Positions 1-64,000 of a stretch of DNA of 64,000 nucleotides are shown one piece after another; within the stretch, counting starts at the first letter, position 1, and every line of letters starts with the position of its first letter. The notes under the pieces were generated by a model, which saw only the letters and a list, made by a program, of their open reading frames with translations, did no database searches and was not told the DNA's origin. A program made the translations under genes and the position numbers. The DNA lies in assembly GCA_019911965.1 (NCBI GenBank), contig JAIOJF010000017.1, forward strand, positions 1 through 64,000, in the 5' to 3' direction. Origin of the DNA: Paracoccaceae bacterium. GTDB lineage: Bacteria > Pseudomonadota > Alphaproteobacteria > Rhodobacterales > Rhodobacteraceae.

Positions 1-834
1 GTCTTCGTTCTGCAGTCGACGTCGTATCCGGCCAACGACCACCTGATGGAACTGCTGATCATGATCGATGCGTTCCGCCGCTCGTCCGCGCGCCGCATCA
101 CCGCCGTCGTTCCCTATTTCGGCTATGCCCGCCAGGACCGCCGCACCAAGGCGCGCACGCCGATCTCGGCCAAGCTGGTGGCCAACCTGATCACTCAGGC
201 AGGCGTCGAGCGGGTGCTGACGATGGACCTGCACGCGGCCCAGATTCAGGGTTTCTTCGATCTGCCGGTGGATAACCTCTATGCCTCGCCGATCTTCGCG
301 ATGGATATCGCACACCACTTCGCGGACCTGAAAAGCGTGATGGTGGTGTCGCCGGATGTCGGCGGCGTCGGGCGTGCCCGCGAACTGGCGAAGCGGCTGG
401 ACCTCGATCTTGCCATTGTCGACAAGCGCCGCACCGCGCCCGGCGAGATTGCCGAGATGAACGTGATCGGCGATGTCTCGGGGCGCACCTGCCTGATCGT
501 GGACGATATCTGCGATACCGCGGGCACGCTGGTGAAAGCCGCCGAGACCCTGATCGAGAAAGGCGCCGCCGAGGTGCATGCCTATATCACCCACGGCGTG
601 TTGTCCGGCCCGGCGGTGGAGCGGATCGGCAATTCTGTGATGAAAAGCCTTGTCATCACCGATACGATCGAGGCCACGCCCGAGGTTCGCGCCGCCAAGA
701 AAATCCGCATGGTGCCGACCGCGCCGATCTTTGCACAAGCCATCCTGAACATCGCCAATGGCACTTCGGTATCGTCGCTGTTCGAGACCGACACGCTCAG
801 AACCATCTATCACGGCCATTTCGGCAACGAGTGA
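1..834 (+). CDS. prs: Ribose-phosphate pyrophosphokinase, 5' truncated by window edge
   Basis: The frame is open from the first base, so this is the C-terminal 277 residues of the enzyme that makes PRPP from ribose 5-phosphate and ATP, the precursor for nucleotides, histidine and NAD. Visible signatures are the flexible-loop region [20 protein letters not shown], the segment [17 protein letters not shown], and the PRPP-binding loop [13 protein letters not shown] near bases 495-533. The C-terminus is complete, ending in a TGA at 832-834. The natural start lies outside the window. A sulfotransferase-like gene follows on the same strand after 84 bp. Identification is secure from the family motifs; only the missing N-terminus is unknown. 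Confidence 0.97.
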
Positions 835-918
835 CCGGCCGGAAAACCGCCCTTCGATCCGTTCCGACCGCCGCACGCGCGGTTCCCCTCTGATCGTAAA
901 ACCGCTAGCCTTGCGTCC

Positions 919-1575
919 ATGTTCCTGTCACGCGGTCGCCGCTTCATCTTTGTCCATATCCCGAAAACCGGCGGCACCTCGCTGATGCTGGCGCTGGAAG
1001 CGCGTGCCATGAAGGACGACCTGCCGATCGGCGACACCCCGAAAGCCCGCCAGCGCAGACGCCGGCTGAAGGGGATCGAAACCACCGGGCGGCTCTGGAA
1101 ACATTCGCGGCTGGCCGACATCTACGGCCTGGCCACGCCTGAGGAGATCGAAAGCTTCTTCGTCTTCACGCTGGTGCGCAATCCCTGGGACCGGCTGGTC
1201 AGCTATCACGCCTGGCTGCAGGATCAGGATTTCGACCACCCCGCCGTCGCCCTGGCCAAAAGACTGGATTTCTCTGCCTTCCTGAACGCGCTCGAAATCC
1301 AGGCCTCGTTCCGCGCCAGCCCCGCCGCCAGCTATGTCACCGATGCAAACGGCAATGATCGCTGCGCCATGTATCTGCAACTGGAACATCTGGGGCGCGA
1401 TATCCCGGCGCTGGAGGCGCGTCTGGGCCTGCGGTTGCCGGATGTGGGGCGGGTCAATGCCTCAAACCGCAACCGCGACTGGCGGGGTTATTACAGCGAT
1501 GCCGATGCGGGCCTTGTGGCCGATATCGCAGCGGCGGATATCGCGCGGTTCGGCTATACCTTCGATGGCGTCTGA
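919..1575 (+). CDS. Sulfotransferase family 2-like protein
   Basis: This 218-residue protein has the two PAPS-binding signatures of Golgi/bacterial sulfotransferases: a 5'-phosphosulfate loop HIPKTGGTSL at residues 13-22 and a 3'-phosphate motif RNPWDRLVSYH at 87-97. Proteins of this family transfer sulfate from PAPS to a sugar or other acceptor, and in alphaproteobacteria they often sit near surface-polysaccharide genes. No such genes are adjacent here, so the acceptor is unknown. There is no signal peptide and no clear Shine-Dalgarno. The 3' end overlaps tail-to-tail by 22 bp with the convergent DMT transporter gene. Family assignment is good; biochemical role is inference. Confidence 0.8.
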   Translation: MFLSRGRRFIFVHIPKTGGTSLMLALEARAMKDDLPIGDTPKARQRRRRLKGIETTGRLWKHSRLADIYGLATPEEIESFFVFTLVRNPWDRLVSYHAWLQDQDFDHPAVALAKRLDFSAFLNALEIQASFRASPAASYVTDANGNDRCAMYLQLEHLGRDIPALEARLGLRLPDVGRVNASNRNRDWRGYYSDADAGLVADIAAADIARFGYTFDGV

Positions 1576-2447
1576 AGCTGGCCGCGCGGGCGGCGCGACA
1601 TCTGCACCGCCAGAATACCGGCGGTGATGATCGCAACGCCGATGAAATCGCGCGTGCTCATCGGCTCGCCCAGGATCACGAAGGCGATGGCCACGCCGAA
1701 GAACGGGTTCAGGAAGTGATAGGTCGCAGCCCGGGTCGAGCCGATCCGCCCGACCAGCAGGAACCAGACCCAGGTGGCCGCCAGCCCCGGCACCAGTGTG
1801 GTATAGATGAATGCCAGCACCAGTTCGGCAGTCCATGTGATGGAAACGGTTTCCAGCGCCAGTGCCGGCACCAGGAGAACCGCGCTGCCGACCAGCATCT
1901 GCAAGCCGACGATCATAAGCACATTGCCGCCCGAGGATGCGCCGCGCACCATCAGGGTTGCCACCGCCAGCGCCAGCACGCCGATGACGCAGATGAACAG
2001 ACCGAACGGGTCCGAGCCACCCCCCAGCCGCCCGCTCATGATCAGCGCCACACCGGCAAACCCTGCCAGAAGGCCAAGCGTGCCCAGCCAGCCGGTGCGT
2101 TCGCCCAGGAATACCCGGCTGAGAAAGGCCACGATCAGCGGCATCGACGAGGCGATGATCGCCGCAAGGCCCGCCTCGATCCACTGCATGGCAACGAAGA
2201 ACAGCCCAAGATAGAGCGCGTTCTGGCAGACGCCGAACACCACCGTGCTGATCCACTGGTTGCGGTTCAGCCGCATCGTCTGGCCCAAAGCCGCCGCCAG
2301 CGCCACCGCGATCAGCCCCGATATCAGGAACCGGAACGACAGCGACGAGATCGGCGGCGCATATTGCACGATGATCCGGGCCGAGGAAAAGGCGCTCGAC
2401 CACATGAAGACGAAGGCGACGCCCATTACCGCTGACCGGATATCCAA
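1554..2447 (-). CDS. EamA/DMT-family permease
   Basis: This 297-residue, very hydrophobic protein has about ten predicted membrane segments arranged as two EamA halves (roughly residues 8-140 and 150-285), the usual length and layout of drug/metabolite-superfamily exporters such as RhaT, YdcZ or RarD relatives. The N-terminus has a first helix containing the FMWSSAF motif typical of this family. It would sit in the inner membrane and probably exports an amino acid or small metabolite; the substrate cannot be told from sequence. It is convergent with the sulfotransferase gene and lies downstream of the HU gene on the same strand, separated from it by a terminator, so it probably has its own promoter. 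Confidence 0.85.
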   Translation of the reverse strand: MDIRSAVMGVAFVFMWSSAFSSARIIVQYAPPISSLSFRFLISGLIAVALAAALGQTMRLNRNQWISTVVFGVCQNALYLGLFFVAMQWIEAGLAAIIASSMPLIVAFLSRVFLGERTGWLGTLGLLAGFAGVALIMSGRLGGGSDPFGLFICVIGVLALAVATLMVRGASSGGNVLMIVGLQMLVGSAVLLVPALALETVSITWTAELVLAFIYTTLVPGLAATWVWFLLVGRIGSTRAATYHFLNPFFGVAIAFVILGEPMSTRDFIGVAIITAGILAVQMSRRPRGQLQTPSKV

Positions 2448-2472
2448 GTGCCCGCTCCCTTATGGCCGGAAC

Positions 2473-2499
2473 GAAAAAGGCCGCCGTCGCGGCGACCTT
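2473..2499 (-). terminator. Rho-independent terminator of the HU gene
   Basis: On the minus strand a ten-pair stem (AAGGTCGCCG with CGGCGGCCTT, one G-T wobble) with a CGA loop is followed by TTTTTC. It starts 38 bp after the HU stop codon and before the DMT gene start, so it would end HU transcription. Confidence 0.8.
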
Positions 2500-2536
2500 G
2501 TTCGCTAGTCGCGCGGGCATGACGCCCGGTTGCGTG

Positions 2537-2824
2537 TCAGCCGTTGATCACGTCTTTCAATGCCTTGGCAATGGTGACCTTGACCACGCGGTCGGCTTCT
2601 TTCGCCATCTGCTCGCCGGTGGCGGGATTGCGCACCATGCGGGCGGGGCGGTCGCGGCACATGAACTTGCCCAGACCCGGCAGCGTGACAGCACCTCCGG
2701 CAGCAACCTCTTTCGAGATGATGTCGGTCAGGGCTTCCAGCATCCGGTTGGCCGACGCCTTGTCGCTGCCGGCGGCTTCCGCCAATGCGGCGACGAGCTG
2801 GGTCTTGGTCATGGGTTTCATCAT
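2537..2824 (-). CDS. hup: HU-family nucleoid DNA-binding protein
   Basis: This 95-residue basic protein has the whole HU/IHF fold: an N-terminal helical dimerisation part beginning MTKTQLVAALAEAAGSDK, the GLGKF turn, and the DNA-embracing arm RPARMVRNPATGE around residues 59-72. It bends and compacts DNA as a dimer. The start is supported by AGGA upstream of 2824, although a second ATG follows at once and a third (MTKTQ) four codons later. The arm has the RNPATGE form usual for HU rather than IHF. The gene is monocistronic, with a clear hairpin terminator after it. An unusual cysteine sits in the sheet (GKFMCRDRP), which is not a known functional residue. Confidence 0.93.
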   Translation of the reverse strand: MMKPMTKTQLVAALAEAAGSDKASANRMLEALTDIISKEVAAGGAVTLPGLGKFMCRDRPARMVRNPATGEQMAKEADRVVKVTIAKALKDVING

Positions 2825-3128
2825 TGTCTGGTTCCTGTTCGTTGTTATACGACCCCTTGGGTCTGATTGGCCGCATTTAACTAGATCATGCGGGGCAACT
2901 CAATCTTTTGTCGCCCGGTTTCAAAGGGAATCTGCCTTTTTTGCGCGAATTTCAGCGGAAAACGGCGACGCTGGCACCGGGGCGGTTTCCGGCATTGTGC
3001 GGATATCGTGACGGAAGCGGCTTCGCCGAAGCTTCAGGCCAGGTGATTCCAAGGCCAGAATGCCTGCGCTCGGTCCCGGAAAATCAACCTGCGCAGGATA
3101 TTTCCGAACGTTGAAGCAGGTCCCTCTG
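2825..3128. other. Intergenic region with HU promoter, no gene seen
   Basis: This 304-bp stretch lies upstream of hup and beyond the 3' end of the acyl-CoA synthetase gene. Both neighbours read on the minus strand, so it must contain the hup promoter. Short frames in it lack plausible starts and family features. A short palindrome CCTGCGCAGG occurs near 3090. I see no RNA gene or repeat. Confidence 0.5.
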
Positions 3129-4688
3129 TCAGGATACCTGCCGCTCACGGCCTTCCCAGAACGGTGCCCTGAGGTCACGCTTCAGCACCTTGCCCGCGCC
3201 CGACAGCGGCAGCGGTTCGCTGCGCATCTCGACGCTTGCCGGGCATTTGTAATGCGCAATCAGATCGCGGCAATGGTCGATTACCTGTCGCTCGCTCAAT
3301 TCCGCACCCGGGGCCGGCACGATGATTGCGTGGACAGCCTCGCCCCATTTTTCACTCGGGATGCCGACCACGGCCACCTCGGCAACGCCGGCAAGTTTGG
3401 AAATCGCGTTCTCCACCTCGGCGGAATAGACGTTCTCGCCGCCGGTGATCACCATGTCTTTCAGCCGGTCAGCGATGAAGATGAAACCATCCTTGTCCAT
3501 CCAGCCGGCATCGCCGGTACGCACCCAGCCATCGACCATCGCCTGCGCCGTCGCCTCGGGCTTGTTCCAGTAGCCAAGCATGGTATTCGCACCCCGCGCC
3601 CAGACCTCGCCGACCTCGCCACGCGGCAATTCGCGGCCATCCTCGGCGGCGATCTTTGCCTCGTTGCACAGAACCGCCTGCCCGGCTGCCCGCAGGCGGC
3701 CCTGGTTGTCCGCGTCGAAATTGTGCCATTCCGGCCCGCACATCGTGATGACCGGCGAGGTTTCCGTCTGCCCGTAGGCCTGCGCCCAGCGCACGTTCGC
3801 CAACAGCTTCAGGCCCTTGCGAATCGTCCCCTCGGGCATCGGCGACGCGCCGTAGACCACGCTTTCAAGGCTGGCCAGCCTTGCCGCATCGAAACCTGGA
3901 TCGTCCAGCACCATCCGCGCCATCGTCGGCACCAGCAACACATCGGTGACCTTGTAGGCGTCAATCGCATCGATGGTGCCTGCGGGCGTGAAGGCCGGGA
4001 TGAAGGCATGGGTGCCGCCGCTGACAGTGGTGCCCATCGAATAGGCGCCATCGGCAATGTGAAACATCGGTGCCGCATGCAGGTAGACCGCCCCGGCGCG
4101 AAGCTTCAGCATGCCGGCAAGGGCAACGCCGCTGGACCATAGCCCGCGATGCGGCAGCATCACGCCTTTGGGAAAGCCGGTGGTGCCGCCGGTGTAGAAT
4201 ATCCCGGCCAGATCCTCGCCTCCCGCACCGGCATCATCGATTGCCTCACTTGCCGCGATCAGGGCCTCGTAGCTTTGATAGCCGTCCGGGGCCGGGCCGT
4301 CGCCAAGATGGATTTTCACCTTCACGCCGCCAGCCTCGGCCAGGATCGCCCCGGCCATCGGCAGGAATTTGTCGTCGATGATCAGCACTTCGGTGCCGGA
4401 ATCATTCAGCGCATAGGCGTTCTCGGACGCCGACCAGCGCAGGTTCATCGGCATGACCACCGCGCCCAGCCACCAGCAGGCAAAATAATACTCGAAATAG
4501 CGGTCGGAATTCAGCGCCAGTATCGCGACCCGATCACCCTTCGCCACCCCGCAGGACGACAGACCGGCGGCAAGCCGGGCGACGCGATCATTGAACTCGG
4601 TCCATGTCCTTCGCCGCTCGCCCATGATCGTGGCAAGGCCGTCCGGGTTTTTCCGCGCGTTTTCGCGAATGGTCTGCGTCAGATACAT
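3129..4688 (-). CDS. Acyl-CoA synthetase (AMP-forming), fatty-acid CoA ligase type
   Basis: The 519-residue protein belongs to the ANL adenylate-forming family. It has the phosphate-binding motif FYTGGTTGFPKGVMLPH, the adenine motif AQAYGQTETSP, the hinge region TGDAGWMDKDGF and RLKDMVITGGENVYSAEVE, and the C-terminal lysine in GAGKVLKRDLR. It would activate a carboxylic acid as acyl-AMP and pass it to CoA. The start at 4688 (MYLTQTIRENARKNPDGLA) is chosen because AGGAGGG stands just upstream; an in-frame ATG 18 codons earlier lacks this. It lies downstream of AMP nucleosidase on the same strand with a 115-bp gap, so may be a separate unit. Substrate length is unknown; similarity is to the medium/long-chain FadD3/AlkK-like group. 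Confidence 0.9.
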   Translation of the reverse strand: MYLTQTIRENARKNPDGLATIMGERRRTWTEFNDRVARLAAGLSSCGVAKGDRVAILALNSDRYFEYYFACWWLGAVVMPMNLRWSASENAYALNDSGTEVLIIDDKFLPMAGAILAEAGGVKVKIHLGDGPAPDGYQSYEALIAASEAIDDAGAGGEDLAGIFYTGGTTGFPKGVMLPHRGLWSSGVALAGMLKLRAGAVYLHAAPMFHIADGAYSMGTTVSGGTHAFIPAFTPAGTIDAIDAYKVTDVLLVPTMARMVLDDPGFDAARLASLESVVYGASPMPEGTIRKGLKLLANVRWAQAYGQTETSPVITMCGPEWHNFDADNQGRLRAAGQAVLCNEAKIAAEDGRELPRGEVGEVWARGANTMLGYWNKPEATAQAMVDGWVRTGDAGWMDKDGFIFIADRLKDMVITGGENVYSAEVENAISKLAGVAEVAVVGIPSEKWGEAVHAIIVPAPGAELSERQVIDHCRDLIAHYKCPASVEMRSEPLPLSGAGKVLKRDLRAPFWEGRERQVS

Positions 4689-4803
4689 GGCATCCCTCCT
4701 GATCTTGCTGAACATCTTTTCGCGGATGACACCTTGCGGCAAGCAGTTTCAGCAGCACCGGTCCGAACGGGGATACTCCCGTCCCGCAATCCCGGCGGCG
4801 GGA

Positions 4804-6285
4804 TCACAGAAACGCGGTTTCCTCGAACGAGCGCAGCTTGCGCGAATGCAGCCGGTCCAGCGGCATGTCGCGCAACGCCTCCAGCGCGCGGATGCCGATC
4901 TTCAGATGCCGCGAAACCTGGCTACGGTAGAATTCGGTCGCCATGCCGGGCAGTTTCAACTCGCCATGCAGCGGCTTGTCCGACACGCATAACAGCGTGC
5001 CGTAGGGCACGCGAAAGCGAAAGCCGTTGGCGGCGATGGTAGCGCTTTCCATATCCAGCGCCACCGCGCGCGACTGGCTGAGGCGCTGCACCGGGCCGGA
5101 TTGATCGCGCAGTTCCCAGTTGCGGTTGGCGATAGTCGCCACCGTGCCGGTGCGCATGATGCGCTTCAGGTCATAGCCGGAAAACTCGGTCACATCCGCC
5201 ACCGCCTGTTCCAGCGCCACCTGCACCTCGGCCAGTGCCGGGATCGGCACCCAGACCGGAAGATCGTCGTCCAGCACGTGATCCTCGCGCAGATAGGCAT
5301 GCGCCAGCACGTAATCGCCAAGGCTTTGCGAGTTCCGCAACCCGGCGCAATGGCCCAGCATCAGCCAGACATGCGGGCGCAGCACCGCGATATGATCGGT
5401 GGCGGTCTTGGCGTTGGAGGGGCCGACACCGATATTGACCAGCGTGATCCCCGCCCCGCCCGGGCGTTTCAGATGATATGCCGGCATCTGCGAATTGGTC
5501 ACGGATTCCGCAATCGCCTCGCCCGCGCGATAGGCGATATTGCCGGGGGCAATGAATTCGTCATAACCGGCGTCCGGGTCAGCCAATGCCACCTCGGCGT
5601 AACGGGCAAATTCATCGACGTAAAACTTGTAGTTGGTGAACAGGACATGGTTCTGGAAATGATCGGCCCCGGTCGCGGTGTAATGCGCCAGCCGCGCCAG
5701 CGAATAATCGATCCGCTGCGCCGTGAACAGCGCCAGCGGCGCGGTGCCATCGGGATCGCGCATCAGGTAGCCATTGACGATATCGTCATTGGTGGTGGCA
5801 AGGTCCGGCACATCGAAAATGTCGCGCAGCGGCACGCCGGGTGAACTGCCATCGGGCACCGTTACTTCACCGTCGGCGGGCAATGCGAAATGCAGCGGAA
5901 TCGGCGTGGTGGATGGCCCGATGGTCACCGCGACGCCGTGGTTTTCGATCAGCAGCGCGATCTGCTGGCGCAGGTAATTGCGAAACAGATCAGGCCGGGT
6001 GATCGTGGTGGCATAGGTGCCGGGTTCCGCGACATGGCCAAAAGACAGGCGGCTGTCGACACGGGCATAGGACCGCGTGGTAATGCGGATTTCCGGATAA
6101 CAGGCCCGCGCGCGATGTTTGGGTGCCGGACCAGTGATGATCGCCTGGAACTGCTCGCGCAGGAACGCCGTCGCCTCGTCATAGATCATTTCCAGCCGGG
6201 CCACGGCGGCGTCGGGATCGCTGAAATCCTCGGGCGCGTGTTGCACCGGCATCAGCAGCGGCAGCGCGGGATCGTCGGGGATCAT
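4804..6285 (-). CDS. amn: AMP nucleosidase
   Basis: This 493-residue protein matches the length of bacterial AMP nucleosidase, which hydrolyses AMP to adenine and ribose 5-phosphate. The N-terminal domain contains the regulatory region starting after PEDFSDPDAAVARLEMIYDE. The C-terminal purine nucleoside phosphorylase-like domain includes GITLVNIGVGPSNAKTATDH and the acidic stretch ALDMESATIAANGF, a family signature around the base-binding acid. Its ATG overlaps the adenine deaminase stop by four bases (ATGA), so the two are translationally coupled: adenine made here is the substrate of the upstream gene product. The pair would drain AMP to hypoxanthine and ribose 5-phosphate for energy homeostasis or purine salvage. 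Confidence 0.93.
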   Translation of the reverse strand: MIPDDPALPLLMPVQHAPEDFSDPDAAVARLEMIYDEATAFLREQFQAIITGPAPKHRARACYPEIRITTRSYARVDSRLSFGHVAEPGTYATTITRPDLFRNYLRQQIALLIENHGVAVTIGPSTTPIPLHFALPADGEVTVPDGSSPGVPLRDIFDVPDLATTNDDIVNGYLMRDPDGTAPLALFTAQRIDYSLARLAHYTATGADHFQNHVLFTNYKFYVDEFARYAEVALADPDAGYDEFIAPGNIAYRAGEAIAESVTNSQMPAYHLKRPGGAGITLVNIGVGPSNAKTATDHIAVLRPHVWLMLGHCAGLRNSQSLGDYVLAHAYLREDHVLDDDLPVWVPIPALAEVQVALEQAVADVTEFSGYDLKRIMRTGTVATIANRNWELRDQSGPVQRLSQSRAVALDMESATIAANGFRFRVPYGTLLCVSDKPLHGELKLPGMATEFYRSQVSRHLKIGIRALEALRDMPLDRLHSRKLRSFEETAFL

Positions 6286-8102
6286 GGCTCAACCTCGTCA
6301 AACAGATCAACCACCTCGAAGCTGCGGACATCGACCAGCCCCTTGTCGGAAATCCTGAGTTCCGGGATCACCACCAGCGCCAGCAGGGAATGCTGCATGA
6401 AGCCGTTATTGATCGTCGCGCCGCACTCTGCCATCGCCTCGACCATCGCTTGCGCGCGCGCGGCGACCTCGGCGGCGGGCGCGTCCGACATCAGCCCGGC
6501 AATCGGCAATTCGACCAGCGCCAGTTCCGCGCCGTCCTTCCAGACACTCACGCCGCCGCCAACCTCGCCCAGCCGGTTCGCTGCCTTCGCCATCATCTCG
6601 CGGTCGGTGCCGACCACGATCATGTGGTGGCTGTCATGCGCCACGGTCGAGGCGATCGCCATCCGGCCCTTGTAGCTGAAGCCCGAGACGAAGGCGTTGG
6701 TCACCTGCCCGGTGCCGCGATGGCGCTCGACCAGCGCGATCTGGCAGATATCCCGGGCCTCGTCGCCCTCGACCAGCCCGTCATGCACCCCGAGTTCGGC
6801 ATGCAGCGCCTTGGTCGGGGCCTGGTTTTCCACCACGCCGATTACCTTCACCCGCGCGGTATTGGCGCCTTGCGGGGCCTTGATGGCAAAATCGCCCGCC
6901 TCCAGCACTTTGCCCAGATTGACGGTCCGGCGCACATCGTCGGGCCAGTCGAACGGCGCGACCTCGGCCAGCAATTCGCCGCCCTTGGCAATGGCGCGGC
7001 CGCGCGCGATCACAAGGTTGATCGGCAGCGTCGTCAGATCGTCGGTCAGGATCACATCCGCCCGCCGCCCCGGCGTGATCGAGCCCAATTCGCGCTCCAG
7101 CCCGAAATGGCAGGCGGTGTTGATCGTCGCCATCTGCAGGGCAATCAGCGGCTCCAGCCCGCAGGCGATGGCGTGGCGCACCACCCGGTTCATGTGCCCC
7201 TCATGCACCAGCGTGCCGGAATGGCTGTCATCGGTGCAAAGGATGAAATTCCGCGGGTCCAGCCCCTTTTCCGTCACCGCCGTGATCTGGCTTTCGACAT
7301 CGTACCAGGCCGAGCCGAGCCTCAGCATCGCCCGCATCCCCTGACGCACCCTGGCTATCGCGTCCGCCTCGCAGGTGCCTTCGTGATCATCCGCCGGGCC
7401 ACCGGCGACATAGGCCGAAAAATCCGTCCCCAGATCGGGGCTGGCATAATGGCCGCCGACGGTCTTGCCGGCATTTTGCGTCGCGGCGATCTCCGCCAGC
7501 ATTTTCGGATCGGCATTGATCACGCCGGGGAAATTCATCATCTCGCCCAGCCCGATGATGCCGGGCCATTGCATCGCTTCGGCCACATCCTCGGGGCCAA
7601 GCTCGAACCCGGTGGTTTCCAGCCCCGGCGCGGATGGCGCGCACGAGGGCATCTGCGTGAAGATATTCACCAACTGGCCCTCGGCATCGTCATGCATCAG
7701 CCGCACGCCGCGCAGGCCAAGCACATTGGCGATCTCGTGGGGGTCGTGGAACATCGTGGTGGTGCCGTGCGGGATCACGGCGCGGGCGAACTGGCCGGGC
7801 GTAAGCATGCCGCTTTCGATATGCATATGGGCATCGCACAGACCGGGAATGGCGTATTGGCCGGCGGCGTCGATAACCTCCGTCTCAGGCCCGATGCAAT
7901 GGCTGGCATCGGGGCCGCAATAGGCGAACCGCCCCGAGGCGATGGCGATATCGCTGCCGGCGATCACCTCGCGCGAGTGGACATTCACCCAGGCGCAGTT
8001 GCGGATGACCAGATCGGCCTTTTGCCGCCCGGCGGCAACGCCAACCAGATGCGGCGCGCATTCGGCCCAGGATTTCAGCGGTTGTGGGGTGATTGTTTCC
8101 AT
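6282..8102 (-). CDS. ade: Adenine deaminase
   Basis: The 606-residue protein is an amidohydrolase-superfamily adenine deaminase of the bacterial Ade (not Add-like) type, turning adenine into hypoxanthine and ammonia. The metal-site motif DAHMHIESGM follows the beta-strand YAIPGLC. Other family blocks are HGTTTMFHDPHEIANVLG, CTDDSHSGTL and the C-terminal domain with HDSHHMIVVGTD. The start METITPQPLK at 8102 fits homologues. A more distal in-frame start would add 24 residues with no family match. The Shine-Dalgarno is weak. It overlaps amn by four bases and lies 90 bp downstream of the dipeptidase gene. Confidence 0.94.
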   Translation of the reverse strand: METITPQPLKSWAECAPHLVGVAAGRQKADLVIRNCAWVNVHSREVIAGSDIAIASGRFAYCGPDASHCIGPETEVIDAAGQYAIPGLCDAHMHIESGMLTPGQFARAVIPHGTTTMFHDPHEIANVLGLRGVRLMHDDAEGQLVNIFTQMPSCAPSAPGLETTGFELGPEDVAEAMQWPGIIGLGEMMNFPGVINADPKMLAEIAATQNAGKTVGGHYASPDLGTDFSAYVAGGPADDHEGTCEADAIARVRQGMRAMLRLGSAWYDVESQITAVTEKGLDPRNFILCTDDSHSGTLVHEGHMNRVVRHAIACGLEPLIALQMATINTACHFGLERELGSITPGRRADVILTDDLTTLPINLVIARGRAIAKGGELLAEVAPFDWPDDVRRTVNLGKVLEAGDFAIKAPQGANTARVKVIGVVENQAPTKALHAELGVHDGLVEGDEARDICQIALVERHRGTGQVTNAFVSGFSYKGRMAIASTVAHDSHHMIVVGTDREMMAKAANRLGEVGGGVSVWKDGAELALVELPIAGLMSDAPAAEVAARAQAMVEAMAECGATINNGFMQHSLLALVVIPELRISDKGLVDVRSFEVVDLFDEVEP

Positions 8103-8192
8103 GTCCCAGTCTTTCACTTGTTGCCGATGGCGACAAGACAAATCTTGACCGGATGGTAAGAATTGCCCGGCCACTGGCGGCCGGACGATTGC

Positions 8193-9368
8193 TTATTGCG
8201 GCAGCATTTCGCGCAGGAACCGCACCATATTGCCGCCCATCACGGCGGCGATATCAGCGTCCGCCATGCCCTGCACCTGCAATTCATGGGTCAGGGCCGC
8301 CAGTTCCGACGTGTCGAACGCGGTCTCCACCGCCCCGTCGAAATCCGAACCGAGCGAGACATGATCCACCCCGACCAACGCCACCGCCGCGATGATCGCC
8401 CCGGCCACACCGGCGGGTGAGGTATCGCAGGTCACTTCCTCCCAATAGCCGATGGCGATCAACCCGCCTCGGGCGGCGATCTGTTGCATCAGATCGTCGG
8501 GGATATTGCGCTTGGCCTGGCAATGGCTGTGAATGCCGGTATGGCTGACCACCAGCGGGCGTTCCGTCATCGCCAGAACCTCGCGCACCACCTGCAGGCT
8601 GGAATGCGCGACATCGACGATCATCTGCCTGGCTTCCAGATCCTTGACGATGGCGCGGCCAAACGGCGTCAGCCCGGCTTCGGATTGCCCGTGCAACGAG
8701 CCGCCAAGCCGGTTGTCGAAGAAATGCTGCAGGCCGACCATGCGGAACCCGGCATCGAACAGGCGGTCAAGATTGGCGCGGCTGCCATCCAGCGCATGGC
8801 CGCCCTCTGCCCCCAGCAGCGCCCCGACCTGTTTGCTGCCACTCGCGCGGGCCTCCAGCAGCGCCTCAAGATCGGCGCGGCTGCGGATGATGCGCAGGGT
8901 TTCGGGCTGGGCGGCCTGCATCTCGTGCAGTTTCTGCGACTGATACAGCGCACGCTCGATCCGGCTGTCCCAGGTCCGCTGCGGCCAGAGCTGCGCCATC
9001 GACAAAATCGTGATGTTGTCGCTGGCATCGGCGGAATTGCTGTCATAATTCAGTCCCGAGGGGCTTTTGGTGACGGTGGTGAACATCTGAAGCGCTACAT
9101 TGCCCTCGATCAGGCGCGGAAAATCGACCTGCCCGCGGCTGCCGCGATCCAGCAGATTGCGGTTCCACATCAAGGGGTCCGCATGCCAGTCGCCGACCAC
9201 CAGCGTGGCATGCAGCGCCCGTGCCGCGTCCGATACCGGCCAGGGCGCATGTGCGATCACCCGGTTCTGGCCCTTCTCCACGATCCCCGGCGCGAAGGCG
9301 AAGAATCCGAGCCCGCCTGCCAGCGCAAGATTAAGCAATACCAGAAACGCAATCTTCAGTTTTTGCAT
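8193..9368 (-). CDS. Membrane-anchored dipeptidase, peptidase family M19
   Basis: The 391-residue protein starts with a short cytoplasmic segment and one hydrophobic helix (residues 5-25), then a renal-dipeptidase-like barrel facing the periplasm. Metal ligands expected for M19 are visible: the HxD in VGDWHADP, the glutamate in LLGAEGGHAL, the histidines in VDVAHSS and SHTGIHS, and the aspartate in SLGSDFDGAV. It would cleave dipeptides, possibly D-amino-acid-containing ones from peptidoglycan. Start 9368 is supported by GGAGG seven bases upstream. It precedes ade on the same strand. Confidence 0.9.
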   Translation of the reverse strand: MQKLKIAFLVLLNLALAGGLGFFAFAPGIVEKGQNRVIAHAPWPVSDAARALHATLVVGDWHADPLMWNRNLLDRGSRGQVDFPRLIEGNVALQMFTTVTKSPSGLNYDSNSADASDNITILSMAQLWPQRTWDSRIERALYQSQKLHEMQAAQPETLRIIRSRADLEALLEARASGSKQVGALLGAEGGHALDGSRANLDRLFDAGFRMVGLQHFFDNRLGGSLHGQSEAGLTPFGRAIVKDLEARQMIVDVAHSSLQVVREVLAMTERPLVVSHTGIHSHCQAKRNIPDDLMQQIAARGGLIAIGYWEEVTCDTSPAGVAGAIIAAVALVGVDHVSLGSDFDGAVETAFDTSELAALTHELQVQGMADADIAAVMGGNMVRFLREMLPQ

Positions 9369-9533
9369 GACATCCTCCATCCCACGGCAGGCGGAATGAA
9401 CCATAGTACACGCAGGAAGGGAACCAAATTCACGCCATGTGCCGCAGCGACAGGGCGTGGCACGACGGACTCAGCCAGCGCCACAACGCCGCAAATCGTG
9501 ACAAAATGCTTGTGATTGCGCCGGATTACAGGC

Positions 9534-9558
9534 CATTGTTTCAGAAAACAAAACAATG
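9534..9558. promoter_or_regulatory. Inverted repeat in leader of the methyltransferase/TPR gene
   Basis: Perfect eight-base arms CATTGTTT and AAACAATG flank a nine-base spacer. The right arm ends next to the GAGG ribosome-binding site (9558-9561) of the gene starting at 9567. It could be an operator, or an mRNA hairpin that would mask the start. No matching second copy was noticed in the window. Confidence 0.45.
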
Positions 9559-9566
9559 AGGCAGGC

Positions 9567-11426
9567 ATGCGCGTCGATCCCCTGACGAAACTGGCCATCA
9601 CCTATGGCACGGACAAATTCGGCTATCACGACTACACGCCGAATTATTACAAATTGTTCAAACACCTCCGCAACAAGCCGCTGCGCTTGCTGGAAATCGG
9701 CGTCGGCGGCTATCAGGACGCAGACCGGGGCGGTGAATCGCTGGAAGTCTGGCGCGATTTCTTCCCCGAGGCGCAGATTGTCGGCATTGATATCCAGAAA
9801 AAGGAAATGGACCTCGGGCCGCGCGTGCAGATCCTGCAGGGCAGCCAGGTCGATCCCGATTTCCTGGCCGATCTGGTGCGCGATCACGGGCCGTTCGACA
9901 TCATCATCGACGATGGCAGCCACCAGAACGAACATGTGGTGACCAGCTTCAACATCCTCTACCCGACGCTGGCGGATGGCGGCATCTACGTGGTCGAGGA
10001 CGTGCAGACCTCGTTCTTCCCGCGCTTCGGCGGCACGCTGGAGATGACACAGCCAAATTCGGTCGGCTTTTTCGCCGCCCTCAGCGCCGGTTTCGATGCG
10101 CCCGACCGCCCCCTGGGCGAAATGCAGATCGCCGCGGTCGAACGCTTTCACAACATGATCGCCATGCACCGCGATGCCAGCGCCAAGGGCCCCGGCCCCT
10201 GGCTGAAGACCCGCGCGCAGGAACCGGCCAGAATACTGGACCTCTGCCTTCCCGAAGCCCCGGCACTTGAGGTCGAGCGCCTGAAGAACGCGCATCTGAT
10301 CACGCTCCGGCGTGGCTACAAGGGCGAAGGTGCGGTGGTTGACGGCAATCCCGGCTCGACCCGGTTCCTGAAATCGCTGATCCGCGATCACGGGCCGTTC
10401 GACGTGGTGGTCGATCGCGCCAATTCCGGCGATAGCGCTGTTGCAGCCTTCGAGACACTTTACCCGGCACTTCCCGATGGCAGCCTGTACCTCGTCAAGG
10501 GCGCGCCCGGCACAGCGGCGGATGATCCGGCGGCTTCCTATTTCGCCGATGTCTTCACCCAGATCGACCACCGCGAGATCGTGGTGAATTTCCCCGACGC
10601 CCCGATCAACCCGCTGGTCCGGGACATCTACGCGCTGGAACGCATCACAGGCTGGACCGCGCTGACCAAGGCGCCGAACGATTATCCGTCGAATTTCGGG
10701 TTTGATTACCAGCACCCGCAGGCGCTGGTGGCGTTCGAGGCGATGGAACGGGTGCTGCTGGAAGGCGGCAAGGAACGCGGCCTGTTGCTGTTCACCGACA
10801 TCATGAACCGCGCCGGCGATACGGTGCGCGCCGCGAAGATGCTGAAACGGCTGGAGAAAATCGGCGCCGCCACGCGGCCCTATTACAACGTCGCGGTGCG
10901 TCAGGCCAAGATCGACGGTGACTGGGACGCAGCCCTGGTGATGCTGCGCCAGGCGGTGGAACTCTACCCCGACGATTACCGGATTCAAAGCCAGTTGGGC
11001 GGGGTCCTGAGCAAGGCCAAGGAATGGGACGGGGCCGAAGACGCCTTGCGCAAGGCGGCCGATCTGGCCCCGCGCGATCCCTTGGTGCGCATCCAGTTGG
11101 CCAACGTGCTGTCACGCACCGACCGCGCCGAAGAAGCGGTCGAGCAGGCGAAAAAGGCCACCGAACTGGCCACGACCCATGCCGGCCACCGCGTGCAGCT
11201 TGGGCGCTTGCAGATCAATGCCGGTCATATGGCGGAGGCGGCGGCGACCCTGCGCGAGGCGATCACCCTCAACCCGGAAATCGCCAATGCCCACCGCCAG
11301 CTCAGCCGCGCCCTGCACGAACTGGGCGAAACCGACGAGGCGCTGAGCGTCGCCGCGCAGGCGATCGACCTCAGGCCCGACAATGCCGAATACCGGCGCT
11401 GGCAGGAACGGCTGGCAACGGCCTGA
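9567..11426 (+). CDS. SAM-methyltransferase-like protein with decayed duplication and C-terminal TPRs
   Basis: The 619-residue protein has three parts. Residues 1-200 are a class I SAM-dependent methyltransferase of the CmcI/macrocin O-methyltransferase type, with LLEIGVGG, IVGIDIQ and the IIIDDGSHQNEHV block. Residues about 240-360 repeat the second half of that domain in degenerate form: RDHGPFDVVVDRANSGDS parallels RDHGPFDIIIDDGSHQNE, and the LYPALPDGSLYLV segment parallels LYPTLADGGIYVV. The acidic residues of the first copy are lost there. Residues 455-619 are tetratricopeptide repeats. The start MRVDPLTKLA has GAGG five bases upstream. It may methylate a glycan or peptide; substrate unknown. 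It is monocistronic, convergent with pepF. Confidence 0.8.
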   Translation: MRVDPLTKLAITYGTDKFGYHDYTPNYYKLFKHLRNKPLRLLEIGVGGYQDADRGGESLEVWRDFFPEAQIVGIDIQKKEMDLGPRVQILQGSQVDPDFLADLVRDHGPFDIIIDDGSHQNEHVVTSFNILYPTLADGGIYVVEDVQTSFFPRFGGTLEMTQPNSVGFFAALSAGFDAPDRPLGEMQIAAVERFHNMIAMHRDASAKGPGPWLKTRAQEPARILDLCLPEAPALEVERLKNAHLITLRRGYKGEGAVVDGNPGSTRFLKSLIRDHGPFDVVVDRANSGDSAVAAFETLYPALPDGSLYLVKGAPGTAADDPAASYFADVFTQIDHREIVVNFPDAPINPLVRDIYALERITGWTALTKAPNDYPSNFGFDYQHPQALVAFEAMERVLLEGGKERGLLLFTDIMNRAGDTVRAAKMLKRLEKIGAATRPYYNVAVRQAKIDGDWDAALVMLRQAVELYPDDYRIQSQLGGVLSKAKEWDGAEDALRKAADLAPRDPLVRIQLANVLSRTDRAEEAVEQAKKATELATTHAGHRVQLGRLQINAGHMAEAAATLREAITLNPEIANAHRQLSRALHELGETDEALSVAAQAIDLRPDNAEYRRWQERLATA

Positions 11427-11504
11427 CGGCGGGGTCAGGCGATCAACGTGGGGGATGCGCGATGAATGCGCACCCTGCATTGGCATCGCCCCGGGTGCTG
11501 CACC

Positions 11505-13337
11505 CTACCCTTCCATCGCCTCCAATTCGTCGATCATGCCCGAGATCATCGACAGGCCCTTGTCCCAGAATTTCGGGTCCGACGCATCCAGCCCGAACGG
11601 CGCCAGCAAGTCCTTGTGATGCTTGGAGCCACCCGCCTTCAGCATCTCGAAATACTTCGCCTGAAAGCCCGCATCGCCTTCCTCGTAAACCGCGTAAAGT
11701 GCATTCACCAGCCCGTCGCCAAAGGCATAGGCATAGACATAGAACGGCGAATGGATGAAATGCGGGATATAGGCCCAGAAGGTCTCGTAGCCCTCCATGA
11801 ACTCGAATACCGGGCCAAGGCTTTCGCCCTGCACGCTCATCCATATCTCGTTGATCTGGTCGGGCGTCAGTTCGCCCTTGGCACGCGCCGCATGCAGCTT
11901 GCACTCAAAGTCGTAAAACGCGATCTGGCGCACCACGGTGTTGATCATGTCCTCGACCTTGCCGGCCAGCAGCGTCTTGCGGGCGGCCTGATCGGGGGCT
12001 TCCGCCAGCAGCTTGCGGAAAGTCAGCATCTCGCCGAAAACGCTTGCGGTCTCGGCCAGCGTCAGCGGTGTTGACGACAGCAACTCGCCCTGCCCGGCAG
12101 CCAGCACCTGATGCACGCCGTGGCCAAGCTCATGCGCCAGCGTCATCACGTCGCGCGGTTTGCCGAGGTAGTTCAGCATCACGTAAGGATGCACATCCGT
12201 CACCGTCGGATGGGCAAAGGCACCCGGGGCCTTGCCGGGCTTGGTGGCAGCGTCGATCCACCCCTTGTCGAAGAAGGGTTCGGCAAGCCGCGCCATTTCC
12301 GGATCGAACGCGCCATACGCATCCAGCACGATCGCACGCGCGCGCACCCAGTCCACCGGTGCTTGCGAGGCGGCAGGCAACGGCGCGTTGCGGTCCCATA
12401 TCTGCAGCTTGTCCAGCCCAAGCCATTTCGCCTTCAGCGCGTAGTAGCGATGCGACAGCTTGGGATAGGCCGCCACCACCGCATCGCGCAGCGCCGCCAC
12501 CACTTCGGGTTCGACATCATTGGCCAGATGCCGCGAGGCCTGCGGGCTTGGCAATTTGCGCCAGCGATCCTCGATCTCCTTTTCCTTGGCCAGGGTGTTG
12601 GTGATCCGCGCGTAAAGCGGCAGGTTGTCGCCAAACACCGCCGCCACCGCCCGCGCCCCGGCCTCGCGCCGCGCGCGATCCGTATCGGTCAGCAGGTTCA
12701 GCGTCGATTCCAGGTTCATCACCTCGCCATCGACTATGAATTCCAGCGATGCGGTATGCTCGTCAAACAGCCGGTTCCACGCGGTCGCGCCGACAACCGA
12801 CTGATCGTGCAGGAATTTCTCCAACTCGTCGGACAATTGATAGGGCTTCATCGCGCGCATCCGGTCCAGCACCGGGCGATAGCGCGCCAGATCCCCGCTC
12901 GCGGCCAGCATCGCCTCCAGTTCCGCATCGCCGATCCGGTTCATCTCCAGCGAGAAGAACACCAGCGCCGAGGACATGTCGGTAATCTGCCCCTGCATGT
13001 CGGCCAGAAACTTGGCCCGCCCGGCATCCGAGGTGTTCTGGTAATAACGCAGCCCGGCATAGGACATGATCCGCCCGGCAATGCCCTGGATTCTCTCGTA
13101 ACGGTGGATGCAGTTCAGCATTCCCGCGGAATCCAGCCCCGCCAGCTTCCCCTCGTAATCGGCGGCGAATGCGGCGCATTCATCGCCCAGCCAGCCAAGA
13201 TCGCGGGTAATCTCGGCGCAATCCTCACCTGCATAAAGATCGTCGAGGTTCCATTCCGGCAAATCCCCGAAACTGCCGCCACCGGCCTCGGCCTTGTCGC
13301 GGGGGAAATCGGGGATCGTCGGTGTCGGGATGAACAT
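11505..13337 (-). CDS. pepF: Oligoendopeptidase F (peptidase M3 family)
   Basis: The 610-residue metallopeptidase carries the zinc motif HELGH in LAHELGHGVHQVLA and the downstream glutamate in TLAETASVFGEM, both diagnostic of M3B oligoendopeptidases. Length and the C-terminal region with YAYAFGDGLVNALYAVYE match PepF. It is probably a cytoplasmic enzyme cutting short peptides. It begins 402 bp from the next gene. The upstream region holds a GC-rich hairpin and a dispersed palindrome described separately. The TAG stop lies in a GC-rich convergent region shared with the methyltransferase/TPR gene; a hairpin at about 11459-11489 has no U-tract. Confidence 0.93.
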   Translation of the reverse strand: MFIPTPTIPDFPRDKAEAGGGSFGDLPEWNLDDLYAGEDCAEITRDLGWLGDECAAFAADYEGKLAGLDSAGMLNCIHRYERIQGIAGRIMSYAGLRYYQNTSDAGRAKFLADMQGQITDMSSALVFFSLEMNRIGDAELEAMLAASGDLARYRPVLDRMRAMKPYQLSDELEKFLHDQSVVGATAWNRLFDEHTASLEFIVDGEVMNLESTLNLLTDTDRARREAGARAVAAVFGDNLPLYARITNTLAKEKEIEDRWRKLPSPQASRHLANDVEPEVVAALRDAVVAAYPKLSHRYYALKAKWLGLDKLQIWDRNAPLPAASQAPVDWVRARAIVLDAYGAFDPEMARLAEPFFDKGWIDAATKPGKAPGAFAHPTVTDVHPYVMLNYLGKPRDVMTLAHELGHGVHQVLAAGQGELLSSTPLTLAETASVFGEMLTFRKLLAEAPDQAARKTLLAGKVEDMINTVVRQIAFYDFECKLHAARAKGELTPDQINEIWMSVQGESLGPVFEFMEGYETFWAYIPHFIHSPFYVYAYAFGDGLVNALYAVYEEGDAGFQAKYFEMLKAGGSKHHKDLLAPFGLDASDPKFWDKGLSMISGMIDELEAMEG

Positions 13338-13627
13338 GAACGGCCTGCTTTTGTTGGTTTCTATAGGTGGGGCCAGACATAGAACTCCGCATCGGCAGGT
13401 TCAACCCGCCGACTGCACAGCGCTCTTTACACAGCTTTGTTCCAAAAACGCATTCGGGGATTGGGCGGGGGGTTCGGGGGGTGAAATCCCCCGGCACTGG
13501 TCCGCACCGCGCAAGCGGGTGGTAACCAAAGCGCCGTCGTTCAAAACTCGTGTAGCGGGCGAAGAACTCGGGCACCGGGTGTTCCCGGCAATCTTCAGAT
13601 GGGGATTAATCGCGCCATTTCAAGGGC
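13338..13627. other. Intergenic region upstream of pepF with GC-rich hairpin motif
   Basis: No gene was recognised in this part of the 402-bp gap between pepF and the endonuclease gene. It must contain the pepF promoter. At 13437-13492 it has TTGTTCC, then AAAAACGC and G-runs ending in GGGGG-TGAAAT-CCCCC. A similar layout occurs at 32726-32774, so it may be a dispersed intergenic motif. Confidence 0.4.
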
Positions 13628-13742
13628 TAGGCGTGTTGCGTCTGATCAGACTCGCAGATTCACCCGATGACCCGAGGCAGCGTTTGTGCAAGCAAATGCG
13701 TTCGAGGCATCGGGTGAATTCGATTTGACGCAGCATGCCCTA
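13628..13742. repeat. Palindromic intergenic element, copy 1
   Basis: This 115-bp imperfect palindrome can fold nearly end to end. Outer arms GGCGTGTTGCGTC (13630-13642) and GACGCAGCATGCC (13727-13739) pair fully if G-T wobbles are allowed. Middle arms ATTCACCCGATG (13658-13669) and CATCGGGTGAAT (13708-13719) are perfect. The apex pairs GCGTTTG with CAAATGC. A related copy lies at 54694-54806 and shares TCTGATCAGA and CCCGAGGCAGCGTTTG exactly. Both ends begin with TAG when read inward, and the right end supplies the stop codon of the endonuclease gene. Confidence 0.8.
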
Positions 13743-14771
13743 AAGATCAATGTCCAGCGTCACCGGAAAATGATCCGAGGCCAGCAGCAATGCCTCGCGC
13801 AGTTCCGCATCGCCGTAGCATTTGGGATTGTCGAACGGATGCCAGATCTGCCAGCTTTGCGCCCTGGCGCGCAGATCGGGCGATACCATGATGTAGTCCA
13901 GCAGCGCGTTCAGATAGGTGCCGCGATCATGCAGATAGAACCGCGAGGTTGCCGGGCGGTGGCCGGCACGCGGGCTCATCGCGGCCATTGCATGGGGATC
14001 GTAAAGGCGACGATCTGCATGGCCGTTGCAGCCCATCACCACTTCCACGCCGGAATGGCCGAACAGGGTCTCGTATTCGTCCAGTCCAGGGCCATCATTC
14101 AGATCACCCAGCACGATCACGGATTCGCCCGCCGCCAGATGCGCCTCGACCCGTTTGCGGATCCAGATGCACTGCGCCATCTGCTTGCGGCGGTTGGCGA
14201 TCGAAATTGCGATTTCCTCGTCCTTGCTGGTTGCGCCATGCGGGGCCTTGGACTTGACATGCACCCCGATCAGGCGAATAGCCGCGCCATCCTTCGCGAT
14301 CACCTCGGCTTCCAGCGGCGGCTTGGAAAAGCGGATCACTTCCTGAATGCCGTCAGTATCGAGATCGAGCTTCAGCGTCCCGTCGAACCGAGCCGCCTCG
14401 CCTGGCATGTGGGCACCGGTCGGATCGCCGATCGGATCGTGGCGGGCGGTGCAGGTATAAGGGTCGTGCAGCAGGGAAATCTCCTGATGCGTCTCGTTCT
14501 CGAATCCTTCCACCGCGCGGCTCGCTCTCAGATCGAAGGTCTTTGCGAAATGTTCCAGTGCTGCGCCCGAGGATTGCCCGTGGCCGGTATTGGGGGCCTC
14601 AACCACCATCACCAGATCGGCATTGATCGCGGTAAAGACCTTGGCCAGCGCCTCGATCTGCTGGGCGCGGGTGACGTTCTCGCGGCCCGACCATGTGTCA
14701 TCCAGCAACAGCCGGTTCTGGCGGTCAAACAGGTTGGCGAACCATTCCACGTTATAGGTGGCGATCCGCAT
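13740..14771 (-). CDS. Endonuclease/exonuclease/phosphatase family protein
   Basis: The 343-residue protein has the family fold signatures TYNVEWFANLFD at the N-terminus, a metal-binding glutamate-type region MVVEAPN, the central VIVLGDLNDGPGLDEYE, and the C-terminal SDHFPVTLDI with the catalytic Asp-His pair. These metal-dependent phosphodiesterases cut nucleic acids, phospholipids or inositol phosphates; the substrate here is unknown. No signal peptide is seen, so it is probably cytoplasmic. Its ATG overlaps the djlA-like stop (TGATG), indicating co-transcription. Its TAG stop is the terminal base triplet of the palindromic element. Confidence 0.85.
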   Translation of the reverse strand: MRIATYNVEWFANLFDRQNRLLLDDTWSGRENVTRAQQIEALAKVFTAINADLVMVVEAPNTGHGQSSGAALEHFAKTFDLRASRAVEGFENETHQEISLLHDPYTCTARHDPIGDPTGAHMPGEAARFDGTLKLDLDTDGIQEVIRFSKPPLEAEVIAKDGAAIRLIGVHVKSKAPHGATSKDEEIAISIANRRKQMAQCIWIRKRVEAHLAAGESVIVLGDLNDGPGLDEYETLFGHSGVEVVMGCNGHADRRLYDPHAMAAMSPRAGHRPATSRFYLHDRGTYLNALLDYIMVSPDLRARAQSWQIWHPFDNPKCYGDAELREALLLASDHFPVTLDIDL

Positions 14772-15451
14772 CAGGCCCGCCCCTGCGAGATTTCCTGCCA
14801 GGCGCGATTGACGGCAACCAGCTTGCGGGTGGCCAGCGTTACCGCTTCTTCCGGCACGCCACGCGCGATCATGCGGTCGGGATGGGTTTCGCGCACCGCG
14901 CGTTTCCAGGCCTTGCGGATATCGTCCAGCGGCGTGTCGGGATCGACCCCCAGCACCTGATAGGCATCCCGTGGCGCGTTCGGTGCGAAGCGGCTTCTGA
15001 GGATGCGGAAGCGTTTCTCGCTGATGCCGAAAATGCCGGAAACACGGTGGATGAAATCGTCTTCCTTGGGGTGGTATTCGCCATCTGCCAGCGCGATGAA
15101 AAACAGCCCCTCCAGCAGATCCTCCAGCGCCGTCTTGTTGCGCCCGAACATCCGCGCGATGGACCGCGCATAGGCCTCGAAGCCTGTCACATCCTGGCGG
15201 GCATAATCGAACACCCGCGCCGCCTGTGCCTCGGCCTCGCGCGGGATGTAGAAGACTTCGCGGAACGCCGTCACCTCGTCACGGGTGACCCGCCCGTCCG
15301 CCTTGGCCATCTTCGCCCCCAGCGCGATCACCGCGATGGCGAAGGCGGTGCGGCGTTCCGGCGGGGTGCTGAGACGCTCGAACACCTGCGTCAGGCTTTC
15401 GCCCTTGGTGAGGGCGGCAACGGCATCGGCTATGCGGGACCAAAGTGACAT
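14771..15451 (-). CDS. DjlA-like co-chaperone: TerB-type domain plus J domain
   Basis: The 226-residue protein has a helical TerB-like domain (about residues 35-150, with AKMAKADGRVTRDEV and ALADGEYHPKEDDF metal-loop-like acidic motifs) and a C-terminal J domain (about 165-226) with the essential HPD in RETHPDRM. J domains stimulate DnaK ATPase. Unlike enterobacterial DjlA there is no N-terminal membrane anchor, so it is probably cytoplasmic. It heads an operon with the endonuclease/phosphatase gene. A specific client is unknown. Confidence 0.88.
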   Translation of the reverse strand: MSLWSRIADAVAALTKGESLTQVFERLSTPPERRTAFAIAVIALGAKMAKADGRVTRDEVTAFREVFYIPREAEAQAARVFDYARQDVTGFEAYARSIARMFGRNKTALEDLLEGLFFIALADGEYHPKEDDFIHRVSGIFGISEKRFRILRSRFAPNAPRDAYQVLGVDPDTPLDDIRKAWKRAVRETHPDRMIARGVPEEAVTLATRKLVAVNRAWQEISQGRA

Positions 15452-15554
15452 GAGGGCAATTCTCTAACCATGTTCACCTGCTGCGAACAGGACTTTCTGT
15501 ACCTATACAGGGCCGTACCGGTGGCATCAGAACTGCCGCTTTGGGCGCGGATGT

Positions 15555-16178
15555 TCAACCGCCAGGCCCTTTCGCCGGGTCGGGCCAGTCGGCCAGCATG
15601 AACCGCGCGCCCCGGTGTTCCACCGCCCAGGCCTTCGGCGGGTCCATGCGGGCACGCAGCCGTTCCAGCCGCCAGCGCGTTGCCTTCGGGTCATGCGCCG
15701 GGGCCATCGACCAGCGGCTTTCCACCCCCGGCGCGCCGCCATCGCCGGGCACCAGCAGCAGGCCAAGCGGGGCCTGCCCCGCCTCGCGTGCCGCGGCTTC
15801 CGCCGCCAGATGCAACCGGCGCACCGGCGTCAGCCCCGGCGGCGCAGGCAGTTCGCAGATCACCAGCGGAACCGCGCCCGAGCGCAGCACCTCCTCCATG
15901 CACCACAGCAGATCGAGGCCCCGCCCCGGCCCGACAAAGGTGAAACGCCCCGGATCGGCAAAGCCCGCCATCGCATCGCCGTGCAAGCGTTCCTGCGCCC
16001 AGGCCGGCGCGATCCAGAAGACCGGCCCCGAGGTCGCCCGCGCCACCAGCATGGCCAGCGTCCGCCGCGCCGGGCCGCAAAATTCATGCACCCGCGCCGG
16101 CACCAGCGCCAGCGGGCCCAGAAAGGCCAGCCCGGCCCCGGGGCGGTGCGAACGGCGCGAGAGCAGTTGAGTCGTCAT
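15555..16178 (-). CDS. ImuA-like SOS-associated protein
   Basis: This 207-residue protein resembles the ImuA/SulA-type RecA-like accessory of the ImuA-ImuB-DnaE2 mutagenesis system: the EVLRSGAVPLVICELPAP strand, the PVRRLHLAAEAAAREAG helix and the LLLVPGDGG stretch follow the family order. The Walker A motif seen in RecA is absent. Strong support is the SOS box GTTC-N7-GTTC directly upstream at 16193-16207. ATG at 16178 is preceded at once by an in-frame GTG at 16181; either may be used. Unusually, no imuB or dnaE2 is adjacent: the next gene downstream is djlA-like. Family assignment is moderate; damage control is well supported by the operator. Confidence 0.65.
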   Translation of the reverse strand: MTTQLLSRRSHRPGAGLAFLGPLALVPARVHEFCGPARRTLAMLVARATSGPVFWIAPAWAQERLHGDAMAGFADPGRFTFVGPGRGLDLLWCMEEVLRSGAVPLVICELPAPPGLTPVRRLHLAAEAAAREAGQAPLGLLLVPGDGGAPGVESRWSMAPAHDPKATRWRLERLRARMDPPKAWAVEHRGARFMLADWPDPAKGPGG

Positions 16179-16192
16179 CACGCCAGTATAAT

Positions 16193-16207
16193 GTTCTTCG
16201 TTTGTTC
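16193..16207 (-). promoter_or_regulatory. LexA SOS box (alphaproteobacterial type)
   Basis: The sequence is a perfect GTTC, seven bases, GTTC direct repeat, the LexA operator form of alphaproteobacteria. It stands 14 bp from the start of the ImuA-like gene, close enough to block transcription. The repeat reads GTTC on the plus strand, as GAAC on the strand of the gene. Confidence 0.8.
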
Positions 16208-16291
16208 CGCAATCGGGATTGCCTTGCGGGTGTCACGAAAGGCAGAGCAGATAAGTATTTCCTGAACAAAGTTGGTCAGGAGCCGGGCAAC

Positions 16292-16885
16292 CTATTCCCC
16301 CTCGCCGCGATCCCCGACCGCCTCGCGCCAATGGCGGCGGCAGAGCGACAGGTAGGTCTCGTTGCCGCCGATCTGCACCTGTGCGCCGGTGCTCAGGGCC
16401 CGGCCTTCGGCGTCGCGGCGCACCACCATCGTGGCCTTCTTGCCGCAATGGCAGATGGTGCGGACCTCGCGCATCTCGTCGGCCCAGGCCAGCAATGCCG
16501 CCGAGCCGGGGAACAATTCGCCGCGAAAATCCACCCTCAGGCCATAGGTCATCACCGGCACGCCCAGATCATCCACCGCGCGGGCCAGTTGCCAGACCTG
16601 TTGCTTGGTCAGGAATTGCGCTTCGTCGATGAAGATGCAGGCGACCGGCCCCTGGCGCAGCCGCGCCTCGATAAGGCGGAACAGATCGTCGTCGCTGGCG
16701 AACATGTCGGCTTCCTTGCCGATGCCGATGCGCGAGGCGATCCGCCCCTTGCCGGCGCGATCGTCCAGTTTCGCGGTCAGAAGATAGGTCTCCATGCCGC
16801 GCTCCTGATAATTATGCGCGGCTTGCAGCAGCACGGTCGACTTGCCGGCATTCATCGTGGAATAGTTGAAATAGAGCTTGGCCAT
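16292..16885 (-). CDS. tdk: Thymidine kinase
   Basis: The 197-residue protein is a type II thymidine kinase that phosphorylates thymidine for salvage. The P-loop NAGKST follows MAKLYFNYSTM, the Walker B-like FIDEAQFL is present, and the zinc-binding lasso has cysteines in ICHCGKKATM and LCRRH (three Cys and one His). Start 16885 (MAKLYF) matches the family. Upstream in-frame codons belong to the GT39 gene region and show no homology. It follows the GT39 gene by 50 bp on the same strand and may be co-transcribed. Confidence 0.95.
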   Translation of the reverse strand: MAKLYFNYSTMNAGKSTVLLQAAHNYQERGMETYLLTAKLDDRAGKGRIASRIGIGKEADMFASDDDLFRLIEARLRQGPVACIFIDEAQFLTKQQVWQLARAVDDLGVPVMTYGLRVDFRGELFPGSAALLAWADEMREVRTICHCGKKATMVVRRDAEGRALSTGAQVQIGGNETYLSLCRRHWREAVGDRGEGE

Positions 16886-16935
16886 GACCCGAGATTGCCG
16901 CGTGGCCGGACCCGGATCAAGGGGGCAAAACCGCC

Positions 16936-18357
16936 TCAGCCGTCGGCGGGTTGTGGGCAGCCGGTGGCGCTGGCCCGGTTCGGGCCGGTGATGATGGCGG
17001 TGAAGTAGCGCATCAGCACGACATCGCCCTCGCGCCGCAGGATATCGGGACCAGCGATGCTGCCTGTGGCATAGGGCACGCCAGCGGGAAAATCGCTGCG
17101 GCTGATGAACAGGCCCGGTGCGGCGCACAGATCGGCGGGAAACGGGCCGCGGAACAGGTAGCGTTCCGGCTGGATCAGCGACCAGACCGGGATGTCATCA
17201 CCGAGGTAATGGTGCAATTGCCCGGTCAGCCCATAGGCATCCGTGGCGATCCATGTGGCCCCGGCCTGATCCGCGCGGGTGCGGATTTCCGCAACCACAT
17301 CGGGCCAGCCCCGGCCCTGGGTGAACGGGTTGTGGCCGGGAATCAGCACCCGCCCCGGCCAGAAGCCCACCGCCATGATCAGACCCGCCAGCGCCAGCGC
17401 CGACGGTGCCGCCCAGCGCGCCGCAAAGCCGCGCCCTGAGGCCAGTGCCGCCATCACCGCCAGCGTCGGGAAGATCGGCAGCAGCCATTGCCCCCCCGCT
17501 GCCGCCCGCGTCGCGTGGGAGGCAAGGTAAAGGAATGCGGGCGCGGTCAGCCAGATCAGCAGCGGAGGCACCCGGCCCGAGGCCAGCGCCTTTAGCGCCA
17601 GCCAGACCAGAAGCGGTGTTACGTACAGGATCAGCGACAGCCAGAACATTGCCATGTCAGCGGCGGAAAATACCGGCTCGGCCCCGATCCGCCCGAATTG
17701 CCGCTCCAGCCCGATCCAGCCCTCGGCACGGTTCCACAAGGCAAACGGCACCAGCACCGCCAGCCCCGCCAGCGCCCCGGCCCAGACCTGCCAGCGTTTC
17801 AGGCTGGCCCGACCTTTGCGTGTGGCCAGCAGCCACAAAACCGCGCCGACTCCGAAGAACAGGTTGGTGAATTTCGCCAGCACGCCAAGCCCCGCGAACA
17901 GGCCAGCCGCAAGCCACATCGCATTGCGCCTGCCCACCAGCGCCTCGGCCATGCCCCAGGTGGCCGCCGTCCAGAACAGCACCGAAAACGCATCCGGCGT
18001 CGCCGCAAATCCGAACGCCGCCACCGGCAGCATCACCTTGCCCCAGAGCGCGGCGCGGAACGCGACATCGTCATCGCGCGAAAACAGCCAGGCGATCCGC
18101 CAGGTCAGCAGCGTCACCAACGCCCCCGCCAGCACCGAGGCCAGCCGCACCCCGAGCGGCCCGGTCCCAAGCAGCATCTGCCCGGTCGCAATCGCCCAGG
18201 CCACCATTGGCGGATGGTCGTAGTATCCCGCCGAAGGGGCGGTCGCCCATAGCTGGTAATAGGCCTCGTCCTCGGCCAGCGGCAACAGCCCGGCCAGCAC
18301 GAGATGCAGCGCGGCGAAACCCAGTACCAGCAGCCACAGGCGTTTCGATCTCGGCAT
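16936..18357 (-). CDS. GT39-type membrane glycosyltransferase (ArnT-like)
   Basis: This 473-residue membrane protein has about ten to twelve hydrophobic helices and the N-terminal acidic loop LAEDEAYYQLWA followed by GYYDHPPMVAW, which is the catalytic and lipid-donor-binding region of PMT/ArnT family glycosyltransferases. These use polyprenyl-phosphate sugars to glycosylate lipids or proteins on the periplasmic side. The C-terminal part is a smaller periplasmic domain. The acceptor is unknown; lipid A or envelope glycan modification is possible. Followed by tdk on the same strand. Confidence 0.85.
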   Translation of the reverse strand: MPRSKRLWLLVLGFAALHLVLAGLLPLAEDEAYYQLWATAPSAGYYDHPPMVAWAIATGQMLLGTGPLGVRLASVLAGALVTLLTWRIAWLFSRDDDVAFRAALWGKVMLPVAAFGFAATPDAFSVLFWTAATWGMAEALVGRRNAMWLAAGLFAGLGVLAKFTNLFFGVGAVLWLLATRKGRASLKRWQVWAGALAGLAVLVPFALWNRAEGWIGLERQFGRIGAEPVFSAADMAMFWLSLILYVTPLLVWLALKALASGRVPPLLIWLTAPAFLYLASHATRAAAGGQWLLPIFPTLAVMAALASGRGFAARWAAPSALALAGLIMAVGFWPGRVLIPGHNPFTQGRGWPDVVAEIRTRADQAGATWIATDAYGLTGQLHHYLGDDIPVWSLIQPERYLFRGPFPADLCAAPGLFISRSDFPAGVPYATGSIAGPDILRREGDVVLMRYFTAIITGPNRASATGCPQPADG

Positions 18358-18508
18358 GGCCCATCCCTTCGAGGAAACGTCATTATTGGCAACAGGCAGT
18401 CACGGTCAAGCCAGCATGTTGTGGGACACATTAGCCACTACACAAAGATTTGAAGCATGCCTATAGTGCTCGCGTTATCTGATCGAGAAAGTACAAGGAA
18501 CCACCGGT

Positions 18509-18976
18509 ATGCGCTGCCCGTTTTGCGGAAATATCGACACCCAGGTGAAGGATTCCCGGCCCGCCGAGGATCACATCGCGATCCGCCGTCGCCGCGCCTG
18601 CCCGGCCTGCGGAGGGCGGTTCACCACCTATGAAAGGGTGCAATTGCGCGATCTGGTGGTGATCAAGAAGAACGGCAAGCGCGAGGAGTTTGACCGCGAC
18701 AAGCTGGAACGCTCGATCCGCATTGCCATGCAGAAACGCCCGGTGGACCCCGAGAGGATCGACCAGATGATCTCGGGCATCGTGCGGCGGCTGGAATCGC
18801 TGGGGGAAACGGATGTGCATTCCGACAAGATCGGTGCCATCGTGATGGAAACCCTGGCCCGGATCGATACCGTCGCCTATGTGCGGTTTGCCAGCGTTTA
18901 CAAGAACTTCCAGGCCGCCGACGATTTCGAGGATTTCGTCCACGAGTTACGCCCGCAGGCTGGCGACGAAGACTGA
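18509..18976 (+). CDS. nrdR: Transcriptional repressor NrdR
   Basis: The 155-residue protein has the NrdR architecture: a zinc ribbon with C3, C6, C31 and C34, then an ATP-cone domain (about residues 48-138, with [16 protein letters not shown]). NrdR senses ATP/dATP and represses ribonucleotide reductase genes through NrdR boxes. Conservation is high throughout. It lies 1 bp upstream of ribD (TGACATG), the usual alphaproteobacterial pairing. A possible promoter with TTGAAG at 18450-18455 lies upstream, but no NrdR box was seen there. Confidence 0.97.
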
Positions 18977-18977
18977 C

Positions 18978-20093
18978 ATGGGCATTGGCGAAGGCGACCG
19001 CCGCTGGATGGCGCTGGCGCTTTCACTGGGGCGGCGCGGCCTTGGGCAGACCTGGCCCAACCCCGCCGTTGGCTGCGTAATCGTTACCGGTGACACCGTT
19101 CTGGGGCGCGGCTGGACCGCCCCGGGCGGACGCCCCCATGCCGAGACCCGGGCGCTGGCCCAGGCAGGCGAAGCAGCGCGCGGCGCAACCGCCTATGTCA
19201 GCCTTGAGCCTTGCGCCCATCACGGCCAGACCCCGCCCTGTTCCGATGCGCTGATTGCCGCTGGTGTGGCGCGGGTGGTTACTGCGCTTCAGGACCCGGA
19301 CCCCCGCACCGCAGGCAAGGGCCATGCGGCACTCCGGGCTGCGGGGATTGCGGTAGAGGTCGGCTGTCTGGGCGAGCAGGCGGAGCGCGATCATGCCGGG
19401 TTTCTGCGACGCACCCGCGAGGGCCGCCCGCTGATATCCCTGAAACTCGCCTCCAGCATTGATGGCCGCATCGCCACCGCCAGCGGTGAAAGCCGCTGGA
19501 TCACCGGACCGGCGGCACGCAGGCAGGTACATGCGATGCGCGCGGCACAGGATGCGGTACTGGTCGGCTCGGGCACCGCGCTGGCGGACGATCCGATGCT
19601 GGATATCCGCGATCTCGGCATCAGCCGCCAGCCGGTGCGCATTGTCTGCGATACGAGATTGCGAACGCCGCTGGAAAGCCGGCTGAGACGAAGCGCCCGC
19701 GATATTCCCGTCTGGCTGTGCCACGGCCCGAACGCCCCTGAGGATCGTCGCGCGGCATGGCAAAAGGCCGGGGCGGTGTTGCTGGAATGCCGGACAACCG
19801 GCGGCCATCTCGATCTTGGCGACATGGCGCAAAGGCTGGGCGAACGCGGCCTGACGCGGGTTTTCTGCGAAGGCGGCGGCGGCCTCGCGGCGGGCCTTTT
19901 GGCGGCGGGGCTGGTGGACCGGCTGGCGGGCTTCACCGCCGGGCTGGCGCTTGGCGGCACCGGCTTTCCGTCCATCGGGCCGCTGGGCCAGGCCGCGCTG
20001 GCGGATTACCCGCGATTCCGGCTGACGGGCACGCAGGTTATAGGCCCGGATGTCCTGCATCTGTGGGACCGCGTATCGCCCGACGCCACCTGA
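18978..20093 (+). CDS. ribD: Bifunctional riboflavin biosynthesis protein RibD
   Basis: The 371-residue protein has an N-terminal deaminase (zinc ligands H54, C79 and C88, catalytic E56 in HAETRAL and PCAHHGQTPPC) and a C-terminal reductase (from about residue 145; LKLASSIDGRIA, SRWITG, FCEGGGGLAAGL). It performs the second and third steps from GTP towards riboflavin. The start at 18978 directly follows nrdR. It converges with nusB, with 9 bp between stops, so ribD and the ribE-ribBX-ribH-nusB block are on opposite strands. Confidence 0.95.
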   Translation: MGIGEGDRRWMALALSLGRRGLGQTWPNPAVGCVIVTGDTVLGRGWTAPGGRPHAETRALAQAGEAARGATAYVSLEPCAHHGQTPPCSDALIAAGVARVVTALQDPDPRTAGKGHAALRAAGIAVEVGCLGEQAERDHAGFLRRTREGRPLISLKLASSIDGRIATASGESRWITGPAARRQVHAMRAAQDAVLVGSGTALADDPMLDIRDLGISRQPVRIVCDTRLRTPLESRLRRSARDIPVWLCHGPNAPEDRRAAWQKAGAVLLECRTTGGHLDLGDMAQRLGERGLTRVFCEGGGGLAAGLLAAGLVDRLAGFTAGLALGGTGFPSIGPLGQAALADYPRFRLTGTQVIGPDVLHLWDRVSPDAT

Positions 20094-20102
20094 GCCACGG
20101 CG

Positions 20103-20588
20103 TCAGCCCGCAGGCACGCCGCCGAACGCACCCGGATTAACCTCGCGCGCGATGTGATCCAGCACGGCATTGACAAAACGCGCTTCCTTGCCGTCCGGGA
20201 AAAACGCGCGGGCGACATCGACATATTCGCTGATCACCACTTTCGGCGCGGTCGCCTCGATCAGCAATTCCGCCCCGGCGGCGCGAAACAGCGCCCTCAG
20301 GGTCGGGTCGATCCGGTCGATCGGCCATTTCGCCACCAATGCGCGGTCGGTCAACTGGTCGATACGCGCCTGCGCTTCAATCGCCTTGTCCAGGATGGCG
20401 CGGAACAGATCGACATTGCCTTCGGCCCATTCGGTTCCATCCTCGATGGCCCCAAATCGGTGGCCCTCGAACTGGCGGCGCACCTCGTCCAGATCCTCGT
20501 CCGCCGCTTCCATCTGGAACAGGGCCTGCACCGCGTAAAGCCGCGAGGCGGATTTCATCTTCATGCGCTGTTCGCGATCCGGGCGCAT
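20103..20588 (-). CDS. nusB: Transcription antitermination factor NusB
   Basis: The 161-residue protein matches NusB along its helical fold: SASRLYAVQALFQMEA at the N-terminus, the IDRIDPTLRALFRAAGAELL segment, and EYVDVARAFFPDGKEARFVNAVLD near the C-terminus. NusB binds boxA RNA with NusE (S10) for rRNA antitermination. ATG overlaps the ribH stop (TGATG), so it is last in the ribE-ribBX-ribH-nusB operon, a common linkage. Confidence 0.96.
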   Translation of the reverse strand: MRPDREQRMKMKSASRLYAVQALFQMEAADEDLDEVRRQFEGHRFGAIEDGTEWAEGNVDLFRAILDKAIEAQARIDQLTDRALVAKWPIDRIDPTLRALFRAAGAELLIEATAPKVVISEYVDVARAFFPDGKEARFVNAVLDHIAREVNPGAFGGVPAG

Positions 20589-21121
20589 CAGGATTTGTCC
20601 GCCACGATGATATTGGCCGAAGGCGGCTTGAAGCCGATGCCGCGAGTGGCGCGGCTGAACCGGCGCTGCAGCGCGATCAGATGCAGGGCCGCCGCCGCCG
20701 CGCCGCCGCCCTTGTTCTGGCCCTTTGCATCCGCGCGGACCACCGCCTGCTGGCGGTTCTCCACTGTCAGGATGCCGTTGCCGATACAGATGCCATCCAG
20801 CCCCATCAGTTGCAGCGCCCGCGATGAATCGTTGCAGACTGTATCGTAATGCGTGGTCTCGCCCCGGATGACACAGCCCAGCGCCACGAAGCCGTCGAAA
20901 TGGCCTCCGGTTGCGGCCAGCCGGATCGCGGTCGGCACTTCCAGCGCGCCGGGCACTTCGGCAACCTCGAAGCTGCCGCCCGCCGCTTCGATCATGGCGC
21001 AGGCACCGGCCAGCAACTGATCGGCTATGTCCTTGTAATAGGGGGCGACGACAATCAGCAGCTTCGGAGCCTTGTCGAAGGCGGGCAATGCCAGGATGTG
21101 GTGCGGTTCGGCTTCGGCCAT
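20588..21121 (-). CDS. ribH: 6,7-dimethyl-8-ribityllumazine synthase
   Basis: The 177-residue lumazine synthase shows VPGALEVPTAIRLAA, GCVIRGETTHYDTVCNDSSR and IGNGILTVENRQQA, all of which shape the substrate pocket (catalytic His in GETTHYD). It condenses the ribitylaminouracil with dihydroxybutanone phosphate. It starts 4 bp after the ribBX stop and overlaps nusB. The C-terminal tail after the core is longer than in E. coli and includes an alanine-rich helix and basic stretch, as often seen in alphaproteobacteria. Confidence 0.96.
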   Translation of the reverse strand: MAEAEPHHILALPAFDKAPKLLIVVAPYYKDIADQLLAGACAMIEAAGGSFEVAEVPGALEVPTAIRLAATGGHFDGFVALGCVIRGETTHYDTVCNDSSRALQLMGLDGICIGNGILTVENRQQAVVRADAKGQNKGGGAAAAALHLIALQRRFSRATRGIGFKPPSANIIVADKS

Positions 21122-21125
21122 CGGC

Positions 21126-22244
21126 TCAGGCTCCGGTAATCTTGCGGGTGCCGGTGATCTTCAGGTCGTAAGCATCCAGCCCGATCACCTTCGGCAGGGG
21201 ATTATCGGTCAAAAGGACGATCTCGCGCAGATTGAGCGACGACAGGATCTGCGCCCCCAGCCCGGTATGACGCAGGGTCTGCGGCGACACTTCACCGGCA
21301 AAGGCCAGCTTCTTGCCGGGTTCGCGGAACAGCACGACCACGCCGCGCCCTTCATCGGCGATGATCTGCATCGCGCGCGGCAATTCATCGGCGGGCGACG
21401 GGCCAAGGCCCAGCACGTCCTCCAGCACGTTCAGCGCATGCGTGCGCACCAGCACCGGTTCCGGCGTGGTGATATTGCCCTTGATCAGCACCACATGTTC
21501 GGTGCCGTCGGTCTGGTCGGTGAACAGGCGCAGATCCCAGGTGCCGCCAAAGGCCGAGGTAACCTGCCGCGCATCGGTCTCGCGCACCAGATTGTCGTGG
21601 CGATGGCGATAGGCGATCAGGTCGGAAATCGTGCCGATCTTCAGCCCGTGCTTCTGGGCAAAGCCGATCAGGTCGGGAAGCCGGGCCATCGTGCCATCGT
21701 CGTTCATGATCTCGCAGATCACGCCCGCCGGGTTCATCCCCGCCAGCCGCGAGATATCCACCGCCGCCTCGGTATGGCCGGCCCGGATCAGCACACCGCC
21801 ATCGCGGGCGCGCAACGGAAAGACATGCCCCGGCGTGGCGATATCGGCGGCCCCGGAATTGGCATCTATCGCCACCGCCACGGTGCGGGCGCGGTCATGC
21901 GCGGAAATGCCGGTGGTCACGCCTTCGCGGGCCTCGATGGAAATGGTGAAGGCGGTTTCATGGCGCGAGGAATTGTACGACGCCATCAGCGGCAGTTTCA
22001 GCGCGTCGATCCTGGCCGAGGTCAGCGCCAGGCAGATCAGGCCACGGCCATGCATCGCCATGAAGTTGATCGCATCCGGTGTCGCCATCTGCGCCGGGAT
22101 CACCAGATCGCCCTCGTTCTCGCGGTCCTCGTGATCCACCAGGACGAACATCCGGCCATTGCGGGCATCCTCGATGATATCCTCGATCGGCGAGATCACG
22201 TCGCGGTATTCGGTTTCAGACTTGCTTTTCGGTGGAAGGTTCAT
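21126..22244 (-). CDS. ribB: DHBP synthase with degenerate GTP cyclohydrolase II-like domain (RibBX type)
   Basis: This 372-residue protein is laid out like RibBA. The N-terminal DHBP synthase domain (about residues 17-212) is intact, with the catalytic acidic loop VDHEDRENEGDL, YNSSRHETAF and RAGHTEAAVD. The C-terminal GTP cyclohydrolase II-like domain (213-372) has no cysteine at all, so the three zinc ligands needed for GTP ring opening are missing. It should therefore make only dihydroxybutanone phosphate. This matches the RibBX architecture described in rhizobia. A separate ribA must exist elsewhere. Second in the ribE-ribBX-ribH-nusB order. Confidence 0.93.
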   Translation of the reverse strand: MNLPPKSKSETEYRDVISPIEDIIEDARNGRMFVLVDHEDRENEGDLVIPAQMATPDAINFMAMHGRGLICLALTSARIDALKLPLMASYNSSRHETAFTISIEAREGVTTGISAHDRARTVAVAIDANSGAADIATPGHVFPLRARDGGVLIRAGHTEAAVDISRLAGMNPAGVICEIMNDDGTMARLPDLIGFAQKHGLKIGTISDLIAYRHRHDNLVRETDARQVTSAFGGTWDLRLFTDQTDGTEHVVLIKGNITTPEPVLVRTHALNVLEDVLGLGPSPADELPRAMQIIADEGRGVVVLFREPGKKLAFAGEVSPQTLRHTGLGAQILSSLNLREIVLLTDNPLPKVIGLDAYDLKITGTRKITGA

Positions 22245-22307
22245 GCTGACCCGTTTCCTGAAGGTAAGGTGCTGGCAGAAGGTTTCTGCGAAGATTGGGC
22301 CACAGCC

Positions 22308-22910
22308 TCAGGCCCAGTCCTGAAGGCGCGCGACGTAACGCGCCAGGGTGTCGATTTCCAGGTTGACCATGTCGCCAACGCCGATATCGCCCCAGGTCGT
22401 CACTGCCTTGGTATGGCCGATCACGTTGATGCCGAAATCGCGGCCATCGACATCATTGACCGTGAGCGACGTGCCGTTCAGCGCAACCGAGCCTTTCGGC
22501 GCGATGAACCGCGCCAGCGCTTCGGGTGCGCGAAAGGTCAGGCGGGTCGAATCCCCTTCGGGCAGGGCCGCGATCACCTCGGCCACGCCATCGACATGGC
22601 CCGACACGATATGGCCGCCCAACTCGTCCCCGACCTTCAGCGCGCGTTCCAGGTTGATCCGCCGCCCCGGCACCCAGCCGTTATGGCCGATATTGGTCTT
22701 CGACACGGATTCCGCCGAAATCTGCACGTCAAACCAGTTCTGCGGGATGGAACCGGTGGCTATCACCGTCAGGCACACGCCGTCGCAGGCAATCGACGCG
22801 CCGAGATCAATGCCGTTCACATCGTATTTTGTGCCGATCCGCGCCCGCAGATCGCCCGCCTGTTCGGTCTCCAGCAAGGTGCCGATATCGGTGATGATCC
22901 CTGTAAACAT
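22308..22910 (-). CDS. ribE: Riboflavin synthase alpha subunit
   Basis: The 200-residue protein begins MFTGIITDIGTL, the classic riboflavin synthase N-terminus, and has two lumazine-binding repeats (about 1-95 and 96-195; SIACDGVCLTVIA and GSVALNGTSLTVND). It dismutates two ribityllumazines to riboflavin. Start 22910 has GAGGG upstream; longer in-frame starts add unrelated residues. It is the first gene of the minus-strand rib block, divergent from the capsule genes with 274 bp between. I looked for an FMN riboswitch in that gap and could not recognise one. Confidence 0.95.
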   Translation of the reverse strand: MFTGIITDIGTLLETEQAGDLRARIGTKYDVNGIDLGASIACDGVCLTVIATGSIPQNWFDVQISAESVSKTNIGHNGWVPGRRINLERALKVGDELGGHIVSGHVDGVAEVIAALPEGDSTRLTFRAPEALARFIAPKGSVALNGTSLTVNDVDGRDFGINVIGHTKAVTTWGDIGVGDMVNLEIDTLARYVARLQDWA

Positions 22911-23184
22911 GGCCCTCAGCCCCGTCATGTCATGAACACAATTCCCTAGTACGGCTGGCACCGCAGGGCAAGTGCGGTTTTGGGCGACATCGCGGCACAT
23001 CCGGCGCATTGGTCGCGGCAGAAACGCTTTGAGTTTCCCGCCCCGTTAAGGCATATTCAACGCGATCACTCTCTTGTGAGCGCATCCACGAAAAACAACC
23101 GGGCAAACGGCGGCTACGTGACAGCGAAACAGGCCAAGCAAAATCGCCACCTGACGATGGCATCCGACCGCAGGCGGGCATACG

Positions 23185-24477
23185 ATGGGTAAGGCATCGG
23201 GGGCCGGGCGGGTATTCCTGTTTCTGCAAGGTCCGCACGGGCCGTTCTTCTACCAATTGTCGCGGGTTCTGTGCGCTGCCGGGGCACGCGTTCTGAAGAT
23301 CGGCTTCAACCAGGGCGACCGTGCCTTCTGGCGCGACGGCGAAACCTATCAGCCCTTCACCGGCAGGCAGGAAGACTGGCCAGCCACCTTCACCGACATC
23401 CTTGCCCGCACCGGCGCGACCGATATCGTGCTTTATGGCGATACCCGCTTTGTCCATGCCGAGGCGGTCAAGGCGGCGCGCAAGGCCGGCATCGAGGTGC
23501 ATTGCTTCGAGGAAGGCTATATCCGCCCATATTGGGTGACCTACGAGCGTGGCGGCGTGAACGGCTATTCGCGGCTGGTGGAGATGTCGATTGCCGAGAT
23601 GCGCGCCGAACTGGTGGACCGCGACATCGAATTGCCCGACGCGCCCGCGCGCTGGGGCGATATGCGCCAGCACGCGTTTTACGGTGCCTTGTATCATGGC
23701 CATATCCTGTTCAGGAACCGGGCCTATCCCAACTACCAGACCCACCGCGACATCTCGGTCCTGCAAGAGTTCCGCTTGCATTTCAGGCGCTTGCTGGCGA
23801 TCCCGCTGCATGCAATGCAGCGCCGGGCGGCGCAGTTGCGCATCCGGCGCGACGGCTATGTCTATCACCTGGCACTTTTGCAATTGTCGCATGATTCCTC
23901 GATCCAGCATCATTCGCCGATCCGCTCGATGCCGGAATTCATCCGCATGGTCATCGCCGGTTTTGCCGAAGGCGCGCCGATCCATCATCATCTGGTGATC
24001 AAGGCGCATCCGCTGGAAGACGGGCGATTCCCGCTCCGGCGCATCGTGGCTGACGTGGCACGCGAACACGGGATCGAGGCAAGGGTGCATTTCGTGCGCG
24101 GCGGTAAGCTGGCGGGGCTGATGAATTTCGCCCGCACCGTCACCACCGTCAATTCCACTGCAGGGCAGCAGGCGCTGTGGCGCGGCCTGCCGCTGAAGGC
24201 GATCGGCAATTCGGTCTATCGCAAGCCCGAATTCGTGTCGGAACAGCCGCTGGACGAGTTTTTCGCCGAACCCTGGCGGCCCGATGCCCGCGCTTACCGC
24301 GATTACCGGCACTATTTGCTGGAAACCTCGCAGGTGATGGGCGGGTTCTATTCCACCAGAAGCCGCCGCCGGCTGATCCGCGGCGTGGTTGACCGGCTGC
24401 TGGCCGAACAAGACCCCTACGATTCGCTGAAGCGCGAAAACGCGACCCCGCGGCAACAGTTGCGCGTGGTGAAATAG
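23185..24477 (+). CDS. KpsS-like capsule Kdo-transferase
   Basis: The 430-residue protein belongs to the KpsS/LipB capsule family. The N-terminus FLFLQGPHGPFFYQLSRVL, the FEEGYIRPYWVTYERGG segment and the C-terminal NSTAGQQALWRGLPLKAIG are typical. KpsS adds the first beta-Kdo to phosphatidylglycerol, starting the linker of group 2 capsules at the cytoplasmic face. The capsule export lipoprotein and KpsC-like genes follow on the same strand. No kpsMTE transporter genes are in the window. Confidence 0.85.
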   Translation: MGKASGAGRVFLFLQGPHGPFFYQLSRVLCAAGARVLKIGFNQGDRAFWRDGETYQPFTGRQEDWPATFTDILARTGATDIVLYGDTRFVHAEAVKAARKAGIEVHCFEEGYIRPYWVTYERGGVNGYSRLVEMSIAEMRAELVDRDIELPDAPARWGDMRQHAFYGALYHGHILFRNRAYPNYQTHRDISVLQEFRLHFRRLLAIPLHAMQRRAAQLRIRRDGYVYHLALLQLSHDSSIQHHSPIRSMPEFIRMVIAGFAEGAPIHHHLVIKAHPLEDGRFPLRRIVADVAREHGIEARVHFVRGGKLAGLMNFARTVTTVNSTAGQQALWRGLPLKAIGNSVYRKPEFVSEQPLDEFFAEPWRPDARAYRDYRHYLLETSQVMGGFYSTRSRRRLIRGVVDRLLAEQDPYDSLKRENATPRQQLRVVK

Positions 24478-24569
24478 GAAACAATCCACCTTTTCCTTGG
24501 CAATTTTGCCTTTTCCTGTGTAGACTTGCGGGAAAAACGAGGCAGCGTTGGCAATAAGGGGCAAATCCC

Positions 24570-25703
24570 GTGTCGATTAACATGACCAAGGGGGTCCGGC
24601 TCGGGCTCTTCTTTGTGCTGGCGTTGGCCGTCGCATCCTGCGGCCTGCCGCGCCCCGGCCCGAACAAGCGGGAAATCTTTGCCGGTTCGGTGCAGCGCCA
24701 GGGCGATGCCTTTATCGTCACCGTGAATGACCGGGTGATCCAGTATACCTCGGTCGCGCCGGTGATCGATTTCGACGACAGCTTCAAACGCGCCGGCAAG
24801 GTCGGCTCGGACATCATCCGTCCAGGCGATGTGCTGGGCCTGCAGATCTGGGAAAACACCTCGGACACGCTGCTGGGCGGACCGGCCACCACCAATACCG
24901 CCATCTCGGAAATCCAGGTCGATGCCACCGGCAGCATTTTCGTGCCCTATGCCGGGCGGCTGAAGGCCGCCGGCAACACCCCCGATCAGTTGCGCGAGAT
25001 CATCACCCGCAAACTCGACGCCCAGACCCCCGATCCGCAGGTCGTGGTGCGCAGGCTGGCCGGTGACGGCTCGTCCGTCACCATCATGGGCGGCGTCGGC
25101 AGCCAGGGCGTCTACCCGATCGAAGGGGCCACCCGCACCCTGTCGGCGATGCTGGCCAAGGCCGGCGGCATCACCATTGAACCGGAAGTGGCGCAGATCA
25201 AGGTGACGCGCGGCGACCAGACCGGCAAGGTCTGGCTGGCGGACCTCTACCGCAATCCGCGCTCGGATATCGCGCTGCGCCCCGGTGACAGGATTTTCGT
25301 GGAAGAAGATACCCGGTCCTTCACTGCCCTTGGCGCGACCGGCGCACAGACCCGCGTGCCGTTCGCCAGCCAGAAGCTGAGCGCGATCGAAGCCATCGCC
25401 CAGGTCGGCGGGCTGAACTCGGCCTCGGCCGATCCGACCGGCGTGTTCATCTTCCGCGAGGAACCCGATGCCGTGGCCAACGCCCTGCTCGGCCGCAGCG
25501 ATCTGGTCGGCCCGCAGCGTTTCGCCTATGTGCTGGACCTGACGGAACCGAACGGCATGTTCCTGGGGCGCGATTTCCTGATCCGCGACGGCGATACGGT
25601 CTATGTGACCGAAGCACCCTTCGTGCAATGGAACAAGACCCTGAGCGTGCTGAACAGCGGCCTGTCCACCGGCGCGACCGTCACCACCCTGTCAGGCGGC
25701 TGA
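24570..25703 (+). CDS. Polysaccharide export outer-membrane lipoprotein (KpsD/BexD/Wza-like)
   Basis: The 377-residue protein has a lipoprotein signal with cysteine 24 in LALAVASCGLP, then a poly-export domain (IIRPGDVLGLQIWE, DATGSIFVPYAGRLKAAG) and SLBB-type repeats (VTIMGGVGSQGVYPIEGATR, then a second around PFASQKLSAIEAIAQVGG). It would form the outer-membrane channel for capsule export. The GTG start at 24570 has AAGGGG eight bases upstream; an ATG four codons later lacks a site. Stop and the next ATG are separated by three bases, so it is co-transcribed with kpsC. Confidence 0.88.
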   Translation: MSINMTKGVRLGLFFVLALAVASCGLPRPGPNKREIFAGSVQRQGDAFIVTVNDRVIQYTSVAPVIDFDDSFKRAGKVGSDIIRPGDVLGLQIWENTSDTLLGGPATTNTAISEIQVDATGSIFVPYAGRLKAAGNTPDQLREIITRKLDAQTPDPQVVVRRLAGDGSSVTIMGGVGSQGVYPIEGATRTLSAMLAKAGGITIEPEVAQIKVTRGDQTGKVWLADLYRNPRSDIALRPGDRIFVEEDTRSFTALGATGAQTRVPFASQKLSAIEAIAQVGGLNSASADPTGVFIFREEPDAVANALLGRSDLVGPQRFAYVLDLTEPNGMFLGRDFLIRDGDTVYVTEAPFVQWNKTLSVLNSGLSTGATVTTLSGG

Positions 25704-25706
25704 GCC

Positions 25707-27737
25707 ATGCCGCCGGGCGACGGGCGGCAAACGGGCAGCCTTTACGCCTATACCGGCGGGTTGTTGCGGCGTGGCCGGGTGCGCCGGATACTGGAACTGT
25801 CGGGCTATCGCATCACCACCGGCTGGCCGCCGCACGGCGACAGCGCGGTCGCGGTCTGGGGGCGGACAAGGCCAGCGCAACGTGGGCTTTGGATTGCCAC
25901 GCGCCGTCAGGCGAATGTGGTCACGGTTGAAGATGCCTTCCTGCGTTCGGTCCTGACCGGGCGATCCGGCCAGATGCCCGAGGGGCTGGTGGTGGATCAT
26001 ACCGGCATCTATTTCGACTGCTCAGGCCCGAGTGATCTGGAAAACATCCTGAACCACGCCGATCTTGGCCGCGCGGACCTGAAAGCCCGCGCCAAGGCCG
26101 GGATCGAGCGCCTTCGCCGCGCCGAATTGTCCAAGTACAACGCCTTCGATCCCGCGCTGGACGTGCCGGAACGCGATTACGTGCTGGTGATCGACCAGAC
26201 CGCAGGCGATGCCTCGATCCGGCTGGGCGGGGCCGATGCCGCCACCTTCGCCACCATGCTGTCCGCCGCGCGCAGCGAAAATCCCGACGCCCTGATCCTG
26301 ATCAAGACCCACCCTGAGGTTTCAGGCCGCTACCGCCGCGGCCATTTCAGCGGCGCCGATCTGGACGGGCGGACCCGCTTCATCCACGCGCCGGTCTCGC
26401 CCTGGCGGCTGCTGGCGGGGGCGCGGCGGGTCTATACCGTCACCTCGCTGATGGGGTTCGAGGCGATCCTGGCCGGCCACAAGCCACGCGTCTTCGGCAG
26501 GCCGTTCTATGGCGGCTGGGGCCTCAGCGACGACAACCACCGCCTTGCACGCCGCGAGCGTGCGCTTGACCGCGAGGCGCTGTTTGCCGGGGCGATGCTG
26601 TTATACCCGACATGGTACGATTCCTGCCGCGATGCGCTGTGCGATTTCGAGACCACCGCCGATAACCTTGAGGCGCAGTCCCGCGCCTGGCGCGAGGATT
26701 GCCACGGCTATGCCGCCCTTGGCATCCGGCTGTGGAAGCGCCGGCATTTCCGCCGCTTCTTCGCCGCTTCCGGCAAGCGGCTGACATTCGAGCCGGATGC
26801 CCCGCATGCGCTGAAAAGCCGCCGACGCGGGCTGATCTGGGCCGGGCGCGAGACCGACGCGATCCGCACCAGATTTGCCGATGCCGGGGTGAAACTATTT
26901 CGGGTGGAGGATGGTTTCCTGCGCTCGCGTGGTCTCGGGGCCGACCTGATCCCGCCCCTGTCGCTGGTGCTGGACGATCTGGGCATCTATTTCGATCCCG
27001 GTCGAGAAAGCCGCCTGGAACGCATCCTGAATGCAGGCGATCCGGGGCCTGCTGCCCTTGCCCGCGCGGCAAGATTGCGGGCGCGGCTGGTGGCGAGTGG
27101 CCTCAGCAAGTACAATACCGGCGGCGCGGTTGACGCGGCCGACTGGCCTGCGGAGCAGCTGAAAATCCTGGTGCCCGGGCAGGTGGAGGACGACGCCTCG
27201 ATCCAGAAAGGTGCCGCTTCGGTGCGCACCAACGCCGCTTTGGTGGCGCGGGTGCGGGCCGACAACCCGGAGGCCTTCGTGATCTACAAACCGCATCCCG
27301 ATGCCGAGGCCGGTCTGCGCGATGGCGGCGCGATGCCGGTTGACGCGGATCTGGTGCTGACCGGCGGCGATGCCGCATCGGCTATCGTGGCGGCGGACGA
27401 GGTCTGGACGATGACCTCGCTGACCGGTTTCGAGGCCCTGCTGCGCGGCAAGCCGGTCACCTGCCTTGGTGTGCCGTTCTATGCCGGATGGGGCCTGACC
27501 CGCGATCTGGCTGAAATGCCCGAACGGCGCATGGCCCGTCCCGATCTTGATACGCTGGTGCATGCGGTGCTGATCGCCTATCCGCGCTATTTCGATCCGG
27601 TCTCGGGGCAGGCCTGCCCGGTCGAGGTGGTGGTGGATCGCCTGGCGGACGGCACCGGCAGCATCCGCCCCGGCAACCGGGCGCTGGCGCGGGTTCAGGG
27701 GGCATTTGCCAGTTTCGCCTGGACCTGGCGGCGCTGA
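25707..27737 (+). CDS. KpsC-like dual Kdo transferase
   Basis: The 676-residue protein is two tandem modules (about 10-330 and 345-660) with the same landmarks twice: SKYNAFDPAL and SKYNTGGAVD, TSLMGFEAILAG and TSLTGFEALLRG, GRPFYGGWGLSDD and GVPFYAGWGLTRD, and a HTGIYFD/DLGIYFD block. This is the layout of KpsC, whose two modules (GT99 and GT107) alternately add beta-Kdo to build the poly-Kdo linker of group 2 capsules. It converges with the LysE-type gene after 8 bp. Function is inferred from the family. Confidence 0.88.
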   Translation: MPPGDGRQTGSLYAYTGGLLRRGRVRRILELSGYRITTGWPPHGDSAVAVWGRTRPAQRGLWIATRRQANVVTVEDAFLRSVLTGRSGQMPEGLVVDHTGIYFDCSGPSDLENILNHADLGRADLKARAKAGIERLRRAELSKYNAFDPALDVPERDYVLVIDQTAGDASIRLGGADAATFATMLSAARSENPDALILIKTHPEVSGRYRRGHFSGADLDGRTRFIHAPVSPWRLLAGARRVYTVTSLMGFEAILAGHKPRVFGRPFYGGWGLSDDNHRLARRERALDREALFAGAMLLYPTWYDSCRDALCDFETTADNLEAQSRAWREDCHGYAALGIRLWKRRHFRRFFAASGKRLTFEPDAPHALKSRRRGLIWAGRETDAIRTRFADAGVKLFRVEDGFLRSRGLGADLIPPLSLVLDDLGIYFDPGRESRLERILNAGDPGPAALARAARLRARLVASGLSKYNTGGAVDAADWPAEQLKILVPGQVEDDASIQKGAASVRTNAALVARVRADNPEAFVIYKPHPDAEAGLRDGGAMPVDADLVLTGGDAASAIVAADEVWTMTSLTGFEALLRGKPVTCLGVPFYAGWGLTRDLAEMPERRMARPDLDTLVHAVLIAYPRYFDPVSGQACPVEVVVDRLADGTGSIRPGNRALARVQGAFASFAWTWRR

Positions 27738-27745
27738 AACCTGAC

Positions 27746-28384
27746 CTAACCAAGGACCGACAGGGCCAGTTCGGTCGCAACCACCAGAAAGAATACCCCG
27801 ACCGCCGCATTGATGAAGGGCGCAGCCTTCAGATAGGCCCGCGCCGCGCGACGGGTGGAGAATATCACCGCATAGCCGCTGTGGATACCCGCCGCGACGA
27901 TAACCGTACCGGCGCACAGCACCGCGACATCCGCCGCCCCGGCGCGGGCAATCGGAAAGATCGTCAGCACGAACAGCCATGTCGTCAGCGCCTTGGGGTT
28001 GAGCGCGATCACCATCAGCGAGCGCAGGAACGCCGCGCTGCGGCTGAGGCCGCCAACCCCGCTCAACGCCGCTGGTTGGCGGTGAAAGCCGCGCCAGGCT
28101 GATCTGAGGTAACGGCTGGCAAACCAGATCAACAATCCCGCGCCAACCAGTCTGAGCAGCGATTGCGCCACTGGGAACAGGGCGAACAGCATGGCCACGC
28201 CCAGCGACATGCCAAGGCACCAGATCACGATGCCAAGGCCAACCCCTGCCGCCGCCGCCAGCCCCGGCCCGCGCCCCGATCCCATCGAAATGGTGATCGT
28301 GTTCAGCACATTCGGTCCCGGCGACAGGACATTCAGGCCGATGAACGACCAGACCGTGACAAAGGAAACCAGGTCGACCGCCAT
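27746..28384 (-). CDS. LysE/RhtB-family exporter
   Basis: The 212-residue membrane protein shows the LysE family hallmark SPGPNVLNTITISMGSG in the first loop and about six transmembrane segments, with NPKALTTWLFVL in the middle. Members export amino acids or related compounds. ATG at 28384 is preceded by GGTGGGG; a GTG three codons upstream is also possible. It lies 76 bp downstream of the dedA-like gene on the same strand. The substrate is unknown. Confidence 0.88.
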   Translation of the reverse strand: MAVDLVSFVTVWSFIGLNVLSPGPNVLNTITISMGSGRGPGLAAAAGVGLGIVIWCLGMSLGVAMLFALFPVAQSLLRLVGAGLLIWFASRYLRSAWRGFHRQPAALSGVGGLSRSAAFLRSLMVIALNPKALTTWLFVLTIFPIARAGAADVAVLCAGTVIVAAGIHSGYAVIFSTRRAARAYLKAAPFINAAVGVFFLVVATELALSVLG

Positions 28385-28460
28385 CTGCCCCACCCACCGA
28401 ACGCCGCATCAGGCAACGGAAAACCGGCCTGCGCAAGGGGCGAAATGCCTGCGGGTGCGG

Positions 28461-29078
28461 CTACTTCAGCCGCGCAGCAGCGCGGTGGCGGTGGCGGCGG
28501 CCAAGCGCAACCAGCCGCAGGCCCAGAAACAGGCTGATGGCACCACCGGCCAGGATACCGCTGAAATCCGCGGCCAGTTCCGCGCCCGCGGCGATGTTGC
28601 CGGCAAACACCACGCCAAGCCCGACATACATCGCCACCCAGACAGCTTCGCCCGCCGCGCCCCAGAGGGTGAATCTGGTCCAGCCCAGCCCGGTCGCGCC
28701 GCCGATCAGGTTGACATATGGCCCAAGCGGGCTGAACAGCCAGCGCGACAGGAACACGCCGATGCCGCCCCGGCGGGCAATCCAGGCTCGCGCACGCGCG
28801 ATCAGCACCTTGCGGTCGCGTTTGCGGGCCAGCCAGCGCAAGGCCGGTGCACCTGCCTTGCGGCCGATCAGATATCCGGTCTGATCCCCCGCCAGCGCGG
28901 CGAATAAAGCCGTCAGCACCGTCGGCACCAGCGCCAGATCGCCAGCCCCGACGAACGATCCCGAGGTCAGCATCGCCAGCGATGACGGCACCGGCAGCGC
29001 GAGGCAGGACAGGAATACCACCGCCGCCAGCAACGGCAGGCCATAGGTCGGCACCATTGCAAGGATCATGTCGGTCAC
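28461..29078 (-). CDS. DedA-family membrane protein
   Basis: The 205-residue protein has the DedA/SNARE-associated fold: ALPVPSSLAMLTSGSF near the first re-entrant helix, GDQTGYLIGRKAG, and FLSRWLFSPLGPYVNLIGGATG with the conserved arginine and proline-glycine region. DedA proteins act as flippases or proton-dependent membrane homeostasis proteins, for example for undecaprenyl phosphate. ATG overlaps the upstream stop by four bases (ATGA), so it belongs to the moxR-to-dedA operon. Confidence 0.87.
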   Translation of the reverse strand: MTDMILAMVPTYGLPLLAAVVFLSCLALPVPSSLAMLTSGSFVGAGDLALVPTVLTALFAALAGDQTGYLIGRKAGAPALRWLARKRDRKVLIARARAWIARRGGIGVFLSRWLFSPLGPYVNLIGGATGLGWTRFTLWGAAGEAVWVAMYVGLGVVFAGNIAAGAELAADFSGILAGGAISLFLGLRLVALGRRHRHRAAARLK

Positions 29079-29425
29079 GGATGCGCCGCTTTCCAGGCCG
29101 CGATGGCGGTGTCGAGATCATTGATCAACACCTCCACCGGCACGCCCCGCCGCTTCGCCAGTTTCTCCAGCGTCGGGCGGCGCTCCTGTTCGGGCGAGAT
29201 CGCCAGCATCCCGGCAACGGCATCGAGCGGCAGATGATGCGAATGCGCGATGTATCGCGGCGTCATCCACCCTTCCAGCGGCTGGTCGCGATGGATCGGG
29301 TCGGACCAGTAGACAATGAACACGACCGCCCGCAGCGCGAAGAACAACGTGATCGCCAGCGCTGCGGTGAAGGCAATCAACAAAGCCCTGTGATGCCGCC
29401 ACAGATAGGCAAGGCGACGTGTCAC
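29075..29425 (-). CDS. Small single-pass membrane protein of unknown function
   Basis: I do not recognise a family. The proposed GTG start at 29425 overlaps the VWA gene's TGA (GTGA), giving 116 residues: a basic N-terminus VTRRLAYLWRHHR, one hydrophobic segment (about residues 15-38), then a soluble tail with YWSDPIHRDQPLEGWMTPRYIAHSHHLP and LEKLAKRRGVPVEVLINDLD. The tail resembles a small helix-turn-helix or adaptor domain. A longer start would run back into the VWA gene. It overlaps dedA by four bases. Confidence 0.7.
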   Translation of the reverse strand: MTRRLAYLWRHHRALLIAFTAALAITLFFALRAVVFIVYWSDPIHRDQPLEGWMTPRYIAHSHHLPLDAVAGMLAISPEQERRPTLEKLAKRRGVPVEVLINDLDTAIAAWKAAHP

Positions 29426-30606
29426 CGAACCAGGTCTTTCATCCCGTCGCTGATGCCCTTCAGGGTCATCGGATACATCCGGTTGCCATAGATCTCGCGG
29501 ATCATCTGGATCGAATGGGTGTATTTCCAATGGGTTTCCGGCAGCGGATTGATCCAGATATTGTGCTTCCAGGTATCAATCGTACGCTGCAGCCAGACCG
29601 ACCCGGCCTCGGCATTCCAATGCTCGTTGGCGCCGCCGGGATAGGCCACCTCGTAAGGCGACATCGAGGCATCGCCGACAAAGATGCATTTGTAATCAGG
29701 GCCATAGGTATGCAGCAGATCCCAGGTTGAGGTCTGGTCCGACCAGCGGCGGCGATTGTCCTTCCACACGCCTTCATAGAGGCAATTGTGGAAGTAGAAA
29801 TATTCCAGATGCTTGAATTCCGTCCTGGCGGCGGAAAACAATTCCTCGACCAGCCGGATATAGGGGTCCATCGAGCCGCCGACATCCAGAAACAACAGCA
29901 CCTTCACCGCGTTGCGGCGTTCCGGCCTAGTCTTGATATCCAGATAGCCGTGCTCGGCAGTGGCGCGGATGGTGCCGTTCAGGTCCAGTTCCTCGTCCGC
30001 GCCGTCGCGCGCCCAGCGGCGCAGGCGCTTCAGCGCCACCTTGATGTTGCGGGTGCCCAGTTCCACGCTGTCATCGAGATTGCGGAACTCGCGCTTGTCC
30101 CAGACCTTGACGGCACGCTGGTGGCGCGACTTTTCCTGACCGATGCGCACGCCTTCGGGGTTGTAGCCATACGCCCCGAACGGCGAGGTGCCCGCCGTGC
30201 CGATCCATTTCGAGCCACCCTGATGGCGGCCCTGCTGTTCCTTCAGCCGCTCTTTCAGGGTTTCCATCAGCTTGTCAAAGCCGCCCAGCGCCTCGATCTC
30301 GGCCATTTCCTCGGGGGTGAGCTGCTTTTCCGCCATCTTGCGCAGCCAGTCCTCGGGCAGATCGACGGCGTTGATCACATCCTCGACCGCCAGCGCTTCC
30401 ATGCCCTTGAAGGTTTCCGCGAAGACCCGGTCGAACTTGTCCAGATTGCGCTCGTCCTTCACCAGGCTGGCGCGGGCGAGGTAGTAGAACCCTTCGACAT
30501 CGTAAAGCACCATGCCGGTCTTCACCGCACCCAGGAAATCGAGATATTCGCGCAAGGATACCGGCATCTTGGCGGCACGCAGATTGGAAAACAGCGGCAG
30601 GAACAT
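29422..30606 (-). CDS. VWA-domain protein of the CoxE type
   Basis: The 394-residue protein has a charged helical N-terminus (MFLPLFSNLRAAKMPVSLREY) and a C-terminal von Willebrand A domain with LLFLDVGGSMDPYI and GDASMSPYEVAYPGGA. CoxE-like VWA proteins work with MoxR AAA ATPases to mature metal or cofactor enzymes; a MoxR gene lies upstream in this series. The MIDAS motif reads DxGGS rather than DxSxS, so one metal-binding serine is replaced. Its stop overlaps the next gene. Confidence 0.87.
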   Translation of the reverse strand: MFLPLFSNLRAAKMPVSLREYLDFLGAVKTGMVLYDVEGFYYLARASLVKDERNLDKFDRVFAETFKGMEALAVEDVINAVDLPEDWLRKMAEKQLTPEEMAEIEALGGFDKLMETLKERLKEQQGRHQGGSKWIGTAGTSPFGAYGYNPEGVRIGQEKSRHQRAVKVWDKREFRNLDDSVELGTRNIKVALKRLRRWARDGADEELDLNGTIRATAEHGYLDIKTRPERRNAVKVLLFLDVGGSMDPYIRLVEELFSAARTEFKHLEYFYFHNCLYEGVWKDNRRRWSDQTSTWDLLHTYGPDYKCIFVGDASMSPYEVAYPGGANEHWNAEAGSVWLQRTIDTWKHNIWINPLPETHWKYTHSIQMIREIYGNRMYPMTLKGISDGMKDLVR

Positions 30607-30612
30607 CTCGGC

Positions 30613-30783
30613 TCAGATCCAGTCCATGCGAAAGGCGATCACCGAGGCCAGCAGCGCCAGAAGCGCCAGCACGATGCCATGCACCCCGGCATAGAACAGG
30701 ATATCCAGCCGGTTGCCGCCGCGGCGTCTGGCCACCACGGCACCCCATGCGGCACCCAGGATAAAGGCGATCGTTGCGGCCAT
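30613..30783 (-). CDS. Small 56-residue membrane protein
   Basis: ATG at 30783 overlaps the DUF2927 gene stop (TGATG), and the frame runs to TGA at 30613-30615, six bases before the VWA gene start. The product begins MAATIAFILGAAWGAVVARR and has two hydrophobic segments separated by a short basic loop RRRGGNRLD, ending MDWI. No family was recognised. The tight junctions on both sides and the clean membrane pattern argue that it is real. Confidence 0.7.
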   Translation of the reverse strand: MAATIAFILGAAWGAVVARRRGGNRLDILFYAGVHGIVLALLALLASVIAFRMDWI

Positions 30784-32156
30784 CAGGCCTCCGTTTGGCG
30801 TATTGCCGAGCGCAGGGCGGCAATCTCCCTCAGCCGGGCGCGAATTTCATCGTCCGAGGCAAAGCCATACCGCGCCCAGCCAAGGCTGTCCAGCCGAACG
30901 GTGGCGGCTTCGGTATGCCTGCCGGATTGGTCCAGCGCCTCGGCCTTGATCATCAGAAAGGTCGCCAGAAGTGCGGCGTTTTCCGCCCGCGACACCGACG
31001 GCAGGCTTTCGTTGACATAGCGAAGGCTGAGGTCCGGCTCGCCCGCCGACAAGGCAAATGCCGCCAGTTGCAGGGCTACATGCGCGGTATGGATGTCGTC
31101 GGTGCCGAACAATTCGGAATAAAGCGCATAGGCACGCCGGAAACTGTCGGCCGAGAGGTCACCATCCACCCCCAGCGCCAGCCGCCCCTGCGCATAAAGG
31201 CTGAAGCCCAGCCGGTTATCCACCCATTCTTCGGATCGCGCGATGGCCACGGCGCGGCGTGCGCTGGTCAGCCGTCGTGCCTGCGCCACGCGCGGGCCGA
31301 GGGCGGCCTCGATGGCGTCGATCCAGGCCCGCGGCGTGGTGGTGATACCGTCCCGCGCCACCGCCTCGCCGCCCGGGTTCAGCCGCGCCAGAATACCCGG
31401 CAGCCTTTCCGCCACCGCCGCGCGGGACATGCCGTTTTCCAGCGCATTATCGTAGAAAACCCGCAGGATCAGCATGTCGAAACCGGTCAGCACGGTGTTG
31501 ATATTATCGTCATTATAGACGCTGTCGGCCAGCCGGTAGAGATCGTTCAGCGGCCCCAGCGCCTGGGCGATTTCCTCGTGCAGGCAATCGCGCGCCTCCT
31601 GGGGGGACACATCGTCGGGGATGAACACGGTCGCGCGGTCGCGCCGCTCCAGCGTCGACCAGTCCAGCGCGCCGGAGCGCCGGTTCTGGCGGAAATCGTC
31701 CCAGCTTGTCACCCGTGGCACGACAAAGCAGGCAGCATGCGGCACCGTCGCCTGCAACTTCCGGCGCGGCAGCGTCACGATGACGATATTCGCCGGCGCG
31801 CCGGTCGTGGCCTGCACGATATCAAGCCCCGCCTCGGCGCGGAAGCGCGCCAGCAGCGCGGCCAGATCAGCCTCAAAATGCTTCGGGCCGGGGGCGGCCA
31901 GCGCCACCGTGATCCGCCCCTCGAACCGGGTCAGGCGGTCCAGTTCGCGCCCGCTTTCCATCTCGAAGGCCAGTTCCAGGAAATCCCGCGCGATATCGGC
32001 ATTGGCACGGCCCGCCATGCTGGAGGGCGCGGGCGCACCAAAGGCATTCATCGGCGGCAGCGTATCGGGCAAGGGATCGGCCCGCGTCGGCAATTCGCTC
32101 AGCGGTGGCGCGGCACAGGCGGCCAGCAGCATCAGCATGGTGAGAAGCGCACGCAC
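30783..32156 (-). CDS. DUF2927-containing lipoprotein
   Basis: The 457-residue protein has a lipoprotein signal with cysteine 14 (MLMLLAACAAP) and the DUF2927 region around HEEIAQALGPLNDLYRLADSVYNDDN. DUF2927 looks like a degenerate zinc metalloprotease: an HEExxQ motif is present. The C-terminal half (about 275-457) has weak helical repeats like a TPR-type scaffold. It sits three bases downstream of the GNAT gene. Function is unknown; the envelope is the likely location. Confidence 0.85.
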   Translation of the reverse strand: MRALLTMLMLLAACAAPPLSELPTRADPLPDTLPPMNAFGAPAPSSMAGRANADIARDFLELAFEMESGRELDRLTRFEGRITVALAAPGPKHFEADLAALLARFRAEAGLDIVQATTGAPANIVIVTLPRRKLQATVPHAACFVVPRVTSWDDFRQNRRSGALDWSTLERRDRATVFIPDDVSPQEARDCLHEEIAQALGPLNDLYRLADSVYNDDNINTVLTGFDMLILRVFYDNALENGMSRAAVAERLPGILARLNPGGEAVARDGITTTPRAWIDAIEAALGPRVAQARRLTSARRAVAIARSEEWVDNRLGFSLYAQGRLALGVDGDLSADSFRRAYALYSELFGTDDIHTAHVALQLAAFALSAGEPDLSLRYVNESLPSVSRAENAALLATFLMIKAEALDQSGRHTEAATVRLDSLGWARYGFASDDEIRARLREIAALRSAIRQTEA

Positions 32157-32159
32157 CGG

Positions 32160-32618
32160 TCAGGCCGGACGGTTGTAGCGGATGAACGGCGTCTTCACCC
32201 CGATGCGGTCGTACAGCATCCGGCCGGTATAGTTGAATTCCTGCGTCAGCCAGTAGACCGACGGTGCCCCCGCCGCATCCGCCGCCGCATAGACCGCCTC
32301 GATCAGCGCCCGCCCGACACCTTTGCCGCGCGCGGCGGGATCGGCATAGAGGTCCTGCAGATAGCAGGTATTCTCGATCTTCCACATATGGCGGTGAAAC
32401 AGGTAATGCACCAGACCAACCGGCTTGCCGCCCGCCTCGGCGATCAGTCCGTGGAAATCCTGTGGGTCATCGCCCAGAAGCCGGGCAAAGGACGAAACAT
32501 AGACAGCCTCGGGCACGCTGGCTTTGTAGAATTCCAGATATCCGGTCCACAAGCGCCGCCAGTCGGCCTCGTCCGCCGCCCGGACAGGGCGGATCGTCAC
32601 ATCGTATCGGTCTTGCAT
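32160..32618 (-). CDS. GNAT-family N-acetyltransferase
   Basis: The 152-residue protein has the GNAT acetyl-CoA loop in LYADPAARGKGVGRALIEAVY and a terminal FNYTGRMLYDRIGV helix. It resembles small GNATs that acetylate amines or proteins; the target is unknown. It precedes the DUF2927 gene by three bases. Confidence 0.88.
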   Translation of the reverse strand: MQDRYDVTIRPVRAADEADWRRLWTGYLEFYKASVPEAVYVSSFARLLGDDPQDFHGLIAEAGGKPVGLVHYLFHRHMWKIENTCYLQDLYADPAARGKGVGRALIEAVYAAADAAGAPSVYWLTQEFNYTGRMLYDRIGVKTPFIRYNRPA

Positions 32619-32725
32619 CTTGCTGCTCGGGTCTTGTTGTTTTGCCCTACCCTACGCCAGTTCGCAGACGTTTTGAACCGATTGTTTCAACTACACTCGT
32701 TGGCGCAAACCGCGCCTTGCCAACC

Positions 32726-32774
32726 TTGTTCCGGAAATACGCGCGAGGGGGTCAGGGGGACGGGCACGCCCCCC
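32726..32774. repeat. GC-rich intergenic motif related to 13437-13492
   Basis: TTGTTCC, two bases, AAA, then CGC, GGGG and GGGGG-to-CCCCC pairing follow the same order as in the pepF upstream region. It lies between the GNAT and MoxR genes. It may be a decayed terminator-like repeat; two copies do not prove it. Confidence 0.35.
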
Positions 32775-32786
32775 AACCATCGCGCA

Positions 32787-33635
32787 TCAGCGCTGGCCGC
32801 GCGCCATGAAGGCCAGGCGTTCGAACATGTGCACATCCTGTTCGTTCTTCAGCAAAGCGCCGTGCAGTTTCGGCAGCGCATCCTTGCCGGATCGCTTAAG
32901 GTCGGCCGGGTCCAGATCCTCCACCAGCAGCAGTTTCAGCCAGTCCAGCACTTCCGAGGTGGAGGGCTTCTTCTTCAGCCCCGGCGTCTCGCGCACCTCG
33001 AAAAACTGCGTCAAAGCCTCGGCCACCAGCGCCGGTTTTATGCCGGGGTGATGCACTTCGACGATTCTGCGCAGCGTCTCGGGATCGGGAAAGCGGATAT
33101 AATGGAAGAAACAGCGCCGCAGGAACGCATCCGGCAATTCCTTTTCGTTGTTCGAGGTGATGATCACGATCGGGCGCACCTTTGCCGAAATCGTCTCACC
33201 GGTCTCGTAGACGAAGAACTCCATCCGGTCGAGTTCCTGCAACAAATCGTTGGGAAATTCGATATCGGCCTTGTCGATCTCGTCGATCAGCAGCACCACC
33301 TTCTCATCCGCCTCGAAGGCTTCCCAGAGCTTGCCCTTGCGGATGTAGTTGCGCACATCGTGGACCTTTTCCTCGCCCAACTGGCTGTCGCGCAACCGGC
33401 TGACCGCATCGTATTCATACAAGCCCTGCTGCGCCTTGGTGGTGGACTTGATGTTCCATTCCAGGATGCGCAAACCAAGGCTGTCGGCCACCTGCCGCGC
33501 CAGTTCGGTCTTGCCGGTTCCCGGCTCGCCTTTCACCAATAACGGACGTTCAAGGGTGATTGATGCGTTAACGGCAACATTCAGGTCATCCGTTGCAACG
33601 TAACTTTCCGAACCGGTAAATTTCATAATGTCCAT
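32787..33635 (-). CDS. MoxR-type AAA+ ATPase
   Basis: The 282-residue ATPase has Walker A GEPGTGKTEL, Walker B VVLLIDEIDKAD, sensor 1 ITSNNEKELPDAFLRRC and the arginine-rich lid typical of MoxR. Such ATPases act as chaperones with VWA proteins to insert metals or activate enzymes. A VWA gene of the CoxE type is downstream on the same strand, separated by a GNAT, a lipoprotein and a small membrane gene. It starts 178 bp from dksA, divergent. Confidence 0.92.
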   Translation of the reverse strand: MDIMKFTGSESYVATDDLNVAVNASITLERPLLVKGEPGTGKTELARQVADSLGLRILEWNIKSTTKAQQGLYEYDAVSRLRDSQLGEEKVHDVRNYIRKGKLWEAFEADEKVVLLIDEIDKADIEFPNDLLQELDRMEFFVYETGETISAKVRPIVIITSNNEKELPDAFLRRCFFHYIRFPDPETLRRIVEVHHPGIKPALVAEALTQFFEVRETPGLKKKPSTSEVLDWLKLLLVEDLDPADLKRSGKDALPKLHGALLKNEQDVHMFERLAFMARGQR

Positions 33636-33813
33636 AAGCCCCTAGCGTTTTCAGTCGGCGCGAACCTATCATACCGACCGCTGGCTGCAAGATATCCATT
33701 TCTTGGGGGTGACAAAGTCCGCGCCATCCGATAATCCCGGCCCCGAAGGCCACCTTGCCTGGCTGAAATGCCCGACGGTGAGTCGCAACACCAAGCGTTC
33801 TGGGGAGGACCGA

Positions 33814-34236
33814 GTGAAAGTGGAACCCGTTCTCGACAAGCGATACACCCCCGCCGAAGACGAACCCTTCATGAATGACCGGCAGCGCGAATATTTCCGC
33901 AAGAAGCTGCTGGAATGGAAGAACAGCATCCTTGAAGGCAACCGCGATACCATCGAGGGCATGCAGCAGGGCACCCGCAACATTCCCGATGTCGCTGACC
34001 GCGCCTCCGAGGAAACCGACCGAGCCCTGGAACTCAGAACCCGCGACCGCCAGCGCAAGCTGGTCTCGAAAATCGACGCCGCCCTGCGGCGGATCGAGGA
34101 CGGCTCCTACGGCTATTGCGAGGAAACCGGCGAGCCGATCTCGCTGAAACGTCTCGATGCGCGTCCCATCGCCACCCTCAGCCTCGAAGCGCAGGAGCGA
34201 CACGAGCGCAAGGAAAAGATTCACCGCGACGACTGA
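33814..34236 (+). CDS. dksA: DksA-family RNA polymerase-binding regulator, one-cysteine type
   Basis: The 140-residue protein starts at GTG 33814 with GGGGAGGA just upstream; a longer ATG-initiated frame adds 37 unrelated residues. It has the coiled-coil tip motif DxxDxA at D59-D62-A64 (DVADRA) that reaches the RNA polymerase active site, and a zinc-finger-like region with only C102 (YCEETGEPISLKRLDARP); the other three cysteines are replaced. Alphaproteobacterial DksA proteins with one cysteine are known to work. It acts with ppGpp in the stringent response. A strong terminator follows. Confidence 0.92.
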   Translation: MKVEPVLDKRYTPAEDEPFMNDRQREYFRKKLLEWKNSILEGNRDTIEGMQQGTRNIPDVADRASEETDRALELRTRDRQRKLVSKIDAALRRIEDGSYGYCEETGEPISLKRLDARPIATLSLEAQERHERKEKIHRDD

Positions 34237-34284
34237 CGACCGACAGGCCGGAGGCCAGATGCGCGCCAGAGACAAGACACAGAA

Positions 34285-34318
34285 CGCACCGGGGTCGATC
34301 GGCCCCGGTGTTGTTCGT
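34285..34318 (+). terminator. Rho-independent terminator of dksA
   Basis: A perfect eight-pair stem CACCGGGG (34285-34292) and CCCCGGTG (34301-34308) with an eight-base loop is followed by TTGTTCGTTT. It separates dksA from the monooxygenase gene 14 bp further on. Confidence 0.88.
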
Positions 34319-34331
34319 TTGCGGGGTCGGC

Positions 34332-35528
34332 ATGGCGCTTAAGGGCAAGAATGTCACCGTGCTTGGCGCCGGTATCGGCGGGCTGACCGCCGCCATCGCA
34401 CTGGCACGGCGCGGTGCGAAGGTGACAGTGCTTGAGGCCGCCCCGGAACTGGCTGAAGTCGGTGCCGGATTGCAGATCACGCCGAACGGCTCGGCGGTGC
34501 TGCAGGCGCTCGACCTCGGCCCGCGCCTGAAGCGGATCGGTGTCGAATTGAAGGCGGTCGAGTTGAAGGATCATCACGGCGGCCCAGCCCTGATGCGGCT
34601 GGACATGGCGCGGGCGACGCATGGCAACTCCCACCCTTACCTGCTGGTGCATCGCGCCGATCTGATCGAGATGCTGGCATCTTCGGCGCGTCGCCACGGT
34701 GTGTCGCTGTTGTTCGGCAAGAACGTGACCGGCGTTGCCATCGGTTTCGATCAGGTGACGCTGCCGCTGGATGACGGCCCGCAGCGCACCACGAAATTGC
34801 TGGTCGGGGCGGATGGCGTGCGCTCGCTGACCCGCCAGGCGTTGGATGTCCGCAAGAAACCTGTCTTTACCGGCCAGATCGCCTGGCGCGCACTGATCGA
34901 GGCGCGTTTCGTGCCGGTGCGCGACCTGCCGCCGGTCGCCACCATCTGGATGGGGCCGAAGCGGCATCTGGTGACCTATCCCCTGCGCGGCGGGCGGCTG
35001 ATCAACGTTGTCGCGGTCGAGGAACGGGCCGACTGGGTGGCGGAAAGCTGGAACCTTAAGGACGATCCCGACAATCTGCGCCGCGCCTTCAGCGGCTTCG
35101 CGCCCGAGTTGAAGCGATTGCTGACGCTGGTGGACGATGTCTGGCTCTGGGGGCTGTTCACGCATCCGGTGGCCGAAACCTGGTCGCAGAGCGGCGCGGT
35201 CATCTTGGGCGATGCGGCGCATCCGACGCTGCCGTTTCTCGCGCAAGGGGCCAACATGGCGCTGGAAGATGCCTGGGTTCTGGCCGAGGAAATGGACCGC
35301 CACGACGATGTGCAAGACGCCTATGCCGCCTATCGCCGCCGCCGATATGCCCGCGTGAAGCGGATCGTGGCGGGGGCAAGGGCCAACACCGGTATCTACC
35401 ATCTGGGCGCACAACCGCTGCGCTTCATCGCCCATCGCGGCATGCAGGCGGTGAACCGCTTCACGCCGGACCTGATGCAGCGCCGCTACAACTGGCTCTA
35501 TGGCCATGACGTCACCAAGGGCGGCTGA
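34332..35528 (+). CDS. FAD-dependent monooxygenase (UbiH/salicylate hydroxylase type)
   Basis: The 398-residue flavoprotein has the dinucleotide-binding GAGIGGLTAAIALARRG, the DG motif VGADGVRSLTRQ, and the FAD-ribityl motif GDAAHPTLPFLAQGAN, all in the order of class A aromatic hydroxylases. It would hydroxylate an aromatic or related ring with NAD(P)H and oxygen. ATG 34332 lies right after the dksA terminator. It converges with the MttB-like gene, with 4 bp between stops, and stands at the edge of the amine cluster, so a link is possible but unproven. Confidence 0.87.
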   Translation: MALKGKNVTVLGAGIGGLTAAIALARRGAKVTVLEAAPELAEVGAGLQITPNGSAVLQALDLGPRLKRIGVELKAVELKDHHGGPALMRLDMARATHGNSHPYLLVHRADLIEMLASSARRHGVSLLFGKNVTGVAIGFDQVTLPLDDGPQRTTKLLVGADGVRSLTRQALDVRKKPVFTGQIAWRALIEARFVPVRDLPPVATIWMGPKRHLVTYPLRGGRLINVVAVEERADWVAESWNLKDDPDNLRRAFSGFAPELKRLLTLVDDVWLWGLFTHPVAETWSQSGAVILGDAAHPTLPFLAQGANMALEDAWVLAEEMDRHDDVQDAYAAYRRRRYARVKRIVAGARANTGIYHLGAQPLRFIAHRGMQAVNRFTPDLMQRRYNWLYGHDVTKGG

Positions 35529-35532
35529 TCCG

Positions 35533-37020
35533 TCAGTACCGCGCCAGGATCGCCCTGATCTCCGCCGCCAGCGCCTCGGGCAGGTCCGGCACGCTCAGAT
35601 CCGCCAGCCGCGCCTGCAGATCGGTATCCAGCCGCTCGAACAGATCCTGATCCGGCAAGCCGGTATTGCCGAGCGGGATGTTCGCCCCGAAATAGCGCGA
35701 ATTCCACACCTGGGCGCGGCAATGATCCACCGTATGCTGTTCGGCCAGGAAATTGCCGGACGGGCCGACATCGCGGATCACATCCACGCCGATCTCGGCG
35801 GCATCGGCGGCAAAGCCCTGCCACATCTTGCGCAACAGCCCGGCCATGTCATCGCACAGCAACAGCGCGTGCAGCGAAAAGGTCAGCCCCAGATCGAGCG
35901 AGCCGAGATAATCGCAGGTTGCGGGGCGGCTGTAGAAGGCCTGCATCATGTTTGCCGACAATTCCCAGACCGCATCCTGATTGAACCGCCGCGCCACCGC
36001 CGTGCCGTTGATACCGGTCAGTGACGGCAGGCGCAGGGATCGCCTTATCTGGCACACCGCCGCATCCGCCAGCGAGGTCTGCGAGAAACTGCCGATTGCC
36101 CCGGTGGCCGGTTCCATGAAACAGACATCCGAAGCGCCGATGCAAAAACAGCCCGGTGCCGCCAACTGGCCCAGCACCATTGCCGCGAAATCTGTGATCA
36201 GCGCATGGGTGATGCAGCCGCCAAGCGTGATCGGCGAAGAGGCACCGCCGATCGGCAATGTGCCGACATTCAGCGGCACGCCGGCGCGTGCGGCCATGAT
36301 GATCTGTTCGATATGGGTGGCGGCGAAACTGACCGGCAGCGGCGTGACGATGGCCATGAAATAGGGCTTTTCGCGCAGCGCCTCGCGCCCGCCGCGAACC
36401 GCCGCCGCCATTTCGATAACCGCTTCCAGCGACGAGGCATGTTCGCACAGATATTCCAGGGGTTTGGTGGTGTTTTCCATCATGCAGGCGAATTCATCGA
36501 TCTCGCCGAACTGGTCGGATCGCGCGACGTTCTTGACCGAAATGCACACCGCGTCGATATCCGGCAGGCTGTCGGCCAGCCGCGTCGCCAGCGCCAGATC
36601 CTCGCGGTTTGAAGGCCGCGCCGCGCCGGTTTCGGGATCGAGCATCGCGATACAGGTCATGCCCGGCATGAACCAGGTGTGATCGCAATCAATCCGGATC
36701 GACCGGCTGGCATCGCGGTTCCACAGAAGCGTGCTGCGGGCCACCGATTTCAGCGCCGCACGCGTCAGCGCTCCGGGAATGCGCACGATACCGTCCGCGC
36801 CGATCTCGCAGCCCGCCGCGCGCAACAGATCATCCGCCTCGGTGCCTTGCTCGAACCGTACACCGGATTGTTCCAGCAGGTCGATTGCCGTGTCGATCAA
36901 CCGCGTCACCGCCGCTTTCGACAACGGCTCGTAAGGGGCGGTTGCGGCGCAATGCAGCCCGCGATCCGCCGGTTCCGCGCTGTAGGCTTCCCGTCTTTTC
37001 CTGGCCTTCGCCCTGCGCAT
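35533..37020 (-). CDS. MttB-family (trimethylamine methyltransferase-like) protein, no pyrrolysine
   Basis: The 495-residue protein belongs to the MttB/COG5598 superfamily of corrinoid-linked methyltransferases (length and the PLSKAAVTRLIDTAIDLLEQSGV N-terminus, TTKPLEYLCEHASSLEAV, GGASSPITLGGCITHALITD, DVGPSGNFLAEQHTVDH blocks). The frame has no internal amber codon, so it is the non-pyrrolysine type, like glycine-betaine or proline-betaine methyltransferases in anaerobes. No corrinoid protein gene is nearby. It is divergent from the first Rieske gene, and operator 1 lies between them. Substrate unknown. Confidence 0.85.
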   Translation of the reverse strand: MRRAKARKRREAYSAEPADRGLHCAATAPYEPLSKAAVTRLIDTAIDLLEQSGVRFEQGTEADDLLRAAGCEIGADGIVRIPGALTRAALKSVARSTLLWNRDASRSIRIDCDHTWFMPGMTCIAMLDPETGAARPSNREDLALATRLADSLPDIDAVCISVKNVARSDQFGEIDEFACMMENTTKPLEYLCEHASSLEAVIEMAAAVRGGREALREKPYFMAIVTPLPVSFAATHIEQIIMAARAGVPLNVGTLPIGGASSPITLGGCITHALITDFAAMVLGQLAAPGCFCIGASDVCFMEPATGAIGSFSQTSLADAAVCQIRRSLRLPSLTGINGTAVARRFNQDAVWELSANMMQAFYSRPATCDYLGSLDLGLTFSLHALLLCDDMAGLLRKMWQGFAADAAEIGVDVIRDVGPSGNFLAEQHTVDHCRAQVWNSRYFGANIPLGNTGLPDQDLFERLDTDLQARLADLSVPDLPEALAAEIRAILARY

Positions 37021-37127
37021 CGCCCGATCTCCTGCCTGTCGCTGATGTTTCGGGCCGGCCCTGCAAAATCATCAGGGCAGCCGGCCCGATCCGGGTATTC
37101 TGATAATCCAATCCCGTTGCCCGCGCA

Positions 37128-37157
37128 AATTTTTAATTGAGCGTTCAAACAAAAATT
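37128..37157. promoter_or_regulatory. Palindromic operator 1 of the amine cluster
   Basis: Core TTGAGCGTTCAA (37137-37148) lies in a 30-bp near-palindrome with A/T arms ending AATTTTT and AAAAATT. It sits in the divergent promoter region between the MttB-like gene and the first Rieske gene. Matching sites occur at 44562-44589 and 52573-52600. Likely bound by the BetI-like TetR regulator of the cluster. Confidence 0.75.
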
Positions 37158-37195
37158 GCTACATGTCCTCCACCCGGCAACCCCAAAGGCAAAAC

Positions 37196-38395
37196 ATGGA
37201 CGGCAACAGGACAGACCAGAACATCGCCTCCCGCCGCGGGCTTCCGGCCTGGAGCTATACCAGCCCGGAGCTTCTGGACGCCGAGAAAGAACTGTTGTTC
37301 CGCCGCCACTGGCAACTGGTCTGCCATGTCAACGACCTGCCGGATGCGGGCGATTACCTGACGATGGATATGGTCGGCGAACGCGCGCTGGTGATCCGGG
37401 GCAAGGATGGCCGCGTCCGCGCCTTTCACAACCTCTGCCGGCATCGCGGCTCGCGGGTGGTGGCCGATGACAAGGGCAGATGCAAATCGGTGCTGGTCTG
37501 CCCGTTTCACGGCTGGGTCTACAACCTTGACGGCACGCTGCGCGGTGCCTCGCAGCCTGACAGCCTGCCCGCGCTCGACCCCGATGAATGGGGGCTGAAG
37601 CCGCTGGAAACCGATCTCTGGAACGGTTTTGTCTTCGTGCGCTTCAAGCCCGGCCCGCAGCCGCCAGTATCGCAGATCATGGCCCGGTTCGACGCCGAAC
37701 TTGCACCTTACGGGCTGACTGGCTTGCAGCCGGACGGGGCCGGGTTCTGGCAGACCGAGGTTGCCGCCAACTGGAAATGCATCCGCGATGTCGACAACGA
37801 AGGCTACCACGTGCCGATGGCACATCCCGGCCTGCATGATCTGTTTGGCGACAACTACTATGACGAACCGTTCAGCGAAGGCACCAGCCGCTCATTCGCC
37901 ACCTTCCGCCCCGGCCCCGGCCGGTTGTGGAGCGTCGATGCCTACAAGGCGATCCTGCCGGAGGTGGCAGCGCTGGACCCGGATCACAATCGCGGCTGGC
38001 TCTATATCGGGATGTTTCCCAACCTGGTGTTCGGCATCTATCCCGATTCGGTGATCGCCTATCAGGAATTTCCGGTGGAGAATGGTCGCACCATCCAGCG
38101 TGGAGCCTGCTATCGCTATCCGAACGAGGACCGGCAGATGCGGCTGGCGCGCTATCTCAGCGGCCGGATCGACCGGATCACCAGCAAGGAAGACGAACAA
38201 CTGATCGAATGGTGCTGGGAGGCGTCGTTTTCCAGCGGGTTTGACGGTGTGCTGCTGTCCGACCTGGAAATCGGTGTGAAAAGCTACCACGACGAATTGC
38301 GCGCGCTGTTTCCGGTGCTGAATCACCGCGAACCGGAGCCCGGCACATTGACAGCGCGGAATGCCGAATTGCTGGCGCGGGGCGGCGAAGATTGA
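37196..38395 (+). CDS. Rieske oxygenase alpha subunit 1
   Basis: The 399-residue protein has a Rieske 2Fe-2S domain (C81-x-H83 and C102-x2-H105, in CRHRGSR and CPFHGW) and a mononuclear-iron domain with H205 and H210 in EGYHVPMAHP. This is the arrangement of aromatic-ring dioxygenases and also of quaternary-amine demethylases such as GbcA or Stc2. Here the neighbours favour N-demethylation, releasing formaldehyde. AAAGG stands before the ATG at 37196; an ATG at 37163 is possible but lacks a site. It heads an operon with the ABC transporter, Rieske 2 and a methyltransferase. No reductase gene is adjacent. Confidence 0.85.
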   Translation: MDGNRTDQNIASRRGLPAWSYTSPELLDAEKELLFRRHWQLVCHVNDLPDAGDYLTMDMVGERALVIRGKDGRVRAFHNLCRHRGSRVVADDKGRCKSVLVCPFHGWVYNLDGTLRGASQPDSLPALDPDEWGLKPLETDLWNGFVFVRFKPGPQPPVSQIMARFDAELAPYGLTGLQPDGAGFWQTEVAANWKCIRDVDNEGYHVPMAHPGLHDLFGDNYYDEPFSEGTSRSFATFRPGPGRLWSVDAYKAILPEVAALDPDHNRGWLYIGMFPNLVFGIYPDSVIAYQEFPVENGRTIQRGACYRYPNEDRQMRLARYLSGRIDRITSKEDEQLIEWCWEASFSSGFDGVLLSDLEIGVKSYHDELRALFPVLNHREPEPGTLTARNAELLARGGED

Positions 38396-38459
38396 CTTTG
38401 CCAAACCCACCCGGATTTGTGCATAGTCGGCAAACCGATCATGCCGCCGGGGGTGCGAA

Positions 38460-39320
38460 ATGAGGTTGAGCCGCGAAGGACGACAGGGATTGACCCTGAT
38501 CAGCCCGACGCTGGCCTATGCCCTGGTGATGCTTGCTGCCCCGCTGACGATGGTGGTCACCTTCAGCTTCTGGACGCAGAATTACCTCGACCTCGACACC
38601 ACCCTGACACTGGACAATTACCGCGAGGCATGGGGTACGCCGATCTATCAGGTGCTGCTGCTGCGCTCGCTGAAAATCTCGCTGATCGTGACCTTCGTGA
38701 CGGTGCTGCTGGCCTTTCCGGTGGCCTATTTCCTGTCGTTCAAGGTGAAGCGGCGCAAGGCCCTGTGGCTGTTCCTGATCACCATCCCGTTCTGGACCAG
38801 TTACCTGTTGCGGGTGTTCCTGTGGAAGGTGATCCTGGGCTATAACGGCGTCTTGAACTCGGCCCTGATGGGGATGGGGTTCATCGACGAGCCGATGACG
38901 TTCCTGTTGTACAACCTGAACGCGGTGGTGCTGACGCTGGCGCATGCCTGGGCACCGTTTGCCATCCTGCCGATCTTCGTGGCACTGGAAAAGATCGATC
39001 GTTCCCTGCTTGAAGCCGCCGAAGACCTGGGCGATGGCAAGATCAGGCAGTTTTTCCGCGTGACCCTGCCGCTGGCGATGCCGGGCGTGGTCGCCTCGAC
39101 CCTGATCGTGCTGATCCCGACCATCGGCGATTTCATCACGCCCAAGCTGGTTGGCGGCACCGACGGGCTGATGATTGCCAACATGATCCAGATCCAGTTC
39201 GGCAAGGCCAATAACGCGCCATTGGGGGCGGCGCTGGCGATCACCTCGATGCTGGTGGTGGCGTCGATCAGCGTGGTGATCTTCCTTGCGGGCAAGAAAT
39301 TCGGAGGCAAGGTGGAATGA
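38460..39320 (+). CDS. ABC transporter permease, PotB type
   Basis: The 286-residue inner-membrane permease has six predicted helices and the EAA loop EAAEDLGDGKIRQFFRVTLP at about residues 180-200 that contacts the ATPase. It is the first of two permeases of a spermidine/putrescine-type importer. GGGGGTG precedes the start. Its stop overlaps the next permease start by four bases. By context the substrate is a cationic, N-methylated amine. Confidence 0.9.
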   Translation: MRLSREGRQGLTLISPTLAYALVMLAAPLTMVVTFSFWTQNYLDLDTTLTLDNYREAWGTPIYQVLLLRSLKISLIVTFVTVLLAFPVAYFLSFKVKRRKALWLFLITIPFWTSYLLRVFLWKVILGYNGVLNSALMGMGFIDEPMTFLLYNLNAVVLTLAHAWAPFAILPIFVALEKIDRSLLEAAEDLGDGKIRQFFRVTLPLAMPGVVASTLIVLIPTIGDFITPKLVGGTDGLMIANMIQIQFGKANNAPLGAALAITSMLVVASISVVIFLAGKKFGGKVE

Positions 39321-40147
39321 AGACCGGCTCGGCCCTGTCGCGCAACTGGCTGGTGTTTTACGCCGTGGCCTACATGGTGTTTCTGTACGCGCCTGTGGTG
39401 TTGCTGCCGCTGTTCGCCTTCAACGACGCCACCATCATCGCCTTCCCGCTATCGGGCGCCACCACCAAATGGTTCACCGTGCTGTGGGAGACCGAGGCGC
39501 TGCATTCCGCGGTTGAAAACAGCCTGATCGTGGCCTTGTCCACATCTGCGATCAGCACGCTGCTGGGAGCCACCGCCGCCCGCGCGATGGCGCGTTACCG
39601 CTTTCCCGGCAAGCGCGGCATCGTCGGCTTCATCATGCTGCCGCTGGTGCTGCCGGAAATCATCGTGGCGGTATCGCTGCTGGTATTGCTGATGCAACTG
39701 GATATGGAGCTGTCGCTCTGGACGGTGGTCGGTGGCCATGTCCTGATCTGCGTGCCCTTCTCGATCGCCATCCTCAGTTCCGCCTTTCAGGGGCTGGACT
39801 CCAGCCTTGAGGAAGCCTCGTTCGATCTGGGCGAAACCCGCTGGGGCACGTTCCGGCGGATCATCTTCCCGCTGGTGCTGCCCGGCGTGATTTCCAGCAT
39901 GCTGATCACCTTCACCATCTCGCTTGATGAATTCATCATCGCGTTCTTCCTGACCGGCACCGATGTCACGCTGCCGGTCTATATCTGGAGCCAGCTTCGC
40001 TTCCCGACCAAACTGCCCTCGGTGATGGCATTGGGAACGATCCTTCTGGCCCTGTCCGTAATCCTGCTGATCCTCGGGGAATGGTTCCGCCAGCGTGCTG
40101 CGAAACGCCAGGGGATCGAGGCTTCGGCGACCGGAGGGTTCATGTGA
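39317..40147 (+). CDS. ABC transporter permease, PotC type
   Basis: The 276-residue permease has six helices and the EAA motif EEASFDLGETRWGTFRRIIF. It overlaps the first permease by four bases and lies two bases before the ATPase gene. The two permeases would form the heterodimeric channel of the PotABCD-like importer whose binding protein is encoded at 43417-44481 on the other strand. Confidence 0.9.
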   Translation: MKTGSALSRNWLVFYAVAYMVFLYAPVVLLPLFAFNDATIIAFPLSGATTKWFTVLWETEALHSAVENSLIVALSTSAISTLLGATAARAMARYRFPGKRGIVGFIMLPLVLPEIIVAVSLLVLLMQLDMELSLWTVVGGHVLICVPFSIAILSSAFQGLDSSLEEASFDLGETRWGTFRRIIFPLVLPGVISSMLITFTISLDEFIIAFFLTGTDVTLPVYIWSQLRFPTKLPSVMALGTILLALSVILLILGEWFRQRAAKRQGIEASATGGFM

Positions 40148-40148
40148 A

Positions 40149-41252
40149 ATGACCGGCAAAGACCCCAGGGCAATCATCCGCATGCAGGATGTCACCAAGT
40201 TTTTCGGCTCGTTCCAGGCGCTGAAAGGCATCACCACCACGATCAACGAGGGCGAGTTCTTTTCGCTGCTCGGGCCATCGGGCTGCGGCAAGACCACCTT
40301 GTTGCGCATGATCGCGGGCTTTGACGAACCGACCGACGGCGCGATCTATATCGGCGACGAACCGATGGCCGGCATCCCCGCCAACCAGCGCCCGACCAAC
40401 ATGGTGTTCCAGAGCTACGCGATCTTTCCGCATCTGAATGTCGCGGACAATGTCGGCTACGGGCTGAAGCGCAAGCGGATGTCGCGCGCCGAGATTGCCG
40501 CCGAGGTCGAGAAATCCCTCGCGATGGTCGATCTGGCCGGTTACGGCAAACGTGCGGCACATGAATTGTCCGGCGGCCAGCGCCAGCGTGTGGCCCTGGC
40601 CCGCGCCCTTGTGATGCGCCCTAAGGTGGTGCTGCTGGATGAACCGCTTTCGGCGCTGGACAAGAAATTGCGCGAACAGATGCAGGTGGAATTGCGGCAA
40701 TTGCAGCAATCCATCGGCATCACCTTCATCCTTGTCACCCACGATCAGGAAGAAGCCCTGATCATGTCCGACCGCATCGCGGTAATGTTCGAGGGTCAGA
40801 TCGAACAGGTTGCCACGCCCGAACAATTGTACCGCCACCCGGTCAGCCGCCGCGTCGCCTCGTTCATTGGCGTAATGACCCTGCTGGATGCACGCGCCAC
40901 CGCGCAACCCGGCAATACCGTGCGCGTCGACATTCCCGCCCTTGGCACCGTCGATCTGCCGGCAGCACGGGTGCCCGAGGGCATCGACCTTGCCAAGGTC
41001 GAGAAGATCGGCGTGCACCCGGAAATGCTGACCATCCTGCAGGACGAACACGAAACCGCCGAACGGGTGGTCGAGGCCGAGGTGGCCAGCCGCTCCTATT
41101 ACGGCGACATGACCTATTACAGCGTGCTGCTGCCCGGTGCCAATGCCCCGGCAACGATCTCGATGCGCAACACGTTCGGGCGTTCGGTGATTGATCCGGG
41201 CGCAAAGGTGAAGGTCGGCTGGGGGCAGGATTCGATCATCCTGTTCAAGTAA
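40149..41252 (+). CDS. ABC transporter ATP-binding protein, PotA type
   Basis: The 367-residue ATPase has Walker A GPSGCGKTT, the signature LSGGQRQRVALARAL, Walker B VVLLDEPLSALD and the H-loop VTHDQEEAL, then a C-terminal TOBE-like regulatory domain (about 270-367). It energises the importer. The ATG at 40149 directly follows the PotC-type stop; a longer start would run into that gene. Confidence 0.93.
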   Translation: MTGKDPRAIIRMQDVTKFFGSFQALKGITTTINEGEFFSLLGPSGCGKTTLLRMIAGFDEPTDGAIYIGDEPMAGIPANQRPTNMVFQSYAIFPHLNVADNVGYGLKRKRMSRAEIAAEVEKSLAMVDLAGYGKRAAHELSGGQRQRVALARALVMRPKVVLLDEPLSALDKKLREQMQVELRQLQQSIGITFILVTHDQEEALIMSDRIAVMFEGQIEQVATPEQLYRHPVSRRVASFIGVMTLLDARATAQPGNTVRVDIPALGTVDLPAARVPEGIDLAKVEKIGVHPEMLTILQDEHETAERVVEAEVASRSYYGDMTYYSVLLPGANAPATISMRNTFGRSVIDPGAKVKVGWGQDSIILFK

Positions 41253-41277
41253 CTCCGAATCCCGGCAAGGGGGACGC

Positions 41278-42516
41278 ATGGCATTGCCTGCCAGAAATAT
41301 CCACGACGAAACCGCAAGCCTGATTGCCCGCCACCGGCCCGGCCTTGCGTTGGCGCAGGGGTTCTATACGTCCGATACGGTCTATGCCGACGATATCGAA
41401 CGGATCATCATGCAGGACTGGCACTTTGCCGGGCTGGCCGGTGAAATCCCCGATCCTGGCGATTTCATGCTGTTTGAATTGCTCGATGAATCCGTCATTC
41501 TCAGCCGCGGCGCGGATGGTATGATCCATGCGCTGGCCAATGTCTGCCGGCATCGCGGCTCGCGGGTCTGTCTGGACCAGCGCGGAACCGCCCGGCGTTT
41601 TACCTGCCCCTATCACGCCTGGGTCTATGATCTTGATGGCTCGTTGCGCTCGGCCCGGCTGATGGGCGACGATCTGGACCGCGCAGCACTTGGCCTGAAA
41701 AAGGTGCCGATGGAACTGTTCCACGGCATGATCTTTGTATCCTTCGCCGCCCGGCCCACCAGTTTCGCCGCCATCCGCGCCGAGCTGGACCCGGTGCTGG
41801 CACCGTTCGCGCTGGAGCGCACGAAAATCGCCTGCCGCAAATCCTATCCGGTGGCGGCCAACTGGAAGCTTCTGGTCGAGAATTACAACGAATGCTACCA
41901 TTGCGCCCCGGCACATCCCGAGTTTCGCCGCGCCCATCTCACCCATATGGACGCCGCCCGCATTCAGCCCTTCAACGCGGCGATGGCCCCGCGTGCCGCC
42001 GCCCTTGGCATCGCCACCGATTATATCGACAAGGTCGGCGCGCTCTGCCCAGAAGGCTCGGTCGATTACACGTTCAGCCGCCATTCCCTGTACGACGGTT
42101 GCGCCACCGGCAGCGAGGACGGCCAGCCCTTGGCACCTTTGCTGGGAAATCTGGCAGGCTATGACAATGCCGCGTCGGACCTTTATGTCGGGCTGCTGAA
42201 CCCGATGCTGATCTACAATGACCATGTGGTGATCTACCGCTTCATCCCCGATGGCAAGGACCGCTCGATTCACGAAATCATCTGGCTGGTGCGCGAGGAT
42301 GCTGAATCGGGCAAGGATTACCATCCCGACCGGCTGACCTGGCTCTGGGATGTCACCACCATCGCCGACAAGGCGATCATCGAGGACAACCAGAAAGGCG
42401 TCGCCTCGCGCTATTACGATCCCGGCCCGCTGGCCGAGATGGAGGCCTATACCGCACGGTTTCTCGCCACCTATCTGGACCGGCTGGCCCGTCACCCCCA
42501 AGGAGCAAATGAATGA
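41278..42516 (+). CDS. Rieske oxygenase alpha subunit 2 (GbcA-like)
   Basis: The 412-residue protein has Rieske ligands C90, H92, C110 and H113 (CRHRGSR and CPYHAW) and the mononuclear iron site with H208 and H213 in ENYNECYHCAPAHPEF. The ENYNECYHCAPAHPEF form is close to glycine-betaine monooxygenase alpha subunits, so N-demethylation of a quaternary amine is the best guess. It overlaps the methyltransferase gene by four bases. No ferredoxin reductase partner is present. Confidence 0.87.
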   Translation: MALPARNIHDETASLIARHRPGLALAQGFYTSDTVYADDIERIIMQDWHFAGLAGEIPDPGDFMLFELLDESVILSRGADGMIHALANVCRHRGSRVCLDQRGTARRFTCPYHAWVYDLDGSLRSARLMGDDLDRAALGLKKVPMELFHGMIFVSFAARPTSFAAIRAELDPVLAPFALERTKIACRKSYPVAANWKLLVENYNECYHCAPAHPEFRRAHLTHMDAARIQPFNAAMAPRAAALGIATDYIDKVGALCPEGSVDYTFSRHSLYDGCATGSEDGQPLAPLLGNLAGYDNAASDLYVGLLNPMLIYNDHVVIYRFIPDGKDRSIHEIIWLVREDAESGKDYHPDRLTWLWDVTTIADKAIIEDNQKGVASRYYDPGPLAEMEAYTARFLATYLDRLARHPQGANE

Positions 42517-43313
42517 CCGAGCAGGACCTGCTATACGATGACAGCCATATCCGCTTTCTGGAAGATATCTGGGGCGAAGGCTATCTGTCGCCCGGCGGCG
42601 CGGAGGAAGCCGCCAGCGTGGTGGCCGGGCTGGACCTGTCCGGCAAGCGCGTGCTGGATATCGGTTGCGGGTCGGGCGCGATCTCGGTGCTGCTGGCGGC
42701 GGAGCTTGGCGCGGGCGAGGTGATCGGCATCGACGTTGAAGCGGAGGTCTGTGCCGCGGCCCGAAAACGCGTTGCCGCTGCCGGGCTGGCCGACCGGGTG
42801 ACGATCCGTCAGGTCGAACCGGGGCCGTTCGATTTCCCCGACCAGAGTTTCGATCTGGTCTATTCCAAGGATTCGATCATCCACATCCCCGACAAGGAGG
42901 CGCTGGCGCTTGAGGTGTTCCGCGTCCTGCGTCCCGGTGGCTGGTTCGCCGCTTCGGACTGGCTGATCGCGCATGACGATGAACCTTCCGACGAGATGAA
43001 AGCCTATATCGCCGCCGAAGACCTGGAGTTCGCGATGGCCTCGCCGGTGCGGTATCGCCGGGCCTTGCTCGAGGCGGGATTCGCTGAAGTGAACCTGACC
43101 AACCGCAATGAATGGTATTTCGAGGTTGCGACTGCGGAACTGGCCTGGATGACGGGGCCGGAACGCGCCCGGCTGGACGCCGAGCACGGCGCGGATTTCA
43201 TGGCCGAGCAGGAGGCGACATGGCGCGCGATGATCCGCGTGCTGGAAAGCGGCGAGCATTGCCCGCACCATCTGCGGGCACGGCGGCCCTTTGCCGGAAA
43301 CGACACCGCATAG
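42513..43313 (+). CDS. Class I SAM-dependent N-methyltransferase-like protein
   Basis: The 266-residue protein has the SAM-binding motif VLDIGCGSGAISVLLA, IGIDVEAEV and the post-motif RVLRPGGWFAASD. The DIWGEGYLSPGG segment resembles the phosphoethanolamine and sarcosine/dimethylglycine N-methyltransferase group. Such a protein is unusual among demethylases: it may reverse or balance a methyl step. A bidirectional terminator follows it. Confidence 0.8.
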   Translation: MTEQDLLYDDSHIRFLEDIWGEGYLSPGGAEEAASVVAGLDLSGKRVLDIGCGSGAISVLLAAELGAGEVIGIDVEAEVCAAARKRVAAAGLADRVTIRQVEPGPFDFPDQSFDLVYSKDSIIHIPDKEALALEVFRVLRPGGWFAASDWLIAHDDEPSDEMKAYIAAEDLEFAMASPVRYRRALLEAGFAEVNLTNRNEWYFEVATAELAWMTGPERARLDAEHGADFMAEQEATWRAMIRVLESGEHCPHHLRARRPFAGNDTA

Positions 43314-43366
43314 GCGGTGCGGTAAGGTTTTCCGGTGGCATTGCCCGAACCGACCCCCGCAACAAA

Positions 43367-43404
43367 TGCGCCCCGCAATCGCTTGCGGGGCGCAGTTTCA
43401 TTTC
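43367..43404. terminator. Bidirectional Rho-independent terminator
   Basis: A perfect twelve-pair stem TGCGCCCCGCAA (43367-43378), loop TCGC, TTGCGGGGCGCA (43383-43394) is followed by GTTTCATTTC on the plus strand; on the minus strand it is followed by TTTGTTGCGG. It lies between the convergent methyltransferase and binding-protein genes. Confidence 0.93.
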
Positions 43405-43416
43405 AACCTGATCGGC

Positions 43417-44481
43417 TCAGAAACCGGCCTTGATCAGCTCGAACTCGGCGATCATCTGCTCGCGCCGCGCGGCGGGAACCGGGCCTTGCCAGAGCGTTCC
43501 GGCCCTGAGGTTCTCGCTGGTTTCCAGCCCGACCGCGGCCAGGTCTTCCTGGCTCATCGTCGCCATTGCGGTGGCATTGGAATGGCCGTAGCCCCAGTTG
43601 TTCACGATGTAATCAGCGGTTGCCGGCTCCAGCCAGGCATTGATGAAATCGTAGAACTTGTCTTCCGAGCCCGGCGCATTTGCCAGCCTGGAATAGCCGC
43701 AGACCCAGCTTGACGAACCTTCCGCCGTATCGCGCTTCATGGCGATCGGATGGCCTTCATAGCTCATGGTCGAGAAAGTCTCGTTCCACGCCCAGGACAG
43801 GTAAACCTCGCCCGATTGCATCAATTGCGCCAGCGACGCGCCATCGGACCAGTAAGTGCGGATATTCGGATGCACCTTGCGCAGGAAAGCCGAGGCGGCG
43901 GCGAATTGCTCGTCCGTTGCGCTGGCCCAATCCTTCACCCCGACCGCCAAAAAGCCGAGCGCATAGGCATCATCCACGTTGTCGGGCAGCGAAATCCTGC
44001 CCGCATGTTTGGGATCGGCAAAGGCCTGCAACGAGGCAACGTCGGCCTCGGCCAGCAATTCGGTATTGTAGGTGAGGCCGGTATTGCCCCAATCGACCGG
44101 CACGAAGTAATATTTGCCGTCCTTCTGGAAGGCCGGGATGTCGCGGAACGAGGTTTCCAGTTCATTCCAGCGCGGGATTTTGGCGGTATCAAGCGGTGCC
44201 AGCAAACCGGCCTCGATCCATTTCGGCACCGATTGCGAACAGGGATGCACCGCGTCGGCGGCAAAGCCCGAGCGAAGCTTCTGGAACGCCTCTTCCTCGT
44301 CGCCGAAAAAGGCGAAGGTCGGCGCATCGCCGTGTTTCGCGGTGAACGCGGTGTAGAATTCCGGGTCTTCATAGCCGGCCCAGTCAAACACCACCAACTC
44401 GGCATCCGCGGCGATGGCAGCGTTCGCCGACAGCGCCAGCGCCCCGGCAAGGACGGCGGCCATCTTGAAATTATTGGTCAT
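43417..44481 (-). CDS. Periplasmic binding protein, PotD/PotF type
   Basis: The 354-residue protein has a Sec signal peptide (MTNNFKMAAVLAGALALSAN, cleavage after AIA) and a spermidine-binding-protein-like two-lobe fold (VVFDWAGYEDPEFYTAF, YFVPVDWGNTGLTYN). It would capture the amine for the PotABC-like permeases encoded at 38.5-41.3 kb. ATG 44481 is preceded by GGGAG. It is divergent from the trimethylamine-dehydrogenase-like gene, with operator 2 between. Confidence 0.9.
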   Translation of the reverse strand: MTNNFKMAAVLAGALALSANAAIAADAELVVFDWAGYEDPEFYTAFTAKHGDAPTFAFFGDEEEAFQKLRSGFAADAVHPCSQSVPKWIEAGLLAPLDTAKIPRWNELETSFRDIPAFQKDGKYYFVPVDWGNTGLTYNTELLAEADVASLQAFADPKHAGRISLPDNVDDAYALGFLAVGVKDWASATDEQFAAASAFLRKVHPNIRTYWSDGASLAQLMQSGEVYLSWAWNETFSTMSYEGHPIAMKRDTAEGSSSWVCGYSRLANAPGSEDKFYDFINAWLEPATADYIVNNWGYGHSNATAMATMSQEDLAAVGLETSENLRAGTLWQGPVPAARREQMIAEFELIKAGF

Positions 44482-44561
44482 CGGTTTCTCCCTTGGGTCT
44501 GTTTCGGACAGTTTTCGTGATCTAGCATTGTCCAAGGCTAGAAAAGAAATCAACTTGACTC

Positions 44562-44589
44562 AAGTTTAATCGAGCGCTCAAATAAAATT
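44562..44589. promoter_or_regulatory. Palindromic operator 2 of the amine cluster
   Basis: Core GAGCGCTC (44572-44579) lies in a 28-bp near-palindrome with left arm AAGTTTAA and right arm AATAAAATT. A -35-like TTGACT (44555-44560) with 17 bp to TCAAAT (44578-44583) places the palindrome inside a possible promoter for the gene at 44619. It lies between the binding-protein gene and that gene. Confidence 0.75.
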
Positions 44590-44618
44590 TGGCTGAAAAA
44601 GCAGGATAATTTCCCCAA

Positions 44619-46643
44619 ATGCGCGATCCCCGGCACGATATTCTGTTCCAGCCGTTGAAAATCGGCCCGGTCACGGCGAAAAACCGGTTCTATCAGGTGC
44701 CCCATTGCAACGGCATGGGCTGGCGGCGGCCCAGAACCGCGGCGGCGATGCGCGGAATGAAGGCCGAAGGCGGCTGGGCCGTGGTCAATACCGAATATTG
44801 CTCGATCCACCCGTCCAGCGATAATGACCCATTTCCGAACGCCACCCTGTGGGACGATCACGATATCCGCGCGCATGCGCTGATGACCGATGCGGTGCAT
44901 GCGCATGACGCGCTGGCGGGTGTGGAATTGTGGCTGGGCGGCGGCATGGTGATGAATTTCGGCACGCGCACGCCACCGCTTGGCCTGCGCGACCGCCCTT
45001 CCACCGATTCCGGCATTCCCCACCCAGTGCAGACCCGCCGGATCGACCGCCAGGATATCCGCAATATCCGCCAATGGCACAAGGATGCCGCAGGGCGCGC
45101 GGTGCAGGCCGGTTTCGATATCGTCTATGTCTATGCGGCGCATGGCTACCTGCTGTCGGAATTCCTGGATGCCGAATGCAACAACCGGACGGACGAATAT
45201 GGCGGCAGCCTGGAAAACCGCACCCGGCTGATCCGCGAACTGATCGAAGAAACCCACGAGGCGGTGGCGGGCAAGGCGGCGGTGGCGGTGCGCTACAGCG
45301 TCGATCCCGACAATCCCGAAACCTATGACGCCTTCGCGACGATGGCCGACATGCCTGACCTCTGGGATCTGACCGGCCCGGATTACAGCATCGAGATGGG
45401 CGCCAGCCGTTTCGTCAAGGAGGGCGCATTGGTGGATATCGTGGCCCGGGCCAAGGCGATGACCAGCAAGCCCGTGGTGTCGGTCGGGCGTTTCACCTCG
45501 CCCGACACGATGGCGCGGGTGATCGCCTCGGGCGCACAGGACATGATCGGCGCGGCGCGGCCTTCGATCGCCGATCCGTTCCTGCCGCTGAAGATTGCCG
45601 AGGGCCGCAGCGACGATATCCGCGAATGTATCGGCTGCAACATCTGTTACGCGCATGACAGCCTTGGCGTGCCGCTGCGCTGCACCCAGAACCCGACGAT
45701 GGGCGAGGAATGGCGGCAGGGCTGGCACCCTGAAAGAACAGGTCGCGCGAAACGCCCCGAAAAGGTGCTGGTGATCGGGGCCGGCCCGTCAGGGCTGGAG
45801 GCGGCACGGGTCCTGGGCGAACGGGGCCACGAGGTCATGCTGGCGGAAGCCGGGCGTGAACTGGGCGGCCATCTCAGCCGTATCGCGCGGCTGCCGGGGC
45901 TGGCGGAATGGGCGCGGGTGCGCGACTGGCGGCTGGGGCAGATCGACAGGCTTGCGAATGTCGGGATATACCGCGAAAGCCTGCTGGCGGCGGGCGATAT
46001 TCCCGGGCTGGGCGCGGATCATCTATTCATCGCCACCGGCGCGAGATGGGCTTCCGACAATATCGGGCGGCATTCGGATCATGCGGTCGCGGACCCGGGC
46101 GCGATGATCGTCGACGCCGAAACCGTGATTGATGGCGCGGCGATCAAGGGCGACCATGTAGTGATCTATGATGACGATCACTATGTCATGGGCCCGGTGC
46201 TGGCCCTGTATCTGCGCGGACTTGGCCACCGGGTCACGCTGGCAACACCTGCCGGGCGGGCGGGAAGCTGGGGCAGCTATACCGCCGAAATCCACGCCTC
46301 GAACCATGCGCTGGCCGAGGCCGGGGTGGAGATCGTGACCAATCACAGGCTGAGCGGGCTTGAGGCAGGCCGCGCAATCCTGGCCCATGTGTTTTCGGAT
46401 CGCGAGATGCCGCTGGCCTGCGATGCGGTTGTGCCTCTGACACGGCGGATACCGCAGGACGATCTTTTTCACGCGCTGGCGGACAGCGGCATGAAAACGC
46501 TGCTGAGGATCGGTGACGCCGAAGCGCCGTCGCTGCTGGCCGCTGCGGTTCACAGCGGCTATGCGGCGGCGATCAGCTTTGGCACCAAGGGCGGGCTGGC
46601 GGCGATGGACGGGCGGCGCGAACATCCGTTGCTGCGGGAATGA
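44619..46643 (+). CDS. Trimethylamine-dehydrogenase-like FMN/4Fe-4S oxidoreductase
   Basis: The 674-residue protein is laid out like trimethylamine, dimethylamine or histamine dehydrogenase: an Old-Yellow-Enzyme-type barrel (1-330), a 4Fe-4S cluster with C337, C340, C343 and C355 (C-x2-C-x2-C-x11-C, the TMADH spacing), then a pyridine-nucleotide-disulfide fold (VIGAGPSGLEAARVLGERG). C30 in QVPHCNGMG equals the TMADH cysteine that carries FMN covalently. It would oxidatively demethylate a tertiary or secondary amine. N-methylproline demethylase is another possible identity. Operator 2 lies upstream. Confidence 0.87.
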   Translation: MRDPRHDILFQPLKIGPVTAKNRFYQVPHCNGMGWRRPRTAAAMRGMKAEGGWAVVNTEYCSIHPSSDNDPFPNATLWDDHDIRAHALMTDAVHAHDALAGVELWLGGGMVMNFGTRTPPLGLRDRPSTDSGIPHPVQTRRIDRQDIRNIRQWHKDAAGRAVQAGFDIVYVYAAHGYLLSEFLDAECNNRTDEYGGSLENRTRLIRELIEETHEAVAGKAAVAVRYSVDPDNPETYDAFATMADMPDLWDLTGPDYSIEMGASRFVKEGALVDIVARAKAMTSKPVVSVGRFTSPDTMARVIASGAQDMIGAARPSIADPFLPLKIAEGRSDDIRECIGCNICYAHDSLGVPLRCTQNPTMGEEWRQGWHPERTGRAKRPEKVLVIGAGPSGLEAARVLGERGHEVMLAEAGRELGGHLSRIARLPGLAEWARVRDWRLGQIDRLANVGIYRESLLAAGDIPGLGADHLFIATGARWASDNIGRHSDHAVADPGAMIVDAETVIDGAAIKGDHVVIYDDDHYVMGPVLALYLRGLGHRVTLATPAGRAGSWGSYTAEIHASNHALAEAGVEIVTNHRLSGLEAGRAILAHVFSDREMPLACDAVVPLTRRIPQDDLFHALADSGMKTLLRIGDAEAPSLLAAAVHSGYAAAISFGTKGGLAAMDGRREHPLLRE

Positions 46644-46687
46644 GGGCGGGGCAGCGCTGACGCGCAACCCCGGTTCATGCGACCTGT

Positions 46688-48076
46688 TCAGGCCGCCTTG
46701 CCACCCGATTTTGCAAGATCATTGCTGACCTGTTCCAGCGCCTGTTCCAGAATGTCGAACATGTCGTCCAGTTGCGCCCTGGTGATAATCAGTGGCGGCG
46801 AGAATACCGCCATGTTGATCAGGGGCCGCACCAGAAGGCCGCGTTCCTCGCAGGCATCGTCAATCGCCTGGCCCAGATTGCGCTCGGCCTCCAGATTCTC
46901 GGCCCGGCCCTCGATACACCCCAGCAGCCCCATGCCACGGGCATCGCCAACCACCGGAAACTTCGTCAGTGCCCTGAGGCGTTCCTGGAAATAGGGCGAA
47001 ATCTCGCGGACATGTTCCAGAATGCCCTCGCGCTCGATGATCTCGATGTTCTTCAGCGCGGCGGCGCAACTGACCGGATGGCCGGAATAGGTATAGCCGT
47101 TGGAAAACGAGGTCGGATCGTCGGAATCGCTCAACCGCCGCATCACCTGGTCGGAAATGATGCAGGCCCCCAGCGGCAGATAGCCCGAGGTCAGGCCCTT
47201 GGCGCAGGTGATCATGTCGGGCACGACGCCGAACACCGCTTCGGAGCTGAACCAGTGGCCCAGACGGCCGAACCCGGTCACCACCTCGTCGGAGATATAA
47301 AGGATGTCATGGGCGCGGCAGATTTCGAAGGTGCGCTTGTGATAGCCTTCGGGCGGCACGATCACGCCGCCGGAACTCAGGATCGGCTCGGCGATGAAGG
47401 CACCGACATTCTCGGCCCCGACTTCCGCGATGGCGCGTTCCAGATCGCCGACCTTTTCATCGCACCACTCCGCCACGCTCATCCCCTTGGGGCGGCGATA
47501 GGGGTTCACGTCGGGGACAAAATGCACCAGCCGCTCCTCGACATCGAAGCGGTTCTTGTCGCGCTCCTTGCCGGTGACGGAATGCGCCAGATAAGTGGAA
47601 CCGTGATAGCCCTTTTCACGCGCGATTACGATCTTCTTGTCGGGCCGGCCCATCCGGTTATTCATGAAATGCATGGTGCGCAGCGCGGTATCCACCGCGG
47701 TTGACCCGCCGGTGGTGAAGAACACGTTGTTCAGATCGCCCGGTGCCATCTTCGCCAGTTGCCGTGCCAGGATGGCGGATGGTTCCGAGGTATTGGTGAA
47801 GGGCGAGGTATAGGGCAGACGCTTGACCTGATCGTAGATCGCCTCCGCCATCTCGTCGCGCCCATAGCCGATCTGCACGCACCACATGCCGGCAGGGCCG
47901 TCGATGTAACGCTTGCCCTGACCGTCCCAGATGTAGATGCCATCCGCCTGATCGACCAGCATGTTGTCGTATTCCCGCCAGGCATCCACCGACGCCCAGG
48001 GATGAAGCTGGTGATTTCGGTCCCATTTGTGCAGCGTTTCAAGGCTGGGTTCGTTCGATTGCGGATCGGTTGTCAT
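46688..48076 (-). CDS. Class III aminotransferase
   Basis: The 462-residue PLP enzyme belongs to the omega-aminotransferase group (beta-alanine, taurine, putrescine). The PLP lysine is K293 in [14 protein letters not shown], the cofactor aspartate is D263 in [11 protein letters not shown], and [12 protein letters not shown] binds the phosphate. It would deaminate the amine left after demethylation to an aldehyde. It is last in the minus-strand group 52525 to 46688, 20 bp after the GcvT-like gene. Confidence 0.9.
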
Positions 48077-48096
48077 GGTATCTCCGATAGGTTCAC

Positions 48097-49302
48097 TCAG
48101 AACCGGTTGGGTGGGGTGGCGCGGGCGCGCTTATGGGTGAAGAACGGCTTGTCCTCGATCCTGACCGGGACCAGACGCTTGTCCCACTGGCCTTCCAGGT
48201 TCACGTAGATCTCGGCCCAGAGGTCGCCTTTGACCGCGCCGCCGTAAGGGGCCCGCAATTCCGCCAGCGCGACATTGCGCTTGGCGGTCGGTGACCAGAT
48301 GCCGGATGTGACATGGCCGACCTCTTTCTTCTTCTTGTGGTACAGCAAGGCGCCATCGGCGGGCCTGAAGCCGCCGATATCGAGGCGCACCAGATGATGC
48401 TTCGGCCCGCGCGCGCGCTCTGCCAGCAAGGCGCGGCGACCGTTGAAATGGCCCTTGTCGAAATCGACCATCCGGGCAAAGCCCAGTTCCAGCGGGCTGC
48501 GGCCGCGCCCAAGGCGGATCGCGCCATGCACCGGCTGGAAATCCACCCCGGCGGCGATAAAACCGGCCTCGATCCGCGCGATATCAAGGGCCTCGCCGCC
48601 GATCGCCCGCAGGCCCCAATTGCCGCCCGCCGCCCATAGCCGGTCCCAGAGCGCCAGCACGCCGTCCCAGCCGCACCACAATTCATAGCCCAGATCGCCG
48701 GTAAAGCCGGTGCGCGATATCCAGATGCCGGGCTCGACCTCGTCCAGATCGAACGGCTTCAACCCGGCGACAGCATCGCCAAACCCGGCCTCGGCCAGCA
48801 GCGAGAACGCCGTCGGCCCCTGCAAGGATAGCCCGGCAATCGCCTCGGATTCGTCACGGATTTCGGCGTCGAACCCCCAGGCGCTGTCCAAGAGCCATGT
48901 CAGCATCGGCTCCTGACAGCACAGGCGGAAATCGGCTTCGCCAAAGCGGAAGATCGTGCCGTCGTCGATCACCATGCCCTGTTCGTTGCACCACATGGCG
49001 TAGCCGACCCGGCCAATGCCGATCTTGGCCGCATCGCGGGTGATCAGCCGGTTCATCACCGCCAGCGCATCCGGCCCGGTGATGCGGTATTTGTGCATCG
49101 GCGAGATGTCGAACAACGTCACCTGATTGCGGATGGCGAAATACTCGAACTCCACATTGTCCAGCACGCGGGCCGTTATGTATCCGGCCCAGCCTGCCCA
49201 GGCCTTGGCTTGGCTGAGCGCCTCCAGCCTTGGCTGAAGCGGCGTCGGCACAAGGCCGATGGGCACGGCGAAGGGCTGCGGTATCTTCGCGGATTTCGCC
49301 AT
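48097..49302 (-). CDS. GcvT-like folate-dependent aminomethyltransferase/demethylase
   Basis: The 401-residue protein has the GcvT barrel: [17 protein letters not shown] at the N-terminal part, [17 protein letters not shown] in the middle and [14 protein letters not shown] near the C-terminus. Family members take up the methyl as methylene-tetrahydrofolate in glycine cleavage or in demethylation of dimethylglycine, sarcosine or DMSP. The context of demethylases fits the second type. It overlaps the FAD oxidoreductase upstream by one base (TGATG). Confidence 0.85.
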
Positions 49303-50873
49303 CAGGCCACCCCATCGCGCAAAAGCTGCAAGGCGGCATTGCGCCCCGGTGCGCCGGTCACGTCGCCGCCCGGATGCGCTGCGGCACCACAGAGGTACAG
49401 GCCATTAACGCCGAAGCGGTACCGCGCCATGCCGTTGGCCGGGCGGTTGGTCAGCACCTGATCGAAACCCATTTCGCCGTGATGCCAGTGGCCGCCGGGC
49501 GCGCCGGTCAGCGCCTCGATATCCGGCGGGACCAGGGTTTCGGACTGCGTGACAAGCCCGCTCAGGCCCGGCGCATATTGCTCCAGCACCCCAAGTACGG
49601 TTTTCAACAATGCGTTGCGGCGCGCCTTGGTCCAGCCGCCATCGGGGGCGGGCGGCACGAAGTTGACAATGGCCGAGGCCACCTGCCGACCGTCGCTGGC
49701 AAGCGATGGATCGGACAGGCAAGGCAACAGCAATTCGATGCTGGGCGCGGTCGGCATCTCGCCGTATTTCGCCGGGTTGAAGGCGCGTTCGACATACTCC
49801 ACCGAAGGCGCGATCACCAGCCGGCCCCGGTTCAGATCCACCGGCAGGCCGGGGATGGCGGGCACCCCGCTCAGCACCAGATTGATCTTGGCCACGCTGC
49901 CCTTGCAACGGTGATGGCGCAGGCGGCGCACGGCCTCGGTATCGAAATGCCGGATACCGGCCAGTTTCAGCGTCGGCATCGGTCCGGCGCTTGACAAGAT
50001 AGCCCCGGCGCCGAGCCGGGTGCCGTCATCCAGCAGCACGCCGACGGCGCGGTCATCGGCAACCTCGATCCCAGCCACGCCATTGCCAAGGCGTATGTCG
50101 CATCCCACCGCGCGCGCCGCGCTTGCGAAGGCCTCGGCCACCGCCCCCATGCCGCCAACCGGCAAGGCGACATTGCCGCCATTGCCCATGCGGTACATCA
50201 GCGTGAACACCGTTCCGGGCGAGCGTGGCCCGGCAAACGCCCCCCGGACGGCATCCGCCGCCAGCAGGCCGGCCAACGGGCCATCGCCCATCTCGTCCAG
50301 CAGCAAATCATGCGCGTTCGACATCAGGATGCGCAGGAATTCCCGCATCTCGACCTTGCCCAGCCGTTTCAGCCCCAGCCCCAGCCGCGCCAGCCGGATC
50401 AACTCGCCCAGCTTCGCAGGGTCCAGCAGGCTGCCTTGCAGGCCGGGTGGCGGGTTTTCGGACATCTTCGCCAGCAGGCCGGCGAACCGGGTCAGCCGGT
50501 CGTGCAGCGCCGCAAACGCCGCCGCATCGGGATGCGCACGGCCATCGGCAAACCGCGCCTTGCCTGCCTCGACCACCACATGATTGCCGTCCGGCGACAA
50601 CGCCACCGATGGCAGGGCAAGGGTCTTCAGCGGAATGCGCTCGCCCAGCCCCAGGTCACGCGCCACTTTCGGGTTGAGGTTGTACAGCAGATGCGCCATC
50701 CGGGGCGCGGTGACGCCCTTGGCGGGCGAAAAATTCCCCGCCATGCCGCCCAGAGTATCCGAGCGTTCCAGCACACAGACCCGCCGACCCTTGCGCGCCA
50801 GCGTCGCCGCCGCTGCAAGCCCGTTATGGCCGGCCCCGATCACGATCACATCGAAATCGCGTGCCGCACTCAT
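49302..50873 (-). CDS. Phytoene-desaturase-like FAD oxidoreductase A
   Basis: The 523-residue flavoprotein has the N-terminal dinucleotide fold DVIVIGAGHNGLAAAATLA and the C-terminal FAD motif YLCGAAAHPGGDVTGAPG. Carotenoid-desaturase-like oxidoreductases of this kind also oxidise amines. It overlaps the next upstream FAD gene by four bases (ATGA). Being homologous to that neighbour, it probably arose by tandem duplication, and the two may form a heteromer. Confidence 0.82.
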   Translation of the reverse strand: MSAARDFDVIVIGAGHNGLAAAATLARKGRRVCVLERSDTLGGMAGNFSPAKGVTAPRMAHLLYNLNPKVARDLGLGERIPLKTLALPSVALSPDGNHVVVEAGKARFADGRAHPDAAAFAALHDRLTRFAGLLAKMSENPPPGLQGSLLDPAKLGELIRLARLGLGLKRLGKVEMREFLRILMSNAHDLLLDEMGDGPLAGLLAADAVRGAFAGPRSPGTVFTLMYRMGNGGNVALPVGGMGAVAEAFASAARAVGCDIRLGNGVAGIEVADDRAVGVLLDDGTRLGAGAILSSAGPMPTLKLAGIRHFDTEAVRRLRHHRCKGSVAKINLVLSGVPAIPGLPVDLNRGRLVIAPSVEYVERAFNPAKYGEMPTAPSIELLLPCLSDPSLASDGRQVASAIVNFVPPAPDGGWTKARRNALLKTVLGVLEQYAPGLSGLVTQSETLVPPDIEALTGAPGGHWHHGEMGFDQVLTNRPANGMARYRFGVNGLYLCGAAAHPGGDVTGAPGRNAALQLLRDGVA

Positions 50874-52525
50874 GCCTCGGCCCCCAGCGGCTCGCGGTGA
50901 TCCGGCATCGCCCGCCTGCGCCCCAGCCCGCGCAGGATTTCACGCGCCGCATTAGCCCCCGGAGCCGCCATAACCCCGCCGCCCGGATGCGCCGACGAGC
51001 CGACCAGATACATCCCCCTGATCGGCATGTCATAGCTGGCATAGCCCGGCACCGGACGGTTGAACAGCAATTGATCGAAGGTCAATTCGCCCTGAAAAAT
51101 ATTGCCCTCGGTCAGGCCGACCTCGTTTTCGATATCCCAGGGGCTGCGGATTTCGGCGTGCACCACATGGCGGCGGATATCCGGGCAGCATTGCTCGATC
51201 TTGTCGAATACGGCATCGGCGAAGGCCTTGCGCTGGATGTCGTCCCAGTTATCGGCGCTGCGCACCCCGCCGACATTCAGATCATACGGCGCGTATTGCA
51301 CGAACACCGTCATCATGTGCTTGCCGGGCGGCGCCATTGTCGGATCGATCTGGCTGGGGATCAGCATGTCGAAGTAGGGCTCGGACGACCAGCGCCCATC
51401 CTTCCAGTCGTCATAGGCCCGCTCAAGCTCATCGAGCGTCGTCGAGCAATGCAGATCGCCGCGCAGGAACGGCGCACCTTTCGGGGCGGCGGGAAAGTCC
51501 GGCAAGGCGTCCAGCGCAATGTTCAGCTTGCCGCTGGAGCCACGTATCTTGAAACGCTCGACTGCGGTCACGAAATCATCCGGCAGCGCGGCGCGGTCGG
51601 TATGTTTCAGGAAGGTCCGCTTCACGTCCATGTTCGAACCGACGATCCCGGCCCGGTATTCATCGCCATTGTCCAGCGCCACACCGGTGACCCGCCCGTC
51701 CTGCACAAGGAACTTCTCGACGCCCGCGCCGGTGACGATGGTGCCATCCGCCTCGGTGAAACTGTCACCCAGCGCTTTCGTGATCGCGCCCATGCCGCCG
51801 CGAGCGAAACCCCAGGCCCCGATGCTGCCATCGACATCGCCCATGTAATGATGCAGCAGCACATAGGCGGTGCCCGGCGAATAAACGCCAAGGCCGGTGC
51901 CGATGATCCCCGATCCGGCCAGATGCGCCTTGATCAGATCACTCTCGAAATGCTCGTCCAGGAAATCGCCGATCGACATGGTCCAGAACCGCAGGGTCTC
52001 GTTCAACTCATGCGCGCCGAGGCCATGCGCCTTGCGGCCGAGATAGAGCATTTCCTGAAGGTCGCGCGGGCGCAGCGAGGTCGGGTCGGGTGCATTGCGC
52101 AACAGGAACGGGCGGATGAACCGGCACTGGCGGATCACCGTCTGGCTGAACCGCGTATAGGCGTCGGCATCGCGGGCGGAATGGCGGCTGATCTCGCGGC
52201 GCAGCGCGTCATGATCCGACAGATAGGCGAAATAATCGCCATCGCGGGTGAAGGTTGCCCCGCCTTCATAGGGGATCACCTGCAATCCGAAACGCGGCAA
52301 TTCCAGATCGCGCACGATCTCGCGGCGCAGCAATGAGCAGACATAGGAGCAGTTGGAATAGGTCCAGCCCTCGTGCAACGAACGGCTGACCGCCGCACCG
52401 CCGATCCAGTCGTTCTTTTCCACCACCAGCACCTTCAGCCCGGCCCGCGCCAGGTAGCAGGCCGTGGTCAGGCCGTTATGCCCGGCCCCCGCGATGATCG
52501 CGTCATATGTGTCGTGTTGGCCCAT
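50870..52525 (-). CDS. Phytoene-desaturase-like FAD oxidoreductase B
   Basis: The 551-residue flavoprotein has the N-terminal AGAGHNGLTTACYLARAG motif and C-terminal YLVGSSAHPGGGVMAAPGAN, matching its neighbour A. It is the first gene of the minus-strand operon FAD-B, FAD-A, GcvT-like, aminotransferase. Operator 3 lies upstream, in the gap it shares with the TetR gene. The substrate is unknown; amine dehydrogenation is inferred from neighbours. Confidence 0.82.
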   Translation of the reverse strand: MGQHDTYDAIIAGAGHNGLTTACYLARAGLKVLVVEKNDWIGGAAVSRSLHEGWTYSNCSYVCSLLRREIVRDLELPRFGLQVIPYEGGATFTRDGDYFAYLSDHDALRREISRHSARDADAYTRFSQTVIRQCRFIRPFLLRNAPDPTSLRPRDLQEMLYLGRKAHGLGAHELNETLRFWTMSIGDFLDEHFESDLIKAHLAGSGIIGTGLGVYSPGTAYVLLHHYMGDVDGSIGAWGFARGGMGAITKALGDSFTEADGTIVTGAGVEKFLVQDGRVTGVALDNGDEYRAGIVGSNMDVKRTFLKHTDRAALPDDFVTAVERFKIRGSSGKLNIALDALPDFPAAPKGAPFLRGDLHCSTTLDELERAYDDWKDGRWSSEPYFDMLIPSQIDPTMAPPGKHMMTVFVQYAPYDLNVGGVRSADNWDDIQRKAFADAVFDKIEQCCPDIRRHVVHAEIRSPWDIENEVGLTEGNIFQGELTFDQLLFNRPVPGYASYDMPIRGMYLVGSSAHPGGGVMAAPGANAAREILRGLGRRRAMPDHREPLGAEA

Positions 52526-52572
52526 CTCTGCTCCGCCGTTTCGCCTGTTCTAGCGATTTTGCGCCCCGCCGT

Positions 52573-52600
52573 AAAGTTTTCTGAGCGCTCAAACAAATTT
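52573..52600. promoter_or_regulatory. Palindromic operator 3 of the amine cluster
   Basis: Core TGAGCGCTCA (52582-52591) lies in a 28-bp near-palindrome with A/T arms AAAGTTTT and AACAAATTT. It lies between FAD oxidoreductase B and the TetR regulator gene, so it would allow autoregulation. Confidence 0.78.
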
Positions 52601-52676
52601 TTCCTCGCCAGCCCGCGCCGCTTGTGGAACCATGACGAATAGTCAAGAATGCGCCCATCTGGCTGCGAAGGACGAG

Positions 52677-53330
52677 ATGACCGAGACCCAACGCCCGCGC
52701 AAGGAACGCAAGGAAAACGCCGACAAGCGGCGGCGGCAGATTCTGGACGCCACGATCCGGTCGATTGCCGCCAACGGGCTGGCCCGCACCACCCTGGCCA
52801 CCGTTGCCACCGAGGCGGGGCTGTCGCAGGGGGTGGCGGTATTCTACTTCAAATCCAAGAACGGCCTTTTGACCGAGGCTCTGCGCGATCTCTACCAGGC
52901 CTATACCGAACACTGGCAGGGCGCGCTGAAACGCGCCGGCAGCGATCCGGTTGACCGGCTGGTGGCGATCATCCGCGCGGATTTCGATTCCGAGATAGTC
53001 AATCCCGAGGTCCTGTCGGTCTGGTTCGCGTTCTGGGGCGAGCAAAGCGTGACCACGCAATATGCCGATATCGTGCGTGAATTCGATCACAAGCGGCAGG
53101 TGGCGCTCAGGTCGATCTGCATGGCTTTGCTGCCCGAAGATCACGAACGCGCCATTCGCATCGCCGTCTGGGTCGATGCCATGACCGATGGCCTGTGGCA
53201 GCATCTGCATCTCTACCGCAAGGAACAGGAAACCGGACCGGCCCTGCAGACCACGCTGCAATTCCTGTCGGCCTTGCTGCCGGAATATGCCGACCGGCTG
53301 ACAGCCTGTACCGCCCCGAACCCGGACTAG
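52677..53330 (+). CDS. BetI-like TetR-family regulator
   Basis: The 217-residue protein has a TetR helix-turn-helix (about residues 20-65: RRQILDATIRSIAANGLART and LSQGVAVFYFKSKNGLL) and a C-terminal domain with VLSVWFAFWGEQS, similar to BetI ligand domains. Start 52677 has AAGGA upstream; an ATG at 52632 would add 15 residues. It sits next to operator 3 and is expected to bind all three palindromes and release them with a cluster metabolite. Four bases separate it from the ligase gene. Confidence 0.88.
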   Translation: MTETQRPRKERKENADKRRRQILDATIRSIAANGLARTTLATVATEAGLSQGVAVFYFKSKNGLLTEALRDLYQAYTEHWQGALKRAGSDPVDRLVAIIRADFDSEIVNPEVLSVWFAFWGEQSVTTQYADIVREFDHKRQVALRSICMALLPEDHERAIRIAVWVDAMTDGLWQHLHLYRKEQETGPALQTTLQFLSALLPEYADRLTACTAPNPD

Positions 53331-53334
53331 GCCC

Positions 53335-54696
53335 ATGTATCTGAGCGAACCCGACCTGAAAGCCTTCCTGAAGGATCACCCCGGCATCGAATACCTGGAT
53401 GCGCTGGTGATCGATTTGTGCGGCAATGCCATCGGCAAGCGCCTGCCGATTGCTCAGGCGGCAAAAATCCTGGCCGCAGGCACGCCGGTTTGCGGTGCGA
53501 TGCAGCTTGTCGATGTGATGGGCAATACCGCCGATCCGATGGGCCACGGCTTTTCCGATGGTGACCCCGATGCGCTGGCCCGCCCGCTGTCCGGCACGCT
53601 GGCGCCGGTGCCGTGGTCGCAGGGCCGCCGCGCACAGGTGCTGTGCGAATTGACCGATGCGGTAACCGGCACACCCCACTATCACGATCCCCGCCGCGTA
53701 CTGGCGCGGGTGGCCAAGCGGTTCACCGGCCTTGGCCTTCGCCCGGTGCTGGCGCTGGAGCTGGAGTTCTACCTTATCGACCTGGCGCGTAGCGAGACCG
53801 GCGCACCGATCCCCTGCGCCTCGCCGCTGACCGGGCGGCGCGAGCGTCAGGGTCAGGTGCTGTCGATGGCCAAGCTGGAGGAATACGAACCCGTCATCCG
53901 CGCCATGCAGGACGCCGCCGCCGCGCAGAACCTGCCGGTCAGCACCGTGATCAGCGAATACGGCGCCGGGCAGTTCGAGATCAATCTGGAACATCAGGGC
54001 GATCCCGCGCGCGCCGCCGATCACGCCGCCCTGCTGCGCCGCGTCGTGCAGGCGACGGCACGGCAGATGGGCTTTGACGCGACCTTCATGTCGAAACCCT
54101 TTCCCGACCTGTCCGGCAACGGGTTGCACCTGCATCTCAGCCTGCAGGATGGCGATGGCAACAACATCTTCGATCCCGCCCGCCCGGATGGCGAGGCGCG
54201 GCTTGGCCATGCGGTTGCCGGCCTTCAGGCCACCCTACCCGAGGCGATGGCGATCTTCGCGCCCAACCTCAACACCTACCGCCGCTTCCGCCCGGACGAG
54301 TTCACCCCCGTCACCCGCGACTGGGGCGAAAACAACCGCTCGGTCGCGTTCCGCCTGCCGCCGGTATCGGATGGCGCGGCGCGGCGGCTGGAACACCGGG
54401 TATCGGGGGCCGAGGCCAACCCCTACCTTGTCACCGCCGCAGTTCTGGCGGGCGTGCTGCACGGGCTGGAAAACCGGCTGGACCCGGGTGCAAAACATAC
54501 CGGCAATGCCGGTGCGGCGGTGGACGAAACCCTGCCGCTGACGCTTTGGGATGCGCTGGCGGCGCTGGAAGGGGCGACGATATTGCCGGGTTATCTGGGG
54601 GCCGAGTACTGCGCCTTGTACCATGCGGTGAAATCCGCCGAATTCGCCGATTTCATGGACGAGATTTCGCCGCGCGAATATCGCTGGTATTTATAG
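53335..54696 (+). CDS. Glutamine synthetase-like gamma-glutamyl ligase
   Basis: The 453-residue protein has the catalytic-core motifs of the GS family: LELEFYL, EYGAGQFEINLEH, SKPFPDLSGNGLHLHLSL, NNRSVAFRLPP and EHRVSGAEANPYL. The PuuA/GlnA4/gamma-glutamylmethylamide-synthetase group ligates glutamate to amines such as putrescine or methylamine. It could capture methylamine or another amine freed in the pathway. It follows the regulator by four bases. Its TAG stop is the first triplet of the palindromic element copy 2. Confidence 0.88.
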   Translation: MYLSEPDLKAFLKDHPGIEYLDALVIDLCGNAIGKRLPIAQAAKILAAGTPVCGAMQLVDVMGNTADPMGHGFSDGDPDALARPLSGTLAPVPWSQGRRAQVLCELTDAVTGTPHYHDPRRVLARVAKRFTGLGLRPVLALELEFYLIDLARSETGAPIPCASPLTGRRERQGQVLSMAKLEEYEPVIRAMQDAAAAQNLPVSTVISEYGAGQFEINLEHQGDPARAADHAALLRRVVQATARQMGFDATFMSKPFPDLSGNGLHLHLSLQDGDGNNIFDPARPDGEARLGHAVAGLQATLPEAMAIFAPNLNTYRRFRPDEFTPVTRDWGENNRSVAFRLPPVSDGAARRLEHRVSGAEANPYLVTAAVLAGVLHGLENRLDPGAKHTGNAGAAVDETLPLTLWDALAALEGATILPGYLGAEYCALYHAVKSAEFADFMDEISPREYRWYL

Positions 54697-54806
54697 CGTA
54701 TAGCGTCTGATCAGAATCACGCAGTCAACCGATGTCCCGAGGCAGCGTTTGCCACAAGCAAATTTGTTCGGGACGTCGGGAGAATTCAATCTGGCGCAAT
54801 ATGCTA
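54694..54806. repeat. Palindromic intergenic element, copy 2
   Basis: This 113-bp imperfect palindrome is homologous to 13628-13742. Outer arms TAGCGTATAGCGTC (54694-54707) and GGCGCAATATGCTA (54793-54806) pair with wobbles. Inner arms TCCCGA and TCGGGA pair perfectly. It stands between two convergent genes, and each end forms a TAG stop: the ligase stop at 54694-54696 and the Rieske 3 stop at 54804-54806. It could act as a bidirectional terminator. Confidence 0.8.
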
Positions 54807-55946
54807 TCCTTGGTCGGTTTCCATCTGCGCCAGCACCCATTGGTGAAACTTGTAAATATCGAATTCCTGCGGCATCAGCGTACCGGCCTGATAGCGCGAG
54901 GAATGCAGGCCGCGCTGGTTCATCTCGCAAGCCGCCCCGTCCTGTTGCAGCACGATGGAGGCGAAATCGGTGACATTGGCCAGATCGAAACCGGGCGCGG
55001 CCAGGGTTTCCGGCAGGAACAGCCATTCGGCGCGCAGATGCGTGCGTTCCGGGGCCAGCGGCGTCACAATCACCGCGCGCACGTAATCGACATGCGCGAC
55101 GACAAACATGGTGGGATAAAGCGTCACGAAGTTATGCCCGGCATCGCGTTCGGCCTGCGTCAGGTTGGCAAATTCCGGGCCCGCGGGCTGGCCCGACATC
55201 GTCCAGCTTCGCGCCCCGGGGCGCAGGGCGGGTTGCAATCCCGCCTTGGGCGACCAGTCCGGAGATTCCGGTTCCGACATGATGCCCTTGCGGTAGATCG
55301 GCACCATGTCGCTCAGTTCCGGATGAATGCCGGGGCAATGCAGGCATTCGTTGTAGTTTTCCCAGAAGATCTTCCAGTTGCAGGCCAGCTCGGTTTGAAG
55401 AACATGACCGGAAACCAGATCGCGCATCGGCCAGTTATCCAGCGCTGCCACGCCCATATCCGGGGCGAATTCCGGCGGCTGGTCGGCCAGACACAGGAAG
55501 ATGAAGCCGTTCCAGTCCATCAGATGCACCGGCACCAGCCTGTGTTGGGACTTGTCGAAATCCGCCGTCGGGGTGGCAAACCCGGTCGAAACCAGCCGCC
55601 CGTCGCGGCCATCATAGGCCCAGGCGTGATAGGGGCACCGGATCAGCCGCCCGGAATGGCCCTGATGATCCGCGCCGCACAGTTCCGCACCGCGATGCCG
55701 GCAGGTATTGTGAAACGCGCTGTAGGCCCCATCGCCGTCACGCAGCAGGATCACGCTGTCACCGGCAACCGAAATGCGCCGGATCGTGCCCCTTGCCTGC
55801 CGATCGTACCGCCCGGAACAGACCCAGTTCCTGGCCCAGATCGCCCCCTGTTCGCGCGCCCACCAGGCGGCATCGTAATAGGCACTGGCCGGCAGGGTTT
55901 CAGGGCAATGATCCAGCAAGGGCGATTGCGGCGGTACGGGCGACAT
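54804..55946 (-). CDS. Rieske oxygenase alpha subunit 3
   Basis: The 380-residue protein has the Rieske ligands C82, H84, C104 and H107 (CRHRGAE and CPYHAW) and the mononuclear-iron site H203 and H208 in ENYNECLHCPGIHPE. The ENYNEC form matches GbcA-like demethylases. The start MSPVPPQSPL at 55946 is chosen because upstream codons in the frame show no homology. It is alone on its strand between the palindromic element and tRNA-Thr. No operator of the common type was found upstream. Confidence 0.85.
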   Translation of the reverse strand: MSPVPPQSPLLDHCPETLPASAYYDAAWWAREQGAIWARNWVCSGRYDRQARGTIRRISVAGDSVILLRDGDGAYSAFHNTCRHRGAELCGADHQGHSGRLIRCPYHAWAYDGRDGRLVSTGFATPTADFDKSQHRLVPVHLMDWNGFIFLCLADQPPEFAPDMGVAALDNWPMRDLVSGHVLQTELACNWKIFWENYNECLHCPGIHPELSDMVPIYRKGIMSEPESPDWSPKAGLQPALRPGARSWTMSGQPAGPEFANLTQAERDAGHNFVTLYPTMFVVAHVDYVRAVIVTPLAPERTHLRAEWLFLPETLAAPGFDLANVTDFASIVLQQDGAACEMNQRGLHSSRYQAGTLMPQEFDIYKFHQWVLAQMETDQG

Positions 55947-56066
55947 GGCGTGATCTTTCAGCGGGTCACGGGGGCTATGTCGATTATACAATGGTTTGGC
56001 GGCCAGGCTACCGGGAAGGCAGCGGCACCGACCGACCAACGGTAATTCTACTGAAAGAACGGGGAA

Positions 56067-56141
56067 TGGTGCCGCAGGGGAGGATTGAACTCCCGACCTC
56101 ACCCTTACCAAGGGTGCGCTCTACCACTGAGCTACTGCGGC
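56067..56141 (-). tRNA. tRNA-Thr (GGT anticodon)
   Basis: The minus strand reads a full cloverleaf: acceptor GCCGCAG with CTGCGGC, D arm GCTCAGTGGTAGAGC, anticodon stem CACCC/GGGTG with loop TTGGTAA (anticodon GGT), T arm GGGAGTTCAATCCTCCC, and encoded ACCA at the 3' end. A usual 75-nt length. It marks the boundary between the amine cluster and murA. Confidence 0.97.
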
Positions 56142-56316
56142 GGAATGTGGCGGGTGATTAGACGCATTTTCCGAAGCGTGCAAGTGCAAACCGGCCTGCC
56201 CGCCCCACCCCGGGCGATTTCACCGCGAAACCGCCTGCGGGCAGGAAACCGCCGCCACCGCAAAGCACCAAAATGGCCAACTGGACCCTCGCCGGGACCT
56301 CATGTAGACAATGCGC

Positions 56317-56517
56317 ATGAAAAAGGACGGCAAATCGAACAAGGCGGCGGCGCAGTCACCCAAGGCACAGGCAGCGGCAGAGCGCGAGGCCCGGCTGGCG
56401 GCAGCCCTTCGCGCCAATCTGCACCGCCGCAAGGGGCAAAGCCGCGCCCGGATTGCGCTGGACGAAACCGACGAAACCGGCCAGACCGGCCCCGACGCAA
56501 ATACAGACGAAACCTGA
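56317..56517 (+). CDS. Small conserved-looking protein upstream of murA
   Basis: This 66-residue frame begins [13 protein letters not shown] (an ATG two codons earlier is also possible) and has a basic, alanine-rich helix [20 protein letters not shown], then an acidic tail [18 protein letters not shown]. Such short lysine/arginine-rich proteins occur directly upstream of murA in related bacteria as I recall. It ends 13 bp before murA, so translation in the same mRNA is likely. Function unknown. Confidence 0.65.
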
Positions 56518-56530
56518 AAGAGGCTCAGAT

Positions 56531-57802
56531 ATGGATTCCATTCTCGTCAGGGGCGGGCGCAGCCTCAGCGGTGCCATCCCGATTGCCGGTGCCAAGAACG
56601 CCTGCCTGACCCTGATGCCGGCCACCCTGCTGTCGGAAGAACCGCTGACGCTGACCAATGCGCCGCGCCTGTCGGACATCCGCACCATGACGGAGCTTCT
56701 TCGCTCGCTCGGGGCCGAGGTCTCGACGCTGCAGGATGGCCGTGTCATCACCATGTCCAGCCACGCCGCCAACAACCACATCGCGGATTACGAGATCGTG
56801 CGCAAGATGCGCGCCTCGAACCTGGTGCTGGGGCCGATGCTGGCGCGTCACGGCCATGCCGTTGTCTCGCTGCCCGGCGGCTGCGCCATCGGGGCGCGGC
56901 CGATGGATCTGCACGTCACCGCGCTGGAAGCGCTGGGGGCCGAGATCGAACTGCGCGACGGCTACCTCCATGCCAGCGCCCCGAACGGGCTGAAAGGCGC
57001 GGTGCATGAGCTTCGCTTCGCCTCGGTCGGCGCGACCGAGAACACGGTGATGGCGGCAACGCTGGCCAAGGGCACAACGGTGCTGAAGAATGCCGCACGC
57101 GAGCCCGAGATTGTCGACCTGGTGCATTGCCTCAAGGCAATGGGCGCGCAGATCGACGGCGAAGGCACCTCGACCATCACCGTCGAAGGCGTTGACCGCC
57201 TGCACGGCGCCACCCATCCGGTGGTGGCGGACCGCATCGAACTTGGTACCTACATGCTGGCCCCGGCCATCGCCGGCGGCGAGGTGGAATTGCTGGGCGG
57301 GCGGCTCGACCTGGTGGCGGCCCTGGCGGAAAAGCTGGACGAGGCCGGCATCTCGGTCAGCGAAACTCCGGGTGGGCTGAGTGTCGCGCGCAGGAACGGC
57401 CGGGTCCGCGCCGTCGATGTGGTGACGGAGGTTTACCCCGGTTTCCCGACCGACCTTCAGGCGCAGATGATGGCGCTGCTGGCCACCGCCGACGGCACCA
57501 GCGTGCTGGAGGAACGGATTTTCGAGAACCGCTTCATGCATGCCCCGGAACTGATGCGGATGGGTGCCCGGATCGAAGTACACGGCGGCACCGCCACGGT
57601 TACCGGGGTCGAGCGGCTGAAAGGCGCACCTGTGATGGCCACCGATCTTCGCGCCTCGGTCTCGCTGATCCTGGCCGGGCTGGGGGCCAGCGGCGAAACC
57701 ATCGTCAGCCGGGTCTATCACCTGGATCGCGGCTATGAGCGGGTGGAACATAAACTGTCCGCAGTCGGCGCACGGATCGAGCGGGTGCGTGCCGATGGTT
57801 GA
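56531..57802 (+). CDS. murA: UDP-N-acetylglucosamine 1-carboxyvinyltransferase
   Basis: The 423-residue MurA makes the first committed step of peptidoglycan synthesis, moving enolpyruvate to UDP-GlcNAc. The N-terminus has [13 protein letters not shown], the active-site loop has C118 in [15 protein letters not shown], and [15 protein letters not shown] is typical. The cysteine suggests the fosfomycin-sensitive form. Start 56531 has AGAGG upstream. It overlaps the DUF2948 gene by eight bases, a common alphaproteobacterial linkage. Confidence 0.97.
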
Positions 57803-58274
57803 CGATGCAAGTTTCAGCGATGGCGGCGAAGCGCCGCTGCATTTGCAGGCGCTTGACGGCGACGATCTGCAAATCCTGTCGGCCCTGGCGCAGGATGCGG
57901 TATTTCCGATCACCGAAATGGCCTGGCAGCGTGGCAAACGCCGCCTCGCCCTGCTGGTGAACCGCTTCCGCTGGGAAGATCACGACCGCGCCCGCAAGGC
58001 TGGCCGCGCCTTTGAACGGGTGCAATCCCTGCTGGTGATCAGCGACGTGATGCGCGTCACCTCGTCGGGCATCGATCGCAACGACACCGAGACCGTGCTG
58101 TCGCTTCTGTCCGTCAGCTTCCAGCCGGGCGAGGACGGCACCGGCGTGATCGATCTGATCCTGGCGGGTGACGGCGCAATCCGCACCGAGGTCGAAGCGC
58201 TGGATGTCGTGCTGAAAGACGTGACCCGCCCCTACCGCGCACCATCAAAATCCGCCCCCTCGCATGACGACTGA
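57795..58274 (+). CDS. DUF2948 protein
   Basis: The 159-residue protein matches the DUF2948 family found just after murA in alphaproteobacteria, with [23 protein letters not shown] and [11 protein letters not shown]. Its function is unknown. Start 57795 overlaps the murA end, and the ycgN start overlaps its end by 11 bases, so the three genes are co-translated. Confidence 0.9.
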
Positions 58275-58740
58275 ACGCGCCATCACCCCGGACGCATCCC
58301 TGCGCCCGAAGTTCTGGACCCTGCCGCTGGAAGACCTGAGCAAGCCGGAATGGGAGGCCCTGTGCGATGGCTGCGGCCGCTGCTGCCTGCTGAAGCTGGA
58401 GGACGAGGATACCGGCGATATCGTCTTCACCTCGGTCGCCTGCCGCCTGTTCGACGCCGAAACCTGCACCTGCGGGCAATATGCGCTGCGCAAGCAGATG
58501 GTGGCCGGCTGTGTCGTGCTCAGCCCGGAAAACATCGCCCGCAACGCCTACTGGATGCCCGCCACCTGCGCCTATCGCCTGCGGTTCGAGGAGCGCCCCC
58601 TCTATCCCTGGCACCGGCTGATCTCGGGGCGGGCCGACAGCGTTCATGCCGCCGGAATCTCGATGCGCCACAAGGTTCTGGCGGAATACGAGGTCGATAC
58701 CGACGATCTGGAAGATTACCTGATAGAGGATATGAACTGA
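58264..58740 (+). CDS. YcgN-family cysteine-cluster protein (UPF0260)
   Basis: The 158-residue protein carries the cysteine cluster CDGCGRCCLLKLEDEDTGD and further cysteines at ACRLFDAETCTCGQY and in TCAYRL, the family signature. It is thought to bind a metal or iron-sulfur cluster; function is unknown. It overlaps DUF2948 and ends one base before the threonine aldolase gene. Confidence 0.92.
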   Translation: MTTERAITPDASLRPKFWTLPLEDLSKPEWEALCDGCGRCCLLKLEDEDTGDIVFTSVACRLFDAETCTCGQYALRKQMVAGCVVLSPENIARNAYWMPATCAYRLRFEERPLYPWHRLISGRADSVHAAGISMRHKVLAEYEVDTDDLEDYLIEDMN

Positions 58741-58741
58741 C

Positions 58742-59782
58742 ATGCATTTCGCCTCGGACAATGCCGGGCCGGTCGCGCCTGAAATCATGGATGCGCTGAT
58801 CCGCGCCAATGACGGCCACGCGATGGCCTATGGCACTGACCACCTGACGCAAGCGCTGGAATCCCGGCTGCGAGAATTGTTCGAGGCCCCCGAAGCGCGG
58901 GTGTTCCTGCTGACCACCGGCACCGCCACCAATGTGCTGGCACTGGCCACCCTGACCGATCCCTGGCAATCGGTGTTCTGCCACCGCGACGCGCATATCG
59001 AGGTCAGCGAATGCAATGCGCCGGAGTTTTACACCGGCGGCGCGAAACTGATCGGTGTCGACGGGCCGACCGGCAAGATCGACCCGGGTGCCTTGCGCAG
59101 CGCAATGGCTAGCCTCAGCGACCAGGCGTCGCCCGATACGCGGTGCGGCACAGTCTCGCTGACGCAAGTCACCGATCTCGGCGGGGTCTATACGCTCGAC
59201 CATATCCGCGCGGTAACCGATATCGCCCGCGAATTCGGCGTACCGGCGCATATGGACGGCGCGCGCTTTGCCAATGCGCTGGTTGAACTGGATTGTTCCC
59301 CGGCCGGGATGACCTGGCAGGCCGGGATCGACGCGCTCAGCTTCGGCGGCACCAAGAACGGCCTGATGTCCGCCGAGGCGGTGATCTTTTTCAACCCCGC
59401 ACATGCCTATGAATTCGAGCACCGCCGCCGCCGGGGGGCGCATCTGTCCTCCAAGCAGCGCTATATCGCAGCGCAATACCTGGCCTATCTGGACGACGGG
59501 CTGTGGCTGGACCTGGCCCGCCGGGCCAATCGTGCCGCGGCGCGGCTGGAGGCCGGGTTGAAAGGCCTGGCCGGTGTGACCCTGGTGCATCCGCGCGAAG
59601 CCAACATGCTGTTCACCGAGCTTGCCCGCCCGATCCATGCCCGCCTGCGCGATGCCGGAGCGGTTTATTATGCAAGCAAGGCCAGCCGCGATGATTATGT
59701 GGCGGCACGACTGGTCACCAACTGGGCCACCACCGATGCCGATGTCGATGCCTTCCTGGCGATTGTGCGAAGCGAGGGCTGA
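58742..59782 (+). CDS. ltaE: Low-specificity threonine aldolase
   Basis: The 346-residue PLP enzyme has K205 in FGGTKNGLM, D172 in AHMDGARFANAL and the LLTTGTATNVLAL phosphate-binding stretch. It splits threonine or allo-threonine to glycine and acetaldehyde. It follows ycgN by one base, so it closes the small cistron from murA. A terminator follows. Confidence 0.9.
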   Translation: MHFASDNAGPVAPEIMDALIRANDGHAMAYGTDHLTQALESRLRELFEAPEARVFLLTTGTATNVLALATLTDPWQSVFCHRDAHIEVSECNAPEFYTGGAKLIGVDGPTGKIDPGALRSAMASLSDQASPDTRCGTVSLTQVTDLGGVYTLDHIRAVTDIAREFGVPAHMDGARFANALVELDCSPAGMTWQAGIDALSFGGTKNGLMSAEAVIFFNPAHAYEFEHRRRRGAHLSSKQRYIAAQYLAYLDDGLWLDLARRANRAAARLEAGLKGLAGVTLVHPREANMLFTELARPIHARLRDAGAVYYASKASRDDYVAARLVTNWATTDADVDAFLAIVRSEG

Positions 59783-59807
59783 ACCACCGCCCTGCCCGCT
59801 TCTTTTT
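59769..59807 (+). terminator. Rho-independent terminator after threonine aldolase
   Basis: Stem GAAGCG (59769-59774) with CGCTTC (59797-59802) and inner pair GGGC (59776-59779) with GCCC (59789-59792) is followed by TTTTT at 59803-59807. It overlaps the gene's 3' end and stop codon. Confidence 0.75.
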
Positions 59808-59845
59808 GGTACAAATACTCAATAAAACGGCACCGGCAACACGCA

Positions 59846-60382
59846 CTAACCGGCCAGTTCCCGCACCCTGCGTTCCAGCCAGTTCAGATCGCTATCCTCA
59901 ATCCCCAGTTCGCGCAGATGCGCGGCGGTGTTGTACAGGTATTCCGCATTCGGCCCACGCCCGCCAACCGCCCGCGCGATGATCCTGGCCTGTTCTTCCA
60001 CCGGCAGACCGCCGCAATATTGCACATGGGCGGTGTCGATGACATAGGCCAGGGCCGTCACCTCCGGCCCGCCCTTCAGCGCGATCCGGGGTGTCGCCTC
60101 GACATAGGCCGAGGAGATCAGCTCGCGCTCGCGCAGATACTCCAGCGTGGCATCGGCGCGGTCCGCCCCGACCCTGAAGGCCACCCCGTCGCAGAACGCG
60201 CCCGCCACCGGGTCCAGCGCCAGCACCAGCCCGGGATCGGCCACCGTGCCGCGATGATGGATCGAGCGCATGCAGAACGAGCGGTGAAACCCTTCCAGCC
60301 GCGCGATGCGCCGTTCCAGATGCTCGAAACCCGGATTCCACACCAGCGAGCCGTAGCCGAATACCCAAAATCCGTTTTCCAT
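59846..60382 (-). CDS. Gamma-glutamylcyclotransferase ChaC type
   Basis: The 178-residue protein has the substrate loop FGYGSLVWNPGF and the glutamate in the ISSAYVEATP region, as in ChaC glutathione-specific gamma-glutamylcyclotransferases, which release 5-oxoproline and Cys-Gly from glutathione. It is convergent with ltaE and divergent from the DUF2125 gene. The length fits. Confidence 0.9.
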   Translation of the reverse strand: MENGFWVFGYGSLVWNPGFEHLERRIARLEGFHRSFCMRSIHHRGTVADPGLVLALDPVAGAFCDGVAFRVGADRADATLEYLRERELISSAYVEATPRIALKGGPEVTALAYVIDTAHVQYCGGLPVEEQARIIARAVGGRGPNAEYLYNTAAHLRELGIEDSDLNWLERRVRELAG

Positions 60383-60452
60383 ACGCCACTGGTCCCCTTG
60401 CCCCGGCGGACCTATAACCGGATCGGCAAGCCGAAAAAAGGGATTCGCGCCG

Positions 60453-61451
60453 ATGCGCCTGCTGACAGCCCTGATCCTGATCGCTGCCGGCCTGTGGTCG
60501 GGCTACTGGTATACCGGCCAGAGCGCCAAGCGACAGGTGATCGAGGCCTGGCTGAGCGAGCGTCGTGCCGCCGGCTGGACCGCCGAATATGGCAATTTCA
60601 CCATCGCCGGGTTTCCCAACCGGTTTGACAGCAGCTTTACCGATCTGGCATTGGCATCGCCCGACAGCGGCATCGGCTGGCAGGCGCCGTTCCTGCAAAT
60701 CCTCGCCCTCAGCTATCAGCCCAACCATATCATCGCCGCCTTCGCCAACAACCAGACCGTGACATTACCGCTGGAAGACGTCGCCATCGCCAGCCACGAC
60801 ATGATGGCCAGCGTGGTGTTCGAGCCCGACAGCAGGCTGGCGCTCAGCCGGCTGACGCTGCAGGCCGAGGATCTGGCGCTGACCGGCTCCAGCGGCTGGC
60901 AGGCCGGGGCCGGGCAATTGTCGCTGGCAACACGGCAATCGGCGGCCGGGGATTTCGCGCATGACCTGGTATTCGAGGCGGCCGATCTGGTGCCGACCGA
61001 ACTGATGCGCCGCAGCCTTGACCCGAAGGGCCGCCTGCCGGCACGGCTGCAATCGGGATTGCTGGATCTCACGATGGATTTTGATGCGCCCTGGGACCGG
61101 ATCGCGGTGGAAACCGGCGCACCGCTGGTCACCGGCCTGTCGGTCAACCGGCTCGATCTGCGCTGGGGCACGCTCGGGCTGGCAGCATCGGGTGACTTCG
61201 AGGTTGCGCACAATGGCCGGATCAGCGGGCGGCTGGACCTTGAAATCCGCAACTGGCGCTACGTGCTCGATCTGTTCGTGGCCGCGGGTATCGTGACCCC
61301 GGCCAATGCCGAAACGATCCGCACCGGGCTGGACATCCTGACTTCGGGCGCGGCGGACCCGGACATCCTGAAGGCGCCGCTGGTACTGGATGGCGAACGC
61401 ATGAGCCTCGGGCCGGTGCCGTTGGGTCCGGCCCCGTACTTTGTGCGGTAA
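60453..61451 (+). CDS. DUF2125 protein
   Basis: The 332-residue protein starts with one hydrophobic helix (LLTALILIAAGLWSGYWYTG), then repeated beta-rich segments. The GWTAEYGNFTIAGFPNRFDSSF and FDAPWDRIAVETG parts match DUF2125, a periplasmic alphaproteobacterial family of unknown function. A role in the cell envelope or lipid transport is possible. It ends four bases from the convergent extensin-like gene. Confidence 0.88.
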   Translation: MRLLTALILIAAGLWSGYWYTGQSAKRQVIEAWLSERRAAGWTAEYGNFTIAGFPNRFDSSFTDLALASPDSGIGWQAPFLQILALSYQPNHIIAAFANNQTVTLPLEDVAIASHDMMASVVFEPDSRLALSRLTLQAEDLALTGSSGWQAGAGQLSLATRQSAAGDFAHDLVFEAADLVPTELMRRSLDPKGRLPARLQSGLLDLTMDFDAPWDRIAVETGAPLVTGLSVNRLDLRWGTLGLAASGDFEVAHNGRISGRLDLEIRNWRYVLDLFVAAGIVTPANAETIRTGLDILTSGAADPDILKAPLVLDGERMSLGPVPLGPAPYFVR

Positions 61452-61455
61452 TGCG

Positions 61456-62388
61456 CTACTGGCAGTAAGACCCGCTGCGATACCGCGCCGTGTCGAAATG
61501 GAAATGGTCCTGATGGAAGCGATCCGATTCCGGCCCCAGCACAGTGCCGAACGGCCCGCAGGCCGAGGCATGCAGGCGCTCCAGTATCTTGCGGTCACGC
61601 CGGTCGCGCCAACCGTCCAGAACGCTGATCCGGCTGCCATCCTTCAGCACGAAGGCGGAGATGTCGATGGCATGGCCCTTGCCGTGTTCGGATATTTTCG
61701 CGCCCTTCTGGCTGTTGCGGGTACGGCACGAATAATGCGACGGCACCTGCAAGCCCGCCACCCCGCCGCCGCGATTGCGCAGCACCGGCTTCAACGAGGA
61801 ACTGACCCAGTCGGTCAGCGTCACCGCCGTTCGGCAATCCATGATCGCCTGCTGGCTGAGCGTGACACCGGCCACCGAGGTGATCCTGACCGGCGCTGAA
61901 ATTCCGCAACCCGACCGTGCCCCGGTAATCGGTTCCAGAACCTCGCCCTGAATGCGCGGATCGTTGCAGACCTTGCCCGAACGACCGATCGCTGTCGGCG
62001 CAACCGAGGCCACGCGCACCGGCTGCACCGGTTGTACCGCGCGTACCGGGCGGCGCAGATCGGCAGGCCGGATAGCCGGACGCGGCGAACGGTAGACCGG
62101 CGGCGTGGTGGCCAGCGCCGGTGTCGCCAGCCGTTCGGCCCGCGACAGCGCCGCGATCAAGGCAGCGGGATCGTCCGCCCCGCCTTCGCCACCGCTGGCA
62201 CCATTGCGGGCACGTGGCCTGATATCGGCATCATAGCCGATGATCACCGGTGCAGGGGTGGCGCGGGTGGTCACGGAAACCGGGCTGGCCCGGTGTTCCG
62301 GGCGGATCGAGCGGCGCGGCGCACCGGCATCGGCAACGCTGGCCAGAACCAGCGCACAAACGACGATCAGCGAGGTGTAACCGCGCAT
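61456..62388 (-). CDS. Extensin-like family protein (D-Ala-D-Ala peptidase-like fold)
   Basis: The 310-residue protein has a signal peptide (MRGYTSLIVVCALVLASVADA), a proline/arginine-rich linker and a C-terminal extensin-like domain with KISEHGKGHAIDISAFV and HQDHFHFD, the metal-site pattern of VanX/VanY-like peptidases. It may cut cell-wall cross-links. ATG 62388 starts 11 bp after the dehydrogenase stop, so it is in the hisC-tyrC operon. Confidence 0.88.
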   Translation of the reverse strand: MRGYTSLIVVCALVLASVADAGAPRRSIRPEHRASPVSVTTRATPAPVIIGYDADIRPRARNGASGGEGGADDPAALIAALSRAERLATPALATTPPVYRSPRPAIRPADLRRPVRAVQPVQPVRVASVAPTAIGRSGKVCNDPRIQGEVLEPITGARSGCGISAPVRITSVAGVTLSQQAIMDCRTAVTLTDWVSSSLKPVLRNRGGGVAGLQVPSHYSCRTRNSQKGAKISEHGKGHAIDISAFVLKDGSRISVLDGWRDRRDRKILERLHASACGPFGTVLGPESDRFHQDHFHFDTARYRSGSYCQ

Positions 62389-62399
62389 GTCCTGCCTTC

Positions 62400-63314
62400 T
62401 CACTCGTGTTCGCGCCCGAAATCCGGCGCGTCGGTATCCTGCCCCGCTTCGATGATACCACGCCGGATAGCCCTAGTGCGAGTGAAATAATCGAACAATT
62501 GCTGTCCGTCGCCGCGCCGGATGGCGCGTTGCAGGTCGAACAGTTCTTCGGTGAAGCGGCCCAGTATCTCGATTGTCGCTTCCTTGTTGTTCAGGAACAC
62601 ATCCCGCCACATCGTCGGATCGGAGGCGGCGATACGGGTGAAATCGCGGAAACCGGCGGCGGAATAGTTGATCACTTCGCTTTCGGTCACGCGCTTCAGA
62701 TCATCCGCCACCCCGACCATCGTATAGGCGATCAGGTGCGGCGCATGGCTGGTGACGGCCAGCACCAGATCGTGATGCTCGGCATCCATCGTATCGACCT
62801 TCGCCCCCAGCGCCAGCCACAGATCCGTCAGCTTCTGCAGCGCCGCGGGATCGGTTTCCCCGGTGGGTGTCAGCAGGCACCAGCGGTTCTTGAACAGGCT
62901 GGCGAAGCCGGAGCGCGGGCCGGAATGCTCGGTCCCGGCCAGCGGATGGCCGGGGATGAAATGCACATTGTCCGGCAGATGCGGACCAATCGCCTGCACC
63001 ACCGCGTTCTTGACGGAACCGACATCTGTGACCAATGCGCCCGGTTTCAAATTCGGCGCCACCTCGGCCGCCAGATCGCCCATCACGCCGACAGGCACGC
63101 AGAACACCACCAGATCGGCATCCACCACCGCCTCGGCGGCGCTGTCGAACACCGCATCGACCAGCCCCAGTTCCATCGCTACGTCGCGGGTCTCGGCGCT
63201 TCTTGCGTGGCCGGTGATCGACCCCGCCAGCCCGCTGCGCCGCATGCCCAGCGCCATTGACGAGGCGATCAGCCCCAGTCCCAGCAGCGCCACACGTTCA
63301 AACATCACCGCCAT
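62400..63314 (-). CDS. tyrC: Prephenate/arogenate (cyclohexadienyl) dehydrogenase
   Basis: The 304-residue protein has the Rossmann start VALLGLGLIASSMALGM, VVFCVPVGVM and VTDVGSVKNAVV, and the substrate residues in FIPGHPLAGTEHSG. It makes tyrosine precursors by oxidative decarboxylation of prephenate or arogenate. It overlaps the hisC stop by one base. Symbol by analogy; tyrA is an alternative. Confidence 0.92.
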   Translation of the reverse strand: MAVMFERVALLGLGLIASSMALGMRRSGLAGSITGHARSAETRDVAMELGLVDAVFDSAAEAVVDADLVVFCVPVGVMGDLAAEVAPNLKPGALVTDVGSVKNAVVQAIGPHLPDNVHFIPGHPLAGTEHSGPRSGFASLFKNRWCLLTPTGETDPAALQKLTDLWLALGAKVDTMDAEHHDLVLAVTSHAPHLIAYTMVGVADDLKRVTESEVINYSAAGFRDFTRIAASDPTMWRDVFLNNKEATIEILGRFTEELFDLQRAIRRGDGQQLFDYFTRTRAIRRGIIEAGQDTDAPDFGREHE

Positions 63315-64000
63315 CAGCCCTGCCCGTCCATGAATTCCGCCAGCACGCCCGCTACCTTGCGGCAGGCTTCCCCGGTGCCGACGGTGATCCGCAATGCCTC
63401 GGGGAAGCCGTATCCGGCGACCCGGCGCACGATCACGCCCTGCGCACGCAGGGCCGCGTCCGCCGCCACCGCCTGATCGGCATCACGAAACCGGGCCAGA
63501 AAGAAATTCGCCGATGACGGGTCCGAGGGAATGCCGATGGACGCCAGTTCGCCCTGCAGCCAGTCGCGCCACTTCGCATTCTCGGCCCGGCAGAAATCGG
63601 TATGCGCGATATCCATCACCGCCGCCTCGGCGGCGGCCAGCCCGGCAGCGGTCACGTTGAACGGGCCGCGCAGGCGGTTCAGCACATCGATCACCGGTTT
63701 CGGGCCATAGCCCCAGCCGACCCGCAGCCCGCCAAGCCCGTAGATCTTCGAGAACGTCCGCGTCATCACCACGTTCTGGCGCGCCTCGACAATCGAGATG
63801 CCGCCATCGAAGCCCGGCACGAACTCGGCATAGGCGCCGTCCAGTACCAGCAGGGTCTGGGGTGGCAGGTTATCGGCCAGCCGCGCCACTTCTGAGGCGT
63901 CCAGCATGGTGCCGGTCGGATTGCCGGGATTGGCAATGAAGACCAGACGGGTGCGTTCGTTGCAGGCCGCCAGCAGCTTGTCGACATCCACAAGGCGATC
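63314..64000 (-). CDS. hisC: Histidinol-phosphate aminotransferase, 5' part beyond window
   Basis: The last 228 residues are present; the N-terminus lies beyond the right edge. [23 protein letters not shown] and the PLP lysine in [19 protein letters not shown] are typical of HisC. In tyrosine-operon contexts these enzymes also act as aromatic aminotransferases. Its stop overlaps the dehydrogenase ATG by one base (TGATG). Confidence 0.93.

Follow-up and report, generated by a model that had tools for sequence, protein, structure and literature searches.

The locus and its palindromes

The window, by which we mean the whole stretch of 64,000 nucleotides of Paracoccaceae contig JAIOJF010000017.1 that was analysed, contains a cluster of Rieske oxygenase, flavoprotein, methyltransferase and Pot-like transporter genes together with a gene for a BetI-like TetR regulator (Table 1). 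One palindrome lies in each of the three divergent gaps inside the cluster, the first reading AATTTTTAATTGAGCGTTCAAACAAAAATT over its full length. The core common to all three, TTGAGCGCTCAA, is set in A/T arms, and GAGCG(C/T)TC, the right arm CAAA(C/T)AAA and the A/T flanks are present at every site. The palindromic core is TTGAGC·GCTCAA (the dot marks the centre), from which each window copy is one base off. The recurrence of this element at these three places, as given in a preliminary description of the DNA, could be read directly and is far above chance.

Table 1. Genes and predicted operators of the cluster, with positions in the window.
Feature	Position	Strand	Remarks
MttB-family methyltransferase	35533..37020	-	divergent from Rieske 1
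Predicted operator 1	37128-37157 (core 37137-37148)		core TTGAGCGTTCAA; MttB / Rieske 1 divergent gap
Rieske 1 oxygenase	37196..38395	+	closest solved structure carnitine monooxygenase 6y9c; ATG 37196 likely start because listed start 37163 almost abuts the operator
Rest of Rieske 1 operon: two Pot-like permeases, ATPase, Rieske 2, methyltransferase	38460..43313	+	
PotD-like ABC substrate-binding protein	43417..44553 as listed	-	true start about 44482, by eye
Predicted operator 2	44561-44590 (core 44570-44581)		core TCGAGCGCTCAA; binding protein / OYE divergent gap
OYE/TMADH-like flavoprotein	44619..46643	+	closest solved structure histamine dehydrogenase 3k30; also TMADH 1djn
Class III aminotransferase AT3	46688..48076	-	
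GcvT-like, probably tetrahydrofolate-dependent C1 transferase	48097..49302	-	operon-internal
FAD-A, amine-oxidase-type flavoprotein	49302..50873	-	operon-internal
FAD-B	50870..52525	-	leads FAD-B/FAD-A/GcvT/AT3 operon
Predicted operator 3	52572-52601 (core 52581-52592)		core CTGAGCGCTCAA; FAD-B / TetR divergent gap
BetI-like TetR regulator	52677..53330	+	PF00440 and PF13977; likely true start ATG 52677 behind AAGGA; listed ORF start 52632
Glutamine-synthetase-like (gamma-glutamyl-amine synthetase type)	53335..54696	+	probably co-transcribed with TetR

These gaps had been taken for the only divergent ones of the cluster, which gene orientations confirm for its interior, but a fourth lies at its edge, between Rieske 3 and MurA, from position 56112. 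A matrix scan found no site in this gap (best score -23.9 in 56080-56460), and a hidden fourth operator before Rieske 3 in the window was rejected on that basis; in the window and its relatives, Rieske 3 could be judged in six sequences, two of which have the core (two mismatches at most) upstream of it. The suggestion that the three sites could control every transcription unit except Rieske 3 agrees with gene order, because the glutamine-synthetase-like ORF starts 4 bases past the TetR stop.

Rarity in the genome of origin

Within the 3.67 Mb genome that holds the window (60 contigs, 99.36% complete), the pattern TGAGCGYTCAAAYAAA with up to two mismatches found the three sites (0, 0 and 1 mismatch) and a single two-mismatch place on a different contig, so that no match within one mismatch exists beyond the three sites; a control pattern read backwards had no match. 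The whole-genome scan proposed as a check on the palindrome thus yielded nothing unrelated except that one place, and did not refute the earlier claim. Long open frames also span the window's own operators, so that an ORF over a match is of no use for telling whether it is a chance match in coding DNA. When three mismatches were allowed, the window gave six matches (the three sites on both strands); shuffled windows averaged 0.87, and none of 100 reached six. A scoring matrix built solely from the TetR-side sites of relatives, with the window excluded, gave the three window sites 49.3, 38.4 and 37.9, the two sites distant from TetR ranking second and third in the window; the next place scored -10.7, and the best scores in eight Markov pseudo-windows ranged from -7.3 to 2.7.

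Conservation and placement in relatives

As in the window, the TetR gene of most relatives has the palindrome in its own promoter region: the 250 bp ahead of the TetR match contain the core in 52 of 58 relative loci (exact in 40, with one mismatch in nine and with two in three), many of these being close kin (Leisingera, Roseovarius) so that the counts are not independent events, and one mismatch was reached in 0.1% of 2900 Markov-shuffled upstream regions. Five of the six TetR relatives without a core (L086, L089-L091, L096 and L097) belong to a sister group that mostly has the same recognition helix, so the helix alone is no predictor of the site; in the tree, 51 of the 52 main-clade rows carry the site. 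The sites move with their genes through rearrangements, in which MttB is paired with OYE and not with Rieske 1, or AT3 and not FAD-B stands beside TetR. A Rieske 1 homologue starts beside the core (one mismatch at most) in all twelve distant stretches, which were chosen because the genome-wide pattern matched there. A second proposed check, whether relatives that keep the cluster also conserve the sites, likewise left the preliminary description intact.

The core is also distributed by gene position. With two mismatches at most, in the window and its relatives, it precedes the leading genes FAD-B (38/38), TetR (46/48), MttB (5/5) and Rieske 1 (21/25), and is absent before the internal genes FAD-A (0/35), Rieske 2 (0/16), ATPase (0/24), PermB (0/31) and PermC (0/27; permeases together 0/58), with few cases before GcvT (1/37) and the methyltransferase (3/30). 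It is not constant before the binding protein (22/35) or OYE (20/29). These counts left out homologues that were below 50% identity, matched only from residue 61 on or had less than 260 bp upstream, and they include a few coreless operon-internal genes twice, since, of the twelve unnamed stretches, three extend at one end into a named locus. Among 71 sequences including the window, not one of 100 cores (one mismatch at most) lies wholly inside a cluster gene match.

The TetR regulator

The TetR protein has an N-terminal helix-turn-helix (PF00440, 2.6e-10) and a BetI-type C-terminal domain (PF13977, 56.5 bits against a cut-off of 27), and most of its homologues align from about residue 14-21. 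Its AlphaFold model (pLDDT 92.2) has the all-helical TetR fold, with Z about 20 to TetR structures in a search used only for fold confirmation and ligand-bound neighbours. The latter include one TetR protein solved in crystals both with choline (4kwa, Z 19.8) and with N,N-dimethylmethanamine, that is, trimethylamine (4nel, Z 19.5), though these amines may be present in the crystals only incidentally. Throughout the site-bearing group the recognition-helix stretch, GLSQGVAVFYF, hardly varies; the corresponding stretch of a neighbouring paralogue reads GLSIGIVNFHF, and the cluster of that paralogue has a different palindrome.

A predicted autoregulated regulon

We consider it highly probable that the BetI-like TetR protein has its operators in the three palindromes and that together these make up a local, autoregulated repressor regulon; comparative genomics supports the regulon and its autoregulation as the preliminary description had proposed them. 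Without inducer, a TetR dimer (or a pair of dimers) would occupy TTGAGC·GCTCAA and obstruct RNA polymerase at the two promoters that diverge from each gap, so that six units would be repressed together: MttB; Rieske 1-ABC transporter-Rieske 2-methyltransferase; the binding protein; OYE; FAD-B-FAD-A-GcvT-AT3; and TetR-glutamine-synthetase-like. TetR would be freed from the DNA by a small amine, for which the substrate (quaternary or methylated) or an intermediate formed early in its breakdown is most likely, and the level of TetR would be set by repression of its own gene. Binding, repression and induction by a methylated amine are all predictions from sequence.

The promoters bear on the mode of action. 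In the OYE promoter of the window, predicted operator 2 sits between a -35-like TTGACT and a -10-like TCAAAT, and in a comparison of 15 of the 19 OYE-side sites, 14 of the 15 gaps have a -35 that matches TTGACA in at least five of six bases; 17-18 bp past this -35, within the operator, stands TCAAAT or CTCAAT. The OYE -10 boxes match in three or four of six bases, promoter assignments being hexamer matches only; those of the binding protein and Rieske 1 are weaker, and the hexamers of the binding-protein promoter show no consistency between loci. If the operator half TTGAGC is taken as the -35 of Rieske 1, the mean -10 match over 13 hand-picked sites is 3.0 versus 2.0 at shifted spacings, which is only suggestive, and we do not claim that role for it. 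The position of the palindrome between the two boxes of the OYE promoters is typical of occlusion, and each gap has a single palindrome instead of two overlapping ones; both points favour a simple repressor over an activator or a dual regulator like Ruegeria pomeroyi BetI2. In R. pomeroyi, according to the available part of the published account, choline induces betTA, whereas BetI2 keeps the divergent betI2 repressed (PMC12442346); for the protein described here we regard activation or dual control as unlikely.

That the regulator is simply a choline-responsive BetI with an expanded regulon has the PRK00767 model 'transcriptional regulator BetI' (NCBIfam) in its favour, whose cut-off the protein passed (123.7 bits against 118). 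It failed the curated cut-off of TIGR03384 for the choline-binding repressor BetI (123.6 against 201.3 bits), the scanned cluster genes include no choline dehydrogenase or betaine-aldehyde dehydrogenase, and there are no betA, betB or betT neighbours. The genome of origin also has another BetI-type gene (G000:C33), which is followed by a frame judged by eye to be GMC-oxidoreductase-like and has its own palindrome, ATTGACTcgtcAGTCAAT, and in the tree both this protein, as a long branch, and E. coli BetI fall outside the clade. BetI proper was rejected on this cut-off, context and tree, and we hold such an identity to be very unlikely; the regulator is a relative of BetI but probably not the choline repressor itself, so that the earlier label 'BetI-like' was apt although the name BetI would not be.

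Alternatively, the palindromes might serve a different regulator encoded elsewhere, with the TetR gene merely one of its targets. Across 394 genomes, a pattern match was present in 21 of 27 with a TetR orthologue (own genome included) versus 12 of the 367 that lack one (Fisher p 2e-21), in a table read by hand with orthologues defined by at least 47% identity, 40 of the 367 having a TetR match that is weaker but still at E 1e-25 or better; the pattern was the relatives' consensus, which of the window sites the third alone matches within one mismatch. Allowing two mismatches brought the number of genomes with a match to 138 of 394, and weak matches therefore count for little. Of the six genomes that have the orthologue and no match, five keep the core at one or two mismatches beside TetR (L021, L025, L029, L035 and L036), and the sixth, G348, has no core beside its TetR gene either. 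The twelve genomes with a match and no orthologue fit a separate regulator, as do in particular G326 (99% complete; Rieske 1 with a one-mismatch core, best TetR match 28% identical) and the incomplete G393 (72%; core and Rieske 1). Against this, a cluster gene of at least 50% identity adjoins the match only in those two of the eleven examined (one stretch each), and in three others, G045, G336 and G376, the matches lie equally far from one distant GcvT-like gene. Moreover, the pattern strongly tracks the TetR gene, the scanned cluster genes include no other regulator, and the core is spaced like the operators of the BetI family, all of which makes a separate regulator highly improbable. An origin by chance, or as a structural repeat such as a common A/T-rich promoter motif with no dedicated regulator, was rejected as having next to no probability: the arms are A/T rich, as in many promoters, but the sites are unique in their genome and stand out in window shuffles and matrix scan, and their core is kept in most related loci and nearly absent before operon-internal genes.

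A proposed pathway under its control

On balance we favour the view that this undescribed pair of TetR repressor and operator defines the complete gene set of an oxidative demethylation pathway for a quaternary or polyamine-like methylated compound, with a sensing distinct from that of choline, in Roseobacteraceae/Paracoccaceae and some genomes labelled Rhodospirillaceae, Kiloniellaceae and Geminicoccaceae. The genes of this putative pathway comprise two or three Rieske oxygenases, a TMADH-like OYE, MttB, GcvT-like C1 transfer, amine oxidases, an aminotransferase and Pot-like uptake. The literature searched (with RegPrecise and most subscription journals outside its scope) held no description of the operator or regulon, core string included; searches on stachydrine/Rieske and TetR/Rieske regulons found nothing on this system, and homarine catabolism was rejected as the pathway because it gave no match to this cluster.

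The predicted operator would mark which genes form one pathway in dozens of alphaproteobacterial loci and, by delimiting them, would make the regulator usable as a handle, since the compound that releases it is probably a substrate or intermediate of a methylated-amine pathway. It also carries a warning that automatic annotation can name a protein BetI against its genome context and operator.

Comparison with known systems

BetI of E. coli and BetI1 of R. pomeroyi resemble the regulator described here in being TetR-family proteins with PF13977 in a divergent or autoregulatory position, and both systems are linked to methylated amines. The operator shape given for the BetI family in the preliminary description also agrees, as far as the accessible part of the source extends: the TTG-N6-CAA spacing is shared by the R. 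pomeroyi BetI1 box, ATTGACG·CGTCAAT (PMC12442346), and by the E. coli betI-betT gap, which contains ATTGGACGTTCAAT. However, the centre is GC·GC here and CG·CG or AC·GT there, the outer base mostly differs from that of the ATTGA-N4-TCAAT box type, and the A/T arms are extended here. The recognition helices differ as well (QGVAVFYF here, TGIISHYF there), and the predicted targets are Rieske/OYE/MttB/FAD oxidation and a Pot-like transporter instead of betABT. R. pomeroyi BetI2 is likewise a BetI-type TetR protein over a divergon in a marine alphaproteobacterium, but the same partial source (PMC12442346) describes two overlapping palindromes sharing AAACTTGAAC in a choline divergon, whereas each gap here has one palindrome. 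The paralogous TetR of a neighbouring Pot-like/OYE cluster in Roseovarius-type loci (L074-L079, L081 and L082) is BetI-like and has a similar transporter and OYE set, but is 29-35% identical, and its likely operator is of a longer type, ATTGAATGATCATTCAAT, found before the binding-protein gene of its cluster in seven of eight loci. Finally, TmaR and TmoR of trimethylamine catabolism in R. pomeroyi, in what the available part of their description covers (PMC13390433), also exert local control over a methylated-amine cluster in marine alphaproteobacteria, but are an AraC-type activator and a GntR-type repressor acting on a different gene cluster.

Three palindromes and their counterparts in relatives

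Re-reading the sequence located three palindromes exactly where the preliminary description had placed them, and the finding is real. Their common core is the 12-bp palindrome TTGAGC/GCTCAA (slash at the centre), from which every copy departs by one base, with longer A/T arms around it. A pattern scan of the organism's own genome (3.67 Mb, 60 contigs) returned the three sites and one further place at two mismatches; the backwards control of the pattern gave no match there. Ranked by a matrix of 51 TetR-side sites from relatives, with the window left out, the three sites scored 49.3, 38.4 and 37.9, and the fourth-best place in the window −10.7. Two of the three window sites were thereby predicted by a matrix that derives from other species and from sites adjoining a different gene.

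Putative operators and associated genes in the window, with operator sequence on either side of the centre
Feature	Position	Gap	Left	Right
Operator 1	37 kb	MttB/Rieske 1	TTTAATTGAGC	GTTCAAACAAA
Operator 2	44 kb	binding protein/OYE	TTTAATCGAGC	GCTCAAATAAA
Operator 3	52 kb	FAD-B/TetR	TTTTCTGAGC	GCTCAAACAAA
TetR	52677..53330 (+)
Rieske 3	54804-56111 (-)

TetR relatives were collected as 58 named loci. In addition, 394 family genomes were searched, of which 67 gave a match to TetR at E 1e-25 or better and 27 (own genome included) one at ≥47% identity. In 52 of the 58 loci a core was present no more than 250 bp before the TetR match (40 exact, nine with one mismatch, three with two); in shuffled upstreams, a one-mismatch core arose in 0.1% of 2900 trials. 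Core-aligned, 48 TetR-side sites had an information content that was high between about −15 and +10 and reached background by ~18 bases on each side, as expected for a predicted protein footprint of 25–30 bp.

Placement among cluster genes

Across 71 sequences (the 58 loci, the window and 12 of the distant stretches matched by the genome-wide pattern, their genes then unseen) we found 100 cores at ≤1 mismatch (82, 3 and 15 by source), none wholly within a cluster gene match. All but two had a cluster gene start ≤260 bp away on at least one side, the exceptions being L071:20169 and a core in front of Rieske 3 in L042. The core at L094:1908, which has no A/T arms and overlaps the end of Rieske 2, is probably a chance match. 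A Rieske 1 homologue starts beside the core in all 12 distant stretches.

Cores (≤2 mismatches) upstream of cluster genes, window included
Gene	Core upstream
FAD-B	38/38
TetR	46/48
MttB	5/5
Rieske 1	21/25
OYE	20/29
Binding protein	22/35
AT3	13/51
Rieske 3	2/6
Operon-internal:
FAD-A	0/35
Rieske 2	0/16
ATPase	0/24
Permeases	0/31 and 0/27
GcvT	1/37
Methyltransferase	3/30
Glutamine-synthetase-like	0/4

Leading and operon-internal genes thus differ in how often a core precedes them. A class III aminotransferase (AT3) gene has a core where it adjoins TetR; of the nine TMADH-like flavoprotein (OYE) genes without one, eight are only 54–62% identical and sit in paralogous or distant-system loci, the ninth being in L051; the coreless Rieske 1 genes are those of L078 and L089–L091. 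All 13 coreless binding-protein genes immediately follow AT3 in the same orientation and would be reached from the FAD-B or AT3 promoter, a partial account only, since six loci (L041, L043, L057, L069, L072, L088) share this order despite having a core. Sites track genes across rearrangements: MttB is paired with Rieske 1 in the window and with OYE in L045, L049 and L094, and the site is present in each. In the window no operator precedes Rieske 3, and a glutamine-synthetase-like gene stands between it and TetR; in L041–L043 it lies directly behind TetR with a core upstream.

Association with the TetR gene

At one mismatch the pattern occurred in 33 of 394 genomes, comprising 21 of 27 with a TetR orthologue versus 12 of 367 without (Fisher p 2e-21); matches at two mismatches (138/394 genomes) are noise. 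Of the 52 rows in the main clade of the TetR tree (support 92/87), 51 had the site; among the seven rows of a sister group, two did. The site-bearing group is nearly uniform in its recognition-helix stretch, GLSQGVAVFYF. Together, the sites of relatives, their placement before leading genes and this co-occurrence support the earlier reading of an autoregulated local regulon, direct binding aside.

Against a TetR–site link count the sister group, which mostly retains the recognition helix yet lacks the upstream site; L086, a main-clade member without the site; and genome G326, which has core and target without an orthologue. In G326 (99% complete; best TetR match 28%), Rieske 1 carries a one-mismatch core at ~4816 of L154 (G326:C1:866000-876000), either a relic or another regulator's site. 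Among 11 of the 12 orthologue-less genomes with a match, Rieske 1 adjoined it in two (G326, G393). In three others (L135, L143 and L149, from G376, G045 and G336) the match lies equally far from a distant GcvT-like gene (28–29% identical), which probably marks a single conserved gene and not an operator. Distant TetR relatives in L089–L091 share the recognition helix and a similar Rieske 1/transporter set and have no such core; TTTGAATaactACTCAAA, upstream of Rieske 1 in L089, is possibly a longer-spaced operator.

Predicted promoters and possible inducer

Of 15 binding-protein/OYE gaps, 14 hold an OYE-side −35 box with ≥5 of 6 bases of TTGACA immediately to the left of the operator. The candidate −10 (TCAAAT or CTCAAT, 3–4 of 6 bases) lies 17–18 bp further along, inside the operator's right side; both boxes are consensus matches without a control for these gaps, and boxes of the remaining transcription units are weaker. 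A bound TetR dimer would cover the OYE promoter. We infer that the most likely mode of action is repression by occlusion, with one palindrome acting on both promoters of a divergent gap. By eye, the listed ORF starts of TetR (52632) and Rieske 1 (37163) are likely too early; ATG 52677, preceded by AAGGA, and ATG 37196 are probably correct, as they better fit homologues and operator.

The importer is a Pot-like ABC system whose closest solved structures are spermidine/putrescine-binding proteins; the Rieske oxygenase is nearest to carnitine monooxygenase and OYE to histamine and trimethylamine dehydrogenases. The cluster further encodes MttB, flavoproteins of the amine-oxidase type and a GcvT-like protein. 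Among the structural neighbours of the predicted TetR fold (pLDDT 92.2) is a TetR protein with crystal structures containing choline (4kwa, Z 19.8) and, separately, N,N-dimethylmethanamine, i.e. trimethylamine (4nel, Z 19.5). This gene set and the ligand-containing neighbour make some methylated amine a plausible inducer.

Comparison with known systems

In the literature searched (RegPrecise outside its scope), neither the operator nor the regulon was found described. The regulon would appear new and well delimited, with a regulator family already known, and offers an entry point to a methylated-amine pathway not yet assigned. Other palindromes differ. Roseovarius-type loci (L074–L079, L081, L082) carry a second, paralogous transporter/TetR/OYE cluster, which lies downstream of the TetR relative at a distance of roughly 1–9 kb, whose regulator has the helix GLSIGIVNFHF and whose binding-protein gene is preceded by its own palindrome, of type ATTGAATGATCATTCAAT, in seven of eight. 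The own genome's BetI-type gene (G000:C33:895-1212, L007) has ATTGACTcgtcAGTCAAT (~590-607 of L007), and the frame behind it resembles a GMC oxidoreductase by eye; the E. coli palindrome is ATTGGACGTTCAAT.

In R. pomeroyi, BetI1 protects 29 bp with ATTGACG*CGTCAAT over a predicted −35 box (PMC12442346); the present operator has the same spacing, but a GC/GC centre. Spacing and context agree with those of the BetI branch. The TetR protein exceeds the cut-off of the broad BetI model PRK00767 and falls below that of the choline-repressor model TIGR03384, no bet genes neighbour it, and its clade in the tree does not include E. coli BetI. We therefore regard it as a regulator that would act in the manner of BetI, short of a demonstrated BetI.
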